A stretch of DNA of 64,000 bases. Origin: a virus. Shown here one piece after another: positions 1 to 64,000 of the stretch (the stretch's first letter is position 1; every line of letters starts with the position of its first letter). A program made the position numbers and the translations under genes. Location: IMG/VR virus record IMGVR_UViG_3300012954_000009, positions 38,474 to 102,473 of that record; one strand, given 5' to 3'. The notes beneath the pieces were generated by a model. The model saw only the letters and a list, made by a program, of their open reading frames with translations. It did not search any database and was not told the DNA's origin.

Positions 1-2491
1 TTAAATCTTTTGATTGTTGTATAGTAAAAAGTCCACGGTATGTTTCTATAAATCTATTAAAGTTAAGAACATAACCAATATACTCTGGTTTACCAAAGTT
101 TGCAGGATCTTGTATATACTCAGAAAACTTTCTTGTTTGTTTTAAACCATCTCGTAGTAGTCTAGTATATAATGTACTTCTAGCTTTAGGGCCTTCTTCT
201 TTAGCAACAGCAATAGCTGCAAGTGTGTGTTGTATATTTTCTTTAGTTGCTTTAGCAGTCCTATCCATGAAAATGCTACTTTCTATTTTATCAATAGCAT
301 CCTCTTTTTTAATTAGTGCAATCTCATATGAATCTAATGCACCGCTTATTGTTGCATACTCTGTAAGACCGTTAGCATCTAATGTATCTTCTGACATCTG
401 ATCAACTGGATCTAGTATATCATCAGGTGTTATTCTTGCATCATCTGATAACTCATCTGCTGCATCTATTTGATCCTTGGCAACTGGGTCTACAAATGAT
501 GGTATTAACGTGTTTACCATGTTAATGTTTTGGCTGACAGGATGAGGCATCCAAGTGTCAAACTCAAAATCACCATTAAACTTTTGCTTCTTTCCTTTAC
601 CGGTTATATCAACCTTTATATGAAATGTAGAAGTAGAGAACTCACTCTGGTCAACTTCATAACCCATATTCTCTAGCATTCTTCTGTATAGATTTACTTG
701 GAGATTATGTTGTTGTCTTGTAGATAGTCTGTCTACACCTTTTTGTTTTAAGAAACTATCATTCTTGAGATCCCAACCTTCATCATACTCTTCATTATTT
801 CTAACAAAGTTTTTACTAGTCTTTAAATCTATAACTCTTAAAGCACCACTGCGTGTTACAATAACTAAATCAGCTGTACCAGCAATCCCGGTCTCTTTAT
901 CATAAAGAACAACTTGAGGTATTGCTATTGCACCATCTGTTGTAAGCATTCTTACATTAGCCTCCATAGTTTTGTAGGCTGCTTCTGCTTTAACAGGGTC
1001 TAAGAATTTAATATTATCTTTTATTTCGTCAAAAGTTTTGTCAGATACAATAGCATCTAATATCATATCAAACTCATTACCAATATCTAAGTTAAGCTGA
1101 TTCTCTGCTTGTTGCTTTGGAGTCATCTTACCTTTGATAACTTGAGTGGCTGACAAATAATCTTTACCGTTAACTATATCTAGGTATGTATGGTCTTTCT
1201 CATTTAGAACTACAAGCGTATCTGCACCTTCTTTTGCACTGGCAGATAGTGTATCAACCTCTTGATCAGAAGTCTGTGCTAAGTTAAATAACCTCTTTAT
1301 TACTTCTTCTTGTTTTGAGTTTACAGCTTGTCCTAAAGCATAATCTATAATGGATTGCTTCTCTGGAGTAAGATTATATCTAACCTTTGTATCAGCTACT
1401 CTTTCTAATTTAAACTCTATGTCTGAAGTATTAAGAAGTCTTGCAATATCAGATAGTTTGGCATTAGTAGTTAAAGATGATGCTTTAAATTGTAATGGAC
1501 GCCCTGTTAAATACTGACTAAAGTTTTTAATTATCTCAGAAAACCACTGTAAAAATTGTTTTATAACATCTTTGAATGATCTTGTTGGATTTGTTTCATA
1601 CTCATTATTAAAATGTCTAGACAGTGCTTGAGTAACAAGTTCTAGGTTTCTATGTCTTTGATTAAAACCTCTAGCGTCTGTATAGGAGTCTTCTATTTCT
1701 TGATTTAATACAGGAAAGTTTTGTTTAGCTTCTGCTAGTAATTTGTTAAACAATTCTGTATTATCTACAAGTAACCCATCTACAAATGGGTGTAGTATTT
1801 CTTCTATTGCTGTTTCATTGCTTACTCTTCCTTTTATTAAGACAGCATTGCCATTTACATAGAAAGATCTAATCTTATCAAAAGGCACCTTAGCTTTTTG
1901 TGATTCAGGTAAAGAATCATAGTACCGCTTTGCTTGAGCAACTGTGACAACCTCAACATTAATCTGCGGGAATATATTTGCTAAGTGTTGTACTAATTGT
2001 ACAGAGTGTGTAGATTTATTATTTGTTGTAGCATCAATTAGATCTTTAGGAGTAAATACATTTTGCTTAACTATTACTTCAAAAGCTTTTTCTGTTCTCC
2101 TAAATGTTACAGCTTCTTCAGGTATATTATTTATCCTTAAATATCTTTTAGTAAGAGTTAGATTCTTCTGTAATACTGATTCATTGTATGTCCAAGTGTT
2201 TTGATCCCATGTTGTTCTCTCTGAGTTATTAATATAGAACCTACCTTTGTACATGCTACCATAACCAAGCCTACTAAGATTACCTAATAAAGCATCACCA
2301 AACTCTCTTCTTTTCAAAGAAAACAAAGCTTGTTGATCTTTCTTAAGCTGCATTGCTTGTTGTAGTGTTGGCAACTCTTCTGATCTGTTTAGCTTCTGCC
2401 AAGTATTAATAACATTTTCTGTTTTAAGATCAGTTTTAAATTGTTGCTTTAATGCTTGAAACTCACTTGTATTTCTATTTATACACGCCAT
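1..2491 (-). CDS. PD-(D/E)XK nuclease-domain protein, partial (C-terminus beyond left edge)
   Basis: An open frame runs from an ATG at 2491 to the window edge with no stop, giving 830 visible residues. Residues about 535-605 carry the PD-(D/E)XK signature of the RecB/Cas4 type: GTADLV with D541, then a strand ending D555-L-K557, then Q598-V-N-L-Y602, which fits the QxxxY motif. This predicts metal-dependent DNA cleavage. The first 400 residues and the part after 620 match nothing I recognise. The ATG lies 2 nt after the stop of the RNA-polymerase polyprotein, so the two are probably co-transcribed and translationally coupled, and this protein may be part of the ejected cargo or act early on host DNA. 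The fold call rests on motif spacing alone. Being partial, it may hold further domains outside the window. Confidence 0.8.
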   Translation of the reverse strand, partial: MACINRNTSEFQALKQQFKTDLKTENVINTWQKLNRSEELPTLQQAMQLKKDQQALFSLKRREFGDALLGNLSRLGYGSMYKGRFYINNSERTTWDQNTWTYNESVLQKNLTLTKRYLRINNIPEEAVTFRRTEKAFEVIVKQNVFTPKDLIDATTNNKSTHSVQLVQHLANIFPQINVEVVTVAQAKRYYDSLPESQKAKVPFDKIRSFYVNGNAVLIKGRVSNETAIEEILHPFVDGLLVDNTELFNKLLAEAKQNFPVLNQEIEDSYTDARGFNQRHRNLELVTQALSRHFNNEYETNPTRSFKDVIKQFLQWFSEIIKNFSQYLTGRPLQFKASSLTTNAKLSDIARLLNTSDIEFKLERVADTKVRYNLTPEKQSIIDYALGQAVNSKQEEVIKRLFNLAQTSDQEVDTLSASAKEGADTLVVLNEKDHTYLDIVNGKDYLSATQVIKGKMTPKQQAENQLNLDIGNEFDMILDAIVSDKTFDEIKDNIKFLDPVKAEAAYKTMEANVRMLTTDGAIAIPQVVLYDKETGIAGTADLVIVTRSGALRVIDLKTSKNFVRNNEEYDEGWDLKNDSFLKQKGVDRLSTRQQHNLQVNLYRRMLENMGYEVDQSEFSTSTFHIKVDITGKGKKQKFNGDFEFDTWMPHPVSQNINMVNTLIPSFVDPVAKDQIDAADELSDDARITPDDILDPVDQMSEDTLDANGLTEYATISGALDSYEIALIKKEDAIDKIESSIFMDRTAKATKENIQHTLAAIAVAKEEGPKARSTLYTRLLRDGLKQTRKFSEYIQDPANFGKPEYIGYVLNFNRFIETYRGLFTIQQSKDL

Positions 2492-2493
2492 AC

Positions 2494-5400
2494 TTATATA
2501 TTATAACATTCTTTTAATTTGTCTAAGAACTCTTGCTCACTTGCATATGTACCTGTCTCATACTCATTTATAAAGTCCTCTAAGCTATTTATACCATTCT
2601 CTGCTAAGGTAGCTTTTTTCTTGCTATCTTGTTGTATATTATCATCCCAATATTCAGTAAGCTCAGGATTTGTAGTTTCATTTGTACTACTTGAAGTGTT
2701 ACCTAATAAAGCAGCTATTGCTTGATTATCATTTTGTATATCATCTTCTGTAACTTCTCTTTCTACAAGCTCAGCTTGTGGTACTTCACCAACTGTAGTA
2801 TTCTTACCATCATACTCTACTGGTGCACCTTGTGCAATTTTTTGTGCACTATCTGTTGGTCCATCACCAATATTAATCTTATCAATCTCATCTAGCACAT
2901 CTCCATAATTATCTGCAGTATCCTGACCAGTTGTATTACGTACATACTTTCTAACTTCTATCATAGTTGGTCTTTCACCAAACATAAACCCTATTGGATT
3001 TTGTGAATCTGATCCCATTGGCTCTACCTCAACATATTCAGCATAGTTTCCACTAACTAAGTTAGCTGCTGTTATAGGTTGTGGATTTACACTTTGTACT
3101 TTTGATAACTCAAAGTATCTATATCTTGGTTGATCCTGAGTTCCAACATTTACTTTAATTACATAAGGTAATAATGCTTCCATATAACTTCTATCCCCAG
3201 ACTTCTCAAGAGTAGTTGATATATTCTTTCTGGCTAGTGTATTCTCAGCATTACCACTCTTAGAATTACTAGGTTTTCTTACTGACAAGAAATCGTCTGA
3301 CTGAGTTATCCTTTGCCCTGGATATACATTAACTATTAACTTTGATGTCTCTGTTGTTTCATCTATGTATGCTACTTGTTTATTTGCATTTTGAGAACTC
3401 TTACTAACAGCCTTCTTGCCATCTGCAATATTATAACCAAACCTATTATTTAAACTATCCTTAATATACTTAAATACCTCTGGACTATTCTTCTGTAAAG
3501 CTTTTAGTTCTGACCTTGGTATTAAATACTTAGGGAACTTAACATTTTCATACTGACCTATTAAACTATCTAATGCATCCAGTTGAGCTTCAAAGTTTGC
3601 AACAAAAGTATCTAGCTCTTCATTTGTATAGTAGTTAGACTCAATATCAGCTAGTCCTTTCTTATATATAACTCCAAAACTATTACCATTGTCTCTAACA
3701 GAACGGTTGCCATCTTTTCCTAAAGCAGAAGCATTATCACCAAACACATACAATGTATTCTCATTAATACTTACAGTATGTGGTTTATAAGGTGAACTTT
3801 GGATTTCTATCTTTGTTGGATTAGGATTATATGTTGCAATATTATATGTGTTTCTTAAGTCTCTTCTATTACTAGCACTAGTTAAGTAACCCTTTAAGAA
3901 GTCTTCTACAAGATCATTATAGTTCATTCCAAATGTAGACTCAAAGAATCTATTACTACCATCTCTTAGTGCTGATTCTACATTATTTACTTGCTCTAAA
4001 TAAGTGTCATAAGTAAATGGTGTGACTGCATCAAGTAATGATTGATAGCCGTATCTAAAACCATCCTTAACCATCATGTAGTGTATAATTTTTACAGCAT
4101 CATTTCTGGTCTCTAGATTACCATACAATCTTGCAAATGATGATTGCAAGTTTACTTTTTGACTATCACTAATTCTATTAAAAGTATTTGCTGCTGCTTT
4201 ATCAATACCATCTTTATTTCCTTCTTGATTTGCATTCTCTAATATTACAAAACTGTCTAAGAAGAAATTATTATTATCTATACTTCTAAGTCTTTCTACT
4301 ACATCTGTAATTTTCTCACCCTCTAATTGTGGATATATTAAACTATTGCTCAATGATCCGGCTTTTACAGGATCATTATCCACTAATTTTTTATCATAAG
4401 CTTTAATGGTAAGGTATGCTAATATATCTATCCTAATGTTTTCCTTAACTTCATCAGTAAGCATTCTGCTGTTCATATTAGTCATAACCTTATTATAAAG
4501 ATCTTTGAACAGCGGTGTTTGAGTTAAGAATACTTTTGGTAATATCTTAGATTCAATCTCATTAAATATTTTTATGTATTGACCTTGCCATGTATTCTTA
4601 AACATAGGTCGTACATCAATCAATGGTTGCTTGGCAGCAATTCTTTTTTCTCTATAGACTTTGTATGCTTTATCAGATAAACCAATACCTAAGTCTTTTA
4701 GATCTTGCTTTCTAGAAGCTATATCTGTAACTGTTGCACCAAGACCATTAGTAAGATTCATAACAGAACTTAGTTTTCCAAGATAAGTCTTAATACTATG
4801 TGCTGTTTGAAATTGTTTCAGTGTTGAGTATTCTTTTATTGCTTGATCTCTTGTAAACTCATCATCTTTTACTTTCTTTGCTAACCCAGCTTTTGACATA
4901 CTAATCTTATAGTTAGCATCAATCTCATCTATAAGTAATGCATCTGTTACCTCTACCTCTGAAAGATCACCAAACTCTTCTTCAAGATTTGCAAGCCTTT
5001 CTCTCACAAGTGTTGCAATACCAGCATCAAATTGATCATCTTTATTTGTGGCTTGATAGTAAAGTTGTCTTAGTGATGGGTGGTTTATTAATAATATAGA
5101 TGTCTTGATAGGTACACCTAATGCTGTCATTGAAGCAACAGTTGCTAATGCATCTCTATTTAAACCTAACTTACCTGACAATCTTAACTTTCCGTTATCA
5201 GTCATTGCTGTAATAAGAGCAGATAAAACATATTGGTTTCTATAATTACCATTGCTATCTTGTGTTTCTGAAAAACTATTATATTCTTTACCTCCTAATT
5301 CAAGTTGTGTAGTTGTACGTTGTTTACCCGCTGTAATTTGCTCTATAGTAATACCATACTCCTGTAGCAAGTTCAAGTATAAGTTAGGTAATACTACAGC

Positions 5401-8400
5401 ACCAATAGATTTAGCTCCTGCTTTATTTGCTTCAAAGCTTAATAGTTGACCTAATGGGCTATCAACATCTATATCCTCATTATCTAGCATTTGCTTGAAG
5501 TAAGGAACTTCTGCTGCTAACTCCTGTAACAAGTCTTCAAGAGGCTGTGTAACTGCAGGTTGATAAGTAATAGGAACATCCTCACCAGGTGTATTAGTAA
5601 CATGCTCATTACCCATTAAGGTAGACTTATAATCAACAATCTCATTGCTTATTGCTTCTATATATGGTTCATGCCCTGTCTTTTCTTTATACTCTGTGTA
5701 TTGTTCAAATGTTATAGGTAATCCTAAAGCACTTAATGCTTTCATTGCATCCTCATTAAAACCTGCATCTGATCCTTGATCAAAGTCCACAGTAACTTCA
5801 GCACCGCTATTTCTAAATTTAAGTAATGCTTCATTTATACCAGTGCCTGGTTTTTTAACAGAGTTGTTTATTGCTCTTATATAATCTGAATACTTACCAT
5901 CTTCTGTCTTAGCTTTTCCATACTCAAAGAACTCACCATCTTCTTCATAAAAGTCTTTTGATTGTACATATACCTTATCAATATCAAAGTCAGCACCTGA
6001 TATCTCAATCAACTCTCTAGCAAACACTGCACTAGAACCATAGTATGTTGGCATAAAGTCAACCATTCTAATGTTTACTGTAGAGTGATTATCCTGTGAT
6101 GGTATTCTAACACCAAACATTTTACTTACAGCTTCTGGCATAGCTTTATCAGTGTCTTTGATAAGATTACCTACATCTGCATGATGCGCTGGCATAATAG
6201 ATTCTGTATATCTTTCTTGTTGATATTGACCTTGATCATTATAAACCTTCATGTTAGATCTTAAACGGTCTATTATAACAACACCTTCTGATCCTGCATT
6301 TTCTACAAGTCCTGCAAGACCATCAAGATTTTTATCATTACCTTCTTGGTATCCGCCTTCATCAATGTTTGCTACAATCTCTGGCTTTGATCCCATTCTT
6401 TCCCAAACATCTTCTCTTATAACCTCATGCTTATCTGGCATTCCGTTTTCATCTACTGAAAGAACTCTTCTATATATTCTTACACCATAGTCAGACACTA
6501 GAGCTAATGACATACCTGTAGTCTTTTCTGCAAGTACACCCTTAGAAAAGAATGAAAGGAATAACTCTTCAAACTTCTTAACTGTTTGCGGGTTATTTAA
6601 GTTATACTTTTGTTGTCCTGTTTCATCAAGTGAGAACATTTCAAGTGTATTACTTGTAGCATTAGATGCTTCTAAACTTGATTGTGCATACTTAAGATAT
6701 ATATAGAGATCTGGTTTGATTTCACCTTCAGCAATACTTTCTTTTAATAATTCATTTGCATATTCAATATCAAAATTAAATAAGGAGTTTCTTCTATTTA
6801 GGTACTTGAGAGTTACTCTATCACTAACAGCTTTATTATAGTTTTCTCTTATCTTACCAACAGTAGTCTTCTCACCATTTAAAATTACAGGAGTATTATC
6901 GTTCTGCTCAGATGTTACAAGAGTTTTAACCTGTGTAGGATCTGTAACTAAAAGCTTATTAGATGGATTTACTGTCTGTAGACCCATAAAGTTTGCATCA
7001 AGAACCATAGATTGGTCTTCTTTAAACGCATTTGTATTATCTAATTCTGATAGTGGATTAACATTCTCCTTCAGCATCTTAAGTGCTGATACAGGTGCAG
7101 CTAAGGCAATAGTTTCTTTACCTTTCTCAAACTCCTCCAACTTAACTCTTAAGTTATGTAGTCTTACTTTATTTGCTTTTGGTTCTGTAAATCCAGATTC
7201 TTTTGTTGATGTATATTCAGGAGTTAAAACAAAAGCTGACATCTTAACAAAAGTTTTACCATCAGCATAGACAAACTTCTTAGAGTTTATCATTTCACTT
7301 GCTTTAGCATAGCTTTCATTTGTCTGATCAGCATTTCCAACTAACTCTTCATATGCTATATCTTCTCCTTTTTCAATTCTATTTAATAAGTCTGCTTGCT
7401 TAGCACTTAGCTTACCAAGACCAAACCACATATATCTAAACGCCTTGGTTGTCATCCAAAGTTGTGCATCAGCATTATCAGTCTTACCATCATTAAATGT
7501 ATTATCTACACTTGGTTCTGTAAAAGCAAATAGATTCATCTTTTGCAGAGGATGATTGATACCATACTCTTCTGCTTTTATTATTGATGCAACACTATCG
7601 TATGCTGCATTCTGTGCCTTAGCTCTTTTGACCTCATCAGTAGGATCTTTAAGAGTCATAGCAACATCACCTAGTAATACTTTATTTAACTCAGAAGCAT
7701 TAATCCAGTTGTTAAAGAAAATCTGCCTTAAGTTGTAGTTAATATCATCTGTTAAATTTAACAACCTATTAGACAGTCTAACTTCTGGAGTTACTGATCC
7801 ATTTGCATTTTGCAATCCGTTTCTAATATATGTACTAAGATCTGATTCATTAGCAACAGAGTCTAGCTTTCTTCTAAAGTTGAGATACTCTTGCTCTAAT
7901 CTATCTCTTAAGAAGTTGTCAAATGCAGCTTGATCACCTATAGCATCTTCAAATGATATGTCTTCTCCATTTCTGTAAGCTTCATTAATCTTAGACTCTA
8001 GGTAAGTTTCATAGTTATTAATAACTTCTGATGCACCATCTGTATCTTCTGTAGCATTGTCTTCTGTTCTAACCACTTCATATAGGAACATTTCTTTTGT
8101 ACCCTTTAAGAACTGTCTCATGTCACCAGACTCAACCCAGTATTGTGCCTCACCTATACGTACAGGATTTGTGTGCGTATCTGTCTTTTCATTGCTAACA
8201 GCTGCACCAAGTAGATTAATTATTCTATCTCTGTTTTCTGAGTTAACTCTCGTCTTACCTAAACTCTTTATAGGGCCTTCAAAACTATTTGTTGCTTTAT
8301 CAAACTGCTGGATTAATACATTACGTACTTCGTTGTCAGCAGTAAACTTAATAACATTTTTTGCATTCTTTTCATTATATACAAATGCATTCTGATCACC

Positions 8401-11400
8401 CTCTTTAATTCTATTTACCTGTACTTCTGAAGTTTTAGCTCTTACAGTTTTAGTAAAAGTATCTGTTTCCTTTGCTTCTCTAAGTATATAACCAGTCTTT
8501 GTAAACTTAATATTTCTCTTCTTACCACTATTATAGTCTACTATGTTTCTTTCAGTTGCTGTATCAGGATTTGTTTCTTTTTTTATTCTTTCAAACTCTG
8601 CTTTAATTTGATTTTTAAATACATTAAGAGCTTGATCAGTCAATACTATTTCACCTTTCTTATTTTCAACAGCTTTGATGATTGGAAGTTTTGCCATATC
8701 ACCAGTATTAGAAGCCTCAATAACTCTTATCAATACAGGAGCTAAAGCTGTTTCTACAAGCTCACCTGTCACAGGATCTTCTGTAATAATTACTTGATCC
8801 ATTCTACCTGTATTATTTCTAAATAAATAAGTATATGAGTTAACTAAGTTTGTAATAAAATCCTTTGGAGTAAAGTCACCATACGTTGTACCTGTACTTC
8901 TTGATTCATCTACACCATCTTCTGTAATATCTATGTTACCTGTTTTACCACCTGATATTCTAGTAATCCCTATCATACCAGCAGAAGCCATGCTTATAAA
9001 CGCATCATTATTTAGTAACCAGTTATTAATTAAGAAGTCATCATCCTTTGTTTTAAGATCTTCTAACAGCTCAGGATTATTTAATGCAGCCATTCTTTTT
9101 AAATGATATGTAGGCTTTTGATGTGCGTATACTAAGTCACCGTTTGCATTTTTAAATACTGATGCACCAATTGTTTCATCAAATGGAGCGTTTGTCATAG
9201 ACATTTTTTTAAGCACTCCCTGCATACCTACCTCAGATGTACTAAATACATATACATTATTTTTTATGGTACCTTTTAAATTACTAAGGTCTTCTGAGTC
9301 TAATGGTTCTGCGTTTTGATAAGCATCTAATAGTAGTTTTTCATCTGCAGAAAGATTCTCAGGTTTTACTCTTTGTAGTATGCTATACTTAATAAATGTA
9401 GGACTTATAGTAATACCAACTGTTCTAGATAAGTTCTTTGATAGTCTTGTAAATAGATCATTACCGTTCTCATCTTCCTTATACATATTCTCTTTAGTCT
9501 TTTTACCTAAAGGTTTATTTGGTGAAACTGCACTCTGTAAAACATTTAGTACGCTAACAGCTTCATCTCTTGCTGTTTTATCTACTGATAAACTATTTCT
9601 GTAAAGGAAGCTATAAGCTTGACCCCACTTATCTATCTGTGAACTTGCATCATCTCTATTTGCTGCAGAATACGTTAATACTCTTCCGTTCTTATTTCTA
9701 TGTATAAAGATGTAGTCAACTCTAAAGTTTTCCATACCCTTGATAAGAGCATTAAAAAACAGAGGATTCTCAACACCTTCTGTCCATTGATTATTATTTA
9801 TTTTATCCTGAGTGATCCCAAGGTCATTAAAAAATCTATTAACAACAGCTCCTGTTTGTGGATTTGTTTGACCAAATACATATAACTGTTTTAGTATTTG
9901 TGTTGGATCTGTGGTATTCTTTACAGCTTTTAGCATACCATTATATACTTCTGCAAAATCTACAGGAACAATAAGTTTTTCTCCAGGTGTTAATTCTGTA
10001 TTTCCAAAGATGTCTTGCTGTTCTAGCGTAGTAGTCATTATATAACGTCTAAGCTTTGCAGATAAAGAATTAAATCCACCAATTAATGATGCATCTACAT
10101 CCCAATTATCAACGTTTCTTAAACCTTGACTATCTTCTTTTTGCTCTGCCACAAATATTTGATCTTCTAAATTTATATCTACAAGATTTAAAAACTTAGA
10201 TACAGAGTTTTTAATTTCTTCAGGGAAGTTTTCTAATGCATCACTATAGTCATTCATTAGTAGTAGCCTCTCGGTAGTTTGATTTTCATTAGCAGGACTA
10301 CCTACATCATATAGCTTTTTAAAATCTTTTAAGACATCATCTAATAACTCTTCTCTTGTTATATTTGCATTAGTATTAGCCTCTTCTCTTTGTATATAAA
10401 TAGCAGCCATGCTTCTGACCATTGCATTAGCATTGTCAGAATCTAAATATTGAAAACCAACCTTATCTCCTACCTCTATCTTTTCAAAAGGCACTAGAGC
10501 ATTTGCTTCTATTGTTAACCCCTGTAACGCAGCTTGTGTAAAGCGGTTTTCAACCGGTTGTGCTGACTTATACTTACCAGAATCAATATTTTTAAATAGC
10601 TCTGTAAGCTCATTCTTACTGTATACACCCAGTACAGATTTAATCCATTCAAGGATTCTAGTGAATAAAGACTTAACCTCACTACTTGTGTTAGTGTCTT
10701 TTGGGCTCGTCTTGAATTTCTCAAATTCATCTGCCAAATACTCTTCATAATACTCTTCTATCAAACGTGCTTCTGACATATTCTGATATGTGTCAGCAGA
10801 GTTTCTAAATTTATTTAATTCTTCTTTAAAGTTTTTACCCTCAGCTCTTAGCTTAGCTCTTACTTCTCTTCTTGCTATACCTAGATATTTAGTTATCTCT
10901 TGATCAGTAAGTAGCATTCTAAATACACCGTGGAATGCTTCATGATATTTAAATGGGCTTGTTGCTCCTGTATATATAGTACCTTTAACATTAAGACCAC
11001 CAGCTAAACTGTTAAGACCTAAAACAAATGCACCAACTCTAACACCACCTGCTTTCTGATTATTAGCTAATGTTCTTATATCTTGTACAGTAATATATGC
11101 TGGTAAGTTAGCAATAGCCCACGCTTCAAACTCATCTATACTTGTAACATCTGTAACTGATAGCTCAGGACTTATTACTTTATTAGCAATAAGATTATTT
11201 AATTCTGCATTTAATCTTTTTAATTCAGCATCTTGTTTAAGTGCTTTCTTTAAATTCTTTAATTGCTTTGCAGCTTTTAACTCTTCTGTAATCTGAGCTT
11301 TTCTAGCTTTAATATCTTCTTTTAACTTAGCTTTTTGAATTTCTAAATTAGCTTGTGGATTATTAGAAGCAAGTTCTTTAATCTTTTTGTTAACCTGTGC

Positions 11401-14400
11401 TGTTTTATCAGACATTATTGCAGTCTCTCTATCTGATAAAGTTTCTCCTGTCATTACTTTTCTTGCAATGTTCTCTATTCTTTCATTGCTAACTTTACCA
11501 TTATCAATAAAGGCTTGATACTCTTGATCAGAAATTTGTCCAATAGGTGCATCTTCTTCACTCATTTGAGCAACCATGTCTTCTAGAGTCCTAGTATTCT
11601 GTTTTTCTTGCTCAGTCTTTTTCTCTTCTACGTTAGCTGCATCTTCACTAGCTTGCATGCTAGCAGAATCTTGCGTAAGATCCAATCTTATATTGCTTCT
11701 AACTCTACCATCTAGTGTTGTAGTAGTAAGGTCAACCAAGTTTCTAACACCTTTATCTGAAGAAGTAACAGGTATTTTCATATCAAAGCTCTCCTTCATA
11801 TTCTTTGTGGTGACTTTGATACCTTTTTCTTTGGCTACTTCTGTTTCATTCAATAAATCAAATAGTTCTGCTACATCCCCATAGCTTTCTGACTCTGCTA
11901 TTTTTGCTACACCCTCTTGAGATATTACAATAGGATTTGGTTTACCTTTTAGTTTACCCTTAGTGTGTAGTATAATAGGCTTACCCGTCTCTTTATCTAT
12001 AATATTTGCTTCTATTCTACCTCCTGGATCTACTCTTAACTGTATCTTATAACCAGGAATTGTAGAGATAAAAATATCTTTAGTAAAGTCTTCATTCCAT
12101 TTCTTATTATAAACTAAGTCTTTTCTTTTTGACTGGCTTACATTTTCTGGATCAGATAAGTTTTCTTGTCTTGTTTTAACTGCTCTATCTATAAGTTGCT
12201 TAAACTTGTCATTGACAGCTGCTGGTGTAAGTTCTGCTGGGTTTAGTTGTGCTAAAGTATAAACACCCATAGGAGACTTTATGATTGCAACATATGCTCC
12301 CATATTTCTTGCTGTCTTATATAATCCTTGTGATGTTAAATCTTGTTTTATTTTTTCTACAACTGCTGCCTCTTCTTCAGCATCTTCTATATTAGTCTTA
12401 AAGTCTTCCCTTCTTGTTACTTTTGTTTTACCATTCTCATCTACATCAGTCTGGTATCTGTTATCTAGAATAACAATATTACCATCAACAGTATAGTAGT
12501 CTAATTCCGTTAGAGACTTAGGTGCATCAAAGCTAAATGATCCTTCATTATATGTAAATCCAAAACCAGTACCTAAGAAATCACTAAGTTTTACAGTAAC
12601 TGTGCTATTCTTACCTAACTTCTTTTCAACAAACTCTAAGAAGTTAGCTGATATAGTAAAGTTATCTCTAATTTTAGAAAGTGCATTTACTTGATTACCA
12701 AAGAATGTATTTTGCGCAGTATCTTTATCTATTGTTCTAGGATCAATAGCTTGACCTTGTTTATTGTAAATAACAACATTGTCATTTGGTACATATCCAA
12801 ATATACCACTTGCACTATCAGACGGTTTAATACCTTTTGATTTTAAAATACTATTTATTTTTTTAGCAACTTTTGGGTTTCCTATCTTAAGAGCAATAGT
12901 ATATTTCTCTGACTTTCTCTTTATATATGGGTTTGAAGATTTACCTTCATATGCATAGTTCTCTCCTATAACCCCTCCATTAGGATTTACAGTTATAACT
13001 AGTTCTATAGTAGCTCTTTCTTCTGGAGTAAGCTCAGTCATAATCACATCATATCTTCTCTGAGCTTCTTCTCTTGATTCTCCTTTGTTTTGATGAGCAT
13101 ATGTTTTAGTTGGTTCACTAATTTGTAATCTACTTACATCAGTTGGTACCGTGCTAAAGTCTAGTGTATCTATTATTGTATATGCATTAGCAAACTCACC
13201 CGGTTTGATTACTTTTGTAGCATCTTTTCTTTCTTGACCTTTTGTATCTACTTTATCAACAGGAAGCAAGGAAAGATTTCCAAACTTTTCTAGAGATGTA
13301 GGAGATGTAGTTACTATAAATTTGTTACCGTCTGCATCTTCTACTTCTGTACCATATGATAACATTATATCATTTCCGTTTACATCTTTATCAAATGCAA
13401 ACGTATCTGATGTAGGTACTTTTTCTGCTAAAGTATTTAAACCTTTTACTGCTGCCCCTACTTTGCTATATACTCCATTTGGTGTTAATTCAGCTGCTTG
13501 TAAAAGTTCTTCTGATACATCTTTATTATCAACAGTTCTAATTTGCCAGTACTTTGTGGCATCTCCTGAGTCTGGATCTATAGTAGAAAACTCTACAACA
13601 ACATAACCACCTCTTGGTTTTCCAATAACTTTACCACCATACTCTACTTCTTGAACACCGTCTCCTAAATCTTCTGCTTGTTCTACTGTATAGAAGTCAT
13701 TGTATGTCAATCCACCTGCCTCAAGAATATCTTTTACATCTGGATTTGTTTCTTGATTTACTAACCATGATGTAAAACCTTGATCAGTATTATAGGCTTC
13801 CATTAGATCTTTCTGTGATTTATACTCTTCTTTTAAACCACCTTTGTCATACCAATACTTTTTAAGAGCTTCATAAGCTTTTACTGCCAACACAGCTTCT
13901 TGTGAATTTAACCAAGCTGCTTGACTCTTAGCTTTCTTACCAAGAGATTGCTGATCTCTCTTATGCTTTCTATATAATTTATTTAGCAGTGCTTTAATTG
14001 TAGGATTCTGTGTAGTATCAGTACCAAACGTTTGACTTTCTGGAGCATTTATTTCTGCATTATCTAACACACTATCAATCTTATCCTCTGACTCTTTAGT
14101 TTCTTTAGCTCTTGTTTCTGCAGCTTGTGGATCTTGTTGTACATCTTCTGTATCAGATATGTCCATACTATCATTATAATTATCAATGGCTGCACGGACT
14201 TTTAGATATAAATCTTTATCCATTTTAGGATCAACAACACCTTGTTCATTAAAGAATAATTGTAGGTATCTTGCATCTCCTGTTTTTAGGAACATCTCAG
14301 CTTGATCAGCATCAGGGTATACACCTAAATCATTTAATTTATTGAGTAATAAATTTGCTTCAATCTTGTTAATATACTTCTTTACTCTCTTTTCAAAATC

Positions 14401-17325
14401 AGTCTTGTTCTTTTTAAATAGCTCTTTGTTGATAGCATACTGTCTCGCAACAATTTTATCTAATTGTTCAGGATTGCTTAAATATTGTATTGCTTTATCA
14501 TATGTTTTTGCTCTACCTTTTAGTGCTTTGTAGTCTACAATTTTCTTCAATACCTCATCTATTCTTGCATTATCTACAAACCCATCTTTACTCTCTGCTA
14601 GGAACTGGACATAGTTTTGAAATACACTTCTTACTTTACCTATCTTTCTTCTATCAAAAGAACCATCTTTAGTAAGATTCTTTGGATCATTTAATATTTT
14701 TCTAATAGCATCTAAACGTTTTGCTTTGTCTACTAGTTTTTTCTTCTGTTCTTTATTTCCTTCTATGTCATCTAGAACTGCAGCTTCAGTCATTAAAGTC
14801 TGAATCTCTTTTGTAAGAGTGTCCTTATCTAATAACACTGTTAAATCAGAAGCCTCTAACTTTGATAAGATAGGATCTGCAGCTAGTTCATTATATATTT
14901 TATTTGATCTTTCAAGTGCTCTGTTGAAACCATCTTCAGTAAACATTTGCAAGAACCTAGCATGTTCAAATGCTATTTCTTTTAATGCCTCATCATTATA
15001 CTCTCTTGTTCCTTTTTCAAACTTACTTCTATCAAAAGGATTTACATACTTATCTTTATTTCTATTATATCTATCTTCATAAGTATCTATCTGACCAAGC
15101 ATGTCTGTTATCCTTTCTCTAAGCTTACCTGATTTAATTTCTTTTTTAGATGCAGGAAATGCTTCTGATAGTTCTTGATCTGTCAAGTTTAAAAAGTCTT
15201 GAAGTTGGTTTCTAAATAAACCTGCTGTTCCATTTTGGAATATGGTGTGATACTGATGAAACTTACCAAAGTCTTTTGCATCTGTAAAACCAAATTGATC
15301 TTGGTCATATAGATTTTTCTTCATTTCATTTGCAACTTCTTTTTGCACCATGAAGTTCATCTTCTGTGGATCAAATAATGCGCTAGGATCTTCTGCTTGT
15401 TTATTCCATGCTTCATTATGTGTGTCTACAAGAGACTTAATAAAATTTTCTCTCTTCTGTTTTATATCAGCCATACCTTTAGGATCAGTAACCCTTTGGT
15501 ACACATAAGGTAAAGCTTGGAAATATAGCTTTTGCGGTCCTTGCACAATACCACCCATCAAGAAACCAGACATAAATGTTTCAAAACCTTGTGCACTAAA
15601 CTGACTACCAACTGCTGATGCAACAACATTACTATGTAGATCAATACCTCCTTGCGTTGGATCATTCAATACTGCAGAATAGTAGTCTTTAGTTCCTTTT
15701 GATATAGCTTCTTGAGCAACTTCTTGAATACCCTCCGCAAGATTTTGTGAAAAGTATCTTAGACTGGCACCAGCCGCCATAGACAGTGATCCTTTTACAC
15801 CTGCAGCTTTTAATCTATTAAAATAACCTTTGATTCCCGTTCCTGCATCTTTAAATACATTCTTTGCAATTTTACCATCAGCACCAATTGTCTTAGTTCC
15901 TTGTATAATTCTTCTACCAAATCCCGTTATTCTATCATTCATTAATCTACCAAGTGACTTATTAAAACCACCCATTGCATTACCTAAGACAAACTGATTT
16001 GATAAGTATATAAGAGGAGCATTCCTCATGATTGTTCCAAATGCTGCTTTCTCTGCATTCTCAGCAATACCTTCCATTTGTTCAGGTGATATATTCTCAT
16101 TACCACTCTTGGCTCTTTCTATAAGCATACCATTAGATATCTGCTGTTGGTACACCATACCCCCTTCAAGTTTAGACTCAGCCATAGCAAGGTTTAGTGA
16201 TCTTGCATCTCTATAGAATCCTCCCATAAATTTACTGGCCTTAGCCATATTGGTAAGATTCTGAGCACCATTCTTAGCTGTATGTAAACCTTTAACAGCA
16301 GCCATAGTCTCAGGAACAAACAATGTACCTATTGCACCCCACTCACCAGCTTTAGTTGCTTTCCAAAAATCTCTTGCTTTATCAACATTATTTATCGTCT
16401 TAAGCATATTCCTTGTAGCCTTAGCCATTCTAGTAATAGCAAAACTATTTGCAATAGCTTTTCCAATTCTACCAAAATTCCACGCTGTTCTTGCAGCTGC
16501 CGGTCCTCCTGCAGCACCACCTGTAGCTAATGTTGCACCTGCTAATAATAATTCTTCTACTGCAATAGATGATATAATACCTACAGTATATCCACTATTT
16601 AAAAGCATGTTATTTGCAAAGCCACCAAAACCACCTCTAGAAGACATACCTATAGCCATTGCATCCTCAAACTCTCCAGCTGTTTTAAGATCTGGTGCAC
16701 TAAAATAAGGGTCTGCATCAAATAAGTCACCTACAGATCTATATACACTTGTAAATCCAGAACCTACAAGTCTTCCAAATTGACCCCACATTCTAGACAT
16801 ATCATCATATATATCTGAATTAGCATTATAAAATTCTTCATTATTTGCATATGGATGAAAACCTAATTCAGCAAACTTAGGATGCTCGTAATATCTATCA
16901 AAACCAGATGCTTTTCTACTAGCATATATAGGATCTTCTATAAAAGGTTTTTCTGGACCTAAATCAACTCTGCCTGGATTGTCTATTAAGTTCTGTAGAT
17001 TACGCATAACACCCTCTTCAGTACTTATATCAGCGGGAAGTTGTTGTAATCTTGGATTGTACTGACCTACACTATTTTCAGGATAAGGTGTATTCATATT
17101 AGCCAATGAAGTTGGTGCATAACTATTTATGACCGGCTTATAAGAGTCCAGCATTTTTACATAGTCAGCATCTAAGCTTGGATCAAACTCTTCTGTATTA
17201 GGTCCTTCCCACCACTGATCTGTAGGTATAAACTCAAATCTATCAGTAGGAACCGATGCAGGTACTGTACTAGCACCTAGCCCTGCTGATTCAGCATTTA
17301 TTTTTGGTTCATTTGGTAAGCTCAT
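2494..17325 (-). CDS. Giant virion RNA polymerase polyprotein (crAss-like, DFDID motif)
   Basis: This 4943-residue protein is the largest in the window. Residues 3779-3783 read DFDID within SGADFDIDKVYVQ, the metal-chelating motif of the single-chain virion RNA polymerases of crAss-like phages such as Cellulophaga phage phi14:2, which are ejected into the cell to transcribe early genes. The polymerase part probably spans about 2400-4300. Upstream, a zincin-like site H2128-E-A-F-H2132 is followed by EYLADE near 2195-2200, which would supply the third zinc ligand. Residues about 245-285 are hydrophobic and Gly/Ala-rich, a possible membrane-active segment. A domain starting YVFGDN at 4526, with later G/N-rich loops, resembles macro-like phage domains. 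The first 2000 residues are otherwise unassigned. It is more than twice my recollection of the phi14:2 enzyme (about 2200 residues), suggesting a fusion or polyprotein. Start chosen at the first ATG, 5 nt after the upstream gene. Confidence 0.88.
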   Translation of the reverse strand: MSLPNEPKINAESAGLGASTVPASVPTDRFEFIPTDQWWEGPNTEEFDPSLDADYVKMLDSYKPVINSYAPTSLANMNTPYPENSVGQYNPRLQQLPADISTEEGVMRNLQNLIDNPGRVDLGPEKPFIEDPIYASRKASGFDRYYEHPKFAELGFHPYANNEEFYNANSDIYDDMSRMWGQFGRLVGSGFTSVYRSVGDLFDADPYFSAPDLKTAGEFEDAMAIGMSSRGGFGGFANNMLLNSGYTVGIISSIAVEELLLAGATLATGGAAGGPAAARTAWNFGRIGKAIANSFAITRMAKATRNMLKTINNVDKARDFWKATKAGEWGAIGTLFVPETMAAVKGLHTAKNGAQNLTNMAKASKFMGGFYRDARSLNLAMAESKLEGGMVYQQQISNGMLIERAKSGNENISPEQMEGIAENAEKAAFGTIMRNAPLIYLSNQFVLGNAMGGFNKSLGRLMNDRITGFGRRIIQGTKTIGADGKIAKNVFKDAGTGIKGYFNRLKAAGVKGSLSMAAGASLRYFSQNLAEGIQEVAQEAISKGTKDYYSAVLNDPTQGGIDLHSNVVASAVGSQFSAQGFETFMSGFLMGGIVQGPQKLYFQALPYVYQRVTDPKGMADIKQKRENFIKSLVDTHNEAWNKQAEDPSALFDPQKMNFMVQKEVANEMKKNLYDQDQFGFTDAKDFGKFHQYHTIFQNGTAGLFRNQLQDFLNLTDQELSEAFPASKKEIKSGKLRERITDMLGQIDTYEDRYNRNKDKYVNPFDRSKFEKGTREYNDEALKEIAFEHARFLQMFTEDGFNRALERSNKIYNELAADPILSKLEASDLTVLLDKDTLTKEIQTLMTEAAVLDDIEGNKEQKKKLVDKAKRLDAIRKILNDPKNLTKDGSFDRRKIGKVRSVFQNYVQFLAESKDGFVDNARIDEVLKKIVDYKALKGRAKTYDKAIQYLSNPEQLDKIVARQYAINKELFKKNKTDFEKRVKKYINKIEANLLLNKLNDLGVYPDADQAEMFLKTGDARYLQLFFNEQGVVDPKMDKDLYLKVRAAIDNYNDSMDISDTEDVQQDPQAAETRAKETKESEDKIDSVLDNAEINAPESQTFGTDTTQNPTIKALLNKLYRKHKRDQQSLGKKAKSQAAWLNSQEAVLAVKAYEALKKYWYDKGGLKEEYKSQKDLMEAYNTDQGFTSWLVNQETNPDVKDILEAGGLTYNDFYTVEQAEDLGDGVQEVEYGGKVIGKPRGGYVVVEFSTIDPDSGDATKYWQIRTVDNKDVSEELLQAAELTPNGVYSKVGAAVKGLNTLAEKVPTSDTFAFDKDVNGNDIMLSYGTEVEDADGNKFIVTTSPTSLEKFGNLSLLPVDKVDTKGQERKDATKVIKPGEFANAYTIIDTLDFSTVPTDVSRLQISEPTKTYAHQNKGESREEAQRRYDVIMTELTPEERATIELVITVNPNGGVIGENYAYEGKSSNPYIKRKSEKYTIALKIGNPKVAKKINSILKSKGIKPSDSASGIFGYVPNDNVVIYNKQGQAIDPRTIDKDTAQNTFFGNQVNALSKIRDNFTISANFLEFVEKKLGKNSTVTVKLSDFLGTGFGFTYNEGSFSFDAPKSLTELDYYTVDGNIVILDNRYQTDVDENGKTKVTRREDFKTNIEDAEEEAAVVEKIKQDLTSQGLYKTARNMGAYVAIIKSPMGVYTLAQLNPAELTPAAVNDKFKQLIDRAVKTRQENLSDPENVSQSKRKDLVYNKKWNEDFTKDIFISTIPGYKIQLRVDPGGRIEANIIDKETGKPIILHTKGKLKGKPNPIVISQEGVAKIAESESYGDVAELFDLLNETEVAKEKGIKVTTKNMKESFDMKIPVTSSDKGVRNLVDLTTTTLDGRVRSNIRLDLTQDSASMQASEDAANVEEKKTEQEKQNTRTLEDMVAQMSEEDAPIGQISDQEYQAFIDNGKVSNERIENIARKVMTGETLSDRETAIMSDKTAQVNKKIKELASNNPQANLEIQKAKLKEDIKARKAQITEELKAAKQLKNLKKALKQDAELKRLNAELNNLIANKVISPELSVTDVTSIDEFEAWAIANLPAYITVQDIRTLANNQKAGGVRVGAFVLGLNSLAGGLNVKGTIYTGATSPFKYHEAFHGVFRMLLTDQEITKYLGIARREVRAKLRAEGKNFKEELNKFRNSADTYQNMSEARLIEEYYEEYLADEFEKFKTSPKDTNTSSEVKSLFTRILEWIKSVLGVYSKNELTELFKNIDSGKYKSAQPVENRFTQAALQGLTIEANALVPFEKIEVGDKVGFQYLDSDNANAMVRSMAAIYIQREEANTNANITREELLDDVLKDFKKLYDVGSPANENQTTERLLLMNDYSDALENFPEEIKNSVSKFLNLVDINLEDQIFVAEQKEDSQGLRNVDNWDVDASLIGGFNSLSAKLRRYIMTTTLEQQDIFGNTELTPGEKLIVPVDFAEVYNGMLKAVKNTTDPTQILKQLYVFGQTNPQTGAVVNRFFNDLGITQDKINNNQWTEGVENPLFFNALIKGMENFRVDYIFIHRNKNGRVLTYSAANRDDASSQIDKWGQAYSFLYRNSLSVDKTARDEAVSVLNVLQSAVSPNKPLGKKTKENMYKEDENGNDLFTRLSKNLSRTVGITISPTFIKYSILQRVKPENLSADEKLLLDAYQNAEPLDSEDLSNLKGTIKNNVYVFSTSEVGMQGVLKKMSMTNAPFDETIGASVFKNANGDLVYAHQKPTYHLKRMAALNNPELLEDLKTKDDDFLINNWLLNNDAFISMASAGMIGITRISGGKTGNIDITEDGVDESRSTGTTYGDFTPKDFITNLVNSYTYLFRNNTGRMDQVIITEDPVTGELVETALAPVLIRVIEASNTGDMAKLPIIKAVENKKGEIVLTDQALNVFKNQIKAEFERIKKETNPDTATERNIVDYNSGKKRNIKFTKTGYILREAKETDTFTKTVRAKTSEVQVNRIKEGDQNAFVYNEKNAKNVIKFTADNEVRNVLIQQFDKATNSFEGPIKSLGKTRVNSENRDRIINLLGAAVSNEKTDTHTNPVRIGEAQYWVESGDMRQFLKGTKEMFLYEVVRTEDNATEDTDGASEVINNYETYLESKINEAYRNGEDISFEDAIGDQAAFDNFLRDRLEQEYLNFRRKLDSVANESDLSTYIRNGLQNANGSVTPEVRLSNRLLNLTDDINYNLRQIFFNNWINASELNKVLLGDVAMTLKDPTDEVKRAKAQNAAYDSVASIIKAEEYGINHPLQKMNLFAFTEPSVDNTFNDGKTDNADAQLWMTTKAFRYMWFGLGKLSAKQADLLNRIEKGEDIAYEELVGNADQTNESYAKASEMINSKKFVYADGKTFVKMSAFVLTPEYTSTKESGFTEPKANKVRLHNLRVKLEEFEKGKETIALAAPVSALKMLKENVNPLSELDNTNAFKEDQSMVLDANFMGLQTVNPSNKLLVTDPTQVKTLVTSEQNDNTPVILNGEKTTVGKIRENYNKAVSDRVTLKYLNRRNSLFNFDIEYANELLKESIAEGEIKPDLYIYLKYAQSSLEASNATSNTLEMFSLDETGQQKYNLNNPQTVKKFEELFLSFFSKGVLAEKTTGMSLALVSDYGVRIYRRVLSVDENGMPDKHEVIREDVWERMGSKPEIVANIDEGGYQEGNDKNLDGLAGLVENAGSEGVVIIDRLRSNMKVYNDQGQYQQERYTESIMPAHHADVGNLIKDTDKAMPEAVSKMFGVRIPSQDNHSTVNIRMVDFMPTYYGSSAVFARELIEISGADFDIDKVYVQSKDFYEEDGEFFEYGKAKTEDGKYSDYIRAINNSVKKPGTGINEALLKFRNSGAEVTVDFDQGSDAGFNEDAMKALSALGLPITFEQYTEYKEKTGHEPYIEAISNEIVDYKSTLMGNEHVTNTPGEDVPITYQPAVTQPLEDLLQELAAEVPYFKQMLDNEDIDVDSPLGQLLSFEANKAGAKSIGAVVLPNLYLNLLQEYGITIEQITAGKQRTTTQLELGGKEYNSFSETQDSNGNYRNQYVLSALITAMTDNGKLRLSGKLGLNRDALATVASMTALGVPIKTSILLINHPSLRQLYYQATNKDDQFDAGIATLVRERLANLEEEFGDLSEVEVTDALLIDEIDANYKISMSKAGLAKKVKDDEFTRDQAIKEYSTLKQFQTAHSIKTYLGKLSSVMNLTNGLGATVTDIASRKQDLKDLGIGLSDKAYKVYREKRIAAKQPLIDVRPMFKNTWQGQYIKIFNEIESKILPKVFLTQTPLFKDLYNKVMTNMNSRMLTDEVKENIRIDILAYLTIKAYDKKLVDNDPVKAGSLSNSLIYPQLEGEKITDVVERLRSIDNNNFFLDSFVILENANQEGNKDGIDKAAANTFNRISDSQKVNLQSSFARLYGNLETRNDAVKIIHYMMVKDGFRYGYQSLLDAVTPFTYDTYLEQVNNVESALRDGSNRFFESTFGMNYNDLVEDFLKGYLTSASNRRDLRNTYNIATYNPNPTKIEIQSSPYKPHTVSINENTLYVFGDNASALGKDGNRSVRDNGNSFGVIYKKGLADIESNYYTNEELDTFVANFEAQLDALDSLIGQYENVKFPKYLIPRSELKALQKNSPEVFKYIKDSLNNRFGYNIADGKKAVSKSSQNANKQVAYIDETTETSKLIVNVYPGQRITQSDDFLSVRKPSNSKSGNAENTLARKNISTTLEKSGDRSYMEALLPYVIKVNVGTQDQPRYRYFELSKVQSVNPQPITAANLVSGNYAEYVEVEPMGSDSQNPIGFMFGERPTMIEVRKYVRNTTGQDTADNYGDVLDEIDKINIGDGPTDSAQKIAQGAPVEYDGKNTTVGEVPQAELVEREVTEDDIQNDNQAIAALLGNTSSSTNETTNPELTEYWDDNIQQDSKKKATLAENGINSLEDFINEYETGTYASEQEFLDKLKECYNI

Positions 17326-17330
17326 ATTAT

Positions 17331-20300
17331 TTATTTTGTACCGTTTTGTTTTGCATCTGCATCATACAGAGTGTTATTAGAGTTCATTTTATCTTCAAGA
17401 GTTATCTCAAAATATTTAACAGCATTATCTAAATGACTTTCTACTGTTCCGCCTTTATATGTACTAGCTATCCATTCATTTAAATTAAATGCTGGTGTTG
17501 CTATATCTACAAAATTACCTTCTTCTGAAGGTTTATATTGTTTGTAAGTAATCTGTGCCATATGTGCTCCATTAACATCTTGAAATACTTGAATTGAACC
17601 TCCGTTTGTAACCGAGTTAAAATATTGTTTATTATCAGAAGTGTTTATTTTATCTTGTACATATGAATAATTATACATACCATCTCTTCTTATACTTATA
17701 TCCATTTCTTTATCAAACGCAAATGTTAATGTACTATATGATGCTAAGTCTGCATTACTTATCATTGCAGGATTAGTTCCTGTTGTTTTACCTGCTTTAA
17801 TCAAAGGTAGTGTTTTTTTAACCCATTCCTGATCAAAATTAATAACATATGCTGCATGAGTCTTATCACCAACCTCTGGGTTACCATATACATTATTATA
17901 GGTTATTGTTGCTTGTGGTCTACCCGTTTGTGGTTGATCTGGATTTTGACTCCAAGATTTCATATCTCTAATGTATGATCTAAATAAGTCCATTGCTATT
18001 GTATTACTTACAGCATTAAAGTCTGCTCTAGTATTTCTACCCATATCACCAGGCTGTATAGTCATCTTTTGAGTAGGAGTCTCATTAAATTGAGTAATTA
18101 TATCCATAACTATTGATGCACCGTTTGCATCCTGATTAATCATTGCAGGATCTATATCAATATCATATTGAGGATTAATTATTAAATCACCTACACTGCC
18201 TAAATATTCTCTACCACGCATAAACTGTGTAAAATTAAATGTGGTAAAGTCATCAGTTGGGTTACCACTTACAGTAACTTGTTCTGGTGTACCGCCTTTA
18301 GTCAAAACTTCTGTAATATCTGGTGCTATAATTGAACCCTGTGATTTATTTAATGCACCATACATTAAATCATAAAGCATTGATGCATCTTTTTTAGCCT
18401 CATCTGTCATAAAGTATTTCTCTGTACCCGCTAATATTTTGGTACCATCTTTTATACTACCACTTCCATAGTATACATTTCTTTCACCAATATAGTTTTC
18501 ATCATGCCCTGAATCAGGACCAAACCAAGTATGTTGTGACCACCATCCTCGGTTACCATCAGTAAGTTTCTTTTGTCTAGCAAGGGTTACATATTCATTT
18601 ACAAACTCCTCTTTAGTTTTTAAATGATGGTTGCCATCACCTAAGTTAGTAAATAAGAAGTCTAATGGAAGTGCACCACTACCGTCTTTATTTAATGTAC
18701 CCTTATCAGGGTTTGTAAACTCTTTAACTTCACTGCTACCTTCAAATAAATCACCAGCTGCTGCCATCAAGTTATACTGATTAAAGTAGTGATTATGCAA
18801 TCTCTGATTACCTTCAATTAGTTTTGCTTCATATTGATTTACATTTTCAAACTGAGATTTAAGTTTTAGATAATCAATTCTTTTTGCTCTAGCTACTGCA
18901 TCAGATGGATCTGCATCTACTGCTGTATTATCATAAGCTAAATGCGGATACTTTTCAGCTAAAGCATTTTGATTTTCACTATTTGGTACTAGTATGCTAT
19001 TAAACTCTGCATATATTCTATCTATATCACCTTTATATTTAAAAACACCATCCGCACTTGTATTTAATAATTGATAGAAATTCTGTCCATCTGTTGAATT
19101 GACGCCACCTATAGGTAATTTTTTCTCTTCACCATCAATTGTAAGTGTGTATAAATTATCTGTAACACCCGGTTGCATAGATCTAAGGGCTGTTGTAATA
19201 GCTTTTATTTTTTGTTCTGTATTTACATTATCAAACTCTGCAACTTTGTTTAAGTTATATTTTACAATATCATATTTTCCTTCTCCATCATCTACAAAGG
19301 TAATATTACCAGGACCACCAGGTTTAGCGTTTAATGATGAATTGCTTAAAACTCCCGGTTGATTCTTAGGATCTAATGATGCCTTTAATACTTCAAGATC
19401 AATTCTGTTTTGTTGTCTTATAGCTTCTAATGCTTTAGAATATTGAAACTTTCTTTGTCTACCATACTCTGGGTTTTCCATTTTAATAGTAGTAGAAGCG
19501 TTCATCTTACCAAAAGATCTAGCAGCAGCAATCATATCATCTTTGATATTAAACTGCATTTGCATATTATAAGCTCTATTAAGAAGATCTTGTGTAGATG
19601 AACTAGTAGTAGGCATAACTCCTTCAGAAATAATATTATTGCTAGTTTCTATTCCAGCCTTTAAAGACTGATATACTTCAAACTGTTGACGCATTTGTCT
19701 TTCCTGTACAGAACCAGCAACTATACCTTTTTGTTTTTTAAATAAATCCCAACTTGCATTACTATTTGTAGATTGATTTAACTCTGTTTGCTGATTGATT
19801 TTTCTTTCACCAGCCTGTGTAGTAAACTGATTTATTGTTTTAAGAGCCCATTGTCTTTGACCCTCTTGTACAGAGTTAACAGCACCTGAATCAATCATTT
19901 TTTGTGCCGTGTTTCTACCATCAACATAGCTCTGAGTAAAATAAGCTTGTTGTACTCTTGGGTCACCAGTCAAAGTTCTTTGTAGCATTTCTAAAGCCGG
20001 ACCTGTTACAAGATCACCGTTCTCTCTTGTAATAATCCATTGACCATCAGGACTTAATTCATCCATTTTTACATTTAAACCAGACTCTTTTAATACATCT
20101 AATGACATTTGATATAAGTTAGCATTAGGTATATACTTAGGTATAGCCATGTTTAGTGCATCATCTTTTGGTGCATTAACAAAATCTTGCATCTGGTAGT
20201 CCATTGCTTGTAGTCCTGTCTGCCACCACATCTGCCTTCTATCTTTATCAGGATCGTTCATCAATCTATTAGCATAAGCTCTTTCATTTTGATATGCTTT

Positions 20301-20636
20301 AGTTCTAACCATATCACCTACAATTATATCTTCTTCAAAGAAAGGTTTAAATACAGCCTTAGCTGCATCAACATTTTGGATTAATGATAAATCCATTCCT
20401 GATATTTTTTGTAGTTTATCAGCAAGACCAGCTGTGTACTGATCTCTCATTGTCTGTGTGTCTTCTCTAGATAGTGGTGCATAGACAATCTTACTATACA
20501 TATCATTTAATTGCTGATAGTTAGTATTATATCTATTTGTTTTTATATCTAATACACTAGACAAAAACTTGTAGTCCGGAGTAAATGGTTTAAACTCCGG
20601 CATATATGATTTAGAACCTGGTATATATGTTGCCAT
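17331..20636 (-). CDS. Large cargo-type virion protein (1101 aa), function unknown
   Basis: I do not recognise a catalytic domain. The protein begins MATYIPGSKSYMPEFKPF, is rich in Gln, Asn, Tyr and Asp, has no signal peptide or clear transmembrane helix, and looks largely helical in its first 450 residues, with many Q/N/A-rich segments. It sits directly upstream of the RNA-polymerase polyprotein (5 nt gap) and after two other very large proteins. In crAss-like phages the genes between the tail muzzle and the RNA polymerase encode cargo proteins stored in the capsid and tail and ejected with the DNA, so position suggests that role. An uncharacterised internal virion protein is the safest description. 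Confidence 0.75.
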   Translation of the reverse strand: MATYIPGSKSYMPEFKPFTPDYKFLSSVLDIKTNRYNTNYQQLNDMYSKIVYAPLSREDTQTMRDQYTAGLADKLQKISGMDLSLIQNVDAAKAVFKPFFEEDIIVGDMVRTKAYQNERAYANRLMNDPDKDRRQMWWQTGLQAMDYQMQDFVNAPKDDALNMAIPKYIPNANLYQMSLDVLKESGLNVKMDELSPDGQWIITRENGDLVTGPALEMLQRTLTGDPRVQQAYFTQSYVDGRNTAQKMIDSGAVNSVQEGQRQWALKTINQFTTQAGERKINQQTELNQSTNSNASWDLFKKQKGIVAGSVQERQMRQQFEVYQSLKAGIETSNNIISEGVMPTTSSSTQDLLNRAYNMQMQFNIKDDMIAAARSFGKMNASTTIKMENPEYGRQRKFQYSKALEAIRQQNRIDLEVLKASLDPKNQPGVLSNSSLNAKPGGPGNITFVDDGEGKYDIVKYNLNKVAEFDNVNTEQKIKAITTALRSMQPGVTDNLYTLTIDGEEKKLPIGGVNSTDGQNFYQLLNTSADGVFKYKGDIDRIYAEFNSILVPNSENQNALAEKYPHLAYDNTAVDADPSDAVARAKRIDYLKLKSQFENVNQYEAKLIEGNQRLHNHYFNQYNLMAAAGDLFEGSSEVKEFTNPDKGTLNKDGSGALPLDFLFTNLGDGNHHLKTKEEFVNEYVTLARQKKLTDGNRGWWSQHTWFGPDSGHDENYIGERNVYYGSGSIKDGTKILAGTEKYFMTDEAKKDASMLYDLMYGALNKSQGSIIAPDITEVLTKGGTPEQVTVSGNPTDDFTTFNFTQFMRGREYLGSVGDLIINPQYDIDIDPAMINQDANGASIVMDIITQFNETPTQKMTIQPGDMGRNTRADFNAVSNTIAMDLFRSYIRDMKSWSQNPDQPQTGRPQATITYNNVYGNPEVGDKTHAAYVINFDQEWVKKTLPLIKAGKTTGTNPAMISNADLASYSTLTFAFDKEMDISIRRDGMYNYSYVQDKINTSDNKQYFNSVTNGGSIQVFQDVNGAHMAQITYKQYKPSEEGNFVDIATPAFNLNEWIASTYKGGTVESHLDNAVKYFEITLEDKMNSNNTLYDADAKQNGTK

Positions 20637-20647
20637 AATTTGTTTAT

Positions 20648-23404
20648 TTACGGTAGCATTGACCCACTATAAAATGGGACAGCCATTCTTTTTAATTTTT
20701 TTGTTTGTCTTCCTTTCCTTTCTCCACCTCTTGCTTGTACATATCCTGGAGTTTGTGTTGACATATTAGTATTATTACCTGGATATCCAAATGGATTTGT
20801 ATATGGATTCATCATTGCATTTTGATATTCTCTTTGGATATTAGTTTGTTGAGGTGTTGAATTATTATTTAGACCCATAAACATTGTAAGCATCTCAGGT
20901 GATACCTTGGTATCTGCTGGCAACTCTCTTCTTAATTTTGCATAACTGTTTAAGAATGCCTGTTGCTGATCAACCGGTTGTACTGCATCAAATGCTCTTG
21001 CATCCACTTGTCCTATCATACCGCCTGTCATAGGATCTATATTAAAGTAATCTTGTGTAAGATTCATATTATATGTATTGGCTCTGTTAGTTAAAGCATT
21101 AGCATATGCATCAGCGTATTGCTCTCTATCAAAGTTCTTTTCATCCATATAAGTTTGTAATGCATTAACTGTATCATCATACTCTTTAACATTTCTATCT
21201 CTTCTCTCACGGTTAATCTTCATGTCAATCATTGCATTCTGATACTCACCTCTATTTACAATACCTACATTCTTGGCTTGTATATCATTTACTGCATCTG
21301 CAACAGCTTTCATTGTTTTACCAACTGCAGCACTATTTCTTGCTGATCCTGCAGACGCTCCTGAATACATATTATTTGCATTCATCAATATAGAGTTCTG
21401 CTCATTAACTGCAGCAATAGTTCTTGTTGGATCTATTACATCATAACCAACAGATACATCTTCTACTTCAGGTTGCCATGGTAAAAATAAATCTCTTTCT
21501 CTATTAGCAATAGCATCCATCTTTAGTAAGTCCTGTACCCAAAAATCTGCATTAGGTAAAGGTTTAGGTCGTGCTACATCTGGTGGTGTAAATGGATCTT
21601 TTTCTTCTTCTACTACAACTTCACTAGGTTTATATGTCTTAGTAATATTAAGCTGATCTTTCTGACCTAAAGTTGTATTACCATACCATGTATCTGCTTT
21701 AGATACACTTTTCATGTATTTAAATTCAGGATCATCCCCTTCTTTCCATGCTGGGTTTAATACTACATCACCTTGATCATCAACACCCTCTGTGAAATAG
21801 CTACCAAGTATTTCTTCATCAAACTTTTCACCATTGATCATCTTTTTATACTCCTCAATTCCTTGCTGTTGTAAGTTATTGATATAACCTTGTTGGAAGG
21901 TTAGAGTTTCTTGTTTACTAGGTACAGTTAATGGAATATAGCCAGGTTGACCTTCCATCTTTGTATTATAAAGATCAATAATACCTCTTAATTCTTTTGT
22001 TGCATATCCTCCAGCTTTATCTAAAGAAAATCCTTTATCTAATCCTTTTGATCTTATATCAAAACCATTATCTTCTAAAAGCCCTGGGTGTTCTTGAGCA
22101 AACTTATATATCTCAAAGTTTCTTCTTTGAGCTTCTTTATAAAATTTATGATAGTCATCTTCTGATACTGGTTTCCTACCTGCACCTTCAGTACCTTGAA
22201 CATAAGCTTCATACCTAAGCTTTCTAGCATCAGCAAACTGATCTGAGTCATAATATTCTAGATACTCTGGAGAACCACCAGTCAATGATGTTTCTATAGG
22301 ATCTGTTCCTTCTTCTGGTTGAATGGTTGTTGTAGTTGTAGATACATTATTAGTATTATTGGTATTGTTAGTATTGCTAACATTAGGATTACCCATACCG
22401 TTATAAGGATCAAGAGGATATCTATCTTGGAAATTAGGAATACCGTCTCCATCTGTATCTTGTTTTCTAGCTCTTCTGTTGCCAAAGAAACCATACTGTG
22501 CTTCAGGTAATTGTTCTCCCATCATTGAAGGATCACCCATAGGCATTGGAGCAGCCATTCCAGGCTGAGGCATCAACTGTGCTTGTGCTAAATCAACTTG
22601 ACCTTCAGGTGAAGGTGGCATTTGACCTTCTCCTTGTTGTTGAGCTTGTGCCATCAACTGCTGCATCATCATTATTTTCTGTTGCTGCTCTGCTGGTAAA
22701 GCTTGAAATGCTTTCTCTTGAGCTTTTTGCATATTTATCTGCTCTATTTTTGCAGTAAATTCTATTGGGTCTTCACCTATAGACATTAGATAAGGGTGAG
22801 ATGCTACTGGTACACCTTCTTCAAAATCTTTTTTAAGTTCTTGACCAAAGGCTAATGTAGATAAACCTAACTTATTTTTCTTCAGCATAAGTTCTGCAGA
22901 TTTAACTTGAATGTCATCTGCATATTCATCTTCAATGGCTCCGTAAAATTTATTTAATTGATATTTTTTAGATACATCAGCAGGTGTCTTAGACTTTCTG
23001 CTAGTAATTCCAAACTCTTTAAGCTCTTCACCTTTCATCTTCAACGCTTTGGTATCAGAAAAGATAAAGGACTGTTCTGGTAAAAACATAGGGACTCCAC
23101 CACTACTATGTCTTGGACCAGTAATATTATATAAACCAAAGTTACCGTCATTATTTAAATCAGTTAAAACAGTTTCTCCTCCTTCAGCTTCTATATTAGC
23201 TTCTTCTCTTGGTACAGATGATAAGCTGAATCTTACATCTTTATCATTATCATCATTTATCTGAGAACCTGATACAGTTGTAGGTATAGTTGTTAAACCA
23301 AAATTTAATTGATCTCCTGTAGTAGGTCCACCTTCTTGCATAGGTATCAACTCTCCGTCTTTCATAGACATTCCTTCCGGTAGACTGTTAATTTTTATTT
23401 TCAT
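20648..23404 (-). CDS. Large cargo-type virion protein (918 aa) with Q-rich and DTDGDG segments
   Basis: The N-terminal 150 residues (MKIKINSLPEGMSMKDGEL...) include an EAEGGETVLTDLNNDG stretch and a following segment on displaying and hiding residues (GPRHSSGGVPMFLPEQSF) of a type I associate with proteins next to the RNA polymerase in crAss-like and marine Bacteroidota phages. Around 235-300 comes a Gln/Met/Pro-rich low-complexity region, then a calcium-loop-like QDTDGDGIPNFQD near 314, an Asn/Thr repeat near 340-360, and a long helical, Asn-rich C-terminal half. The end is strongly basic (RKGRQTKKLKR). MQEGG at residues 22-26 and QARGG near 890 belong to a GG motif shared with the two genes upstream. 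No enzyme domain is visible. A packaged or ejected structural protein is inferred from context. Confidence 0.75.
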   Translation of the reverse strand: MKIKINSLPEGMSMKDGELIPMQEGGPTTGDQLNFGLTTIPTTVSGSQINDDNDKDVRFSLSSVPREEANIEAEGGETVLTDLNNDGNFGLYNITGPRHSSGGVPMFLPEQSFIFSDTKALKMKGEELKEFGITSRKSKTPADVSKKYQLNKFYGAIEDEYADDIQVKSAELMLKKNKLGLSTLAFGQELKKDFEEGVPVASHPYLMSIGEDPIEFTAKIEQINMQKAQEKAFQALPAEQQQKIMMMQQLMAQAQQQGEGQMPPSPEGQVDLAQAQLMPQPGMAAPMPMGDPSMMGEQLPEAQYGFFGNRRARKQDTDGDGIPNFQDRYPLDPYNGMGNPNVSNTNNTNNTNNVSTTTTTIQPEEGTDPIETSLTGGSPEYLEYYDSDQFADARKLRYEAYVQGTEGAGRKPVSEDDYHKFYKEAQRRNFEIYKFAQEHPGLLEDNGFDIRSKGLDKGFSLDKAGGYATKELRGIIDLYNTKMEGQPGYIPLTVPSKQETLTFQQGYINNLQQQGIEEYKKMINGEKFDEEILGSYFTEGVDDQGDVVLNPAWKEGDDPEFKYMKSVSKADTWYGNTTLGQKDQLNITKTYKPSEVVVEEEKDPFTPPDVARPKPLPNADFWVQDLLKMDAIANRERDLFLPWQPEVEDVSVGYDVIDPTRTIAAVNEQNSILMNANNMYSGASAGSARNSAAVGKTMKAVADAVNDIQAKNVGIVNRGEYQNAMIDMKINRERRDRNVKEYDDTVNALQTYMDEKNFDREQYADAYANALTNRANTYNMNLTQDYFNIDPMTGGMIGQVDARAFDAVQPVDQQQAFLNSYAKLRRELPADTKVSPEMLTMFMGLNNNSTPQQTNIQREYQNAMMNPYTNPFGYPGNNTNMSTQTPGYVQARGGERKGRQTKKLKRMAVPFYSGSMLP
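22325..22390 (-). repeat. Asn/Thr-coding low-complexity repeat
   Basis: On the minus strand this segment encodes repeated Asn-Thr-Asn triplets followed by a run of five Thr, inside the 918-residue cargo-type protein. The DNA is a degenerate short repeat of attatt/gttagt units. It looks like a flexible linker after the DTDGDG loop and is a likely site of length variation. Confidence 0.6.
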
Positions 23405-23406
23405 AA

Positions 23407-26400
23407 TTATAGTATTTCTATATCAGCTCCAGCTGAAATTAATTTAGCAACTGTTTTATAATCTAAATCAACAATATTTTCTTCTTGTTTCATTGGAGGC
23501 ATCATAAAGGTTTCTTTACCCATTCTTGCCTCATAAGCTCTTATGTTATCTGGTTGTATTATACCAGTATTCTCATCTGTTAAACCTCTATCTCCTTCTC
23601 TTGATTCAACCATTCCATATGCCTTATCAGCCATACCAGAATAAACTAAATCTTCTTCTGCTTTACGTGCCTTCCTGTTCTTAAACATTTCATTTATAAC
23701 TCCTGCTCCTGCTACAAGAAAGTTAGACACATCTCCAAACTTTTCAACAAATCTACTATCCTTAATACGGTTGACTGTTCCCATCAACTTATTCTTTCTT
23801 TTTATCTTTGGATCTTGCATAGCTGTAGGATCTTCAGTTTGTGTTGCTGCAGGATCTCCAGTTTGTGCTATATTTAAACCTCTAAGTTGCATGTCCGGAG
23901 GATCAACTTCAAGTGGTTGTATACCAATTGGTTCTAGTCTAGGAAAATCTCCAGCAGGTGCAGTTACTGTAAATTCATCAAGTTCTATATTCTGTTGAAT
24001 TTCATCATCTGGTATTGTTGCATTTGCAGGATCTTGCAAATATTGTAATAACTGTGTATTTTGTGCTGCAGTTCCACTATACTGCTGACCTAAATTAGCA
24101 TCTTGATAGATAGCACCTCTTTCAGGTATGCTGGGTAAATCTTGACCCATACCTGAATAATACTCATAAAGTGTATTAGCACCACCATCTTGTTTTTCAT
24201 CAAGTGGTTTTTTAGCGTTTAACAAAGATTTAATTGTATGTAAGTAGCCACCATCATCATTATACCAAGTTTTTTCGTCCATGTTATATGAGTTACCATC
24301 ATCATCAACAGGACCTGTATTAAATGGTATTCTATCTTTATATGTTACTGTAGTTTGACCACCATCAGGATTTATTTCATTTGCTATATGTTGAAGTAAA
24401 TCAAAATTAGCCATTCTTTTAGCCATGCCCAAATTCTGACTGCTACCTAAAAGTAAAGTATCAGCACCAGTAACACCCATCTGAGACATAATATCTTTTA
24501 CAGCTGTCTCATCACCTTTGTTATTTAATCCAAACTGCTCTATATATTGCTGCAAGTAAGGATGATCATAATCTTTAATTCTTTTCTTTCTTTCTTTATT
24601 AGTTTCACCTGCATTTTGCCTCATGTCAAGTTCAGGTGGATCTGCCATTTGATCATTTAGAATCAGCTGCATAGGATCATTAGGATCATCTACTTTACCA
24701 GTTGTGTAATCACCATCTCTGACACCTTGTATAACTCTACTTACAACATCTTTATCACTATCAGATCCTACTGAAGTTAAACTTCCTAAGAAATTATTAT
24801 ACATATCTTTACCAGACTCTTTAATTTGAGTAAGTAAAGTTCTATCTGAATCTTTGCCATAATCCATATAAGCTGATACCTCATGACCTAATCCCAAAGC
24901 ATTAGCACCTATAATTCCAGCCATGTCATCCGCTCCAACAAAATCTAAAAGTCCTCCTATGTATGGTGTACTTTTTATTTTATCACTAATAGCTCTAGCA
25001 GTAAGACCACTTGTAGTTCCATGACGTAATGGATCTGCATTTTCTGTATAGAATTTTCTAATTACTTCACCTTTTCTACCAATATCACTATCCCTAAATT
25101 TTTTCTCTAAGTTATCTAATTCTCTATAAAGGTTTTGTTCTTGCACATGATCTAGCTGACCTTCTTTCATGTACAAGCTATTTAATTGATCAACAACATT
25201 TTGATATTCATCACTTTGATAAAATGCAATTTCTGCTTCTTCAAACTGTTTGTATCCCGGAATATCTTCTAATCCGGCTTCTTTATCCATAACACCACCT
25301 AAAGATTCATTAACCTTTCTTTCTATGCCTGGGATATCACCTTTCCTTACTAAATCATAAACACTACTTTCATCTCTAGTATTATTTAAATTTATAGTCT
25401 CAATTCTTTGCTTTTGGAGTTCTCTTAATTGCTGCATTCCAGCTTCTAAGTCTAATTTTTGTTGTTCTGTAGTAGGTATGCCTCCTGCATTTTGATATAC
25501 AGGTAATTCCGTACCTCTAGATGCTTTACCTTTTATATTAGGTTGATTACCAACACCAATAGCTTGTGTTATATTTCCTTTCTTAAATGCAGGATTAGTA
25601 ATTGCATCTGTAGCTTGTGTACCAATACTTGTATTAGTATCCATAACACCAGCATATCCTGCTGTATCTTTTATTAATGAACCAGCTGCTGTTGCTAAAC
25701 CATATCCAGGTACTGCAGATGATGCATTTAATATTGCATTTTCCGTATGTACCTTTCTTTGCTCTGATCCTTCTGGTGCTGCATATGCTCTTACTCCAGA
25801 TAAAGCTGAATTAAGAAGATCTGCTCCTGCCGCAATAGGTCCAGAATAATCTTGCATGCCTGCTACAGTTAATCCTGTTTGTGTATAATCTAAAGCTTTA
25901 TTAACTGTTGGATTTTGAGAAATAGTTTGCTTAGTAGATTGTCCTTTATAATCAGGGATAAATCCTTGTTCTCCTTTAAGATAACCTGCTAAGTCAAAAC
26001 CAAACTGTGCTCTTTGTAAAATAGATGCTGAATCTAAATTTTCAACATCAATAGATCTAGAATCTATTTTACCCATGTCTATAGAACCTCCGTCTATACC
26101 TACTGTACCACCACCTTGTCTTTTTAAATTAAACATGTCTAATGAATACTGTTGTGATGGATCACCTGTGTATACATTATTTAACATCATTGTATCATAT
26201 AAATATGGATTTGCACCAAAATATGAAGCTGCTGCACCATCTTTGTTTACACCATAAGATACACCTGCAGGAAGCTTATCATCTTTTAAAAGCCCAAAGT
26301 CTTGAGCAAGAAGTTCAGCATGTCCTGGATTATTTTTAAGACGTTCTGTAAAATCAGATAATGAAACACCATCATTAATTAGATTCATCATATTACCTGA

Positions 26401-27273
26401 CAAACGTTTGTTTTTACTTAGTCTATTTTTGAGTTGATTATTTGCAGAATTTAAAAACTTATCTGAGTATGGATTATATATCATGTCATACTGACCAGTA
26501 TTAACATTATAATTTAGTTTTGAGTTATCCATTAAATCTTGATTATACTCATCTTTAGTTCTAAGCTTCCCATCAAAAAGATCTTTGTTTGTTACAAAGT
26601 AATTATCTTCACTGTCATTCGGGTCAAAGGTAACTTCATAATTATAATATGAACCTCTTCTATCTTTTTGTCTTAGTCTTTTAGCTTTGTTATCTCTAAA
26701 GCTTCCATCCATCAAACCATCACCATCAGTATCTTGTGAGCTAAACATGTTATTAAAACCCTGAGCTAATACCCCAAGAGCTCCATCAACATTACCTTTA
26801 TTACCTAAATTTTGTGGTAAATAAAAATTCCTAGCCGGTCTATATCCAGTAATAGGATTTGCATTAGCTGTAGATACTGTACCAAAGAATCCACTGGTAG
26901 GCATTCTCATAGCTCCTCTAAGAGCCATACCTGGTGTAATACCTATATTACCTGCTTGTGCTTGAGGAAGAGTGCTACCTTCAATATTTCCTTTATTAAT
27001 ACTTTCTCTAGAAGCACTTGCTTGTTCTTGTATTTGAGACATAATATTTGACAACATTGTCTCATCATAACCTAAACTTGTAAAAGCACTTTGTATTTCA
27101 TCTAATGGAATTTTTTGATCCATAAGATTTTGAAATACTTCTACCTCACTTATACCTCCTTGTAGTTTTTCTCTAATTCCTTGAAGAACACTATCAGTAT
27201 CCATAGTCATTTTAGGTACGGGAGCACCACCCCTCTGCAATAAACTTTTTTTATTTAAATTTAATCTTCTCAT
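23407..27273 (-). CDS. Large cargo-type virion protein (1288 aa)
   Basis: No enzyme domain is recognised. The N-terminus is basic (MRRLNLNKKSLLQRGGAP), followed by a helical segment. A QDTDGDG calcium-loop-like motif lies near residue 178, identical over seven residues to one in the next gene. Gly/Ala-rich, weakly hydrophobic stretches occur around 460-560 and 1170-1190. Gly-Gly motifs preceded by polar residues (QRGG near 14, RQGGG near 388, QNAGG near 596, KQDGG near 1030) recur along the chain. The protein lies between the wall-active protein and two further cargo-like genes. A copy of the recurrent promoter-like motif ends only 2 nt before the ATG used here, so the transcript may be leaderless or translation may begin at Met22 or Met24. 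Role in the ejected protein set is inferred from position. Confidence 0.75.
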   Translation of the reverse strand: MRRLNLNKKSLLQRGGAPVPKMTMDTDSVLQGIREKLQGGISEVEVFQNLMDQKIPLDEIQSAFTSLGYDETMLSNIMSQIQEQASASRESINKGNIEGSTLPQAQAGNIGITPGMALRGAMRMPTSGFFGTVSTANANPITGYRPARNFYLPQNLGNKGNVDGALGVLAQGFNNMFSSQDTDGDGLMDGSFRDNKAKRLRQKDRRGSYYNYEVTFDPNDSEDNYFVTNKDLFDGKLRTKDEYNQDLMDNSKLNYNVNTGQYDMIYNPYSDKFLNSANNQLKNRLSKNKRLSGNMMNLINDGVSLSDFTERLKNNPGHAELLAQDFGLLKDDKLPAGVSYGVNKDGAAASYFGANPYLYDTMMLNNVYTGDPSQQYSLDMFNLKRQGGGTVGIDGGSIDMGKIDSRSIDVENLDSASILQRAQFGFDLAGYLKGEQGFIPDYKGQSTKQTISQNPTVNKALDYTQTGLTVAGMQDYSGPIAAGADLLNSALSGVRAYAAPEGSEQRKVHTENAILNASSAVPGYGLATAAGSLIKDTAGYAGVMDTNTSIGTQATDAITNPAFKKGNITQAIGVGNQPNIKGKASRGTELPVYQNAGGIPTTEQQKLDLEAGMQQLRELQKQRIETINLNNTRDESSVYDLVRKGDIPGIERKVNESLGGVMDKEAGLEDIPGYKQFEEAEIAFYQSDEYQNVVDQLNSLYMKEGQLDHVQEQNLYRELDNLEKKFRDSDIGRKGEVIRKFYTENADPLRHGTTSGLTARAISDKIKSTPYIGGLLDFVGADDMAGIIGANALGLGHEVSAYMDYGKDSDRTLLTQIKESGKDMYNNFLGSLTSVGSDSDKDVVSRVIQGVRDGDYTTGKVDDPNDPMQLILNDQMADPPELDMRQNAGETNKERKKRIKDYDHPYLQQYIEQFGLNNKGDETAVKDIMSQMGVTGADTLLLGSSQNLGMAKRMANFDLLQHIANEINPDGGQTTVTYKDRIPFNTGPVDDDGNSYNMDEKTWYNDDGGYLHTIKSLLNAKKPLDEKQDGGANTLYEYYSGMGQDLPSIPERGAIYQDANLGQQYSGTAAQNTQLLQYLQDPANATIPDDEIQQNIELDEFTVTAPAGDFPRLEPIGIQPLEVDPPDMQLRGLNIAQTGDPAATQTEDPTAMQDPKIKRKNKLMGTVNRIKDSRFVEKFGDVSNFLVAGAGVINEMFKNRKARKAEEDLVYSGMADKAYGMVESREGDRGLTDENTGIIQPDNIRAYEARMGKETFMMPPMKQEENIVDLDYKTVAKLISAGADIEIL

Positions 27274-27275
27274 AG

Positions 27276-27291
27276 TACAATTATAATATAC
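27276..27291 (-). promoter_or_regulatory. Candidate phage promoter motif, variant
   Basis: Read on the minus strand the site is GTATATTATAATTGTA, matching 15 of 16 positions of GTATATTATTATTGTA, the motif found upstream of other late genes here. It is preceded by TATTT. It lies in the only real gap (45 bp) within the cargo block and could boost expression of the 1288-residue protein and the RNA polymerase downstream. Confidence 0.5.
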
Positions 27292-27318
27292 AAATAATTA
27301 GGCACAAAATCTAATAAT

Positions 27319-30300
27319 TTACATGCTTCCCTCGTCAAGGTAGCTCATTATATAGTTTGGTGCAGACATTCCAACCTGACCTGCTTTGTTATAATAAACC
27401 CTATTAAGTTTATCATAAATAGCTTCTGCTTTTTTTAAGTTTGATTTATTATCATACTTACCATTAACATAATCTCTATATATTTTAAGATCAGAAATCT
27501 CACCTCCTATACTTTTATATTCATTAATTATGTAAGTATATTTTTCATTATTTATAGCAGCATCATAGTCTTTATTAAACTCATCATTGTTTCCTAATAT
27601 CTTATTTACGTAAGTTCTTGTCTCCTTTGGTAGCTTATCAACCCAATCTAATGAATTGTATATATCAAAGTCAGCTTTCTTTTCATTTAAGAAATCAACT
27701 AAATTTCCTCTACCCCAATTGTATGCTGCTAATGTTTTTGCTATTCTTACTTCATCTGACTGATTTTCTTTATCTATAAATGAAGCATTATATAAATCAT
27801 TCATGTACCACTTTTGTACATCAACTGCATTGCTTACATTAGTTAAGTCTACATCACCTTCAATATCATTTGCTTTAATGTAATCACCAAGAACATTAGG
27901 TCTAATTTGTGTTAAACCTTTTGCGTTTGCTGATGAGGTTACTTTAGGTCTAAACGTTGATTCTGCATATGCTTGTTTTAATAATATATCAGAACCTACA
28001 CCACCTCCTTCTTGAAAGGTTGTCTTTTCTTTAATGGTAAAGTACTTTGAATTTTTGGCTACACCCCGTGTATATACATCTCTATTAGGGTCTTTGCTGG
28101 TTACACCCGCCCATTGCCTTGGTAGATCTTGCATTATATCATCTACCTTTCTATTATTATAATAGTATGAAAGTATAGCTGCAGTCCCTAGTGCCGCCTT
28201 CTCAGCATCTAAGAAATCTTTATTACTTGTTATACCTAAAGTTTTCAGTCTTTGCTTTAGATCTCCTCCTTGTTCTGAGTCTTTCTCAACCCACTTCCAT
28301 CTAAACTGAGTTAGACCTACGCTATTTTGATTTTCATCTGCACCATACGTGTCATACTTGGACATGTAGTCTGGACTACTTGAACCAGATCTATCAAAAT
28401 ATTTATTTGCAGCTCTACCTAAATTACCTACTGCACTATGGGTATCACCAAAATTAGTCTCATTACCAAGTATACCAAAAGCAACTTTAGCAATATCATT
28501 ATAAGCATCTCCATCAACCTGCATAACTTTCATTATCTGTTGTTTGTTATCTTGTAAAGACTTTGCAAATGGTACTACAACGTTATTATATTCTTCTTCA
28601 TCATTAAAATCAAAGTATGTAAATTTATCATTTGCAAATGACTCCTTGTCTATATCTATTTGTATAGGTCTATAATTAAGAGTATTTCTTGTTTTATTTA
28701 TACCTTGCCCTCTTTGTTCATTACCTTCAAGATCAATATAACTCTCAGCGTCTGCTCTATTCCGAGAGGAAGTTTTAAAGTTTAACTGTCCATTTTGAAA
28801 TACAAACTTATTTCCATCATCTTCAGGTAAAATAAATATCTCACTTCCTTCTCCTATATCATGTATGTTATGCATATCTATTAGATCACTACACGTACCG
28901 TTAATACAACCATTAGTCATTCTCATGTTAAAAGGATCTTCAGCAGTTAGTGCATTAATTCTATTTGCACTTTTACTACTTGGTACTGTATGTATAACAG
29001 TAGATACTTCATTACCATCTTCATTTTTTAATACAAATGATGGTGTTTTTCTATTCTGCCCTGAGTCATCATAGAAACCGCTATCTTCATTTACTGTACC
29101 AATGGTAAATTTACCCGCACCAGTTGACTTATTACCAGCATTCCAATTTGTTTCAGCAGAATATCCAGGCATTTCCATAAGAGCATCTACAGAGCTAGCA
29201 CCTGTTTCAGCCATTGCTTTATTTAAACTGGCTTGGTCAAGCTGCTCTCCATTATAAAAATAATCTGCTTTAGTTACTGTCTGTGCATCTCCTGCATTGG
29301 AGCCAGATAGTATTGGATAGCTCTCTTTAGGTTGCTCCTCACCAGGATAATATAAATGCATTCTTCCCGCATTTTCATCAACAATAAGATATGGTTTTTC
29401 AGCATTTGCTAATTGATAGCTAACTATAAGATCTGCTTGATCCATTCTGTTAAGATTAGCATTATTCTTTTTTATATTCTCAAAGTCTTCAAACTCATCA
29501 AATTCTACTATATTGTCATCAGTATAGGGACTAACAACAGACCTGTTCTGCTTATAAATCTTTTCTCTTTGCTGTGGTTTTAAACCTGCTGAAACCATAT
29601 CTTCTTCACTTGGTTCAAATGTTTCGCCTGCTAAATTAGTACCAAATTGTTTTCCGTTATATTCAAATATTTTATTAGCTCCATAATAATCTCTTGCAAT
29701 TCCAAATGCTGAATTAAAATCTTTAGCCTTGTTTATTTTATCATTTATTTCTTCTGCGCTTAGTGTAGCATTTGCTGCATTAGAATTTGTATTTGCAGGA
29801 GGTAAAGTATTAGAAGGTTTTCTCTTAAACTGACTTGGTGTAGATAATAATTTATTTCTTAATTCTATATTCCCAGCATATGATCCATCTGTAAGTCCTT
29901 CAGCTTTTGCTTGTGACCAAGGAGTACCTGTAACATCTTGCCATATTTCACTTACAGAACCACCTTGTTGTTTTTTACTTATTGTTTTAACTTTCCCATT
30001 ATGAGTTCGTGCATATATATTATTTTCATCTTCACCTATCTTTGGACCTGAGTAGTTTTTACCTTTCCATTGCCAGCTAACTGTCCCTCCTTTTTCAAAA
30101 CCAAAAAAATCACTTATACTTTTTCCAGCATCTTCTAAAGCATCACCTGCAGGATTTATAACATTCTTCTGCCACCACGGGATTATATTATCTACACCTT
30201 GTGAAGAAATATCAAATGGTGTATTTTCTCTAATGGGTTTATTTACATATTGTTCCCAACTAGCTTCTGCTGCAGAAGGAATTGTTCCGTCTGGTAATTT

Positions 30301-32010
30301 TATAACGGCATCAACAAAATCTCTACCTGATGCAAACAAGAGAGGTTTCCACCATTCATCACCCGCTTGCACTATCTTCTGTATCATAGGATTTTCAGAT
30401 AACCCTTCTACTGCTTGAGTAAGGTCTTGCCCATCTAAACCATCAAGATAATCTGTAACTGCTGTAATAGTTCTTGGATCAATGTCTTTTTTAGCAAACC
30501 CTAACTCCTTCGCAAGAAGTTTTCTAATACCTTCTCTCTTAGTTACTTTATTTCCTTTGTAATCTTGTTCTGGGTCATAGTAGTCACTAAAAGTATTTAG
30601 AATATTATCCATAACTTGATTTGGATCAGTTATCCCTGCTGTTGTATTTGCTGGATTATCTGGATCTAGACCTAACCCTAAACAAACACCTGTAGCACAG
30701 TTAGACTCTATAAAGTCATATCTTCTTTGATCATCCCCAGCTGAAATAGGAAGTTCATTTCTTCCTAAACCTAAGTTTCTGTGAACATCACTTTTCCTGC
30801 TAGGTCTAAACTCTTGTGCTTGAACTAAAAAATCTTTGAGTTCTTCATCTGGTAATCTTAAATCCACAATTTGTACATCCTCATCATCTTCATAATCTCT
30901 TTCTTTTACAGGTTTATTTCCTTGTGTTGCCCATCTATTTATATATCCTTTATATTCAGTACCGGGTAATTTATTTACCAACTCTCCTGTTTCTTTATTA
31001 AACAACACTGCTTCAATATGACCAGGAGTATTCTTTCTGTGTCCTACTGGGTAAGCAATAACTCTAAGACCATAATCAGAAGTATCAAGTTCTTGAATAT
31101 TCTGCTGAATTTTTTTCTTTCTACTTTTGAATACTTCTGTTAAACCTGATTGGATATTGTTAAGTATACCGCTTGACTCATCAGATACATTTTCACCATA
31201 TATTTTTTCTCTGATTGCTGTCTCTGCATTGCCAGATGCCAGTGTCCAATCTGGTTGTTGTTCTGAGTCCCATTCTCCTTCTCTTTTTCTTGTATAAAAT
31301 TTATCTCCTTCTCTTTTATATTCATATGAGTCTCCATTTGGTCTAATTATTTCTTGACCGTCTTGAGCTTTAGATAATGTACCACCTTTTCCAAACCTAT
31401 GTGTAAATGAAATAACAGGATCCATTTTTTTATTAGAGTTACCTTTAAGTGGTATATTAAAGTCAAGACCTATATTAGTGTTTCTTGACAAAGGTTGATT
31501 TATACCTACATCAATATTACCTTGATTTTGAGATTTTACATCAAAGGGTAAAACATCATCAAAGTATTGTAATGGTAACACACCCCTCACGTCTACTTTA
31601 GTTTGTGTAGGTAGTACAGTGCTAAATCTTGGGTTAATGTTTCTAAAATCTGTTGAAACACCAAGCTGTATATTTTTTTTATCTTTTAGTGGGTTGCTTA
31701 ATGCTAATGTGTCTCTTAAAGGTATTTCAAATACTCTACTGCCAGGAAATTTGTAATCATCATCATTAGGGTTCATAATTCTACTGTTGCCTAAATTATC
31801 CATTCCAAGTATAGAAAAAGGGACGTTATCCATAGTTATTGGTGTGCCATCTTTATCTCCTCTTATAACGTTAAATGGATTCTCAAAGTCAGGACTATCT
31901 AGTTTATAACCTTCAGTAGAAAATACCCCGGTTACATATGTAAACATCTCATTGGGTCCACCTGGTAAACCTCTTCTTTCTGTCTTGGTATGTTTTTTCT
32001 TATGTGCCAT
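27319..32010 (-). CDS. Multi-domain cell-wall-active virion protein (SLT transglycosylase, L,D-transpeptidase-like, other domains)
   Basis: This 1563-residue protein strings together several probable peptidoglycan-acting domains. Residues about 310-480 have His before Cys (GHIEAVL with H331; ESNCATGVC with C438), the order of circularly permuted NlpC/P60-type domains. Residues about 870-1060 resemble a YkuD L,D-transpeptidase: H1007, then TNGCIN with C1035. Residues about 1165-1310 resemble a lysozyme-like fold (GNETNFG with E1184, later SVGLTQF). Residues about 1338-1500 form the clearest domain, an SLT lytic transglycosylase: AYAESTF with E1350, AKGLTQI, AYNWGRGN, and LPKETRTYV. GG motifs fall between domains (209-210, 641-642, 683-684, 1335-1337). 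It starts in a TAATG overlap with the muzzle-like gene. The likely job is local wall opening during DNA entry. The SLT call is firm, YkuD fairly firm and the others tentative. Confidence 0.87.
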   Translation of the reverse strand: MAHKKKHTKTERRGLPGGPNEMFTYVTGVFSTEGYKLDSPDFENPFNVIRGDKDGTPITMDNVPFSILGMDNLGNSRIMNPNDDDYKFPGSRVFEIPLRDTLALSNPLKDKKNIQLGVSTDFRNINPRFSTVLPTQTKVDVRGVLPLQYFDDVLPFDVKSQNQGNIDVGINQPLSRNTNIGLDFNIPLKGNSNKKMDPVISFTHRFGKGGTLSKAQDGQEIIRPNGDSYEYKREGDKFYTRKREGEWDSEQQPDWTLASGNAETAIREKIYGENVSDESSGILNNIQSGLTEVFKSRKKKIQQNIQELDTSDYGLRVIAYPVGHRKNTPGHIEAVLFNKETGELVNKLPGTEYKGYINRWATQGNKPVKERDYEDDEDVQIVDLRLPDEELKDFLVQAQEFRPSRKSDVHRNLGLGRNELPISAGDDQRRYDFIESNCATGVCLGLGLDPDNPANTTAGITDPNQVMDNILNTFSDYYDPEQDYKGNKVTKREGIRKLLAKELGFAKKDIDPRTITAVTDYLDGLDGQDLTQAVEGLSENPMIQKIVQAGDEWWKPLLFASGRDFVDAVIKLPDGTIPSAAEASWEQYVNKPIRENTPFDISSQGVDNIIPWWQKNVINPAGDALEDAGKSISDFFGFEKGGTVSWQWKGKNYSGPKIGEDENNIYARTHNGKVKTISKKQQGGSVSEIWQDVTGTPWSQAKAEGLTDGSYAGNIELRNKLLSTPSQFKRKPSNTLPPANTNSNAANATLSAEEINDKINKAKDFNSAFGIARDYYGANKIFEYNGKQFGTNLAGETFEPSEEDMVSAGLKPQQREKIYKQNRSVVSPYTDDNIVEFDEFEDFENIKKNNANLNRMDQADLIVSYQLANAEKPYLIVDENAGRMHLYYPGEEQPKESYPILSGSNAGDAQTVTKADYFYNGEQLDQASLNKAMAETGASSVDALMEMPGYSAETNWNAGNKSTGAGKFTIGTVNEDSGFYDDSGQNRKTPSFVLKNEDGNEVSTVIHTVPSSKSANRINALTAEDPFNMRMTNGCINGTCSDLIDMHNIHDIGEGSEIFILPEDDGNKFVFQNGQLNFKTSSRNRADAESYIDLEGNEQRGQGINKTRNTLNYRPIQIDIDKESFANDKFTYFDFNDEEEYNNVVVPFAKSLQDNKQQIMKVMQVDGDAYNDIAKVAFGILGNETNFGDTHSAVGNLGRAANKYFDRSGSSSPDYMSKYDTYGADENQNSVGLTQFRWKWVEKDSEQGGDLKQRLKTLGITSNKDFLDAEKAALGTAAILSYYYNNRKVDDIMQDLPRQWAGVTSKDPNRDVYTRGVAKNSKYFTIKEKTTFQEGGGVGSDILLKQAYAESTFRPKVTSSANAKGLTQIRPNVLGDYIKANDIEGDVDLTNVSNAVDVQKWYMNDLYNASFIDKENQSDEVRIAKTLAAYNWGRGNLVDFLNEKKADFDIYNSLDWVDKLPKETRTYVNKILGNNDEFNKDYDAAINNEKYTYIINEYKSIGGEISDLKIYRDYVNGKYDNKSNLKKAEAIYDKLNRVYYNKAGQVGMSAPNYIMSYLDEGSM

Positions 32011-35000
32011 TATCTAAAAGATAAATTAAGTTTTGTATTATTTAACTTGAGTAACATTTTTCTATCATTAGACATTCTTCTTCTGAGTAAGAACTTATTA
32101 TAGTAGTGTCTAAACTTCTTATGTTGTAAAGGATCTTTATTATAGTTTAAGTTAGTAGCATTAAGATCTCTAATGTATCCGTTTTCTTGTGTAAAGAATA
32201 TTTGTTGCTCTGCATTTGTAAACTCTCCTCTGTCATTTGTAATATCCCAGAACTGATTGATCCTATACTTCTGCTCTATCTTAGATGCCACAACATCAAT
32301 ATCATTTAGATTAATTTGTGGAAAGTTAAGACGTGCAAGAGGATCATTCTTAGGCTCTTGATTAATTCTAAGAAGTCCAGAAACTTGTTCTGTATTATGT
32401 ACTATTAGCTCATCAAAGTTAAAATCTAAATCATGCCATCTGTCATCTCCACAACCATTAAACATATCTCCTTTGTATACATATGACTCTAATTGATATT
32501 CTAAATTTCTTACTGTATTTACTATCTGTCCGCTATTCTCAACAAACTCAACTTCCCATGGATAATCTTCTCCATAGTAATTTGCAAATAAATCACATCT
32601 ATAATTATGTCTCCACAGAGAACCTCTTTCATAACTTGCTTGAGTAAACTGTTGAAAGAAAAATGTGCATATTAACGGGTTTGGATTTGTGTAACTTGAA
32701 CTACCAACTAAATATATATCATCACACTGACCAGCTTCGGTAGTTGTTGCACCTACAAATGGAGGAGGTGGACATTCACATTCTATCTTTCTACATATAG
32801 GTGGATTATCAGGATCACATTCACCAGTAGCTTCTGTGTATCCGTTAGCACCTGGAAATACCATTGTATAACCAGGAGGACAATCACATTCTGGAGGTGT
32901 TCCACATACCAGACCAGCAATAATAGAAGATGCAGTAGCAATATCATTTGGTACATTAGCATCTATTCCAAACTGAGTTTGATCTCCAGCAAAACCATTT
33001 GTTGATGTTGATGTTGGACCAGCGGTACAAGTTATATTATTCATTATAGCTTGGTTAGGAGCATTCTGATTTAGTCCAGCAAATAATGAAATTACAAATT
33101 CAAAAGCTGCGCCTGAACCTCCCAATGTAGGAGATTGGAATGGGCATCCTACATTAGCTGGTGCTGCTGCAGTACTATCAGTTATAAATAAAAGAATAGA
33201 TCTATAAGCAGGATTTGCACTTCTATCTCCTAATTCTGAAGTAGCTCTCTGCTGTCTAACTCCATCACCGCCAACCATACCGGCTTGTATCATGGTACCA
33301 CCACCACCGCCTCCCCAGTTAGCATTATACCAAGCTGTCACAGCAGGCTCACCAATTGTATTACTCATGGAAAATCCATTCGGGTTCATTGATAATGATA
33401 TAGGATTATTTGCAGGAGGGTTAAGCATACCAGACCATCTAGTAAATCCTACTTGTATATTTCCATTCTGCATTCCATTAAAAACAACAGGATCATTTAA
33501 GAACCCAGTTAAAAATGCTTGTTGAGCAGTTCTACGTGCACCATTTGTACTACCAGAAACATCCATTGCAACAACTATATCTAATAAACATTGTTCTAAA
33601 CCTCCTGTTATAGTTACTCCAACTTCCTCAACATTAACTGGTGCAGGAGCAGTCTCTTGTAGTGTTATTTCACACTGCCCGGTTACAGCATTAAATGTAT
33701 ATCCAGGTGGGCAATAAGGTTCATCTGATTCAATTGTCTTAGTAGTTAAAAAGTGATTTATACTTGGTAGGCAAAGTTCTGGGTGCCAGTCATGAAATGA
33801 TATCCACGCTTTTGCTTTTGGATCATAACTTACTGTCCATGAAGCATCTTCAAAATATAATGGGTCTCCAAGATCAATTGGTACATATTTATCAGTAGGT
33901 ACTGGAACTAATATAGGATCTGTTATAGGTTCTAATATAGGATCTAATACAGGATTCGTAGGACCAGTAGGATTAGTTATTGTTTTATTTGGAGTTACAG
34001 GACCAGGAGTATATGATGTACTTCCTAAACCTACAGTTTTACTTAACTGGGCTTGTGTTTGTGCAAACTGTATATTACTTCCTACATCAGTTCTTGATGG
34101 TTTTACTGGATCAGCGGTACCAATAGGACCAGTGCCTACAGGACCGGTGCCTACAGGACCTCCATCAGTTACTAAATAAAACTGGCAATCATCTTTATCA
34201 AATACAATGTTCCATTTTTCTTTTGCTTTATAATCTTTTTTACAGAAATAAACAACATCATCATTTATATCATATATCACCTGACAACCTACTCCTATAA
34301 CAGGATTATCTGCTAAAGGTGTTTCTTCTAACTCAGGGAATTGTCTTATTAATTGTGAAGGTAAATATTTATTAAACCACCACTTCATACCTTGATTGGC
34401 AATATTTTCTAATTTACCTGTATAATGGAAAACTTTACCTTGTGCTTGTGATAAAAAGAATAATCCCATTGGTGTGTTCATGACAGCTCTGTGACTTTCA
34501 CATGAACCATATTCATTTGATAAGTCTGAGTTTGCAACATTCTGAAATGGTTGACTAAATAACCCGCCATCACCTAGAGTCAATTTTGTACCTAAGTCTG
34601 TTTTCAAAGTATCAAGACCTTGGAACATCTGTGGTGATTGATATGGGAAAAATATTATAGCTCCACTCTTGTTAATAGGTTTTATTACATTAACAGGATT
34701 TTTAAAGTCTTTATAGTTGTTAGGTAAGAATACTCTCCAAAAATCTTTCTTAGATTCTTTCTGTGCTTGTAAAGAATATATTAATCTTTTAGGATAATAA
34801 CTAAAACATTTTTCAGCAACATAAGGATCATAATCTCTTGTTTGTACTTCACCAAAGTTAGATATCTGTGTCAAAAATTTTGAGACACTTAATGACATAT
34901 CATACTTATAAAAGTTATCTTCTTTTACAATATCTGCATGAAATAAATCATCTGTATTAGAGTATGTATAGGTATCATAATGGCGTTTAGCTTGAGTATC

Positions 35001-38000
35001 TTCCCAATCCCTTTGAGCCATATTATATTCAGACTCTACAAAAAAGTCCTGTACACCATTACAATGTGTGTACATATATCCTATTCTCATATTGAATATA
35101 GGATTGAACGAATTACCTGAATTAAATATTTGACCAAAACTAAATCCACATTCACCAGTTGGTCTATCTAAATAAAATAGGTCATTAGGTAGAGCATTAC
35201 CTCCACTACCAATACCAAAATTAATTATTGTACCAGCAAGTTCTTGAGTATCAAATAGACGTGTGTTCATCCAATATCTTGGATATGGTATATTTATTCT
35301 TTGCAAATAGTTATATGTATACTGATCAGGTTGCCCATTCAAAAAGTCTGTAAAGATTGGCATTATTGTTTTCTCAGTATATCTATTTACATAAACATCT
35401 CCGGCAAATATTTGATTACTTTCAAATGTTTCTGTAGGAATTTGTGGTTTTACAAACTTAACACAATCCCTCATTTGTATTTGTTTTATAGAATCTATTT
35501 GACCATATTGATTTTCAAACTGAAATTTTAAACCTCCATATAAACATGAAATAGGAGACTTTTGCATTCTTTCTGGTCTATCCATAAAAGCATTACCCTG
35601 ACTAACACCAACACCAAATGCTCCACCTCCTGTTCTACCACCTCCTACAACAAATCTTGATCTGTCTTGTGTTTGTGGATTATCAAATTCTTTGTCTGTA
35701 TTTACTGCAACAGTAGAAGGTCTAAATAGATTATTGATTTTATAACTTTGAATAGCTGCATCACCAAAAGTTTGAAATGAACTACCAACATAATTTGAAT
35801 CTAAGTTTTTACATCTAAATAATGTATCAATAGATTTACCTCTAAAGTTATCATAAAAACCATGTGAATTATATTTAAAAGCAAAATCATCTTCTTTTAC
35901 AAGGTTATATATTAAATCAACTATTTGCTGTGAACCAACTGCTATATTCATTCTAGAAATACTACGCCCCATAATTGTTCTAAATAGATTTGGCATATTA
36001 GATGTAGCATTATCATACATAACAACATTATCAGTTCTACCACCAATAACACCTGGTTGTGCACCCATTACATACTGAACACCTGCTTCACCTGCATTTA
36101 ATACAGTACTCAATGTTCCACCAGTTGTTAGATCTGCAATATCTACAGCATCATCTATAAGTATATCTACTAATGTATCAACTAAAACAGTTACACCCCC
36201 ATTAATACCTAAACCAGTTACAGCTCCCCAATATTCTGGGTTTGGATAAGCTTGCCCACCACCTACAGCAGTTGCAATAGTAAAGTATGGGGCAGTACCA
36301 GGCATCAATGCACTAAGCTGTGGTCCTATGGTGTTAATACTTCTTGTACCTTGCATTTGCTGTATTGCATAACCAACACCAATTAATCCAGCTACAATTG
36401 AAGCACTGTTTCTTAATAGTTTATTCTGAGGATGATTCTCTGATTTTATAAAATGACCAATAGAATTACCATGAAGTTCTCCATATATCCTAGTCTCATA
36501 AGCATTTAAAAATGGTCTTTTAAAAGTTAACTCTGGGGAGTGAAATGTAAAAACATCTTTTTTATAAGTAGTAAGAGGTGCGTAGCCACTTATACTATCG
36601 TCATATTCATCACAACCATCTGTTTTAGGATTATTTTGATTACCCGCATTCCAGTGATACATGTCTCCTCTCAAATCATTATAAGGAAAGTTTGGATATA
36701 AACCTTCATTTGATCCTTCTCCCACTCCACCACTAGGTATCTGATACCCACGCATATTTCTAAATATACCTTTTGCAAGTATTGATTTATTTCCTTCTCT
36801 AGAGCCTCTTAATATTTCATAACCAACTATATTTTCAATTATAGTTCCATCATTATATAAAGGAGGTTTAATATTTTCAAATTGAACACCAAGTATTCTT
36901 ACAGTTCCTGATCCATCAGATATTTCTACATTAGAAGAAGTTTCTTCACTGGGCATCTTATGATGTCTTATAGGTTTACCACAGAGATCATAATCTGTAT
37001 TATTTGTATTACCTATGTTTATATTAGTTTCTGGATCTGTGTATGTTGCATTCCATATTTCTGGTTGAAGCGGTGGATATATTTCTGTAGACTCCCAGTA
37101 TCCCATTTCTCCTTCAGCTATGATTACACCGCCATCATCTAATTGATCACTTAATGTTCCTGTTTCTGCTCCTGTATTATATACTTGCCAATTAAATTCT
37201 GGTGCACCTGGATCTAAGGTATTCTGACTGTTATTAACAGTTAATTCTGATTGTCCTGTTTGCCATATACCATTTGCCATAAACCCACTTGTCTTTGGAG
37301 CTCTTCCTGGTATATGGTAAGACTTAGATCTTTCTCCTGTATTGTATATCCATCTTATAAAAAAAGCATATTGCTCGTCTCTCATAAACCCTGTCTTATT
37401 TCCACCTTTATAGTAATAAGAAGCAGGGTATTCAGCTATAACCCATTTAGCTAATATCTGATTTGCAATAGGTTGATAATTAAAATCAAACTGTTCTGTT
37501 GGACCTTTTCTTATAAGCCAGTCATTTACTACAAACATAGAATCTGACTTTTCATAAGCGGGAGATCTAAATGGTAATTGTTCTAATGCAACAGAAGGTA
37601 ATGATTGATCTATATAATCTAAACCTATGGTGCTTATTTCTGTACTATATAGACCTATCCTTTTAGCTACATAGCTATTTTGATTATTACTTAAAATAAC
37701 TAGTTCAAAAAACTCAAACTCTTTATCTAAATTACTAACCTTAATATCAAGAGCTCCTGCTGTACCATCATGATCAAACAAACTTTGTATATTAGAAATA
37801 CCAATATAATCTGTTACTTTCTGTTCATTTAAGGTATATGCAATAAACGCCTGATATGTTCCATTTCTTAATTGACCTCCATCTGGAGCTTTTGTAATTT
37901 TTATGCAAGGTGTATCTAATAAAGGAGCAATTCTTAATTTTTCACAATCCAAAAGAGGAGTGTCTTCCATTATAATACATGGGTCACCCAGTGCACTTGT

Positions 38001-38480
38001 TTGCTCTTGTATATAAGGTACTCTATCTAAATTTAAAGTTCTACTTGGATTAAAAGAATCATCAAAATATATTTGCCATGTACAATCAAAATTTTCTTTT
38101 GCTGCACCAGTAATCAAATATTTTCTATTGAAATTTAAACACTGATCATTAACTATAGTTTGATATGTGCATTCACTGTCATCAAATATACCAATCTCAG
38201 AATCTAAATCATTAGTTGAAAGAATAGCCCATTTGTCTGCATATAAATGGATAGTACCTATTACTGTATATGGTATCAACCCACATTCTAAATTTGCTGG
38301 CTCATTACCTAACATGCCAACATCACCATCTACGGAATTATTTGCTGCGTTTCTAGCATGAGTCCAATTTTGTTTAGGTTCATAAGAAGGATTAAAATCC
38401 TTATTCATTCCCTTTACAAAAGTATTAGTCTCTATTGAAGACGTATTAGGAGATTTAGGTTGTCTTTGTTTCTTTGCCAT
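32010..38480 (-). CDS. Giant tail protein, probable crAss-like muzzle, with inserted vWA domain
   Basis: This 2156-residue protein has a short basic N-terminus, then a long beta-rich, Asn/Tyr/Phe-rich body without an enzyme motif. Its place directly after a ring-type collar protein and before the cargo block matches the distal tail muzzle gene of crAss001 (synteny inference). Residues about 1443-1530 form a Gly/Pro/Thr-rich insertion coded by short tandem repeats. Residues about 1630-1850 form a von Willebrand A domain with an intact MIDAS: D1640-V-S-G-S1644, T1729 and D1768. The vWA domain is flanked by two Cys-rich CPPGY motifs (near 1588 and 1865). The body resumes at about 1915 and ends in a basic tail. 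vWA domains bind protein or other ligands through a metal ion, so a surface adhesion role at the tail is plausible. Its stop shares bases with the next start (TAATG). Confidence 0.82.
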   Translation of the reverse strand: MAKKQRQPKSPNTSSIETNTFVKGMNKDFNPSYEPKQNWTHARNAANNSVDGDVGMLGNEPANLECGLIPYTVIGTIHLYADKWAILSTNDLDSEIGIFDDSECTYQTIVNDQCLNFNRKYLITGAAKENFDCTWQIYFDDSFNPSRTLNLDRVPYIQEQTSALGDPCIIMEDTPLLDCEKLRIAPLLDTPCIKITKAPDGGQLRNGTYQAFIAYTLNEQKVTDYIGISNIQSLFDHDGTAGALDIKVSNLDKEFEFFELVILSNNQNSYVAKRIGLYSTEISTIGLDYIDQSLPSVALEQLPFRSPAYEKSDSMFVVNDWLIRKGPTEQFDFNYQPIANQILAKWVIAEYPASYYYKGGNKTGFMRDEQYAFFIRWIYNTGERSKSYHIPGRAPKTSGFMANGIWQTGQSELTVNNSQNTLDPGAPEFNWQVYNTGAETGTLSDQLDDGGVIIAEGEMGYWESTEIYPPLQPEIWNATYTDPETNINIGNTNNTDYDLCGKPIRHHKMPSEETSSNVEISDGSGTVRILGVQFENIKPPLYNDGTIIENIVGYEILRGSREGNKSILAKGIFRNMRGYQIPSGGVGEGSNEGLYPNFPYNDLRGDMYHWNAGNQNNPKTDGCDEYDDSISGYAPLTTYKKDVFTFHSPELTFKRPFLNAYETRIYGELHGNSIGHFIKSENHPQNKLLRNSASIVAGLIGVGYAIQQMQGTRSINTIGPQLSALMPGTAPYFTIATAVGGGQAYPNPEYWGAVTGLGINGGVTVLVDTLVDILIDDAVDIADLTTGGTLSTVLNAGEAGVQYVMGAQPGVIGGRTDNVVMYDNATSNMPNLFRTIMGRSISRMNIAVGSQQIVDLIYNLVKEDDFAFKYNSHGFYDNFRGKSIDTLFRCKNLDSNYVGSSFQTFGDAAIQSYKINNLFRPSTVAVNTDKEFDNPQTQDRSRFVVGGGRTGGGAFGVGVSQGNAFMDRPERMQKSPISCLYGGLKFQFENQYGQIDSIKQIQMRDCVKFVKPQIPTETFESNQIFAGDVYVNRYTEKTIMPIFTDFLNGQPDQYTYNYLQRINIPYPRYWMNTRLFDTQELAGTIINFGIGSGGNALPNDLFYLDRPTGECGFSFGQIFNSGNSFNPIFNMRIGYMYTHCNGVQDFFVESEYNMAQRDWEDTQAKRHYDTYTYSNTDDLFHADIVKEDNFYKYDMSLSVSKFLTQISNFGEVQTRDYDPYVAEKCFSYYPKRLIYSLQAQKESKKDFWRVFLPNNYKDFKNPVNVIKPINKSGAIIFFPYQSPQMFQGLDTLKTDLGTKLTLGDGGLFSQPFQNVANSDLSNEYGSCESHRAVMNTPMGLFFLSQAQGKVFHYTGKLENIANQGMKWWFNKYLPSQLIRQFPELEETPLADNPVIGVGCQVIYDINDDVVYFCKKDYKAKEKWNIVFDKDDCQFYLVTDGGPVGTGPVGTGPIGTADPVKPSRTDVGSNIQFAQTQAQLSKTVGLGSTSYTPGPVTPNKTITNPTGPTNPVLDPILEPITDPILVPVPTDKYVPIDLGDPLYFEDASWTVSYDPKAKAWISFHDWHPELCLPSINHFLTTKTIESDEPYCPPGYTFNAVTGQCEITLQETAPAPVNVEEVGVTITGGLEQCLLDIVVAMDVSGSTNGARRTAQQAFLTGFLNDPVVFNGMQNGNIQVGFTRWSGMLNPPANNPISLSMNPNGFSMSNTIGEPAVTAWYNANWGGGGGGTMIQAGMVGGDGVRQQRATSELGDRSANPAYRSILLFITDSTAAAPANVGCPFQSPTLGGSGAAFEFVISLFAGLNQNAPNQAIMNNITCTAGPTSTSTNGFAGDQTQFGIDANVPNDIATASSIIAGLVCGTPPECDCPPGYTMVFPGANGYTEATGECDPDNPPICRKIECECPPPPFVGATTTEAGQCDDIYLVGSSSYTNPNPLICTFFFQQFTQASYERGSLWRHNYRCDLFANYYGEDYPWEVEFVENSGQIVNTVRNLEYQLESYVYKGDMFNGCGDDRWHDLDFNFDELIVHNTEQVSGLLRINQEPKNDPLARLNFPQINLNDIDVVASKIEQKYRINQFWDITNDRGEFTNAEQQIFFTQENGYIRDLNATNLNYNKDPLQHKKFRHYYNKFLLRRRMSNDRKMLLKLNNTKLNLSFR
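33904..33951 (-). repeat. Four 12-bp tandem units encoding a Pro-rich linker
   Basis: Plus-strand units ggaactaatata, ggatctgttata, ggttctaatata and ggatctaataca lie head to tail and encode DPI(L/T)-type tetrapeptides on the minus strand. They sit in the Gly/Pro/Thr insertion of the muzzle-like protein and probably form a rigid spacer. Confidence 0.8.
34126..34160 (-). repeat. 15-bp tandem repeat encoding GPVGT units
   Basis: Two 15-bp plus-strand units differing at one base (ggaccagtgcctaca and ggaccggtgcctaca) plus a partial third encode Gly-Pro-Val-Gly-Thr repeats. They mark the start of the insertion near residue 1443 of the muzzle-like protein and are a likely site of slippage. Confidence 0.8.
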
Positions 38481-38494
38481 GGTTCATTATAATA

Positions 38495-39373
38495 TTATCC
38501 AACAGTAGGATGACTTTTAAACATGTTGTAATAATTATGATATTGAGCCCTTCTATTAAGCCACCACATTTTTTGCATCTCCTTAAAGTTTGGAGTATTA
38601 ACAAAACCAAGAGCATTATTTCTTGCAGCTCTTAAACGCCCTTCTATTAAACCTAATTGATTAGAAACGTTTTCTCCTGCAAAAATCATATTCTCTAGTA
38701 TTCTTTGCTTTAGTGCATATTCATAATATTCATTACAATATGGATGATCTAAAACTAAAAGCCTTCCTTGACTATCTTCCATAGCACCTTGAAAGCTCAT
38801 ATAAACTTTACCAGTTGTAAAATTAGTTATAAGATATCCATCTTTTATTTCAGCTATATAAGCTGCTTGCTCTCCTACATTTGCACAATCACATGTTGCA
38901 TCATTAACATTCTCAATACATAAAGGATAGAATGCTGTGTAGTGTCTAAATTGTCCACCCCCTATTCTTTGTACTAACTGGTAATCTTTATCACATGACT
39001 TAATAACACAAACATCTCTACACTCTGGATCTTCGCATGGACCTGATTCTCCAGGTGCAGGTACATATGGAACTGGATTATCAGTTTCTACATGTGTACC
39101 AGATGGCATTTTAGTTTCAATACTGTATTCACCACACATAAATGCATAATTTAAATATGCAAAATCATGTGGTAGTTTTGCCTTACCATGCTCTACATCT
39201 AAGACTACTTCTTTTGTTCTATGAATCCTAAGTCCAAGATCATAGTTAACTCTCGTTGCTACTTTAATAAGCTGCTGAGGTTCTATCATACCTTCTAAGG
39301 CATATGTAGAAAAGTCAACAGTTACGTCTTCTAACAACTGATCAAATGTTCTGTATTTTTGTGACACGCTCAT
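38495..39373 (-). CDS. Probable tail collar (ring) protein, crAss-like R1 type
   Basis: This 292-residue protein contains VATRVNYDLGLRIHRTKEVV followed by a KAKLPHDFAYLNYAFM segment. That N-terminal pattern, a helix pair then a strand ending in LPxDFxYL, is typical of head-tail connector and collar proteins of crAss-like phages. A Cys-rich loop (about 115-140) could bind metal or form a surface insertion. It lies immediately before the muzzle-like gene, as the ring protein R1 gene does in crAss001, and 3 nt after a small basic-protein gene. Family assignment is from pattern memory and synteny. Confidence 0.72.
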   Translation of the reverse strand: MSVSQKYRTFDQLLEDVTVDFSTYALEGMIEPQQLIKVATRVNYDLGLRIHRTKEVVLDVEHGKAKLPHDFAYLNYAFMCGEYSIETKMPSGTHVETDNPVPYVPAPGESGPCEDPECRDVCVIKSCDKDYQLVQRIGGGQFRHYTAFYPLCIENVNDATCDCANVGEQAAYIAEIKDGYLITNFTTGKVYMSFQGAMEDSQGRLLVLDHPYCNEYYEYALKQRILENMIFAGENVSNQLGLIEGRLRAARNNALGFVNTPNFKEMQKMWWLNRRAQYHNYYNMFKSHPTVG

Positions 39374-39376
39374 AGT

Positions 39377-39664
39377 TTACCATTTTACTTTATGTGACCA
39401 ATATCTTGCAGAAAGTTTTGATGGTTTAGAATCTTGTGCATTATGTCTAGCATAATATGATTTCTTTCTTGCTTTGTCTTTTTTACTTTTAGGATTCTTA
39501 CCAGCTCCTCTAACACCTTGCTGTCCAAATCTTATTAATTTTGTTTTATCTCCCACTTTAGCAACAACAACATGAGACTTGGTCTTATGTCCTGGTGTAC
39601 GTTTTGGTTTATTATAACCTGATACTCCAGCTCTTACTAATTTAGGATCTCTTTTCTTGGCCAT
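39377..39664 (-). CDS. Small basic protein (95 aa), conserved in marine phages
   Basis: The protein is Lys/Arg-rich along its whole length, with segments VSGYNKPKRTPGHKTKSH, IRFGQQGVRGAG and KARKKSYYARH, ending LSARYWSHKVKW. I recall near-identical sequences in many marine phage and some bacterial genomes, always uncharacterised. The charge suggests nucleic-acid binding or charge neutralisation in the virion. It is one of four consecutive small basic genes between two collar-type genes and begins in a TAATG overlap with the next one upstream (39664). Confidence 0.82.
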   Translation of the reverse strand: MAKKRDPKLVRAGVSGYNKPKRTPGHKTKSHVVVAKVGDKTKLIRFGQQGVRGAGKNPKSKKDKARKKSYYARHNAQDSKPSKLSARYWSHKVKW

Positions 39665-39948
39665 TATTTCTTTTTTCTTTTGGTTGTTCTTCTTTTCTTA
39701 GCTCCTGTTCTATTAGTTCCTTTATGAAGACCATGCTTTGCATGTTGCTTACCTGCTTTAGTTGCAGCTCTTTTTTTCTTATTTGCTGCAGCTAACTTCT
39801 TCCTTCCCTTAGATGTACTCTTAAGTTTTGAGATTGTTCTTGAGGGTGCATACACCTCTCCTGTCTCAGAACTTTTCTTTCCAGAAGGAGTTCTCCATTT
39901 TTGCTTAGTCCATCTATCTAGACTTTTTTGTTGTTTTGTTTTAGCCAT
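39664..39948 (-). CDS. Small basic protein (94 aa), resembles DUF5872 C-terminal half
   Basis: The N-terminal part, SLDRWTKQKWRTPSGKKSSETGEVYAP, resembles the Trp-containing half of DUF5872-type proteins as I remember them (W-T-x-Q-x-W-x-T-x-S-G-K). The C-terminal part is an extended Lys/Arg/Ala tail ending RRTTKRKKK. It overlaps neighbours by TAATG on both sides, so the four basic genes are translated as a set. A DNA-binding or packaged role is inferred from charge only. Confidence 0.78.
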   Translation of the reverse strand: MAKTKQQKSLDRWTKQKWRTPSGKKSSETGEVYAPSRTISKLKSTSKGRKKLAAANKKKRAATKAGKQHAKHGLHKGTNRTGAKKRRTTKRKKK

Positions 39949-40196
39949 TACTTGCCTACTTTTCTCTGAGCCATTTTATGTGACGCAGTAAATGTTGCAC
40001 CTTTTTTCATAGCATCAACCATAGCTTTAATATGCTTCTTAGTATGATGTACAGAATGCTTTTTAAGTGTAGTAGCTTGTCTGCTAGTCAATCCTTTTGT
40101 TGGAACACCTTTTACAGTCTTAACTGATCCACCTTTCTTATATACGCTTTTAGCCATTGGCTTTGCACCTACAGGCTTTTTCTTTTTTAGTGCCAT
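39948..40196 (-). CDS. Small basic protein (82 aa)
   Basis: A Lys-rich protein with the core LTSRQATTLKKHSVHHTKKHI and MKKGATFTASHKMA, seen by me in other phage genomes without known function. The histidines (HSVHHTKKH) may bind metal. The gene overlaps both neighbours by TAATG. It is the second of the four-gene basic cassette in transcription order. Confidence 0.78.
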   Translation of the reverse strand: MALKKKKPVGAKPMAKSVYKKGGSVKTVKGVPTKGLTSRQATTLKKHSVHHTKKHIKAMVDAMKKGATFTASHKMAQRKVGK

Positions 40197-40393
40197 TACT
40201 TTTTACTTTTATATCCTCCACCAGCTGCTTTATAACGCTTAGCTAACATTTGAGCTTTACGTGCTGACCATTGTCCTGGTCTTCCACCTTTGCTTCCGGC
40301 TTTGATTTGGTTAAACAATCTTTTACGCATAGTAGGTTTAGTATAGTTCCCACTACTATTTACCGTACTTTTTTTCTTTTTCTTTGCTGGCAT
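40196..40393 (-). CDS. Small basic protein (65 aa), resembles DUF5872 N-terminal half
   Basis: The C-terminal 40 residues, with KAGSKGGRPGQWSARKAQ followed by an alpha-helical segment ending AAGGGYKSKK, match the pattern I remember for the N-terminal half of DUF5872-type proteins. The first 20 residues are a Lys run. It starts 2 nt after the collar-type gene at 40396 and ends in a TAATG overlap. Together with the 94-residue gene two places on, it could represent one bacterial-type architecture split into two genes. Confidence 0.77.
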   Translation of the reverse strand: MPAKKKKKSTVNSSGNYTKPTMRKRLFNQIKAGSKGGRPGQWSARKAQMLAKRYKAAGGGYKSKK

Positions 40394-40395
40394 AA

Positions 40396-41067
40396 TTATC
40401 TATTTATATTTTGTTTATTGTCTGCATCTTCTGACGGTACCTTAATAGTATTAAATATTACAGCAAGTACTTGTTGTTCTATTTCAGCAAATAAAAATTC
40501 TGGTATATTCATTTGTTGCATATATCTAGGAATACAGTCATCATCTTTATCACAAGTCCACTTTGATATATCTCCTTCAAATACCCCTTCTAATAAAACA
40601 GCATCCCAATCTATATTTGGCATATATAAATATCCATTTAGATACCAAAAATATTTAGTTGAATTATATTTAAATGATGTTGTTTTAGTCATTGAAGTAT
40701 ATGTACCAGGTTGAGTGGCTTGCAATTCTATAGAACCATCTATTGAACTTACTGTTCTAATTAGTGGTCCCCAATAACCTTCCATAAATGTTGGAAGCTT
40801 ATCTTTAGTCCTTTTTATGATACATCCTGATCTTATTCCTGTACAGTGAGCTTCTACTTTATCTACTTCAATTAATTCTAGATATGGTAATGTTTGCCAA
40901 ACACTATTGAATTTCATAAGTTTGTTAGCATGGTCTTGCCTTCTCATTAACAACTGAGCAAACTTTAGAATTAAACTATAAATGTATCTATCAGTAACAA
41001 AAGCATCTTGTACTTCTGCTTTTACCTGACCTCTAATTCTTGATACTACATCTCCTATTGTTGTCAT
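40396..41067 (-). CDS. Probable tail collar (ring) protein, crAss-like R2 type
   Basis: This 223-residue protein starts with a helical segment (VSRIRGQVKAEVQDAFVTDRYIYSLILKFAQLLMRRQD), then a beta-rich core with LELIEVDKVEAHCTGIRSGC and IKRTKDKLP. The helix-then-beta layout, size and position between other collar-type genes fit a head-tail ring protein, tentatively the R2 equivalent of crAss001. The paired cysteines in the core are a family trait as I recall it. Start is the first ATG, 6 nt after the upstream stop. Confidence 0.68.
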   Translation of the reverse strand: MTTIGDVVSRIRGQVKAEVQDAFVTDRYIYSLILKFAQLLMRRQDHANKLMKFNSVWQTLPYLELIEVDKVEAHCTGIRSGCIIKRTKDKLPTFMEGYWGPLIRTVSSIDGSIELQATQPGTYTSMTKTTSFKYNSTKYFWYLNGYLYMPNIDWDAVLLEGVFEGDISKWTCDKDDDCIPRYMQQMNIPEFLFAEIEQQVLAVIFNTIKVPSEDADNKQNINR

Positions 41068-41073
41068 TTTACT

Positions 41074-41634
41074 TTAGCTTTCAAATTCATCATAACCATC
41101 TAACTTTGATTTTGGAGGATCAAAGTTGAATAAATGGGCTATTCTATATTTATTTTTCATTACTCTATACATGTTCCAATTATCAGGATATGCTTTAGCA
41201 ACTGATCTCTTAAATTTTCTACAGGCCTTAAATCTCCAAAACTCCCTGTTTTTAAATCTATATTTAGTAGACCAGTTAGTATAAAATATCTTTCCTATGT
41301 TACCATCAGTTTCCCAATTTTTATTTTGTAAAACCTTACCATATTCTTTTGATAATGCATAGTTTGTATTAACAGTTTTAGAAGGTGAACATGTTCCTAT
41401 AAAAAGAAACCCTAATGAATCTGGTAATTCTACACCATCTCTATTATCTATTACTCCATTCCATAACCTATTATTATATAATTTAATAATATCTTTTAAC
41501 TTATCATTATCTATATTTTCATAATGAGGATACTTATCTTTAAATTTCCTTATTATTTCTGCATTTAGTAGCCCAAGTCTTTTTTCTCTATATCTAGGAG
41601 CTTTCAAATCAGGCTTTCTAAAATTGTTAATCAT
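41074..41634 (-). CDS. Conserved crAss-like morphogenesis protein (186 aa), possible ring/collar component
   Basis: The sequence RLWNGVIDNRDGVELPDSLGFLFIG near residues 58-82 is a pattern I associate with a conserved small protein in crAss-like and other Bacteroidota phages. The rest is basic and aromatic, with a C-terminal FNFDPPKSKLDGYDEF. Function is unknown. Next to collar-type genes it may be the R4-type ring protein, but I cannot confirm that. Just upstream (41640-41665) the minus strand reads an AT-rich TTTGTAAATTATAAATA, a weak relative of the promoter motif. Confidence 0.65.
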   Translation of the reverse strand: MINNFRKPDLKAPRYREKRLGLLNAEIIRKFKDKYPHYENIDNDKLKDIIKLYNNRLWNGVIDNRDGVELPDSLGFLFIGTCSPSKTVNTNYALSKEYGKVLQNKNWETDGNIGKIFYTNWSTKYRFKNREFWRFKACRKFKRSVAKAYPDNWNMYRVMKNKYRIAHLFNFDPPKSKLDGYDEFES

Positions 41635-41668
41635 AGTTTATATTTATAATTTACAAAAAAAAGACCAC

Positions 41669-42919
41669 TTATGAAAGTTTAAATGGTTCTGATTCAGTTG
41701 AGGTATAAGTTAATTCACATATGTTACCTTCATCTTTTGTCTGCAGTTCTAGTTTTGCTGATCTTCTATTGCCTACATACTTATTATGATAATGGTAGTA
41801 ATCTGTTCTACATAGGCTTGGTAATGTCTTGTGTATGAAACCCGTTGTCTCACTTGTTGTTACATATTCTATTTTCCTATTTTGATGAAAGTGTCCTGTA
41901 AATAATGTTCTATTTTTAGTTCTACCCCAATCAAGAGGAAATTCTGAAGCATATACAAGAGGTGTATTTTTACTTACTGCATCACCATGTTCAAATGCAT
42001 TGAAGTTATTACCCCATACATGAACTTTTCTTTCTGCATATTCTGTATCCCATTCTATTTGATCACTTACTATAGACTTAGATAAAGCATGAACTAAATG
42101 ATAAGAAGATAATCTATCATGATTACCAGGAATATATACCACAACTAACTTGTTACAGTGGTTTACTAAAACATTTATAGCCCAGTGCATTGCATCAAAG
42201 GCTTGTATATATGCATTAGTTGCTCTAGTAGAGTTATCTAATGGAGTTCCACTTGTAGTTGTACCATTCCAAGTATCCATATTTATTAGATCACCTCCTA
42301 CAATAAAATATAATTTATCTATATTATGAGCAGCAACTCCTCTTTTTATTAAATCTAAAACAGCTTCTTCAAAATCTTGATCTATTGTTTCATTCCCTTC
42401 TTTACCAAAATGTATATCTTGTAGTGACATTATACCACATACGTTTTCTTTTTCATAACTAAAACCTTTTGGTACTTTTAGCTTCGGTATTTTATATTTT
42501 TTGGGACTCCAATTATTAATTAATTCTTTTAAATAATTTTCTTCTTGATCTTTTAACTTAGTAACTAGAGCGGATATTCTCCAGTGATCTGACATTTGCT
42601 TATTCCAGAATTGAGAAAGTTTCCATTTAGAAGTATCTATATTTAAAAGCTTTACTATTTCTTCAGCAGTCTTAGGCTCAGACTGAGAAACACCTGTAAA
42701 AGTTGCTCTGCCTTCATCTATATCATATTTCTGATCATAACTACCTGATACTTCTTGTGATGATAACTTATTTAATCTTCTTGTTTTTTTTCTGTCTGAC
42801 AGTATGGTTTTCTTTATATCTCTATACTCCTCCTCTGATATACCAATCTTATCTGCACAGTATTTATCATTCTTTTTCCATTTTAAAGAATGTACTACTT
42901 TTTTCTTTAGATTTGACAT
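41669..42919 (-). CDS. Calcineurin-like metallophosphoesterase
   Basis: All motifs of the calcineurin-like family are present in order: D168-I-H170, GGD210, GNHD with N266-H267-D268, and GHFH with H343 and H345, with an EHGD near 310. These residues bind two metal ions, so the protein should hydrolyse a phosphomono- or diester. The first 150 residues are helical and basic and contain a helix-turn-helix-like segment (GISEEEYRDIKKTIL), which suggests nucleic-acid contact. It could be a DNA or nucleotide phosphoesterase. The gene lies in the structural operon between a fibre block terminator and the collar genes. The substrate cannot be read from sequence. Confidence 0.9.
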   Translation of the reverse strand: MSNLKKKVVHSLKWKKNDKYCADKIGISEEEYRDIKKTILSDRKKTRRLNKLSSQEVSGSYDQKYDIDEGRATFTGVSQSEPKTAEEIVKLLNIDTSKWKLSQFWNKQMSDHWRISALVTKLKDQEENYLKELINNWSPKKYKIPKLKVPKGFSYEKENVCGIMSLQDIHFGKEGNETIDQDFEEAVLDLIKRGVAAHNIDKLYFIVGGDLINMDTWNGTTTSGTPLDNSTRATNAYIQAFDAMHWAINVLVNHCNKLVVVYIPGNHDRLSSYHLVHALSKSIVSDQIEWDTEYAERKVHVWGNNFNAFEHGDAVSKNTPLVYASEFPLDWGRTKNRTLFTGHFHQNRKIEYVTTSETTGFIHKTLPSLCRTDYYHYHNKYVGNRRSAKLELQTKDEGNICELTYTSTESEPFKLS

Positions 42920-42968
42920 TAGAAATTTATATTAGTTAGAATTTGCAATTTAGTAAATTTTTTGCTAT

Positions 42969-43000
42969 AAAAAAAGAGGGAGCACTAAAGGTGTCCCTCT
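42969..43000 (-). terminator. Rho-independent terminator after the fibre block
   Basis: On the minus strand AGAGGGA pairs with TCCCTCT, with three more pairs above a one-base bulge and a five-base loop, followed by seven T residues. It lies about 40 nt beyond the stop at 43042 and before the metallophosphoesterase gene. Confidence 0.85.
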
Positions 43001-43041
43001 TCCAACTTCTGTAATAGAAAACCAACAAACTATCACTTCTG

Positions 43042-43620
43042 TTATAATGTTGACTTGTACACCCAAATTTCAGAGTCACATACCTCCCCTGCAATTGCGG
43101 TTGCTTCAAGTTTAAATCTGTATCCTGTCTGAGGAGTAAGATTAGGAATAGTAAAACTAAATACCCCTGCTCCTACAGTCCCTTGACTTACCCATCCTGT
43201 TGGGTTAACCGCTGTATCCATTAAAATATTAATAGTTGCTGTTCCTGGATCTTCTCCGGCCCATAATATTTGAATTGTATTTGCGGTTACTGTACCAAAA
43301 TATATATTGTTTGGTGCATGAAATTTGTTGCTAGATGTACAATCTGTAAGACCATTAAGAGCCTGACTAGTAGTTGCTCCTATTAATCTCATCATTCTTT
43401 GTAGGATAGATTCTAATCTTTCTCCTTCACTTATAACAAACGTTTCTCCTTTATCATCTTCTACTTCTGTTGTTGGACCATTCCATACAACACATGCCAT
43501 AGAAACAGACTCTTCACATCTTTCTGCAGGAGGATTGCACTCAGTATAAGTACATGGATTTGAAAGAGCACCATTACCACAGCACTCACTCGGATGACAT
43601 TTTGTACAATTGCAAGCCAT
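43042..43620 (-). CDS. Fibre/spike-like protein with Cys-rich N-terminus and fibronectin III-like domain
   Basis: The first 40 residues hold eleven cysteines (MACNCTKCHPSECC...). They are followed by CVVWNGPTTEV around W46 and a helical segment. The C-terminal 90 residues look like a fibronectin type III-like fold (TANTIQILWAGED, IPNLTPQTGYRFKLEA). The CVVWNGP element also occurs near the N-terminus of the upstream 1211-residue gene, suggesting a shared docking element. It is the last gene before a terminator. A small appendage at the virion surface is inferred. Confidence 0.72.
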   Translation of the reverse strand: MACNCTKCHPSECCGNGALSNPCTYTECNPPAERCEESVSMACVVWNGPTTEVEDDKGETFVISEGERLESILQRMMRLIGATTSQALNGLTDCTSSNKFHAPNNIYFGTVTANTIQILWAGEDPGTATINILMDTAVNPTGWVSQGTVGAGVFSFTIPNLTPQTGYRFKLEATAIAGEVCDSEIWVYKSTL

Positions 43621-43639
43621 ATTTTATTTTTTTAATTAT

Positions 43640-46600
43640 TTATTCTAAATTATTTGTACAAGTTATACAATCAGTTTCTATTGTATATGCTTGATTTGTT
43701 CCTGTATCACTAGTACCTTGAACTTGCCAGCATGTTTCTTTTCCACCAGGACCTGCTGTTCTAACTACATCTCCTACTTTTAATGTTTTAGCTGGATCTT
43801 CTAGTATACTAATAACTATGTCTGTTAACGCACATTCCTCATTATACTCTTGTAGTCTAAAATAATTATTTACTACAACTGGAGGATCTGCAGGAGTAGG
43901 ACAATCAGCTTGTCCATCTTTGAATAAGTATACACCTTTTTCAACCCAGTATCCTTCATCTGAAAGATTAGCAATAGAAGTTAATGTATCTGCCATTGAT
44001 GACTCACCAGGCTGATTCCAGAATCCTGTAATATTTTTAGTACGTAAACCTTCAACCATATTTCCACCTGAAGTAACTGCTTGAAAATAAGGCATAGCAT
44101 TAGCAATTCCTTGCATCATATAATTAGCTAAGTCAGGATCTGTTATTATACCATATTCATTTGGAGCAATTAGCCTACCCGCATAAGCACCAAATTGCTG
44201 TAATATATTAGCTGCTGTTACACTTTGAACATCCATTGTAATAGGAAGTACTGCTATCTGGTATCCGCTTTCAAAATAAGGATTTCCATCAAAACCTTGA
44301 CTTATACCAAAGGCACTTGTTTGTGATCCAGTAAGTATGTCTAAATGCTCATCATAATTTTGTAAATACTTTGCTGTAGGTTGTCCGTTAGGGAATGCGC
44401 CCCATCCTGAAACTAATGTTGGATCATGATAATCAGGAGATGAACCATTACTCATGACTAGAATAGCACAAGATTTTGCTTTTTTTCCTGATGTCCATTC
44501 TGATGGTAGTCTTCTAATTGCTACCCACTCTGGTGAACCATTTAAAGATGCTCCGGTCTCTCCAACTATCATTGCTTTACCATAACCTAACCAAGCAGAG
44601 TCAGTTGTTGGTATGATATTATATCCATAACCTGCAGCATCCCATTCTGGACATTCTGCTTTAGTTTCAGATTCTAGCTTATCAATTACAGATTTTACTG
44701 CAGCTGCATCAGCTGTAGAAAAACTACTTGTATTAACAAATACATTTACATCACCTTTATTAGGTCTGCCTGAACCAACTGAACTACCCATAATTGTAAT
44801 TGGGATAGTAACTGTTGAACTAGAACAAGCACCTTGTACTACTGTACTAATTTCTAAAGTTATAGTATCACCAATACATTGATCACTACCATTTTGTTGA
44901 TACACAAATTGATTATTAAATGTAGAGCTTTGTGAAAGAGTACCACATATTGGATTTTGAATTACATTTATTACTGGCGTTCCATCTCCAATTAAGTAAG
45001 GTACAGTGATTGTAGTATCTCCTCCAACAGGAACTTGTAATTGTTTTGTTATCTTCCAAGGCATTATAAATGCTGGACATTCACAACATAGAAGGACAGC
45101 TGTACAGTCTCCAAGTTCCGTCCAAGCAGAGTAAACATAATATATAGGTTCACTTGCTTGTGCTTGATACTTTCCAACATATGCCCAATATGATCTTGTC
45201 ATTGAATTACTACCTGGAACTTGATAAGATACATTATCACATTCAATTGCTCCTTTAGCAACTTGTATACCAGCTGGACAAGCTAAAGGTTGTAATGGAG
45301 TACCCAATAACTCTTGACAATTTTCAGCATCACTAAATACTGTCTGCTGATTTGTATTAAAGTCATATCTTAGAATAGTAAGTTTACTTGGGAATAAACC
45401 ATTAGGTAAACAATTCTCAAGTGCTTTTACATAAATAGATCCAGCAGCTACTCCTGTATTTACAGTAATAGTATTAGGAAATGAAGCTGGTTGGAATGTA
45501 CCAATGTCTGTCCAATTTATAAAGTCTGCACTCCATGCAACAGTTATATCACCAGGTGTAGCATTTCTTGAATCAATTTTAATATCAAAAGTTCCATTAG
45601 CAGATACTGTTGTATCCCAAGATAACTCAGGGTTTTTACAGTAACCGTTTCCTGCTTCTGTTGGTGGTTGTTTTATTAAACCATTAATAGGATCATAGTA
45701 ATATGGTTTCTGAGCATCACCAAGGTTTTTTCTACCTAAGTATATATCTGTTCCTGCTATGGTTGTATCTTTTGATGTACCAGAATGTAACACACTTGTA
45801 CAATTTACACCAGGTATGTCATATGTTCCTAATGGACATGTTACAGAAGCTCCAGAAGCTGTTGTAATTACAACAGTAAATTGAAGAGTTAATCCGGGTG
45901 TTAAACTATTAGCATCAACAACAGCAGATAAATTAGTACCAGGATTAGTTATCAAACCACCTGCTACTTGTGATCCCGTTTCTACAAATGTTGCTGACCA
46001 ATCATATGTTACAGTATTACCTAATGAATTAGACCATTGAAATACTACTGCATCACCTTTTGGTACTATATTAAATACTTGTGGGCAAGGTACTGACATA
46101 GGTATGCTAATCTGCGTACTGTCATTACATTGCTCATTTCCGCCACTAACACAAGTTATTACCTGAGCATTTATAGGAGCTGTAATATCTAAAGTTCCAA
46201 TTTGAATAACAACAGGTGCTACTGAACCACTTGATCCTGTTCCTAGTGCTGACCCAACTACATTAAAATTAGTACTTATAACGTTTCCTTGTGAGTCTGT
46301 TAAAATAATACTAGACCCACAATCAGTAAATCCTTGAGGAATAGTTGTAGCACTAAAGTTAAAAGCAATAGCTGTTGCTGCTCCTGTAGAGTCATCTGTT
46401 CTTACGTCTGCTGTATATAAAATATTTACACCGTCACAACCACTATCACAACAATTTTGTTGAATATCAGAAACTGCATTATATAAATCACATATAACAG
46501 CCCACTGATTTTGGTGACTAGCAGCTAAAGTATTAGCATTTACTACCCAACTTCTACCTGAACCATATGAAGTTCCAGTAGTTAAACTAAGGAAGGTTCC

Positions 46601-47275
46601 ATCAATACATTGTGCATTTATAGCTGCTTGTAATTCAATATTATCTCCAACTAAAGCAACGTGTGCACAAAATGCTGACTCTAATGCTAGTAATAAAACA
46701 GATGCTGGACCCGGTTGGCCTCCTGGTATAATACATTTTGATACTACTAAAGGATCTCCTCCTGTTGAAGGATTACAAGGTAATACACAATTTTCTAATA
46801 CTACAATTCTCTCTATTAATTCACTTATTTGATTGTTGATAATTGCTATAGCATCTAAAATATCACATATTGTGTTTGCTAGATATAAAGCATATTCATC
46901 TATTGGTAAAGCTGTTACTGGATTACCCTGTGCATTATTATAATGTAAACAGTCTGGTAATTCTACTATTATATTATCCGGACCTGTAGGAATAGCACAT
47001 ACATACTCAATTATTGCATTTAAATACTGAGCTAAATCTGGATTTTCTTGAGAAGGTGGTGGTATGCAATTTAACTTTAGTTCTCTTAAGTCAGGATTGC
47101 AATCACATGTTGCGTCTATAATATCACACAACTCTTGTGCAAGTTTAGCAATTACTTCACTAACTGTATCTCCATTGCATAAGTTTATACATGGAATATC
47201 TGGACCCTGCCATATCACACAATTTGATGATATAGGGTTACATGGTGCTGAACTGCCGTTATTAGTAGGAATCAT
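43640..47275 (-). CDS. Large fibre/spike protein (1211 aa) with degenerate vWA-like region
   Basis: The N-terminal SSNCVIWQGPDIPC (W22) and following Cys-rich helical segment are patterns I have seen at the N-termini of marine phage fibre proteins, probably the virion attachment part. Residues 180-820 are Thr/Ser/Gly-rich with many Cys pairs and look like a chain of beta-sandwich domains. Residues about 838-1010 resemble a von Willebrand A fold (DVNVFVNTSSFSTADAAAVKSVI, later CAILVMSNGSS), but the metal-site DxSxS is replaced by NTSSF and the TDG strand by SNG. A small Cys-containing beta domain ends the protein. A promoter-like motif lies 34 bp upstream of the ATG. Surface adhesion is inferred. 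Confidence 0.78.
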   Translation of the reverse strand: MIPTNNGSSAPCNPISSNCVIWQGPDIPCINLCNGDTVSEVIAKLAQELCDIIDATCDCNPDLRELKLNCIPPPSQENPDLAQYLNAIIEYVCAIPTGPDNIIVELPDCLHYNNAQGNPVTALPIDEYALYLANTICDILDAIAIINNQISELIERIVVLENCVLPCNPSTGGDPLVVSKCIIPGGQPGPASVLLLALESAFCAHVALVGDNIELQAAINAQCIDGTFLSLTTGTSYGSGRSWVVNANTLAASHQNQWAVICDLYNAVSDIQQNCCDSGCDGVNILYTADVRTDDSTGAATAIAFNFSATTIPQGFTDCGSSIILTDSQGNVISTNFNVVGSALGTGSSGSVAPVVIQIGTLDITAPINAQVITCVSGGNEQCNDSTQISIPMSVPCPQVFNIVPKGDAVVFQWSNSLGNTVTYDWSATFVETGSQVAGGLITNPGTNLSAVVDANSLTPGLTLQFTVVITTASGASVTCPLGTYDIPGVNCTSVLHSGTSKDTTIAGTDIYLGRKNLGDAQKPYYYDPINGLIKQPPTEAGNGYCKNPELSWDTTVSANGTFDIKIDSRNATPGDITVAWSADFINWTDIGTFQPASFPNTITVNTGVAAGSIYVKALENCLPNGLFPSKLTILRYDFNTNQQTVFSDAENCQELLGTPLQPLACPAGIQVAKGAIECDNVSYQVPGSNSMTRSYWAYVGKYQAQASEPIYYVYSAWTELGDCTAVLLCCECPAFIMPWKITKQLQVPVGGDTTITVPYLIGDGTPVINVIQNPICGTLSQSSTFNNQFVYQQNGSDQCIGDTITLEISTVVQGACSSSTVTIPITIMGSSVGSGRPNKGDVNVFVNTSSFSTADAAAVKSVIDKLESETKAECPEWDAAGYGYNIIPTTDSAWLGYGKAMIVGETGASLNGSPEWVAIRRLPSEWTSGKKAKSCAILVMSNGSSPDYHDPTLVSGWGAFPNGQPTAKYLQNYDEHLDILTGSQTSAFGISQGFDGNPYFESGYQIAVLPITMDVQSVTAANILQQFGAYAGRLIAPNEYGIITDPDLANYMMQGIANAMPYFQAVTSGGNMVEGLRTKNITGFWNQPGESSMADTLTSIANLSDEGYWVEKGVYLFKDGQADCPTPADPPVVVNNYFRLQEYNEECALTDIVISILEDPAKTLKVGDVVRTAGPGGKETCWQVQGTSDTGTNQAYTIETDCITCTNNLE

Positions 47276-47309
47276 AAATATTTTTTTTACAGCTGTTTAC
47301 GTAGTATAC

Positions 47310-47325
47310 TACTATAATAATATAC
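47310..47325 (-). promoter_or_regulatory. Candidate phage late promoter
   Basis: The minus strand reads TTTTGTATATTATTATAGTA (core GTATATTATTATAGTA, 15 of 16 matching the other sites), 34 bp before the 1211-residue gene. A perfect 12-bp palindrome GTAGTATACTAC (47301-47312) overlaps its downstream end and might be an operator. Confidence 0.62.
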
Positions 47326-47374
47326 AAAAGTTTTCATAAACAAGCAAGGTTTATATATAGTATCTATTTTCATA

Positions 47375-48475
47375 TCATTCACTCTTATTTGATGATGGTA
47401 GATTGTCACAGCTAAAAGGTGTTCCAATTATTGTTGTTTTAATTTCCACTTCATCACACATTTTCATTGGTGTGCAATCTGGTTTCTCTTTACCTGTGTC
47501 TACAGTAATAGTAATTTTTTGTTGTCTACATTTACCTTCAGTCTTAAAACAATAACATATCTGTATAGTATGATCAGTGTTTTTTCTAGCATTAGGAATA
47601 ACTTGGTAAAACATACCATCATGATCCGTAAAACCTGTATTGCCACCATCTAAAATAATTTCATAATTATCAACTGGGTCTCCATATTGATCCTTTACAT
47701 GTATTGTAATACACTCACTACCATCACAAAATAAAGATTCTAGTTGGTTAATCTTAATTAAAGTTGCTTGTATTGATGCTTGAATATTTTGTAGTTCAAT
47801 ATTAAGTTCTTCAAGACTAACATTTAACTCATCAATAGCAGCTTGTGTATCTTTTATTACTTGTAAAAGGATCTCTTGTTCAGATATGAGTTTATCTAAA
47901 AGTTCTGATAGTTCCTCAAACTCTCGTTTAAGAGTTTCACATTCTCTTTCTCTTGCTTCATCTCCACAAACTTCTTTTAATTTTACTTCAAGAACTTCTC
48001 TCTCTGCTTCTAGCTCATCTATCTGCTGTTGAATAACTTTTAACAGTTGAGTTGCAGTCTCTAGCTTATCAGTTAAGTTGCTAATTGATAACTGTAAATC
48101 TGCAATTTGAGCTTCTATTTTACTTTCTGTAGCACATAATTCTTCTAGCTTATCATAAAGTTCTGCCAGTTGATCTAATATATTTTTAGAATCTTCTGGT
48201 TCAAAATACCCGCATCTTTTACACCAATCAGGTGCTAAAGGATCATCACAAGGATGTAGAGGTGAATTAGGATAAAAAATTTCAGAGTGTATTTTTTTTA
48301 TTTCAGGTATATCTTTCTTTAAACTTTCCCAGTCAGATATTTGTTTTTTGATTGATGCACCTATTGGATCTGAAATGCAACAAGGGGTAATACCAAATCT
48401 TTTAGACATAAAATCCAGATATACATTTTTAGCAAATACCTGTTGTGATTCTATTATTTTTATAGTATCGGTCAT
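47375..48475 (-). CDS. Coiled-coil fibre-type protein (366 aa) with C-terminal beta domain
   Basis: Residues about 70-255 form a long heptad-rich coiled coil with many Leu/Ile/Glu. The segment after 258 (ECITIHVKDQYGDPVDNYEIILDGG, then TGFTDHDGMFYQVIP) looks like an Ig- or carboxypeptidase-regulatory-like beta sandwich with Cys pairs. The layout, coiled-coil shaft plus small head, fits a trimeric fibre. Its ATG overlaps the preceding stop by ATGA, so it is translationally coupled to the small Cys protein. Host contact or virion decoration is inferred. Confidence 0.75.
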   Translation of the reverse strand: MTDTIKIIESQQVFAKNVYLDFMSKRFGITPCCISDPIGASIKKQISDWESLKKDIPEIKKIHSEIFYPNSPLHPCDDPLAPDWCKRCGYFEPEDSKNILDQLAELYDKLEELCATESKIEAQIADLQLSISNLTDKLETATQLLKVIQQQIDELEAEREVLEVKLKEVCGDEARERECETLKREFEELSELLDKLISEQEILLQVIKDTQAAIDELNVSLEELNIELQNIQASIQATLIKINQLESLFCDGSECITIHVKDQYGDPVDNYEIILDGGNTGFTDHDGMFYQVIPNARKNTDHTIQICYCFKTEGKCRQQKITITVDTGKEKPDCTPMKMCDEVEIKTTIIGTPFSCDNLPSSNKSE

Positions 48476-48654
48476 CTATTTAAATTTTTCTTAGCTCTTT
48501 CTATGTTCTGTGTTAAAGAACCTCTTAGTCTTTTATTACCTCCATTTTTAGCATTATATGCTGATAAACATGTTTTATGAACTGTAGCCCCATTTGTTGC
48601 TTTTGTTTTTTGACAGCCACATGTAAATCCTTTTCCGCAATGTGCACATCTCAT
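48472..48654 (-). CDS. Small Cys-rich, zinc-ribbon-like protein (60 aa)
   Basis: I start this gene at the ATG at 48654 (MRCAHCGKGFTCGC...), because an upstream ATG at 48696 would overlap the previous gene and add a non-conserved-looking leader. The chosen start lies 20 nt after the previous stop, an AT-rich gap. Cysteines in CAHCGKGFTCGC, plus H and C in VHKTC, could bind one zinc. The C-terminus is basic (NKRLRGSLTQNIERAKKNLNR). It overlaps the next start by ATGA. Function unknown. Confidence 0.72.
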   Translation of the reverse strand: MRCAHCGKGFTCGCQKTKATNGATVHKTCLSAYNAKNGGNKRLRGSLTQNIERAKKNLNR

Positions 48655-48674
48655 TATGTTAGTTTTTATTTGGT

Positions 48675-49226
48675 TTAACAACAGAGAGCTGAGCAATCAA
48701 TTTTGCTCAATCTTCTCTTAGCATAATTATATAATTCCATACCTGCAGTAGCATCTTGACAGTATTCTACTTTTGCAACAGCAGCATCTATCAATGTTTT
48801 TATGTAACCTAACTCTGAAATTAATTCAGCTCTTTCACTATCTGGTTCACATGGTTTCATATCAATATCACAAAGAACTTGATGATATCTACTAAGAATG
48901 TTGCATACTCTAAGATGATTATATTCTACGTAAACCTTTTCTGTAGGTGCTACACTATATCTTATTATATATACACCATCTACAATATTACCTCTTGTAG
49001 TGCCACAATCTTCTTTTTGTATACCCAATGCACAACTGTTCAAACATAAATCAAATCCATGTTGTACATTTATTAAAGTAGGTTTGTTAAATCCCGGAGA
49101 AGTAATCAATAATTCTTCACAATCAATAGATAAGTCTGAAGTGTACTGACTAGTATCTTTTATGCATAGTATCTCACAATTGGATACAGGAGATAATTCT
49201 AAGCTTAATATGTGTTTATTAGCCAT
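48675..49226 (-). CDS. Conserved structural-type protein (183 aa)
   Basis: The protein begins ANKHILSLELSPVSNCEILCIKDTS and contains PGFNKPTLINV, a GVYIIRYSVAPTEKVYVEYNHLR strand set, and a helical C-terminus ending in CSALCC. I recall this layout as a widespread uncharacterised protein in crAss-like and Bacteroidota phage late regions, next to fibre genes. A promoter-like motif lies 33 bp upstream, so it heads a short operon (49226 to 43042). An assembly or base component of the fibres is possible. Confidence 0.72.
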   Translation of the reverse strand: MANKHILSLELSPVSNCEILCIKDTSQYTSDLSIDCEELLITSPGFNKPTLINVQHGFDLCLNSCALGIQKEDCGTTRGNIVDGVYIIRYSVAPTEKVYVEYNHLRVCNILSRYHQVLCDIDMKPCEPDSERAELISELGYIKTLIDAAVAKVEYCQDATAGMELYNYAKRRLSKIDCSALCC

Positions 49227-49259
49227 TAATTTTTTGTTTTAGATATAGAATTAATACAA

Positions 49260-49275
49260 TACAATAATAATATAC
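49260..49275 (-). promoter_or_regulatory. Candidate phage late promoter (best match)
   Basis: The minus strand reads TTTTGTATATTATTATTGTA. The core GTATATTATTATTGTA is identical over 16 bases to the site at 50692. It lies 33 bp before the ATG at 49226 and just after the terminator at 49301. TATTATTG inside it resembles the Bacteroidota -7 element TAnnTTTG at seven of eight positions, but no -33 TTTG is at the usual distance. Confidence 0.7.
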
Positions 49276-49300
49276 AAAAAATAATCATAAGATAAAAGAA

Positions 49301-49326
49301 AAGGGCCAGTTATAAAACTAGCCCTT
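49301..49326 (-). terminator. Rho-independent terminator after the 427-aa gene
   Basis: AAGGGC pairs with GCCCTT, then after one mismatch AGTT pairs with AACT around an ATAA loop. T-rich DNA (TTCTTTTATC) follows on the minus strand. It closes the single-gene unit 49355-50638. Confidence 0.85.
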
Positions 49327-49354
49327 TTTCTATTAAAGTTAAGAAAATTGCAGA

Positions 49355-50638
49355 TTACCCTTCAATTGGTTCTCCTGGTCCTTCTTCTTCTCCTGGTATT
49401 TCAGGTGTAGTTTCTACAGGGAATGACTCAACTGGGATTCTAGCAACTTCTGCTAGTCCGTCCCATACTTCTTTTATGAACTTATTGACAATATCAGATG
49501 TTTCACTTCCATCACACTTAACGTAGATTTTGTAAAGATACTGATCATTATCAAATACTCCCGTAGGGTTATTAAATCTAGGAATACTGTGTAATAAGTA
49601 CCAAGCTTTGTACATTACAGGATTTCCTAAAGCATCATTTCTGTCAACAGAAGCTAAGATTCTGTCAGATCCTTCAATCTCACGGATTCTTGCACTATCT
49701 CTGTTCCCTTGGTTAAATGGTGATTGCATGTAGTTCTCAGTCATTATGATTTCTCTTAATACTGTGTCTCCATAAGTTCCACCCATTTGTCCTGGTGTAC
49801 TTGTAGTAACACCACAATCAGAACAAGGATCTCCAGACTCATCTAGTAAAGAAGCAACAAGAGTTACAGGTTCTTTACCATAAAAGTCTCTAGTATCAAA
49901 TGAACAGTTGCCAAACTTAGTATCTACATAAGCACCTACTAAACATAGTTTTACTTCTGTGATATCTGTTGCACCTGGCGTGTATCCAGTTGATGTAAGA
50001 ACTTGTTCAATTGTATATTCAGCTGTTCCTGATGCAGTAGTTACAACAATACCACCTGAAGTTGCTGCGTTTTTCTCAGCAACAAAAGGTTTTACAATAG
50101 GATCTTCTAGTAACATTGCACCCGCAGTTGCTAAAGCAACAGCTGGATCAACATACTCTTCTCCTTCTGCACAACATGCTCCACCTGAATCACCAACTGC
50201 ATATGCATTACGGTTTAAAAACCTTAATGCTGCTGAACCTTTTACATCTAATCTTAGATATAGTGGGCTTCCACATGGAGCACACTTAGGTCCTACAGAG
50301 ATACAAGTTTCACCTTGAGTAGGTGTAGTACAGTCCTCACTCCAAAGTCTTGTTACATACTTAGGATTAATTCCTTTTGATTTCACGGATTCTGCGTACC
50401 CTCCGTGCCCTGGGTTGTTTCCAATAGTGTCACCGCCTGGTACATTGTGATAAGACCCCTGAACAATATATAAAAGTCCAGCGTTTGGAGAACCAATTGC
50501 ACCCGTAGATACAGTTGTCCATTTGTCATCACTTACCAATCCGATCATACCTGGAGTCAAGTCTTTAGTAGCAACTTCTGTGCTAGCTACTTTACTTGGG
50601 TTAAAGCTTTTACAAAAAGCATGATTAAAATAAGCCAT
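49355..50638 (-). CDS. Probable abundant virion protein (427 aa), single-gene unit
   Basis: No enzyme motif is seen. The protein is Gly/Ala/Thr-rich with beta-type segments (GLLYIVQGSYHNVPGGD, GNNPGHGGYAESVKSKG, LRFLNRNAYAVGD) and paired cysteines, and ends in a Pro/Glu tail (EIPGEEEGPGEPIEG). I have seen similar sequences in marine Bacteroidota phages, unannotated. It has its own promoter-like motif (50692) and terminator (49301), the layout of a highly expressed structural gene. A head decoration or tail component is possible. It does not match the crAss major capsid protein, which is at 54319. Confidence 0.75.
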   Translation of the reverse strand: MAYFNHAFCKSFNPSKVASTEVATKDLTPGMIGLVSDDKWTTVSTGAIGSPNAGLLYIVQGSYHNVPGGDTIGNNPGHGGYAESVKSKGINPKYVTRLWSEDCTTPTQGETCISVGPKCAPCGSPLYLRLDVKGSAALRFLNRNAYAVGDSGGACCAEGEEYVDPAVALATAGAMLLEDPIVKPFVAEKNAATSGGIVVTTASGTAEYTIEQVLTSTGYTPGATDITEVKLCLVGAYVDTKFGNCSFDTRDFYGKEPVTLVASLLDESGDPCSDCGVTTSTPGQMGGTYGDTVLREIIMTENYMQSPFNQGNRDSARIREIEGSDRILASVDRNDALGNPVMYKAWYLLHSIPRFNNPTGVFDNDQYLYKIYVKCDGSETSDIVNKFIKEVWDGLAEVARIPVESFPVETTPEIPGEEEGPGEPIEG

Positions 50639-50691
50639 TTTTCTTTAATTTTTAGTTATACATAATTTTAATAAATAGTACCTACTTAGGG

Positions 50692-50707
50692 TACAATAAT
50701 AATATAC
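50692..50707 (-). promoter_or_regulatory. Candidate phage late promoter (best match)
   Basis: Minus-strand core GTATATTATTATTGTA, identical to the site at 49260 and preceded by TTTAT. It lies 53 bp upstream of the 427-residue gene. Two exact 16-base copies in unrelated gaps make chance unlikely even in AT-rich DNA. Confidence 0.7.
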
Positions 50708-50731
50708 ATAAACTTTTTATATATATCAAAT

Positions 50732-51442
50732 TTAATTACTTCTTTCTGCGGCTTGTTGACTCATTTGAGCTTCACCGTAGTTAGAAATATCACCTGCTAT
50801 AATAGCAGCTGCCTCGTCAATAAATAACTCAACAATATCATCTTTAAACTCAGAATCTACATCTACTGCTGGTGCTACTCCAGTGTATGGATCTATAATT
50901 CCAGCAACCTCAATATATGTGGGTCTTCTATAATATGTTAAAACAGGATTTACAATATTAAAATCCTCTTCTCTGTATATTCTTAGCTCCCCATCTATTA
51001 AAGTACAAAATGTTTCTCCCCATTCAAAACTAGGTTTTTTGAGGGGATCTCTCAATATAAGATTTACGTTAGCTTCTTCTGCTAAATATACTGTCATAGA
51101 CCTTGCTTCTGGACAACATTCTGTATTAGCATCTGTACTTACTCTTTTAAACTCTAAGTACTCTTCCTTACTAGGAAAGTTATTAGATTGAAAGTATGTT
51201 GCAGTACTTGTGCCTGTTAAAGGTATTTCACGTAAAAGAATTTGCATATCATCTATTCTTCTTTTAGATGATTCATCTCCTTCTTTATACATGTTACCAC
51301 CATGCAAGTTACGTCTGCACCACTCAACTTGAGCTTTATTAAAAGCTTCAATCATTTGCCAAGCTTCTATATTATCAAAATCTTGACTATCTAATTTATT
51401 AAGCCTTTGTTTTAGTTTTAATTGAAGTGTTGCGTTATTCAT
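50732..51442 (-). CDS. Probable tail collar (ring) protein, crAss-like R3 type
   Basis: A 236-residue protein with LKLKQRLNKLDSQDFDNIEAWQ, AFNKAQVEWCRRNLHG and PSFEWGETFCTLIDGELRIY, a series I associate with the conserved crAss-like protein located after the capsid genes (tentatively ring protein R3, gp38 of crAss001). The N-terminus is helical, the centre beta-rich, and the C-terminus helical and acidic. It starts 11 nt after the upstream stop. The role in the head-tail joint is inferred from synteny with crAss001. Confidence 0.72.
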   Translation of the reverse strand: MNNATLQLKLKQRLNKLDSQDFDNIEAWQMIEAFNKAQVEWCRRNLHGGNMYKEGDESSKRRIDDMQILLREIPLTGTSTATYFQSNNFPSKEEYLEFKRVSTDANTECCPEARSMTVYLAEEANVNLILRDPLKKPSFEWGETFCTLIDGELRIYREEDFNIVNPVLTYYRRPTYIEVAGIIDPYTGVAPAVDVDSEFKDDIVELFIDEAAAIIAGDISNYGEAQMSQQAAERSN

Positions 51443-51453
51443 AATTTTTTATT

Positions 51454-52470
51454 TTAAGAGTTCCAATAAGATTCTACTTTAGATAATAGACTCATAAGTA
51501 CTTCTTCTTGTTCAGGTTTCTTTAGAAACTTAACTACTTCTTCTTGTCTCTTTCCTAGTTTTAAACCAGTATCTAATGTTTCAATCCATCCTCCTGCTTT
51601 TGATGTAATAAATCTATAGTAAAGGCAATCCTTAACTAAAGCAGTAACTTTTAAATCCTCCATATTAAGCTTAGAAGCTTTAATAAATGATTCTGCTGCT
51701 TTCTTTTTATTACTTTCAGTTCCTTCTCCATTAATGTGAATATCCATATTCTCATAAATAACATCTACTGGAGTATTCTTTGTATATTGTACACTATCAA
51801 AATCAACAATCTTAGCTACGTACATAAGTTTAGTATTATTCTTATTATACATTTGCTCTAAAGCAACTAATGCTTTATTTCTTAGTTTACTATATTCAGT
51901 TCTTGTAGATATAGATTCTTCTACTGTATCTAAATAAAATTTTGGAGTTGGGCTAGACTTCTTTGCATCCTTTAATGATTTAGCTACAATAGAAAAACCA
52001 CCTGCTTTAATTGCATGAATCTTTATAAGATCATAAGGATCTGTTTCTGGATCTAAATAGACTGGGTCATTACCACATCTTAGATTAATTCTAGACCAAA
52101 ACTTATCATTGTCTGGTTTCAATAATGTTAATTTATTCCAGAACTCTTTATCATCTGGATCAACAACATTAGCTGCTAAATCTTTTTCTAGTTGAGAAAC
52201 TGTAGCTCTAATTTCTTTAACTTTGATTTCTCTTTCTCCAGGTGGGAGTAGTTTAACATCAGGAGCAAATTCATTAAGTCCTGTTACATATCTTTTAACT
52301 CCATTTATTTCTAAACAAGCTAAAGTTTCTTCATGATATACTCCATCATGTAATGCCATTCCATAGTTTTCTAAACCCATGTTTTGTTTACTTGGGTTAA
52401 AAAAAGGCTTGATAGCAATAGCCTTCTTTTTTCTCTGCTGATATTTTTCAACAATAGTGTAATCTTCCAT
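51454..52470 (-). CDS. Conserved crAss-like protein (338 aa), function unknown
   Basis: Begins EDYTIVEKYQQRKKKAIAI, then a helical DPDDKEFWNKLTLLKPDNDKFWS region, and a longer C-terminal part with RTEYSKLRNKALVALEQMY and LVKDCLYYRFITSKAGGWIET. I recall related sequences in crAss-like phages between the capsid and collar genes but no function. Mixed charge and no signal peptide or membrane segment. Its position suggests a virion or assembly role. Confidence 0.72.
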   Translation of the reverse strand: MEDYTIVEKYQQRKKKAIAIKPFFNPSKQNMGLENYGMALHDGVYHEETLACLEINGVKRYVTGLNEFAPDVKLLPPGEREIKVKEIRATVSQLEKDLAANVVDPDDKEFWNKLTLLKPDNDKFWSRINLRCGNDPVYLDPETDPYDLIKIHAIKAGGFSIVAKSLKDAKKSSPTPKFYLDTVEESISTRTEYSKLRNKALVALEQMYNKNNTKLMYVAKIVDFDSVQYTKNTPVDVIYENMDIHINGEGTESNKKKAAESFIKASKLNMEDLKVTALVKDCLYYRFITSKAGGWIETLDTGLKLGKRQEEVVKFLKKPEQEEVLMSLLSKVESYWNS

Positions 52471-52510
52471 TTTTATTGGTTTTAATTAATAATTATTACT
52501 TCACTCAAAA

Positions 52511-52571
52511 GTACAAAAAATTTGTACAGTTTATTATTAATATATCTATAAGCAAGCTTTTACACTTGCTT
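52511..52571 (-). other. Two inverted repeats in the 127-bp gap
   Basis: GTACAAA-AAA-TTTGTAC at 52511-52527 is a perfect 7-bp stem with a 3-base loop, and AAGCAAG/CTTGCTT (52550-52556 and 52565-52571) forms a second stem. Neither is followed by a clean T run on the minus strand. They may be a weak terminator, a processing site or an operator between 52598 and 52470. A degenerate relative of the promoter motif lies between them. Confidence 0.4.
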
Positions 52572-52597
52572 AAAGTTTTGATTCAGTAATATCTAAT

Positions 52598-52828
52598 CTA
52601 AGCTTCAGCACCGCCACCAAGAGCTTCAGCTACTTCTAACATCAATTGAACTTCATCACAAGTCAAAAATTGAGTTGGTATGCCATCAAAAATTGTTGTA
52701 ACTCCTTGAACTTTGTAAAAACCAGGTCCCTGATCTTCACAAGGTTCAATTACAAAATTTCCTTCTGGGTAGTTGATTGCAGGTATTGATTCCTTTAACT
52801 TCTCTATTAATTCACTAAAATGTCCCAT
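52598..52828 (-). CDS. Small acidic protein (76 aa), paralogue of the next gene
   Basis: Contains FVIEPCEDQGPGFYKVQG and LTCDEVQLMLEVAEAL. The C-x-D-x-x-P-x-x-Y-x-V-Q-G element and the C-terminal helix are shared with the 86-residue gene just upstream, so these are diverged duplicates. The C-terminal helix also resembles the end of the 372-residue coiled-coil protein. Function unknown. A partner or cap of the coiled-coil protein is possible. Confidence 0.72.
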   Translation of the reverse strand: MGHFSELIEKLKESIPAINYPEGNFVIEPCEDQGPGFYKVQGVTTIFDGIPTQFLTCDEVQLMLEVAEALGGGAEA

Positions 52829-52847
52829 GTCTTATAATTTTATTTAA

Positions 52848-53108
52848 TTATGATGCACCAGCAAATTGCTGCAATGATTGATAAAGAGCCAAAAGCTCAT
52901 CAACCTCTTCACAATTCAAAGTTTTAAAAACTTCATCACCCTTTGACTCAGCATGAGGATTTATTCCTTGCACTGTATAGTGATCAGGTCTATCATCACA
53001 ATTATCAAATCTCATGATCACAGAACTTGACTCTTCAGGGTTAGGTGACCCTAGTATAGTTCTTATCATAGTATTAATTTGTTCTTTTACTTTTTCAAAT
53101 GCGTCCAT
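52848..53108 (-). CDS. Small acidic protein (86 aa), paralogue of neighbour
   Basis: Contains SSVIMRFDNCDDRPDHYTVQG and LNCEEVDELLALYQSL. The shared C-D-x-x-P-x-x-Y-x-V-Q-G element and C-terminal helix tie it to the 76-residue gene. It starts 23 nt after the 372-residue gene. Acidic and mostly helical. Function unknown. Confidence 0.72.
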   Translation of the reverse strand: MDAFEKVKEQINTMIRTILGSPNPEESSSVIMRFDNCDDRPDHYTVQGINPHAESKGDEVFKTLNCEEVDELLALYQSLQQFAGAS

Positions 53109-53131
53109 AATATTATTATTTTAATTAATTT

Positions 53132-54250
53132 TTAAGCTTCTTTAGGTGCTCCACCTTCGGCTAATAGCTTTTGTAAAAACATTAGCTGATCAACTTGTTC
53201 AGGATTTAATTCACAACATTCAGCTGCTTGACCTCCAGAACATGCTGATGAAATACTTGTTCTACCTACAGCTAAAGAGTTCATTTCACCAATACCAGAA
53301 GCTACACCTTGTCCTATTGAGATATAATTATCTTCTGCTTTTGTTAAAGTGTCACTCATAGCATCAGCTTTAAACTTAAGCTCATCATTCAATTTTGAAG
53401 CTGCAGAACGTAAACCTTTAAGTTCAGCCACTACTTCTTCTTGTGCTTGATATTGAGCTCTTACCGCTTTAATTTCTGCATCTAATTGAGATATTTGAAC
53501 TTCAAGATCTGCAATTTTAGAAACTACTCCTTCGCTCAACAATGTAGTTAAGTCCTTACATGCAGATTTACCTGAACCTTCTTTCTTGGCTGACGCACAT
53601 TTGGCTTCAGCAGTATCAAGATCTTCCTTTAGCTTCTGTAATTGTTCATTTGCTTGATCTCTTTGTGACTTAAGTACATCCAGCTCCTGGTCAAGAACAT
53701 CTGCTTCTCTAGATGCTTCTTTAGCTTTATTGGCGTAAATTTCATCTTGGACAACAGAATCAGCACGCATAGTCTCTATACCAACAATACTATCTTTAGC
53801 CTCACATAGTGCAGCTTCAAATGGTGTTAAGATTCTAATTTCATAAACTACAGTTTCACAACCTTCTACGTTAGCGGCTATTGATACTTCACCTTCTTCT
53901 GGCTCTGGCTTTTCACCTATAGGCTCAATTACTTCACCTTCATGTCCTTCTCCTATTGGCTCTACAATCTCTTCCATTACCTCTTTGGCATGTTCTAATC
54001 CTGGAGGGCCAATTGGCTCTTCACCAAAATTTTCTAGTCCAGTTTGAAATTTCTGTCCTAGACCATACATATCACCAATACGTAGACCAGCATTCCAAGC
54101 TTCATAAACCGTCTTAAAAACTCTAAGTTCAGTTTGACCTCTATGCACACTATCTACTACTCCAAGTGCAGCAAGATTTGAACCGGCATTACCATCAAAA
54201 ATATTACTTGTAAATGGAAGCAAAGGCTTCCCTACTTTTAATTCACTCAT
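53132..54250 (-). CDS. Coiled-coil structural protein (372 aa)
   Basis: An N-terminal 80 residues with VHRGQTELRVFKTVYEAWNAG leads into a Glu/Pro/Gly linker with repeated EPIG units (about 78-125), then a coiled coil at about 165-330 with heptads, and a short C-terminal helix (LNPEQVDQLMFLQKLL) like those of the two following small genes. The layout suits a head fibre or a scaffold-like component. It comes right after the major capsid protein terminator, so it is expressed by read-through or from an unseen promoter. Confidence 0.72.
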   Translation of the reverse strand: MSELKVGKPLLPFTSNIFDGNAGSNLAALGVVDSVHRGQTELRVFKTVYEAWNAGLRIGDMYGLGQKFQTGLENFGEEPIGPPGLEHAKEVMEEIVEPIGEGHEGEVIEPIGEKPEPEEGEVSIAANVEGCETVVYEIRILTPFEAALCEAKDSIVGIETMRADSVVQDEIYANKAKEASREADVLDQELDVLKSQRDQANEQLQKLKEDLDTAEAKCASAKKEGSGKSACKDLTTLLSEGVVSKIADLEVQISQLDAEIKAVRAQYQAQEEVVAELKGLRSAASKLNDELKFKADAMSDTLTKAEDNYISIGQGVASGIGEMNSLAVGRTSISSACSGGQAAECCELNPEQVDQLMFLQKLLAEGGAPKEA

Positions 54251-54268
54251 TTTTTTATATTTTTAAAT

Positions 54269-54296
54269 AAAAAAGGGAGGGGTTACCCTCCCCTTT
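54269..54296 (-). terminator. Rho-independent terminator after the major capsid protein
   Basis: On the minus strand a GC-rich stem (AGGG with CCCT, GGG with CCC across one bulged base, AAA with TTT; four-base loop) is followed by six T residues. It starts 23 nt beyond the capsid gene stop. Confidence 0.85.
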
Positions 54297-54318
54297 CTAA
54301 GGTTAAACTAATTCAAAT

Positions 54319-55938
54319 TTAGAATGAGCCTCCAGTAACTGGATTTCTCATTACAATTTTCAAGACTTTAGTCGGATCTTTAACCCATACAGCAGGCATG
54401 GTTTGAGTCATATATACTCTATATCCATTGAACTGTCCTGTGGATGCAAAACCTTGAGTTCTTCCCATATAGTCCATAGTACCATTTTGGTAGAACCACT
54501 TAAGTTGATTATCCCAAGAAAGTTTCAATAAGAATATATTATCATTACCTTCTTCTGTAACATCAAAAATGATAAAGCTATAAGAGCTTAATGGTCTTCC
54601 ATCAATTAATGGATTCTCAATATCATTTGTATGTAGGTTATCAAACGCTGGATTCAATACAAATTTAACATTAGCTAAGAATGGAATAGTAAAGCTTGTG
54701 TAAGCAAAACCAAAATCAAGATCCATTCCTTGACCTGTTACAGCACCAATATCAGATGCATTTTGTACTAAACCTGAACCAAATACTTCATCAGCAATTG
54801 CTTTGTTAATTAACTGCATACCACCAATACCTGTTTGTACAACAAGTTTTCTTTGTGGGTCTGGTCCTTTAAATTCAACTTTACCTTGATAGAAGTTATA
54901 AAGTTCAGACTTAAACATATCCAATGTAAACTGTGACTTGTTATATACTCTTTTGAAAGAGTTATCTAACTGAGACCAAAGACCTACTGATAATCTAATA
55001 TCATCTGGACCATCTTGTTTAATTCTACCACCTTTACCCCACATTAGGTAAGTTTCAATATCATTAGCAATTTTAGATAAATGAGCTGCTTCAAGATTTG
55101 TGATGAATGTTCTTGTTAAAGTACCATTCTCAAATGCATCTCTTGCACCTGCTTTACCCATATTTGCTACTAACTGCTCAATGCTTGATACAGATGGGTT
55201 GTTTGGATCTTGGTTGAAGTTTCTCCAAATCTCTGTTACAGGTACTGTTCCGTCAGCATTCAATCCTCCTTTGATCATAAGATCAGCTCTAGAAGAAATA
55301 GAATAGTGTACGTGTGCCTCAGCTCCTCCTACAAAGTTGTAGAATTCTCTGAAACCAGATCCTGTTTCAATATCTGAAAATCTTTCTCCATACTCACCTC
55401 TTGCAGAACCTTTTCTAAAGTACTTAGTTCCTGCTACTAAATATTTAGCAGCGTCTAACGTAGCACCATTATCATTGTTTACAAGCTGAACAGTATAGAC
55501 ATACCCATCACCCGCTGGTAAAATATCATCAGCAGTAACGTATAGCTCTAAACCGTTGTATTTGTCATAGGTAATAATATCACCATGTCCAAAAGAACGT
55601 TTAGATAACTTAATTTTGAAGGTCACACCATCTGCACCTAGTTCACTAGATGATTCAATGTTACCTACACAGAACGGTAAGTCCTGTGCTACTGGAGTTT
55701 GCCATTTATACTCACCTCTAGCATTGTCTACCTCAATTGTATTCTTTCCACCAAAAGAAGCCATTTGATATAAAGGCATTTCAACTTTTTGAGTCATTGC
55801 CCATAAATCAACTGGTCCCATATCCATAGGCTCGGCAGAACCAAGCATCTGGGTAAGGTGATAAGAATCAACATGAGAACTTGCTTTGTAGCTTGTATCT
55901 CTTAGGAAAATTCCATTGTTTAAAACTGGAGTTGCCAT
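54319..55938 (-). CDS. Major capsid protein, crAss-like HK97-fold type
   Basis: The 539-residue protein has the composition and motifs of crAss-like major capsid proteins as I recall them: N-terminal DSYHLTQMLGSAEPMDMGPVD and EMPLYQMASFGGKNTIEVD, a central region with SSRADLMIKGGL, and a C-terminal segment of ESEE-free beta strands with MTQTMPAVWVKDPTKVLKIV. It follows the scaffold-like gene, ends at a strong terminator, and lies three genes after portal. Expected to assemble the icosahedral shell. A degenerate promoter-like motif lies 38 bp upstream of the start. Confidence 0.87.
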   Translation of the reverse strand: MATPVLNNGIFLRDTSYKASSHVDSYHLTQMLGSAEPMDMGPVDLWAMTQKVEMPLYQMASFGGKNTIEVDNARGEYKWQTPVAQDLPFCVGNIESSSELGADGVTFKIKLSKRSFGHGDIITYDKYNGLELYVTADDILPAGDGYVYTVQLVNNDNGATLDAAKYLVAGTKYFRKGSARGEYGERFSDIETGSGFREFYNFVGGAEAHVHYSISSRADLMIKGGLNADGTVPVTEIWRNFNQDPNNPSVSSIEQLVANMGKAGARDAFENGTLTRTFITNLEAAHLSKIANDIETYLMWGKGGRIKQDGPDDIRLSVGLWSQLDNSFKRVYNKSQFTLDMFKSELYNFYQGKVEFKGPDPQRKLVVQTGIGGMQLINKAIADEVFGSGLVQNASDIGAVTGQGMDLDFGFAYTSFTIPFLANVKFVLNPAFDNLHTNDIENPLIDGRPLSSYSFIIFDVTEEGNDNIFLLKLSWDNQLKWFYQNGTMDYMGRTQGFASTGQFNGYRVYMTQTMPAVWVKDPTKVLKIVMRNPVTGGSF

Positions 55939-55975
55939 AATTGTTTTCTTTTTTTTTGATTAATAATTAATTGTT

Positions 55976-55992
55976 TACTTATATATATATTC
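55976..55992 (-). promoter_or_regulatory. Weak promoter-like candidate before the capsid gene
   Basis: The minus strand reads GAATATATATATAAGTA about 38 bp before the ATG. The spacing fits the other sites (30-34 bp) but the sequence matches only partly, and the region is simple AT repeat. Confidence 0.3.
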
Positions 55993-55993
55993 T

Positions 55994-57316
55994 TTAATAT
56001 CTTTTAAAAATGTTGTTAGGTCTAGCAATTTTCTTTTTAGAAGTTCTTGCGCCTTCTTTATCTCTTTGTTCAACACCTAGTGAACTTCCTCCGCTATTTG
56101 CTTGCTCAGTTTTTAGTTTTCTAACAGTTTTTTCAACTGCTGATTGAGCACCCTTCTCCATTATTTTAGTCTTGTATCCATTTGGATCTGCAAGTAACCA
56201 AAGAGCTTCAGCTATAAGTGGATAGTTTGGTTCTACAAACTGATACTTTTCTAATAGATGTCCTAATAGATTTGTATTCTTTCCACTAACTGAAGGATAA
56301 TTTGGTTGAACTAATCCGTTATACAACATTGCTTGAACTTTTCGGTCAACTTTAATTTCATTTACTTTACCTTCTTTTAAGGTATCATATACACTTTGCA
56401 TGTAATTTTGTGACGCTTGTTCTTGTTGCTTACGTTTCATCTCTTGTTGTTGTAACTTTTGTGCAACAACTTTTTCTTGCATCTTATCCAATTTCGGTTT
56501 GAACTTTTTTGCTTGTTGTTCAAGCTTTCCAAGATCTTTCCAAATTTCTATTTCTTCTGCTATTTCTTGTTCTGTTCCATATCCTGTAGCAGATAAATAG
56601 TCTACAATAATTCTTTCTTGGTCCCTTTCTCTTTTTATATCTAAAGATTTAGTTTCCTCTGTTTGTGCAAGAGTTTGAAATAAACCCTTTAAGTCTTGAC
56701 CTCCTTCAGCAACATATCTTGCCGCTACCTGGAGTTCTTTTGGTAAACTGTCAAAGAACTGTTTTGGAGTTTCACTTCTAACTTGTCTTGCTCTTTCTTC
56801 TAAGTTAGCTTCTATTAACTCCTCCCAATCTTTAGTTGAATATTCTTCTAAAGATTTGTCATCATCAAAAGGAACAATTTTATCATCTTTAATAAGCTTC
56901 TTAAATACATCACTTATTCCACTTATAGACTTACGTCCCCTTGTTTCTTTCTTCTTTTCTTTAGCTTCAGGTTTTACTTCTTCTGTTTCTTCTTCTATTA
57001 AAGAATCTAATACATCAGAAGCTTCTTCTTTAGCTTCAGCAGTAACTTCTTCAGCTACTGTTTCTTTTTCTTCTTTAGCAGGCTCTTCTGTTTCTGCTGT
57101 TTCTACATTTAAATCAGTAGCTTTTTCTACCTCTTTTTCTGTAAATGACATATCTGCTTCCCTATTAGGTTTAGAAAATATGCTCTTTTTCTTTTCTGTT
57201 CCTTCTGATGGAACTGTTACTTCAGATGCTGTAGGTGCACCGTTAAAAATCTCATCAAGATTTACTTCAACATTTGCTTCTACTTTGCTATCCACAGTAT
57301 TATTATTATCACTCAT
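55994..57316 (-). CDS. Probable capsid scaffolding protein
   Basis: The 440-residue protein starts with a very acidic, Glu/Thr/Val-rich low-complexity region (about 1-140), then a conserved-looking helical core (KELQVAARYVAEGGQDLKGLF, EIAEEIEIWKDLGKLEQQAKKF) and Gln/Lys-rich coiled coil. A basic C-terminus ends NNIFKRY. An acidic helical protein between portal and capsid genes is the usual form of a scaffold. It would be removed or ejected after assembly. A promoter-like site lies 30 bp upstream. No protease motif is visible in it. Confidence 0.78.
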   Translation of the reverse strand: MSDNNNTVDSKVEANVEVNLDEIFNGAPTASEVTVPSEGTEKKKSIFSKPNREADMSFTEKEVEKATDLNVETAETEEPAKEEKETVAEEVTAEAKEEASDVLDSLIEEETEEVKPEAKEKKKETRGRKSISGISDVFKKLIKDDKIVPFDDDKSLEEYSTKDWEELIEANLEERARQVRSETPKQFFDSLPKELQVAARYVAEGGQDLKGLFQTLAQTEETKSLDIKRERDQERIIVDYLSATGYGTEQEIAEEIEIWKDLGKLEQQAKKFKPKLDKMQEKVVAQKLQQQEMKRKQQEQASQNYMQSVYDTLKEGKVNEIKVDRKVQAMLYNGLVQPNYPSVSGKNTNLLGHLLEKYQFVEPNYPLIAEALWLLADPNGYKTKIMEKGAQSAVEKTVRKLKTEQANSGGSSLGVEQRDKEGARTSKKKIARPNNIFKRY

Positions 57317-57346
57317 GTTATTGGTTTTTATAGTTAATCAATTATC

Positions 57347-57362
57347 TACATATATAATATAC
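57347..57362 (-). promoter_or_regulatory. Candidate phage late promoter, variant
   Basis: Minus-strand core GTATATTATATATGTA, 13 of 16 positions as in the two exact copies. It lies 30 bp upstream of the scaffold ATG, in the 115-bp gap, close to the 33-34 bp spacing seen at 49260 and 47310. Confidence 0.55.
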
Positions 57363-57431
57363 GCATATATTTTTAAATAAACTTAATAAATTTTATTGAA
57401 CTTTTCTTTTTTGTGCAGTATATAGCTAACA

Positions 57432-58991
57432 CTAGTTAGATGTATTACAATTAGCTAGTGGAGGTTTAGGTAAGGTCCAACTATTAGTACCACTAAACAT
57501 GTTACTACACTGTCCATCTACTACTCCAGATAGGTCCCAGTTAGAACCATCAAAGTTCATTTGCCGTGCATCCCGAAATGCAAAACGTGCTGTCCTTACA
57601 GCACTTGTATTCCAAGATCCTAAGTTCATGTTAATCTTAGTAGATGAGTTAAATATACTACCCATATTAATTACATTAGATACATCCCATGCTCCACAAC
57701 CAATATCACCATTATCAGTAGGTCCATCAGCATGAGTTAATGCCATAAAGTTTGCAAGACTTACAGATTCATTAGTATTAAAAGTCCAACCTTCTATCCA
57801 TATATTTCTGGATGCAAATGATGGTGATAAACCACCACCTCCATTATGGAAACATCTATAAAAGTATCTACAACTATCCCAGTTAGCATCTTGTAATGGT
57901 TTAGATGATTTAGCAGCAGTTAACCCACATACATTACTATCTTTAAACATTTGCTCAGCTGTTTGTATATTACTAAGATCCCAATCACCAAGCTTTTGCT
58001 CACCTGGATAATCTCCTGACCATGCTTGTCTGTTAAATCTAAATGCAGCAAGCATACTTACACATTCTGATAAATCTGGTGTATCAGATGGGTTTCCAAT
58101 ACCTGGATCATTATTATCTGGATTACCATATGGATCAGGATTGCTACTACCAGTAGATCCTTGGAACATGTAATCCCAGAACTTCCATTTAGCAGGACCC
58201 CATCTTCTTATTCTAACAGCTGCATAAACTGCCTCAGTATCTGAAAACTTAAAGTGATTAAAACTAGTTCCAGGTATTGTATCATCATGTGCTACATATA
58301 CTAAAATTTTTCCAGTTCCTGCTGGTACAAGGGATTTACTTAACTGTATTTTCCTATTCCCTGCAGGGTTATTTAATTTAAATTCTGCTATCTTTTGACC
58401 TGTAGATTCAACTTCAACTTTAATTTTTAATGCTTGAGGTCCATTACTCTTATCAACAGTAATTGCTTCATCAGGTGTTCCTGGCACATTTGCAATTATA
58501 CTAAGTGCTTGGGTATTGCTATCAAAAGCACCATTTGTACCTAGTTCAACAAAATCCTCTGCTGTCTGAGAAGCAACTTGATCATATCTATATTCATAAG
58601 TAAATGCATCCCAAGCGGTTTCTCCTGTTGCAGTACTGGAATAAAAAGTATTTTCTTCTTGAGGTTGACCTTGATTGTTTGTTGCAAAAACTCTAAAGTA
58701 ATATGTAGAAGTACTATCTAGCCCAGTAACAGTGTGTGTATTTGTAACTGGAAGTGTGCCTGGAAAGTTAGTACCAATAGGAGATACTTGAGCACCTGGA
58801 GTATCTAGTGTGACTTGAGGATCAGTTTTAGAATATACTATACCATAAGCATAAACAGGTTCATTCTTTCCTGAATCAACCAATTTAAATTCTAGCTCAG
58901 CTTCTGTAAGATTTGTGCTTAAAACTTTAAGGTTAGCAACAATAGGAAGATCACTTTCTCCTTGACCCCAAAATGCAAATGGTATTTTCAT
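57432..58991 (-). CDS. Adhesin-like protein with fibronectin III-like domain and BspA/DUF285-type repeats
   Basis: Residues about 15-125 look like a fibronectin type III domain (THTVTGLDSTSTYYFRVFATN). A beta-rich middle follows, then a Gly/Asn/Pro linker near 280-305. Residues about 330-515 contain four units of a surface-protein repeat (BspA/DUF285 type): GDWDLSNIQTAEQMF, GAWDVSNVINMGSIF, GSWNTSAVRTARFAF and GSNWDLSGV. Such repeats are common in bacterial surface proteins and phage proteins that contact cells. Its place between the portal-side genes and the scaffold is unusual for an adsorption protein. It may be a head fibre or decoration. No signal peptide or lipobox, so virion use is more likely than secretion. 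Confidence 0.77.
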   Translation of the reverse strand: MKIPFAFWGQGESDLPIVANLKVLSTNLTEAELEFKLVDSGKNEPVYAYGIVYSKTDPQVTLDTPGAQVSPIGTNFPGTLPVTNTHTVTGLDSTSTYYFRVFATNNQGQPQEENTFYSSTATGETAWDAFTYEYRYDQVASQTAEDFVELGTNGAFDSNTQALSIIANVPGTPDEAITVDKSNGPQALKIKVEVESTGQKIAEFKLNNPAGNRKIQLSKSLVPAGTGKILVYVAHDDTIPGTSFNHFKFSDTEAVYAAVRIRRWGPAKWKFWDYMFQGSTGSSNPDPYGNPDNNDPGIGNPSDTPDLSECVSMLAAFRFNRQAWSGDYPGEQKLGDWDLSNIQTAEQMFKDSNVCGLTAAKSSKPLQDANWDSCRYFYRCFHNGGGGLSPSFASRNIWIEGWTFNTNESVSLANFMALTHADGPTDNGDIGCGAWDVSNVINMGSIFNSSTKINMNLGSWNTSAVRTARFAFRDARQMNFDGSNWDLSGVVDGQCSNMFSGTNSWTLPKPPLANCNTSN

Positions 58992-59002
58992 CTTAAATTA
59001 TT

Positions 59003-59569
59003 TTAATGATTAACTGAAGCAGCCCCTAAATAACTAGGTGCTTGAGGACCTACACCAGAATCTCTAGCGTGACCAGTAATTGTAACAACATCATATTTTT
59101 GATCTGTTAAAGCCCAAACTGGATCAACACCGTTAGACCATTTAACATTTATCCAAGTCATAGCTAAGTTGTTATTAAGTGGTCCGTATTTTAAAACAAG
59201 TTGTTTAGTACCAACAAATGTTTCATCTTGAGCTGGTAATAAAGTTATTTCAAGAGGAGTTGGACCACCTGGAGGACCACCCATCCCTATTATTGCAGTC
59301 ATATCTAATACAAAATAGTCAGATTCGCTTAAATCAATTGATAATGCAGGATTAACCATGTTCCCAACATATTTATCAATTAGCTTCTCTTCTGGAGCAG
59401 GAGAAAGGTCAGATGCTTTTATTAATCTTACATCTCTTTCAGATGGTGCACCTACGCTTCTACTTTTAATTTCTGCTACAGCCAGATAATCATTATCTTT
59501 TAACTGCTTACTAGTAATTATTTTCTTTCTTGTAAATAGTCCTAGTATATCTTGTAATATAGTATTCAT
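59003..59569 (-). CDS. Small structural-type protein (188 aa)
   Basis: Starts MNTILQDILGLFTRKKIITSKQLKDNDYLAVAEIKSR, an N-terminal anchor pattern I associate with crAss-like head-fibre-type genes, then a beta-rich part ending QKYDVVTITGHARDSGVG. No enzyme motif. It lies between portal and the BspA-repeat protein and starts 24 nt after the portal stop. It may be the base to which the next protein attaches. Function unproven. Confidence 0.68.
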   Translation of the reverse strand: MNTILQDILGLFTRKKIITSKQLKDNDYLAVAEIKSRSVGAPSERDVRLIKASDLSPAPEEKLIDKYVGNMVNPALSIDLSESDYFVLDMTAIIGMGGPPGGPTPLEITLLPAQDETFVGTKQLVLKYGPLNNNLAMTWINVKWSNGVDPVWALTDQKYDVVTITGHARDSGVGPQAPSYLGAASVNH

Positions 59570-59592
59570 TTTAAACTTCTTTTAATTATAAT

Positions 59593-62364
59593 TTACTTAT
59601 TTTTTTTGTCTTTTGCAATTTTATTTCCACCCTTTACATCATACTTGTTCTTATTCTCTCTTGCTATTTCTAAATTTTTATTAGCTATATCTCTCTGAGT
59701 AGCAAGTTTTTCACGCTCTATATCCATTTTTTGAGTTTGCATTGCATTCTTAGTTGCTGCTTCTTGTCTCTTAAAGTTCATAGTTTCTCTATACTCAGCC
59801 CTTTTTCTAATATCTTGCATTTGATCTTGGAAATCTGATTGCATATTTTGATTTATATCTTGCATAGATCCATAACCAGCAGCTCTTATTTCTGCAACCA
59901 TTACATCTTTCTGTCTTTCTTTTTCATTTTCTTGCTGCTCAAACTGTAATTTCATTTGCTCTTCTTGCTGCTTAGCTTGAATCTGTTCTTGCTGCATTTG
60001 TTGTTGCTGTTGCATTTCTTGCTGTCTTTGCATAGATTGTTTAGTTTCTGCATCTTTAAGTATGTCAGATACTTCAGCAATGCTATCAGCTTTTATAATA
60101 TTACCTAGATCATAAATAGTTGCACCAGAAGTATTATTAGTCATTGCTAATTGTTTTAACTGTTCTAGTGTTTGTCTATGATTTGTTTTAGTTGTACAGA
60201 AAATATTAAAGTCTCTCATTAGTAAATCTGTTCCATTTATTGTAAAGTTTACTTTTTCTGCTTCTGATGAGATATATGATAGTCTTACACTTGGATTTGT
60301 ACTATAGTAAAACTGAGCCAAGTCTGTTCTCATTTGATGTACTCTTGGCATTAGGTTATCTGAATGCTGAGTAAAATAAGTTTCTGTCTGTGCATATGAT
60401 TGGTTAAGAGCTTGAACAACACCTGTTGCAGTTTCTTGACCAATAGGAGCACCTAAACGCTGAGGATTAATTCCAATAGAATCAAAACATTGTTGTTTAA
60501 AATAGTTGGCTAATTGAATCCTAGACATTAATCTACCAGTCTGCTCCATGTTTAGAGTCTGATAATGATTAAAGTTTGTAGCATTCTCAGTATTAGTTAT
60601 AGATGTATCCAGAGGAAGCATGCTAAAATCTTTCATTGCTGTCCATGCTTTAGCATAGTTTGATTTACCCCAATCTTCTCCCATAGAGTGACGTGGTAGT
60701 GCATTCTGGTCAAACATAATCACAGTACCTAATTCATCTACTAAGATATCTGCTATTTGATTATTAACCATATTATACCCTACCTGATAAGCTTTCATAA
60801 GATCAACCAATGATGTTGACCTTGTATTTCTATCAGAAAATACTCTACCTTCTACAGGCAACTTACAACCGTACAAGGTTTCATTGCCTTTAAATTGGAA
60901 TGGAAGTCTTCCAGGTTTTGTTCTATCTATACCTAAATATATTGGATTTATATTATCTGCTGACATATTAGATCTCCACATTGCTGGTAAGTTTGGTCCA
61001 ATCTTTACACCACCCCATACTTCATTAATCCAAAACCAATCTAAATGTTCACCTTGAAGTAAGTTTTCTTTATTTTTATTTTTAAATATGGATGTATCAT
61101 ATAATGGTTTTACTGTAACCTTAAATGTTTCATCTACTATTTCCTGTGTTATTTCACCATCAGCTTCAATCTTGGTAAGGTGACCAACTTTTCTTTGAGT
61201 TTTCCAGTATGATGTTGTTACTCTCATCAATTCACCTTCACCCCATGCGGTAACATCCTCCCCTTCATTTAGTATTGAACTAATAACATCTCCACCTCTT
61301 GCGGGATCATTTGACCAATTACTTGCATATTGTCTATATGCTAAACCTGGCATATTAGTATTCCACTTATGAGATCTTGAAGGATCATAGTATGATCCAT
61401 CATTTTGATATCCATTAACTTGATACATAGCTGATCTTGCAGGATAAATCTTTTGTAAAGATTCTAATTGTTCTTTTGTCATAAGATAACCATATCTATC
61501 TATGACATCTGCAACTGTCATTAAATCAATCTTACCAACAAAATTAGAGTCAGATATATATCTTGTATCAGGAGATTTTTGATAAAATGTTAATACAGGA
61601 TTCCACAGCTCAACATCATAATCATCTTCTAACATGCGGAAATGCCAAAACTCTCTATCAGTAATAAGCATATCTCTAAATGCTCTTTCTTCTAGTTCTT
61701 GCATTTTGAATCTTTCCTCATCAACATTAGTTTGATGTGATGCCCATTCTTCTATTAAACTTCTATAATCTTTAGAAAAGAAATCTTCTATTTCTGGTAA
61801 TGATTTTATATTCTCAGGAGACATTTGTGCTTTTGCTTCTTCAGAGCTTGGATCCATGCCCATCTCTAGCATCTTAGCAATTAACTTTGCTTCTGCATCT
61901 GCAAGAAGATTCTCTTCTACCTGCATTCTTTTAGCTTCAAGCAACTCATTATATGATAAATCATCTACAGCTCTAAATTGAACTTTTGAATATCTCTTTG
62001 AAAACTCACCGGATAATACATTTATGACATTGGGAATAATAGGATAAAACTTGAGTTCTAAAGCAGAGTTATCTTCTTTAGTTAGTACATCCATTAAATC
62101 TTTGTACTCATTGTCTTCTTCAACAATGTAGTCAGTCTTATCAATAATCCCTTTTGCTAATTTATAATTTTTAAGTAACCTTCTTGCGTTTAATCTTAAG
62201 AACTCCAAACCTTGTAACTCAAGCCAGTCCATATTCCAAGCTCTCCAATCATCATCTTTCTTTTTAGCAGGTAGAAATTGTATTGGTTGTGTAAGGCTAG
62301 ATGAGGTAGGATAACCTTCTCCCTTTGCTCCACCTTTCAATTGCATTGCGTTTAGTACTCTCAT
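59593..62364 (-). CDS. Portal protein, crAss-like
   Basis: The 923-residue protein has the portal layout: an N-terminal arm, then PNVINVLSGEFSKRYSKVQF, a wing/stem region with DREFWHFRMLEDDYDVELWNP and GIDRTKPGRLPFQF, then helices with AYQVGYNMVNNQIADILVDELG and SIGINPQRLGAPIGQ (TATGVVQALNQSYAQTE next). After about 765 comes a long Gln/Lys/Glu-rich coiled coil. It would form the dodecameric ring at one head vertex where TerL docks. Larger than most portals owing to the C-terminal extension, as in crAss-like phages. It lies directly after TerL with a 97-bp gap. Confidence 0.88.
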   Translation of the reverse strand: MRVLNAMQLKGGAKGEGYPTSSSLTQPIQFLPAKKKDDDWRAWNMDWLELQGLEFLRLNARRLLKNYKLAKGIIDKTDYIVEEDNEYKDLMDVLTKEDNSALELKFYPIIPNVINVLSGEFSKRYSKVQFRAVDDLSYNELLEAKRMQVEENLLADAEAKLIAKMLEMGMDPSSEEAKAQMSPENIKSLPEIEDFFSKDYRSLIEEWASHQTNVDEERFKMQELEERAFRDMLITDREFWHFRMLEDDYDVELWNPVLTFYQKSPDTRYISDSNFVGKIDLMTVADVIDRYGYLMTKEQLESLQKIYPARSAMYQVNGYQNDGSYYDPSRSHKWNTNMPGLAYRQYASNWSNDPARGGDVISSILNEGEDVTAWGEGELMRVTTSYWKTQRKVGHLTKIEADGEITQEIVDETFKVTVKPLYDTSIFKNKNKENLLQGEHLDWFWINEVWGGVKIGPNLPAMWRSNMSADNINPIYLGIDRTKPGRLPFQFKGNETLYGCKLPVEGRVFSDRNTRSTSLVDLMKAYQVGYNMVNNQIADILVDELGTVIMFDQNALPRHSMGEDWGKSNYAKAWTAMKDFSMLPLDTSITNTENATNFNHYQTLNMEQTGRLMSRIQLANYFKQQCFDSIGINPQRLGAPIGQETATGVVQALNQSYAQTETYFTQHSDNLMPRVHQMRTDLAQFYYSTNPSVRLSYISSEAEKVNFTINGTDLLMRDFNIFCTTKTNHRQTLEQLKQLAMTNNTSGATIYDLGNIIKADSIAEVSDILKDAETKQSMQRQQEMQQQQQMQQEQIQAKQQEEQMKLQFEQQENEKERQKDVMVAEIRAAGYGSMQDINQNMQSDFQDQMQDIRKRAEYRETMNFKRQEAATKNAMQTQKMDIEREKLATQRDIANKNLEIARENKNKYDVKGGNKIAKDKKNK

Positions 62365-62461
62365 ATTTATATGCTTATAGTGTATTTGATTGGCTTATTA
62401 TAATCTTTAGTGTATATATAAATATAACTAATATTATCTGTAGATGTTGAATAATATATCA

Positions 62462-64000
62462 TTATCTAAAGTTTTTAAAACCTGATCTTCTCCTTTTATT
62501 ACTTGTTTTACCTGCCTTACGTCCTATGTTACTAAATGGACTATACTTTAATTTAAACAAATTTTGTGAATTATCCAAGGGTTTTACGGTATCAGATTCA
62601 CGCCTTCTGCTATATCCTCTATTAGATTGTTGTACTTTAGCAAATGCAATTAATGCACAAAAAGAAACCATTCTATCTACGTTTAAACCAGGATAGTATG
62701 CAAGCATTTCTTTTATCAGCATAGGATCAGGTATTCTTTCTACACCAAATGTTTGCTTTGTAACGGTTCCATTTTGATCAGTCTCTTCATCTGTTACCTC
62801 TCTTAAAAATTCTAACCCGTATGATATTAAATGGTTTTTAAATAATGTTCCTGTATTCTTCCAACCATACTCTTGATATACAGTTCTATTTGATCCTAAA
62901 TCTTTTAAAAACAAAATTTGTTGTTTTGGAACTAAATACTTTTGCTTTCTTCTTGAGATCATATGCTGTATAAATAATGAAATATTATTTTCAACAACAG
63001 TCCATGCATTATACCATTCAATAATTTTTTCTAACTGTTCATGTGTCTTGTTAATATCATCATATCTACCACACCATGACGCAACAATCTTATCTCTTTC
63101 TATAAATGTCTCAAGTCCACTTGATGTTTCTCTTGTTACCTCAACTGGATTTTTATAAACAAATATACTACATAATGAATCTGATGTTGTTGTTTTACCT
63201 TCTGATACAGGGTCAATAGATGCATAGTAAGTACCAAACTCAGGATTCTTAGTTGGTTTCTCCCATACAACTAAAACACCAGTTTTGTCTGTTTGCTTTT
63301 TATTTACAGGAAATTGTGATATAGGAAGCTTCCTGGATTTCTTAGCTATTATACCGCTCTCATCTCTTTCTAATTCTATAAAATCATATGAGTATTCTTT
63401 TTCTTCTATTCTCTTAAGTTGTTTAGATAACAACCCTTGTGGAAAAATTGATTCTTTTCTATAAGCAAACCCTTCAGCTATATTAGTTGGTTTCTGTGAT
63501 ATACGTAATTGATACTGTTCTGGATTTAATTCATCTTTCCAACGCTCTCTTTCAGTGAATATGGCTTCTAATGCTTCTTCTATTTTAGAATTACCATACT
63601 CATCAATGTGTGGAGGCATAGACCATTGCTCAGGAATAAATAATCCTGACAAACCTATCGTGCCATCTTTATCTAAAAGGTTACTTTCAACAGCATAGAT
63701 ATCATTTATTGTAGGATTAAGTATCATTTCTTTTAGTGGATTACATTGATCAAGATCACCCACAGATCCAGCTGCTATAAACACACCAGTAGTCAACATT
63801 CCAGATGTCATTGCTGGTCTTAAATATTCATATGTATCCATCATCTTAGGTGCAATACCTGCCTCCTCATGAAAGAAATATGTTGTAGGTCCACCAACAC
63901 CAGTGGTAGCATTCTTCTCAAAAGATGCTCCTTGTATTTTAGATTTTAATCCTCTCTTTGTTTTTCTATTACCAACTTTAACTTCTATCTGTTGTTGCCA
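62462..64000 (-). CDS. terL: Terminase large subunit (TerL), partial (N-terminus beyond right edge)
   Basis: The frame is open from 64000 to a stop at 62462, giving 512 visible residues without a true start. The Met at 63844 is internal. Near the edge, TTYFFHEEAGIAP (EE at 63863-63868) fits the Walker B acidic pair of the ATPase. TYEYLRPAMTSGM follows. Later come NIAEGFAYRKESIFP and YYASIDPVSEGKTTTSDS, the start of the RNase H-like nuclease domain with its first metal-binding Asp. The C-terminus is strongly basic (RKAGKTSNKRRRSGFKNF). TerL pumps DNA into the head and cuts the concatemer. Walker A lies outside the window. Confidence 0.92.
   Translation of the reverse strand, partial: WQQQIEVKVGNRKTKRGLKSKIQGASFEKNATTGVGGPTTYFFHEEAGIAPKMMDTYEYLRPAMTSGMLTTGVFIAAGSVGDLDQCNPLKEMILNPTINDIYAVESNLLDKDGTIGLSGLFIPEQWSMPPHIDEYGNSKIEEALEAIFTERERWKDELNPEQYQLRISQKPTNIAEGFAYRKESIFPQGLLSKQLKRIEEKEYSYDFIELERDESGIIAKKSRKLPISQFPVNKKQTDKTGVLVVWEKPTKNPEFGTYYASIDPVSEGKTTTSDSLCSIFVYKNPVEVTRETSSGLETFIERDKIVASWCGRYDDINKTHEQLEKIIEWYNAWTVVENNISLFIQHMISRRKQKYLVPKQQILFLKDLGSNRTVYQEYGWKNTGTLFKNHLISYGLEFLREVTDEETDQNGTVTKQTFGVERIPDPMLIKEMLAYYPGLNVDRMVSFCALIAFAKVQQSNRGYSRRRESDTVKPLDNSQNLFKLKYSPFSNIGRKAGKTSNKRRRSGFKNFR

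What the first reader, a model, noticed from the sequence alone, without database searches (positions are those of the whole stretch)
2494..17325. 4943-residue RNA polymerase polyprotein
The DFDID motif at residues 3779-3783 marks a crAss-type virion RNA polymerase, but the gene is 14.8 kb long. By my memory the phi14:2 enzyme is about 2200 residues. The extra ~2000 N-terminal residues carry a zincin-like site and a hydrophobic Gly/Ala-rich segment, and a macro-like domain sits near the C-terminus. This looks like several cargo proteins fused into one ejected chain.
Basis: partly seen in the sequence, partly recalled or inferred. Interest (0 to 1): 0.8.

Follow-up and report, generated by a model that had tools for sequence, protein, structure and literature searches.

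The report
Phage polymerase chains capped with cysteine
This giant gene is a crAss-like phage polymerase fused to a second injected protein, and across its relatives every place where this injected chain is broken into separate proteins carries one cysteine on each facing end, while unbroken joints and free outer ends carry none, which suggests the pieces are re-linked by disulfide bonds for injection.

Summary
The 4943-residue ORF is real (minus strand, no stops; same single ORF in about 50 related contigs). Residues 3250-4300 are a crAss-type virion RNA polymerase: profile match to Steigviridae RNAP (E 3e-18), and the AlphaFold model matches the phi14:2 vRNAP structure 6VR4 (E 2e-26). The N-terminal ~2300 residues are the homologue of crAss001 gp47, a separate virion cargo protein there. 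So two cargo proteins are fused; Suoliviridae have the same layout. The fusion itself is not new.

What is new to me is a strict cysteine rule. The cargo chain runs gp47-gp50-gp49 and is cut differently in different phages. Wherever it is cut, both facing ends carry a cysteine within about 10 residues of the terminus: 158 of 158 in two sets, 137 of 144 in a third. Outer ends have none (0 of 130). Fused joints lose the pair; a 5646-residue all-fused chain has zero cysteines. New breaks beside inserted genes, mostly homing endonucleases, carry new pairs (8 of 8 ends). The window fits: one cysteine, 4th from the C-terminus, facing cysteine 3 of the next gene.

Best reading: disulfides replace missing peptide bonds in the ejected chain. 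The pattern is shown; the bond is inferred.

The parts
2494..17325 (-). Giant virion RNA polymerase gene, 4943 aa: gp47-like module fused to gp50-like (RNAP) module
10636..17325 (-). gp47-like cargo module, residues 1 to ~2230, with no cysteine
   Evidence: profile match of its zincin-motif end to Steigviridae gp47, 99.3%, E 1.8e-19
16492..16605 (-). Hydrophobic Gly/Ala-rich segment, residues 241-278; possible membrane segment
   Evidence: hydropathy; conserved in relatives
10930..10944 (-). HEAFH motif, residues 2128-2132 (zincin-like; fold unconfirmed)
   Evidence: invariant in the 52 rows of A5; no PDB fold match
10504..10635 (-). Fused 47/50 joint: low-confidence linker, residues ~2231-2274, with no cysteine; in phages where 47 and 50 are separate both ends here carry a cysteine
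   Evidence: AlphaFold pLDDT 30s
4426..7578 (-). RNA polymerase core, residues 3250-4300
   Evidence: AlphaFold pLDDT 87, pTM 0.89; Foldseek to 6vr4_A E 2.2e-26; hhalign to Steigviridae RNAP E 3.1e-18
5977..5991 (-). DFDID catalytic metal-binding motif, residues 3779-3783
   Evidence: invariant in the 56 rows of A4
3457..3780 (-). DUF7831 domain, residues 4516-4623; an accessory insert absent or reduced in several relatives
   Evidence: Pfam E 3.4e-13
2506..2508 (-). Only cysteine of the giant protein (residue 4940, 4th from the C-terminus): cysteine cap at the 50/49 break
2..2491 (-). Next gene, gp49-like, PD-(D/E)XK-nuclease-like; 1881 aa in all, continues outside the window to genome position 35319
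2483..2485 (-). Only cysteine of the gp49-like protein (residue 3): partner cap at the 50/49 break
17331..20636 (-). Upstream putative cargo protein, 1101 aa, zero cysteines
20648..23404 (-). Upstream putative cargo protein, 918 aa, zero cysteines
23407..27273 (-). Upstream putative cargo or tail protein, 1288 aa, zero cysteines

Best explanation
[quoted passage not shown] The functional cargo is one linear chain of three modules, gp47-gp50-gp49; in this phage modules 47 and 50 are one 4943-aa polypeptide and 49 is a separate 1881-aa polypeptide. SHOWN: in the layouts compared, each end that faces a break carries a cysteine near the terminus, unbroken joints and the two outer ends carry none, and the rest of the chain is poor in or free of cysteine. 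INFERRED: in the virion the two facing cysteines form a disulfide that stands in for the missing peptide bond, so the separate polypeptides leave the capsid through the tail as one continuous chain, gp47 end first, and are released (or stay docked and refold) in the reducing cytoplasm, where the polymerase transcribes early phage genes. A cysteine-poor body would avoid wrong pairing and disulfide trapping on the way through the envelope. Breaks in the gene, including those at inserted homing-endonuclease genes, are thus tolerated because the pieces are rejoined at the protein level.
For: RNAP identity. Fusion. Cysteine rule: 22 GenBank genomes of Steigviridae, Suoliviridae, Intestiviridae, Crevaviridae and unclassified kin, 55/55 facing ends with Cys, 0/43 free ends; environmental clade 103/103 facing and 0/87 free; a third contig set 137/144 facing within 10 residues. 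Body: 58 distinct giants, 264,062 residues, 1 Cys, against about 1% in 127 other proteins of these phages, in which Cys occurs at residues 2-5 in 0.8% and in the last five in 8%. Fully fused 5646-aa chain, zero Cys. New breaks with new pairs: L016, L235 (two breaks, three pieces), L222; 8/8 ends; in L235 the pieces align to one intact homologue, L207, whose only cysteines are at residue 3 and in its last ~250 residues. In crAss001 gp47 lies on the other strand from gp50/gp49, so no DNA-level or translational-coupling effect explains the 47/50 pair. Other virion proteins of crAss001 are joined by inter-chain disulfides in the cryo-EM structure (PMC10172136). N4 vRNAP, one 3500-aa ejected chain, has no Cys.
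Against: No disulfide between cargo chains has been observed; the RNAP cargo is not resolved in the crAss001 cryo-EM maps (PMC10172136). Intestiviridae-like chains carry up to 26 internal cysteines, so a cysteine-free body is not universal. Real or partial exceptions: L156, and L126 where a YkuD-domain ORF is inserted; Cys at -16 to -50 in L164, L167, L179, L182. Some Intestiviridae gp45-like proteins also have a C-terminal Cys without an evident partner. phi14:2 gp66 was reported active on its own (own knowledge of Drobysheva et al. 2021; text not available here), so linkage is not needed for catalysis.
Confidence: 0.66

Rival explanations
1. The terminal cysteines dock the chain ends to each other without a covalent bond, for example by sharing a metal ion or as part of an interface that guides reassembly after threading.
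For: Facing ends are the ones marked, and fusion removes the need. The cytoplasm where assembly begins is reducing.
Against: Only one cysteine per end and no conserved second ligand seen in the printed termini. Positions are loose (3-8 from the N-terminus, 1-9 from the C-terminus, sometimes further), which suits a flexible tether better than a metal site.
Confidence: 0.12
2. Chain ends are joined by a true ligation or trans-splicing that uses the cysteines as nucleophiles, giving one polypeptide in the virion.
For: Cysteine is the usual nucleophile in such reactions; fused and split layouts are interchangeable in evolution.
Against: No intein-like halves were recognised at the ends; the N-side cysteine is at residue 3 or later, not residue 1; gp47, gp49 and gp50 are treated as separate proteins in crAss001 virions (PMC10172136).
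Confidence: 0.05
3. Each terminal cysteine binds something else, such as the portal, capsid, DNA or a membrane, and is simply a feature of chain ends.
For: Some gp45-like proteins have a C-terminal cysteine with no obvious partner.
Against: The outer ends of gp47 and gp49 never have one (0/130); marking follows breaks, including new breaks inside gp49 and gp47.
Confidence: 0.1
4. The giant is an ordinary long crAss RNAP gene and the cysteine pattern is a by-product of cysteine avoidance in ejected proteins plus shared ancestry.
For: Cysteine avoidance is real and also seen in N4. Giant crAss RNAPs are known (PMC10136315, PMC7886860).
Against: Avoidance predicts no cysteine at the ends. New pairs arise at new breaks. 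The layout changed several times on the tree (10 changes in all; at least 3 forced for layout 47+50|49) and the cysteines changed with it.
Confidence: 0.05

Closest known systems
Cellulophaga phage phi14:2 virion RNA polymerase gp66 (PDB 6VR4), Steigviridae
   Same: RNAP core fold, DFDID motif, place between gp47-like and gp49-like genes; it also has terminal cysteines (3 and -2), facing gp67 Cys -1 and gp65 Cys 3
   Different: 2180 aa; the gp47-position protein (gp67) is separate there; core sequence too divergent for a sequence-only PDB hit
crAss001 gp47 / gp50 / gp49 (Kehishuvirus primarius)
   Same: Same three modules, all found in the virion by mass spectrometry (PMC10172136); terminal cysteines at both breaks
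   Different: Three proteins on two strands; here 47 and 50 are one chain
Suoliviridae transcription block (cr115_1, cr114_1, cr53_1)
   Same: Same layout, 47+50 fused then 49, with the same cysteine pair
   Different: TAG read as an amino acid, more internal cysteines, distant sequence
p-crAssphage gp45 and gp44 (Carjivirus communis)
   Same: Same modules; fusion of RNAP with the next subunit and the zincin protease are annotated
   Different: Joint 50/49 is fused and joint 47/50 is broken: the mirror-image layout, with the cysteine pair at 47/50
N4 virion RNA polymerase (Schitoviridae)
   Same: Giant ejected RNAP, cysteine-free; has a HExxH motif (PMC12633501)
   Different: RNAP domain is T7-like single-subunit; one chain with no terminal cysteines

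Membership tests
crAss-type virion RNA polymerase (phi14:2 gp66 family) | DFDxD catalytic motif in a conserved context | tested here: met
   DFDID at 3779, aligned to DFDVD of Steigviridae RNAPs, hhalign 99.0%, E 3.1e-18
crAss-type virion RNA polymerase (phi14:2 gp66 family) | Fold of 6VR4 | tested here: met
   AlphaFold model, Foldseek E 2.2e-26, probability 1.00, TM 0.63 by query
crAss-type virion RNA polymerase (phi14:2 gp66 family) | Two double-psi beta-barrels in one chain | tested here: inconclusive
   Whole-core alignment to 6VR4 spans 1149 columns, but the barrels were not inspected one by one
crAss-type virion RNA polymerase (phi14:2 gp66 family) | gp47-50-49 gene block | tested here: met
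   gp47 homology of the N-terminal part; nuclease-like gp49-position gene follows
crAss-type virion RNA polymerase (phi14:2 gp66 family) | Packaged in the virion and transcribes early genes | not testable with these tools
   uncultured virus
Crassvirales | Related portal, capsid and terminase genes | tested here: inconclusive
   Portal hits many crAss-like phages over most of its length at 22-27% identity, but the best hit is Leptolyngbya phage Lbo-JY46 at 34%; PHROG portal, major head protein and TerL; no tree of these genes was made
Zincin metalloprotease | HExxH motif, conserved | tested here: met
   HEAFH invariant in the 52 rows of A5, with conserved E and A/D residues downstream
Zincin metalloprotease | Zincin fold | tested here: inconclusive
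   Model pLDDT 70 for 1951-2650, no PDB match; no Pfam peptidase above cut-off
Macro domain | Match to a macro-domain family | tested here: not met
   Pfam returns DUF7831 only
N4-like single-subunit vRNAP | T7-like RNAP domain | tested here: not met
   Core matches 6VR4, not a T7-type enzyme, in the listed hits

The most novel reading that the evidence does not exclude
Crassvirales mend broken giant genes at the protein level: wherever a packaged RNA-polymerase chain is split, by gene rearrangement or by an inserted gene such as a homing endonuclease, selection puts a cysteine on each raw end so that a disulfide replaces the lost peptide bond during packaging and ejection. This would be a new kind of split-gene repair, neither intron nor intein, and a general rule for how multi-chain cargo is threaded through a phage tail.
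Probability: 0.62. Interest if true: 0.95.

Novelty: new variant of a known kind. Interest (0 to 1): 0.85.

Why it matters
How giant multi-chain polymerases pass through a narrow phage tail and find each other again in the host is open. If separate chains are disulfide-linked end to end, the cargo is one thread, which gives ejection an order and keeps the subunits together. The rule is testable with gel and mass-spectrometry experiments on cultured crAss phages, it corrects several start-codon annotations, and it suggests how these phages tolerate insertions in essential genes.

Tried and rejected
Sequence-only searches of the PDB with the protein and with the core profile found nothing. PHROGs and Pfam gave only DUF7831 for the giant. 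tblastn of the N-terminal 2400 residues found no phage record. Fold search of the zincin region gave no match. Considered and rejected: sequencing error joining genes (the layout recurs in dozens of contigs); chance clustering of cysteines; nucleotide signals at gene overlaps (47 and 50 lie on opposite strands in crAss001, and many Intestiviridae-like contigs have gaps of roughly 50-160 bases); group I or II introns at the new splits (no Rfam hit in L016, L235, L222, L126). Apparent exceptions cr110, crAss002, bajarodcaudo and L171 are start-codon calls; L115 and L138 look like frameshifts. The core profile found no RNAP in csAssE-Sib or Lbo-JY46, so epsilon-type phages were not tested. Literature: no held paper found that mentions the pattern, but the phi14:2 vRNAP paper is not in the library.

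Full report
OBSERVATION. The ORF is on the minus strand, 2494-17325, 4943 aa, no internal stop. DFDID is at 3779 and HEAFH at 2128. The window is bases 38474-102473 of a 102,473-base virus record. Complete relatives in viral contigs have the same single ORF of about 4490-5170 aa with both motifs in the same order, so it is not an assembly error.

WHAT IT IS. tblastn of residues 2400-4300 hits crAss-like RNA polymerases including crAss001. Profile-profile alignment of the core with four Steigviridae-type RNAPs gives 99.0%, E 3.1e-18, with DFDID on DFDVD. AlphaFold of residues 3250-4300 (pLDDT 87, pTM 0.89) matches one solved structure strongly, 6vr4_A, the phi14:2 virion RNA polymerase (E 2.2e-26). 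The C-terminal part of the N-terminal region aligns with the C-terminal region of Steigviridae gp47 (99.3%, E 1.8e-19), and distances fit: HEAFH is at 2128 here and 2157 in crAss001 gp47, and DFDxD lies about 1500 residues after the joint in both. So residues 1 to ~2250 are gp47 and ~2280-4943 are gp50; the joint is a low-confidence linker in the second model (residues 2231-2274). In crAss001 both, and gp49, are virion proteins by mass spectrometry (PMC10172136). The gene after the giant (1881 aa) holds the gp49 place and has a PD-(D/E)XK-like stretch. The layout 47+50|49 is shared with Suoliviridae; Intestiviridae and Crevaviridae have 47|50+49; most Steigviridae have 47|50|49. Giant RNAPs and the p-crAss fusion are already described (PMC10136315, PMC7886860).

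THE CYSTEINE RULE. The giant has one cysteine in 4943 residues, 4th from the end; the next protein has one in 1881, at residue 3. In 58 distinct giants, 264,062 body residues hold one cysteine, while 127 other proteins of these phages average 1%. In crAss001 gp47 ends ...RCNS, gp50 begins MSKRC and ends ...ICGANTLYEL, gp49 begins MAKKC; in phi14:2 gp67 ends in C, gp66 has C3 and C-2, gp65 has C3. Where 50 and 49 are fused, the pair is only at 47/50; where 47 and 50 are fused, only at 50/49. Tally: GenBank 55/55 facing ends and 0/43 free ends; environmental clade 103/103 and 0/87. Two disrupted giants, L115 and L126, were set aside in the environmental tally: in L115 the true C-terminus, with its cysteine, is in an overlapping frame; L126 is discussed under limits. 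Three GenBank starts had to be moved to the methionine 2-4 residues before the cysteine. A third set gives 137/144: two misses are one frameshift (L138), one is a start call (L171), three have the cysteine at -16 to -23, one (L156) is a real exception.

NATURAL EXPERIMENTS. (1) All fused: L153 is one 5646-aa ORF with HExxH and DFDID and no cysteine. L154, incomplete at its 5' end, also has none. (2) Break inside gp47: L163, L166, L177, L183, L185 have a separate first piece ending with a cysteine at -1 to -4 and a second piece starting with one at 3-4. For most of these the first piece was placed by gene order; only the L183 piece aligned with known sequence of the 47+50 giants. (3) Breaks inside gp49: in L016 a GIY-YIG gene separates a 400-aa piece ending KKCS from a piece starting MSC. 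L235 has two GIY-YIG genes and three pieces, MFC...QCS, MSC...RVC, MAC...; the pieces align to residues 1-231, 215-280 and 460-1688 of the unbroken L207 protein, whose cysteines are only at residue 3 and near its own C-terminal end. L222 shows another break, MSC...VQC facing MAC. That is 8 of 8 new ends; with the background rates (0.8% N-terminal, 8% in the last five) the chance is of order 1e-13 if ends were independent. L016's break is seen in one contig only. No intron family was found at these places. On a tree of the RNAP core the layouts need about 10 changes in all and at least 3 for 47+50|49; two truncated rows, L129 and L134, were labelled 47|50|49 there and are probably 47|50+49, so the count is approximate.

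MECHANISM. Shown: the pattern above. Supported by literature: inter-chain disulfides exist in the crAss001 tail and portal vertex (PMC10172136), and cargo must partly unfold to pass constrictions under 50 Angstrom (same paper). Inferred: the facing cysteines pair, making one thread of the three modules, ejected gp47 end first; reduction in the host releases them. N4 vRNAP, a single ejected chain from another lineage, has no cysteine, nor do its neighbouring virion proteins gp51 and gp52, which fits the view that cysteine is avoided in ejected chains except where it does the joining.

LIMITS. No chemistry was tested. Internal cysteines are common in Intestiviridae-like chains. L126 and L156 do not fit fully: an ORF is inserted at the 50/49 break and the giant has an extended C-terminus without a terminal cysteine. 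Epsilon and zeta groups were not tested. The open-access library lacks the phi14:2 polymerase paper, so prior notice of the pattern cannot be excluded.

Noticed in passing
L036, L038, L040, L030 (gp45-like proteins): Some Intestiviridae cargo-1 (gp45-like) proteins have a lone cysteine near the C-terminus (-2, -8, -8, -11) with no evident partner.
   Followed up: no
L016 16750-17436; L235 6609-7274 and 8056-8700: GIY-YIG homing-endonuclease genes sit exactly at breaks in gp49, and the downstream pieces begin with a shared motif of the form MxCxxxYxxxxY.
   Followed up: partly
L222 5171-5674; L126 15183-17030: A ferritin-like gene and a YkuD L,D-transpeptidase-domain ORF are inserted at the 50/49 break.
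   Followed up: partly
L127 (phage N4): N4 vRNAP (3500 aa) and the neighbouring virion proteins gp51 and gp52 contain no cysteine at all.
   Followed up: yes
window 27319-32010: 1563-aa protein with a C-terminal SLT transglycosylase domain, probably a tail lysin.
   Followed up: no
window 59593-62364: Portal protein is closest to that of Leptolyngbya phage Lbo-JY46 (34%), nearer than to named crAss phages, although the core profile found no RNAP in that phage.
   Followed up: partly
GenBank MT774386, MN917146, PQ006092: Start codons of RNAP or gp49 genes look misannotated; an in-frame methionine lies 2-4 residues before the conserved cysteine.
   Followed up: yes
several crAss genomes (L030, L035, L036, L044, L045): Thioredoxin-like genes are annotated not far from the RNAP block; possibly relevant to thiol chemistry.
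   Followed up: no

Follow-up and report, generated by a model that had tools for sequence, protein, structure and literature searches.

The DNA analysed here, called the window below, is a stretch of 64,000 nucleotides from virus record IMGVR_UViG_3300012954_000009 (positions 38,474 to 102,473). Two large features of its minus strand are the following:

2494..17325, minus strand, gene of a giant protein (4943 aa) with the RNA polymerase catalytic motif GADFDIDK
54319..55938, minus strand, major capsid protein (MCP) gene

The GADFDID motif is kept in genomes G002, G003 and G004, and the giant protein is a probable crAss-type virion RNA polymerase (RNAP). The ring protein (CrAss_Ring_2, E 2e-16), the portal (PHROG, E 2.7e-96), the MCP (PHROG, E 2.7e-30) and the DFDxD signature of the RNAP (here DFDID) were all found, and the phage is crAss-like (Crassvirales or close kin).

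A recurrent 16-bp motif had been described on the minus strand upstream of late genes. Its five sites were found as listed: two exact copies (49260-49275 and 50692-50707), two with one mismatch (27276-27291 and 47310-47325) and one with three mismatches (57347-57362). The claimed distances to the ATG were confirmed by an ORF check as 2, 34, 33, 53 and 30 nt in the order of coordinates. Comparison with relatives extended the motif to an element of the form TTTT-n-G-TATATTAT-nnn-TRTA, with an information content of about 20.5 bits. The window holds six predicted copies:

27273..27296, minus strand, predicted late promoter element, extending into the start codon (ATG) of gene 23407-27273; predicted +1 27278; PWM score 22.3
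41636..41659, minus strand, predicted late promoter element, TAAATTAT variant, 5' of gene 41074-41634; predicted +1 41641; PWM score 19.1
47307..47330, minus strand, predicted late promoter element 5' of gene 43640-47275; predicted +1 47312; PWM score 20.5
49257..49280, minus strand, predicted late promoter element 5' of gene 48675-49226; predicted +1 49262; PWM score 22.3
50689..50712, minus strand, predicted late promoter element 5' of gene 49355-50638; predicted +1 50694; PWM score 22.4
57344..57367, minus strand, predicted late promoter element 5' of gene 55994-57316; predicted +1 57349; PWM score 22.5

The copy at 41636-41659, which reads TTTTTGTAAATTATAAATATA, was absent from the preliminary description. 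Gene 55994-57316 precedes the MCP gene, and gene 23407-27273 is the first in a stretch that ends with the giant RNAP gene. Two further copies lie beyond the window at record positions 27508-27531 and 29167-29190. When the whole 102-kb record was scanned with a matrix built from relatives only, these eight sites scored 19.1-22.9, the next best site reached 8.4 and the reversed-sequence control did not exceed 13.3. All eight are on the minus (late) strand, 5' of late-type genes, which bears out the placement in late-gene gaps claimed earlier.

Counting of the original motif at up to three mismatches gave 11 matches in the whole window versus 4.66 expected; since 2 of 100 shuffles reached 11, this level is weak when taken alone. 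Among 80 relatives (1.33 Mb), where gaps make up 5.1% of the bases, up to two mismatches gave 57 sites in sense-strand gaps, none in antisense gaps, 2 in sense genic and 9 in antisense genic sequence. The counts do not show the equal frequency in genic sequence or on the opposite strand that had been named beforehand as an argument against a promoter. The matrix detected 162 sense-gap sites in the same 1.33 Mb, versus 2 in genes on the sense strand, 1 on the antisense strand and 2 in the reversed control; these counts, like the 20.5 bits, are in-sample, as the matrix was trained on the same gaps. Out-of-sample sites are those of the own record, the 41636 class and the parts of G002-G004 beyond the training region. 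In an unsupervised k-mer search over four genomes, the top-ranking word in late gaps was TGTATATT, present in 18 of the 84 gaps (0.73 expected), and nothing comparable emerged from 70 early/middle gaps. At a score of at least 12, 34 of 35 sites in the four genomes are on the late strand, and the exception overlaps a palindromic site; apart from this other reading of one late site, the early/middle strand carries none. No motif was found for early/middle promoters.

The element is kept at orthologous gaps over 80 + 80 related contigs. A sense site precedes 62 of 76 orthologues of gene 55994-57316 (antisense 0), 24 of the 27 orthologues of gene 49355-50638 that have 160 nt of upstream sequence, and 50 of 55 orthologues of gene 48675-49226. 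For gene 43640-47275 the count is 5/12 in MCP-centred loci; further sites, uncounted, appear in many loci close to their left end. The 27273 class has counterparts at G002:12732, G003:92679 and G004:38291, just ahead of a gene matched by eye from its first codons. The 41636 class is present in 74 of 80 relatives, with the ATG 2-6 nt past TRTA and the N-terminus MINNFKKP in 56 of the 74; the remaining six comprise four with a 2-nt spacer, one altered and one cut by the contig end. The element is missing from the MCP gene (0/79 orthologues); the counts for five well-sampled late genes outside these classes are 0/62, 0/78, 0/79, 0/70 and 0/65. The portal and MCP genes, which lack the element, would thus be transcribed by read-through or served by something else.

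The element is very probably a promoter. RNA synthesis would probably start at the R of TRTA, because the ATG spacing at the 74 of 80 loci and the first base of a hairpin at another gene agree on this position. The hairpin of the window is as follows:

50678..50694, minus strand, stem-loop GUACC-CUAAGUA-GGUAC at the RNA 5' end, its first base being the predicted +1

In the class of gene 49355, 36 of 40 distinct sites have a stem of at least 4 bp whose first base is R (1.8% when different arms were swapped), and the arms show compensated changes. RNA folding of the own leaders did no better than shuffles; it is the comparison between sites that supports the hairpin. The predicted start lies 4 nt from TATATTAT, and a box-to-start spacing of 4-5 nt is given for Flavobacterium johnsoniae (F. 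johnsoniae; PMC6847099). Predicted leaders are 5 nt at 27273..27296 and about 7 nt at 41636..41659, the latter element overlapping a T-tract after a hairpin. The distance from the element to the ATG ranges from 2 to about 90 nt.

TATATTAT occupies the place of the -7 box of the Bacteroidota housekeeping promoter, described as -7 TAHHTTTG / -33 TTTG (PMC6847099), a consensus that may not be that of the host. Both share place, spacing and the bases T-12, A-11, T-8 and T-7, whereas the element lacks T-6, G-5 and a conserved -33 box and has in addition the T-tract with G and the TRTA. TATTATTG, formerly proposed as the -7 look-alike, is not conserved, as TATTATAT and TATTATCT are common in relatives; the conserved box is TATATTAT. 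The remark that the -33 TTTG is not placed right proved accurate: no upstream box stands out in the anchored profile, and TTTG occurs at -17 relative to the motif start in only 11.0 of 81.5 weighted sites. A scan of the own record for TTTG-N17-23-TANNTTTG did not discriminate (10 matches versus 6 in the reversed control).

Late operons of other crAss-like phages or relatives were examined for both box types. TAHHTTTG was found in late gaps of phi14:2 (5/16), crAss001 (5/12), Lbo-JY46 (6/18), FPSV-S29 (9/13) and csAssE (9/18), a level reached by 0 of 100 shuffles, and the ATG is 4-6 nt away from some of these boxes; the element is absent from all five. The term "crAss-specific" used in the preliminary description is thus too broad, and the element is specific to one lineage. 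A hint to the contrary is a site with a PWM score of 14.6 located 5' of phi17:2 gp046. In the late gaps of G000, G002, G003 and G004, TAHHTTTG counts (2/16, 2/26, 2/10 and 2/18) are inside the shuffle range. Over the 80 relatives it occurs in 59 of 544 sense gaps and 43 antisense (28 expected), overall more than in shuffles, with 40 hits at a single gene. At this gene, 51454, it is found in 40 of 66 gaps, within a compensated inverted repeat that is followed by TTTTGA, a location that makes its interpretation as a host-type box uncertain. One gene apart, the lineage has lost the TAHHTTTG late boxes.

The host looks Bacteroidota-like, judging from the start-codon context only (Shine-Dalgarno-like site in 0/68 genes, A at -3 in 75%). 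A search with ribonucleotide reductase (RNR) in bacterial genomes gave five loci that are uninformative on the host, and a 114.7-kb contig binned with Pseudomonadales is probably a relative placed there in error. The nearest named MCP belongs to a phage listed for Leptolyngbya.

On balance we consider it somewhat probable that the motif serves an uncultured crAss-like lineage as its late promoter, read by a host core RNAP that is redirected by a phage-made specificity factor. Computation shows that the element exists, its strand, position, conservation and information content, and the loss of host-type boxes; promoter function, start site, enzyme and factor are what we infer. TATATTAT, replaced by TAAATTAT at one gene, would be the melting and recognition box (about -12 to -5) without a conserved -33, and RNA would begin at the R of TRTA. 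Each of the about eight such promoters in a record would drive a late operon of its own, with capsid, tail, virion-RNAP cargo or lysis-like genes. With respect to TAHHTTTG only the last two positions differ, A/G replacing T at -6 and T replacing G at -5. An unmodified host holoenzyme should therefore read the box poorly, and late genes would await the phage factor that steers the core enzyme to them. The apparent replacement of the cousins' host-type signal by a dedicated one also points to a phage-made switch. A wider scenario is conceivable, though we hold it with less than even confidence: the whole late regulon may have moved from the host-type promoter of the cousins to the new box, using a non-sigma-70 phage factor and near-leaderless messages, one of them with a protective 5' hairpin.

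The earlier proposal of a candidate late promoter that may need a phage-encoded factor is supported by these data. Points against our reading are the lack of the element at the portal and MCP genes, the mild excess in the window at three mismatches, the TAHHTTTG excess over the 80 relatives, the AT-rich boxes near -10 of jumbo-phage RNAPs, which suit a rival equally, and the negative searches for a sigma-70 homologue. None of 40 proteins scanned with Pfam (38 from the record beyond the window, 2 from the ring module in the window) matched a sigma factor above the cut-off, and a further Pfam set and PHROGs were likewise negative, in a search where hmmscan covered part of the small ORFs. The three sigma-70 families searched for in eight genomes, Sigma70_r2, r4 and r4_2, had no match above cut-off. 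The best candidate factor, and one possible agent of the wider scenario, is a basic, lineage-restricted protein of 192 aa (record 4178-4756) that is conserved in G002-G004 and has no match in 50,697 phage records, Pfam or the sequences of solved structures. The predicted model of a 73%-identical relative is all helical (pLDDT 84). Foldseek gave a best E of 2.0 with two sigma chains among 26 chance-level matches, and VIA-align a best Z of 3.6 with unrelated helical proteins; for this predicted fold the matches are at chance level and support neither way.

The T4-type late promoter, TATAAATA, is read through the phage sigma factor gp55 (with gp33 and gp45). As described in PMC1524935, it is a single AT-rich box from -13 to -6 without upstream box, present at late genes only. 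The element shares the single AT-rich box near -10, the lack of an upstream box and the restriction to late genes, but its box is TATATTAT and not TATAAATA, T-tract and G precede it, TRTA marks the start and no sigma-70 family match accompanies it.

The promoter could also be read by the phage's own crAss-type RNAP (2494-17325), newly made during infection, instead of the host enzyme, which we regard as rather unlikely. The DFDID protein is encoded in the record, the element is information-rich without a -33 box, and the crAss001 paper suggests a possible role of newly synthesised RNAP subunits in late-gene transcription (PMC8375218). The virion RNAPs of jumbo phages (phiKZ, AR9) read AT-rich motifs of about 10 nt centred near -10 (PMC7598289), a box of similar size, composition and position; theirs, however, precede early operons, and the element precedes late ones. 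It is missing from the early/middle strand, which a virion RNAP should read first, and the motif is constant whereas the RNAP diverges fast (33-40% identity, three genomes compared). Late transcription in crAss-like phages is ascribed to the host RNAP; for phi14:2 this is given in a 2023 review of the order (PMC10136315), in which a term search returned neither "promoter" nor "sigma".

That the host RNAP works here without any phage factor, either on a tolerated -7 variant or on a box that belongs to an unusual host or to an alternative host sigma, seems doubtful. The four retained bases (PMC6847099) and the 4-nt spacing would suit it, and the -33 box is weak in F. johnsoniae as well. T-6 and G-5 are nearly invariant in F. 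johnsoniae but near 0% in the matrix (column -6: A 0.85, G 0.15, T 0.00; column -5: T 0.90, G 0.00); T-tract, G and TRTA are foreign to the host box, and the cousins whose hosts are Bacteroidota carry the standard one. It is very improbable that the element acts in RNA as a processing site, terminator tail or translation signal. At 41636 and at many sites of the 48675 class a terminator-like run of T coincides with its T-tract or is close by, and in the 49355 class the element is followed by a hairpin. Against this, the ATG distance varies as given above and is within 6 nt at 41636, hairpin and T-tract are missing from some classes, and an invariant T-A-T-A-T-T core next to three free bases looks like a promoter box. 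Chance in AT-rich gaps, to which the roughly twofold excess at three mismatches in the window would correspond, has a negligible probability and is refuted by strand and gap specificity in relatives, reversed controls, unsupervised k-mers and orthologous placement.

In the open literature searched, no paper on a crAss-like late promoter was found, and Drobysheva 2021 (phi14:2) may contain a motif. The present data provide a crAss-like lineage with an explicit map of its promoters and their predicted starts and indicate that the late promoter type differs between related phages. Together they make the question of the late-gene switch testable, via a factor that travels with the box. The element may also be used as a late-operon marker in metagenomic phage records.

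The 16-bp motif described preliminarily as a candidate late promoter was confirmed by sequence search on the minus strand at 49260 and 50692, with variants at 27276, 47310 and 57347. The window spans positions 38474-102473 of an IMG/VR record 102,473 bases long. Seeded with this motif, expectation-maximisation on 567 sense-strand gaps from 80 related contigs (found by capsid-protein search) gave a matrix for the candidate element TTTT-n-G-TATATTAT-nnn-TRTA, which was present in about 31% of the gaps. The core bases T-A-T-A-T-T were each conserved to 96% or more and TRTA was strong, while no further strong box was seen upstream or downstream of the relatives' sites. All 169 gap sites scoring at least 12 in the 80 relatives were located before orthologues of four genes only, named here by window coordinates.

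Late-gene sites of the element and share of the 169 gap sites
57347, minus strand: site before gene 55994; 65 of 169
50692, minus strand: site before gene 49355; 51 of 169
49260, minus strand: site before gene 48675; 50 of 169
47310, minus strand: site before gene 43640; 3 of 169

With stricter denominators, in-sample for the matrix, the sense element preceded 62/76 (55994), 24/27 (49355), 50/55 (48675) and 5/12 (43640) orthologues. It was absent before those of the terminase-position gene (0/62), portal (0/78), MCP (0/79), 51454 (0/70), 50732 (0/65) and 47375 (0/11), and antisense or reversed-control matches were zero. At a score of at least 16, 1.33 Mb (also in-sample) contained 162 sense-gap, 2 sense-genic, 1 antisense-genic and 2 reversed-control matches; equal frequency inside genes or on the other strand was thus not seen.

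The phage's own record had been left out of the training set. Eight sites scoring 19.1–22.9 were detected in it, all on the minus strand, the next best reaching 8.4. Four of the eight (27273, 41636, and record positions 27508 and 29167) represent gene classes absent from training. The short genes downstream of record position 27508 have, on inspection by eye, predicted membrane segments, which would be compatible with lysis functions. In three further whole records of the lineage (G002, G003, G004), parts of which (L046, L064, L073) were inside the training set, 26 of 27 sites scoring at least 12 lay on the late strand; the one exception is a palindromic site read in its other direction. The reversed-sequence control gave none in G002, two at 12.5–12.6 in G003 and one at 16.1 in G004. 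K-mer counting without the matrix returned TGTATATT as the top k-mer in late gaps.

The position of the RNA start was indicated by two classes. At 41636, the variant TTTTTGTAAATTAT-AAA-TRTA was found in 74 of 80 contigs recovered with the neighbouring gene; of the other six, four have a 2-nt spacer, one an altered TRTA and one is truncated where its contig stops. The ATG follows TRTA by 2–6 nt in the 74 contigs (5 nt in 47), and the protein starts with MINNFKKP in 56 of them. Since the ATG is only 2–6 nt past TRTA, the sequence implies that this RNA must start at or near TRTA. Among the 40 distinct sites of the 49355 class, which include the phage's own, 36 carry a Watson-Crick stem (4 bp or longer) whose first base is the R of TRTA. 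Stems of 5 bp begin at R in 26/40, one base upstream in 18/40 and one base downstream in 10/40, the latter two being partly the same stems. An inverted repeat would be expected of a DNA operator as well. An RNA stem is favoured, because arms and loops vary (eight different 4-base arms, loops of 3–7) while pairing stays; arm swaps between sites with different arms gave pairing in 1.8% of 1198 pairs. Such a stem was not found in the other two large classes, 55994 and 48675. With +1 on R, the box would lie at -12 to -5, four bases before the start, as compared to 4–5 bases in F. johnsoniae promoters (PMC6847099).

The minus-strand late block carries portal and major capsid genes (PHROGs) and encodes a crAss ring protein (Pfam) as well as a giant protein bearing the RNA polymerase motif GADFDIDK. 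Shine-Dalgarno-like sites precede 0/68 genes (2.6 expected) and A is found at -3 in 75%. As a like context is described for Flavobacterium (PMC6847099), the host is likely a member of the Bacteroidota. The contig L314 (WLWP01000004.1, 114,697 bases), assigned to a Pseudomonadales genome bin, has an RNR gene whose product shares 81% identity with that of the phage; it is probably a misbinned relative, and host calls from bins would therefore mislead.

The Bacteroidota -7 box TAHHTTTG was counted on the sense strand of late gaps no shorter than 20 nt, with up to 150 nt taken per gap, against 100 shuffles, covering 100 kb of Lbo-JY46, phi14:2 and crAss001 and 50 kb each of phi17:2 and csAssE. It occurs in 5/16 gaps of phi14:2, 5/12 of crAss001, 6/18 of Lbo-JY46, 9/13 of FPSV-S29 and 9/18 of csAssE, counts reached by 0/100 shuffles (0.5–0.7 expected). 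In the lineage it stays within shuffles (own record 2/16, G002 2/26, G003 2/10, G004 2/18), and TATATTRT or TAAATTAT occurs in 8/16, 5/26, 4/10 and 8/18 gaps, respectively (0/100 shuffles), G003 being counted over part of its late block only. The split is blurred by phi17:2, with TAHHTTTG in 1/13 gaps, TANNTTTG in 3/13 (5/100 shuffles), the new box in 2/13 and a PWM 14.6 site upstream of gp046. Across the 80 contigs TAHHTTTG is above shuffle (59/544 gaps sense, 43 antisense, 28 expected). Without deduplication, 40 of 64 sense matches fall at gene 51454 (40/66 gaps), whose element contains an inverted repeat with compensating changes, and the remaining 549 gaps hold 24 sense and 49 antisense. 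Several host-type boxes in late gaps of phi14:2, Lbo-JY46, FPSV-S29, csAssE and phi17:2 end 4–7 nt before the ATG, which implies that some late transcripts of crAss-like phages and their kin may be leaderless.

Late transcription has been assigned to the host RNAP in reviews (PMC10136315) and in the crAss001 study (PMC8375218), which also raises a possible late contribution of newly synthesised phage RNAP. Phage RNAP is the main rival as reader of the element. The lineage box keeps four of six host positions; it never has the T-6 G-5 of the host-type box, and adds a T-tract, G and TRTA. Since this pattern would fit host core RNAP with altered specificity, a putative phage factor supplying that specificity and redirecting the host enzyme is our preferred reading. 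Phage late promoters are known as a kind. The literature search, limited to open papers and so not covering the key phi14:2 paper, turned up no description of the box, of its exclusive late placement across the lineage or of the swap from the cousins' host-type box.

Other features were noted as well. Upstream of 51454-52470 (window 52471-52597) and in relatives, a conserved inverted repeat (e.g. GTACATAATTATGTAC in relatives) with compensating variants is followed by TTTTGA, and TANNTTTG lies 15–60 nt before the ATG in 46/70 orthologues; an operator, a hairpin and a host-type promoter are all possible readings. GTTAGCTATATA, mostly followed by CTGCA or TATGCA, is present at window 57317-57431 and record position 3121; it lies about 70–100 nt upstream of the 55994 orthologue in 4/4 genomes and before an early gene in two. 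AAACCAA, mostly 8–22 nt upstream of start codons in all four genomes (26 occurrences within 30 nt, 410 ORFs), and AAAACCAA, enriched in gaps on both strands by k-mer counting in the four genomes, are perhaps translation signals. In the sequence L009, a 192-aa protein (record position 4178-4756) is strongly basic (+18), predicted all-helical and conserved in the lineage, with no tblastn match in 50,697 phage records. The gap before the helicase gene of L009 (upstream of 5051) holds what looks by eye like a putative tRNA gene.
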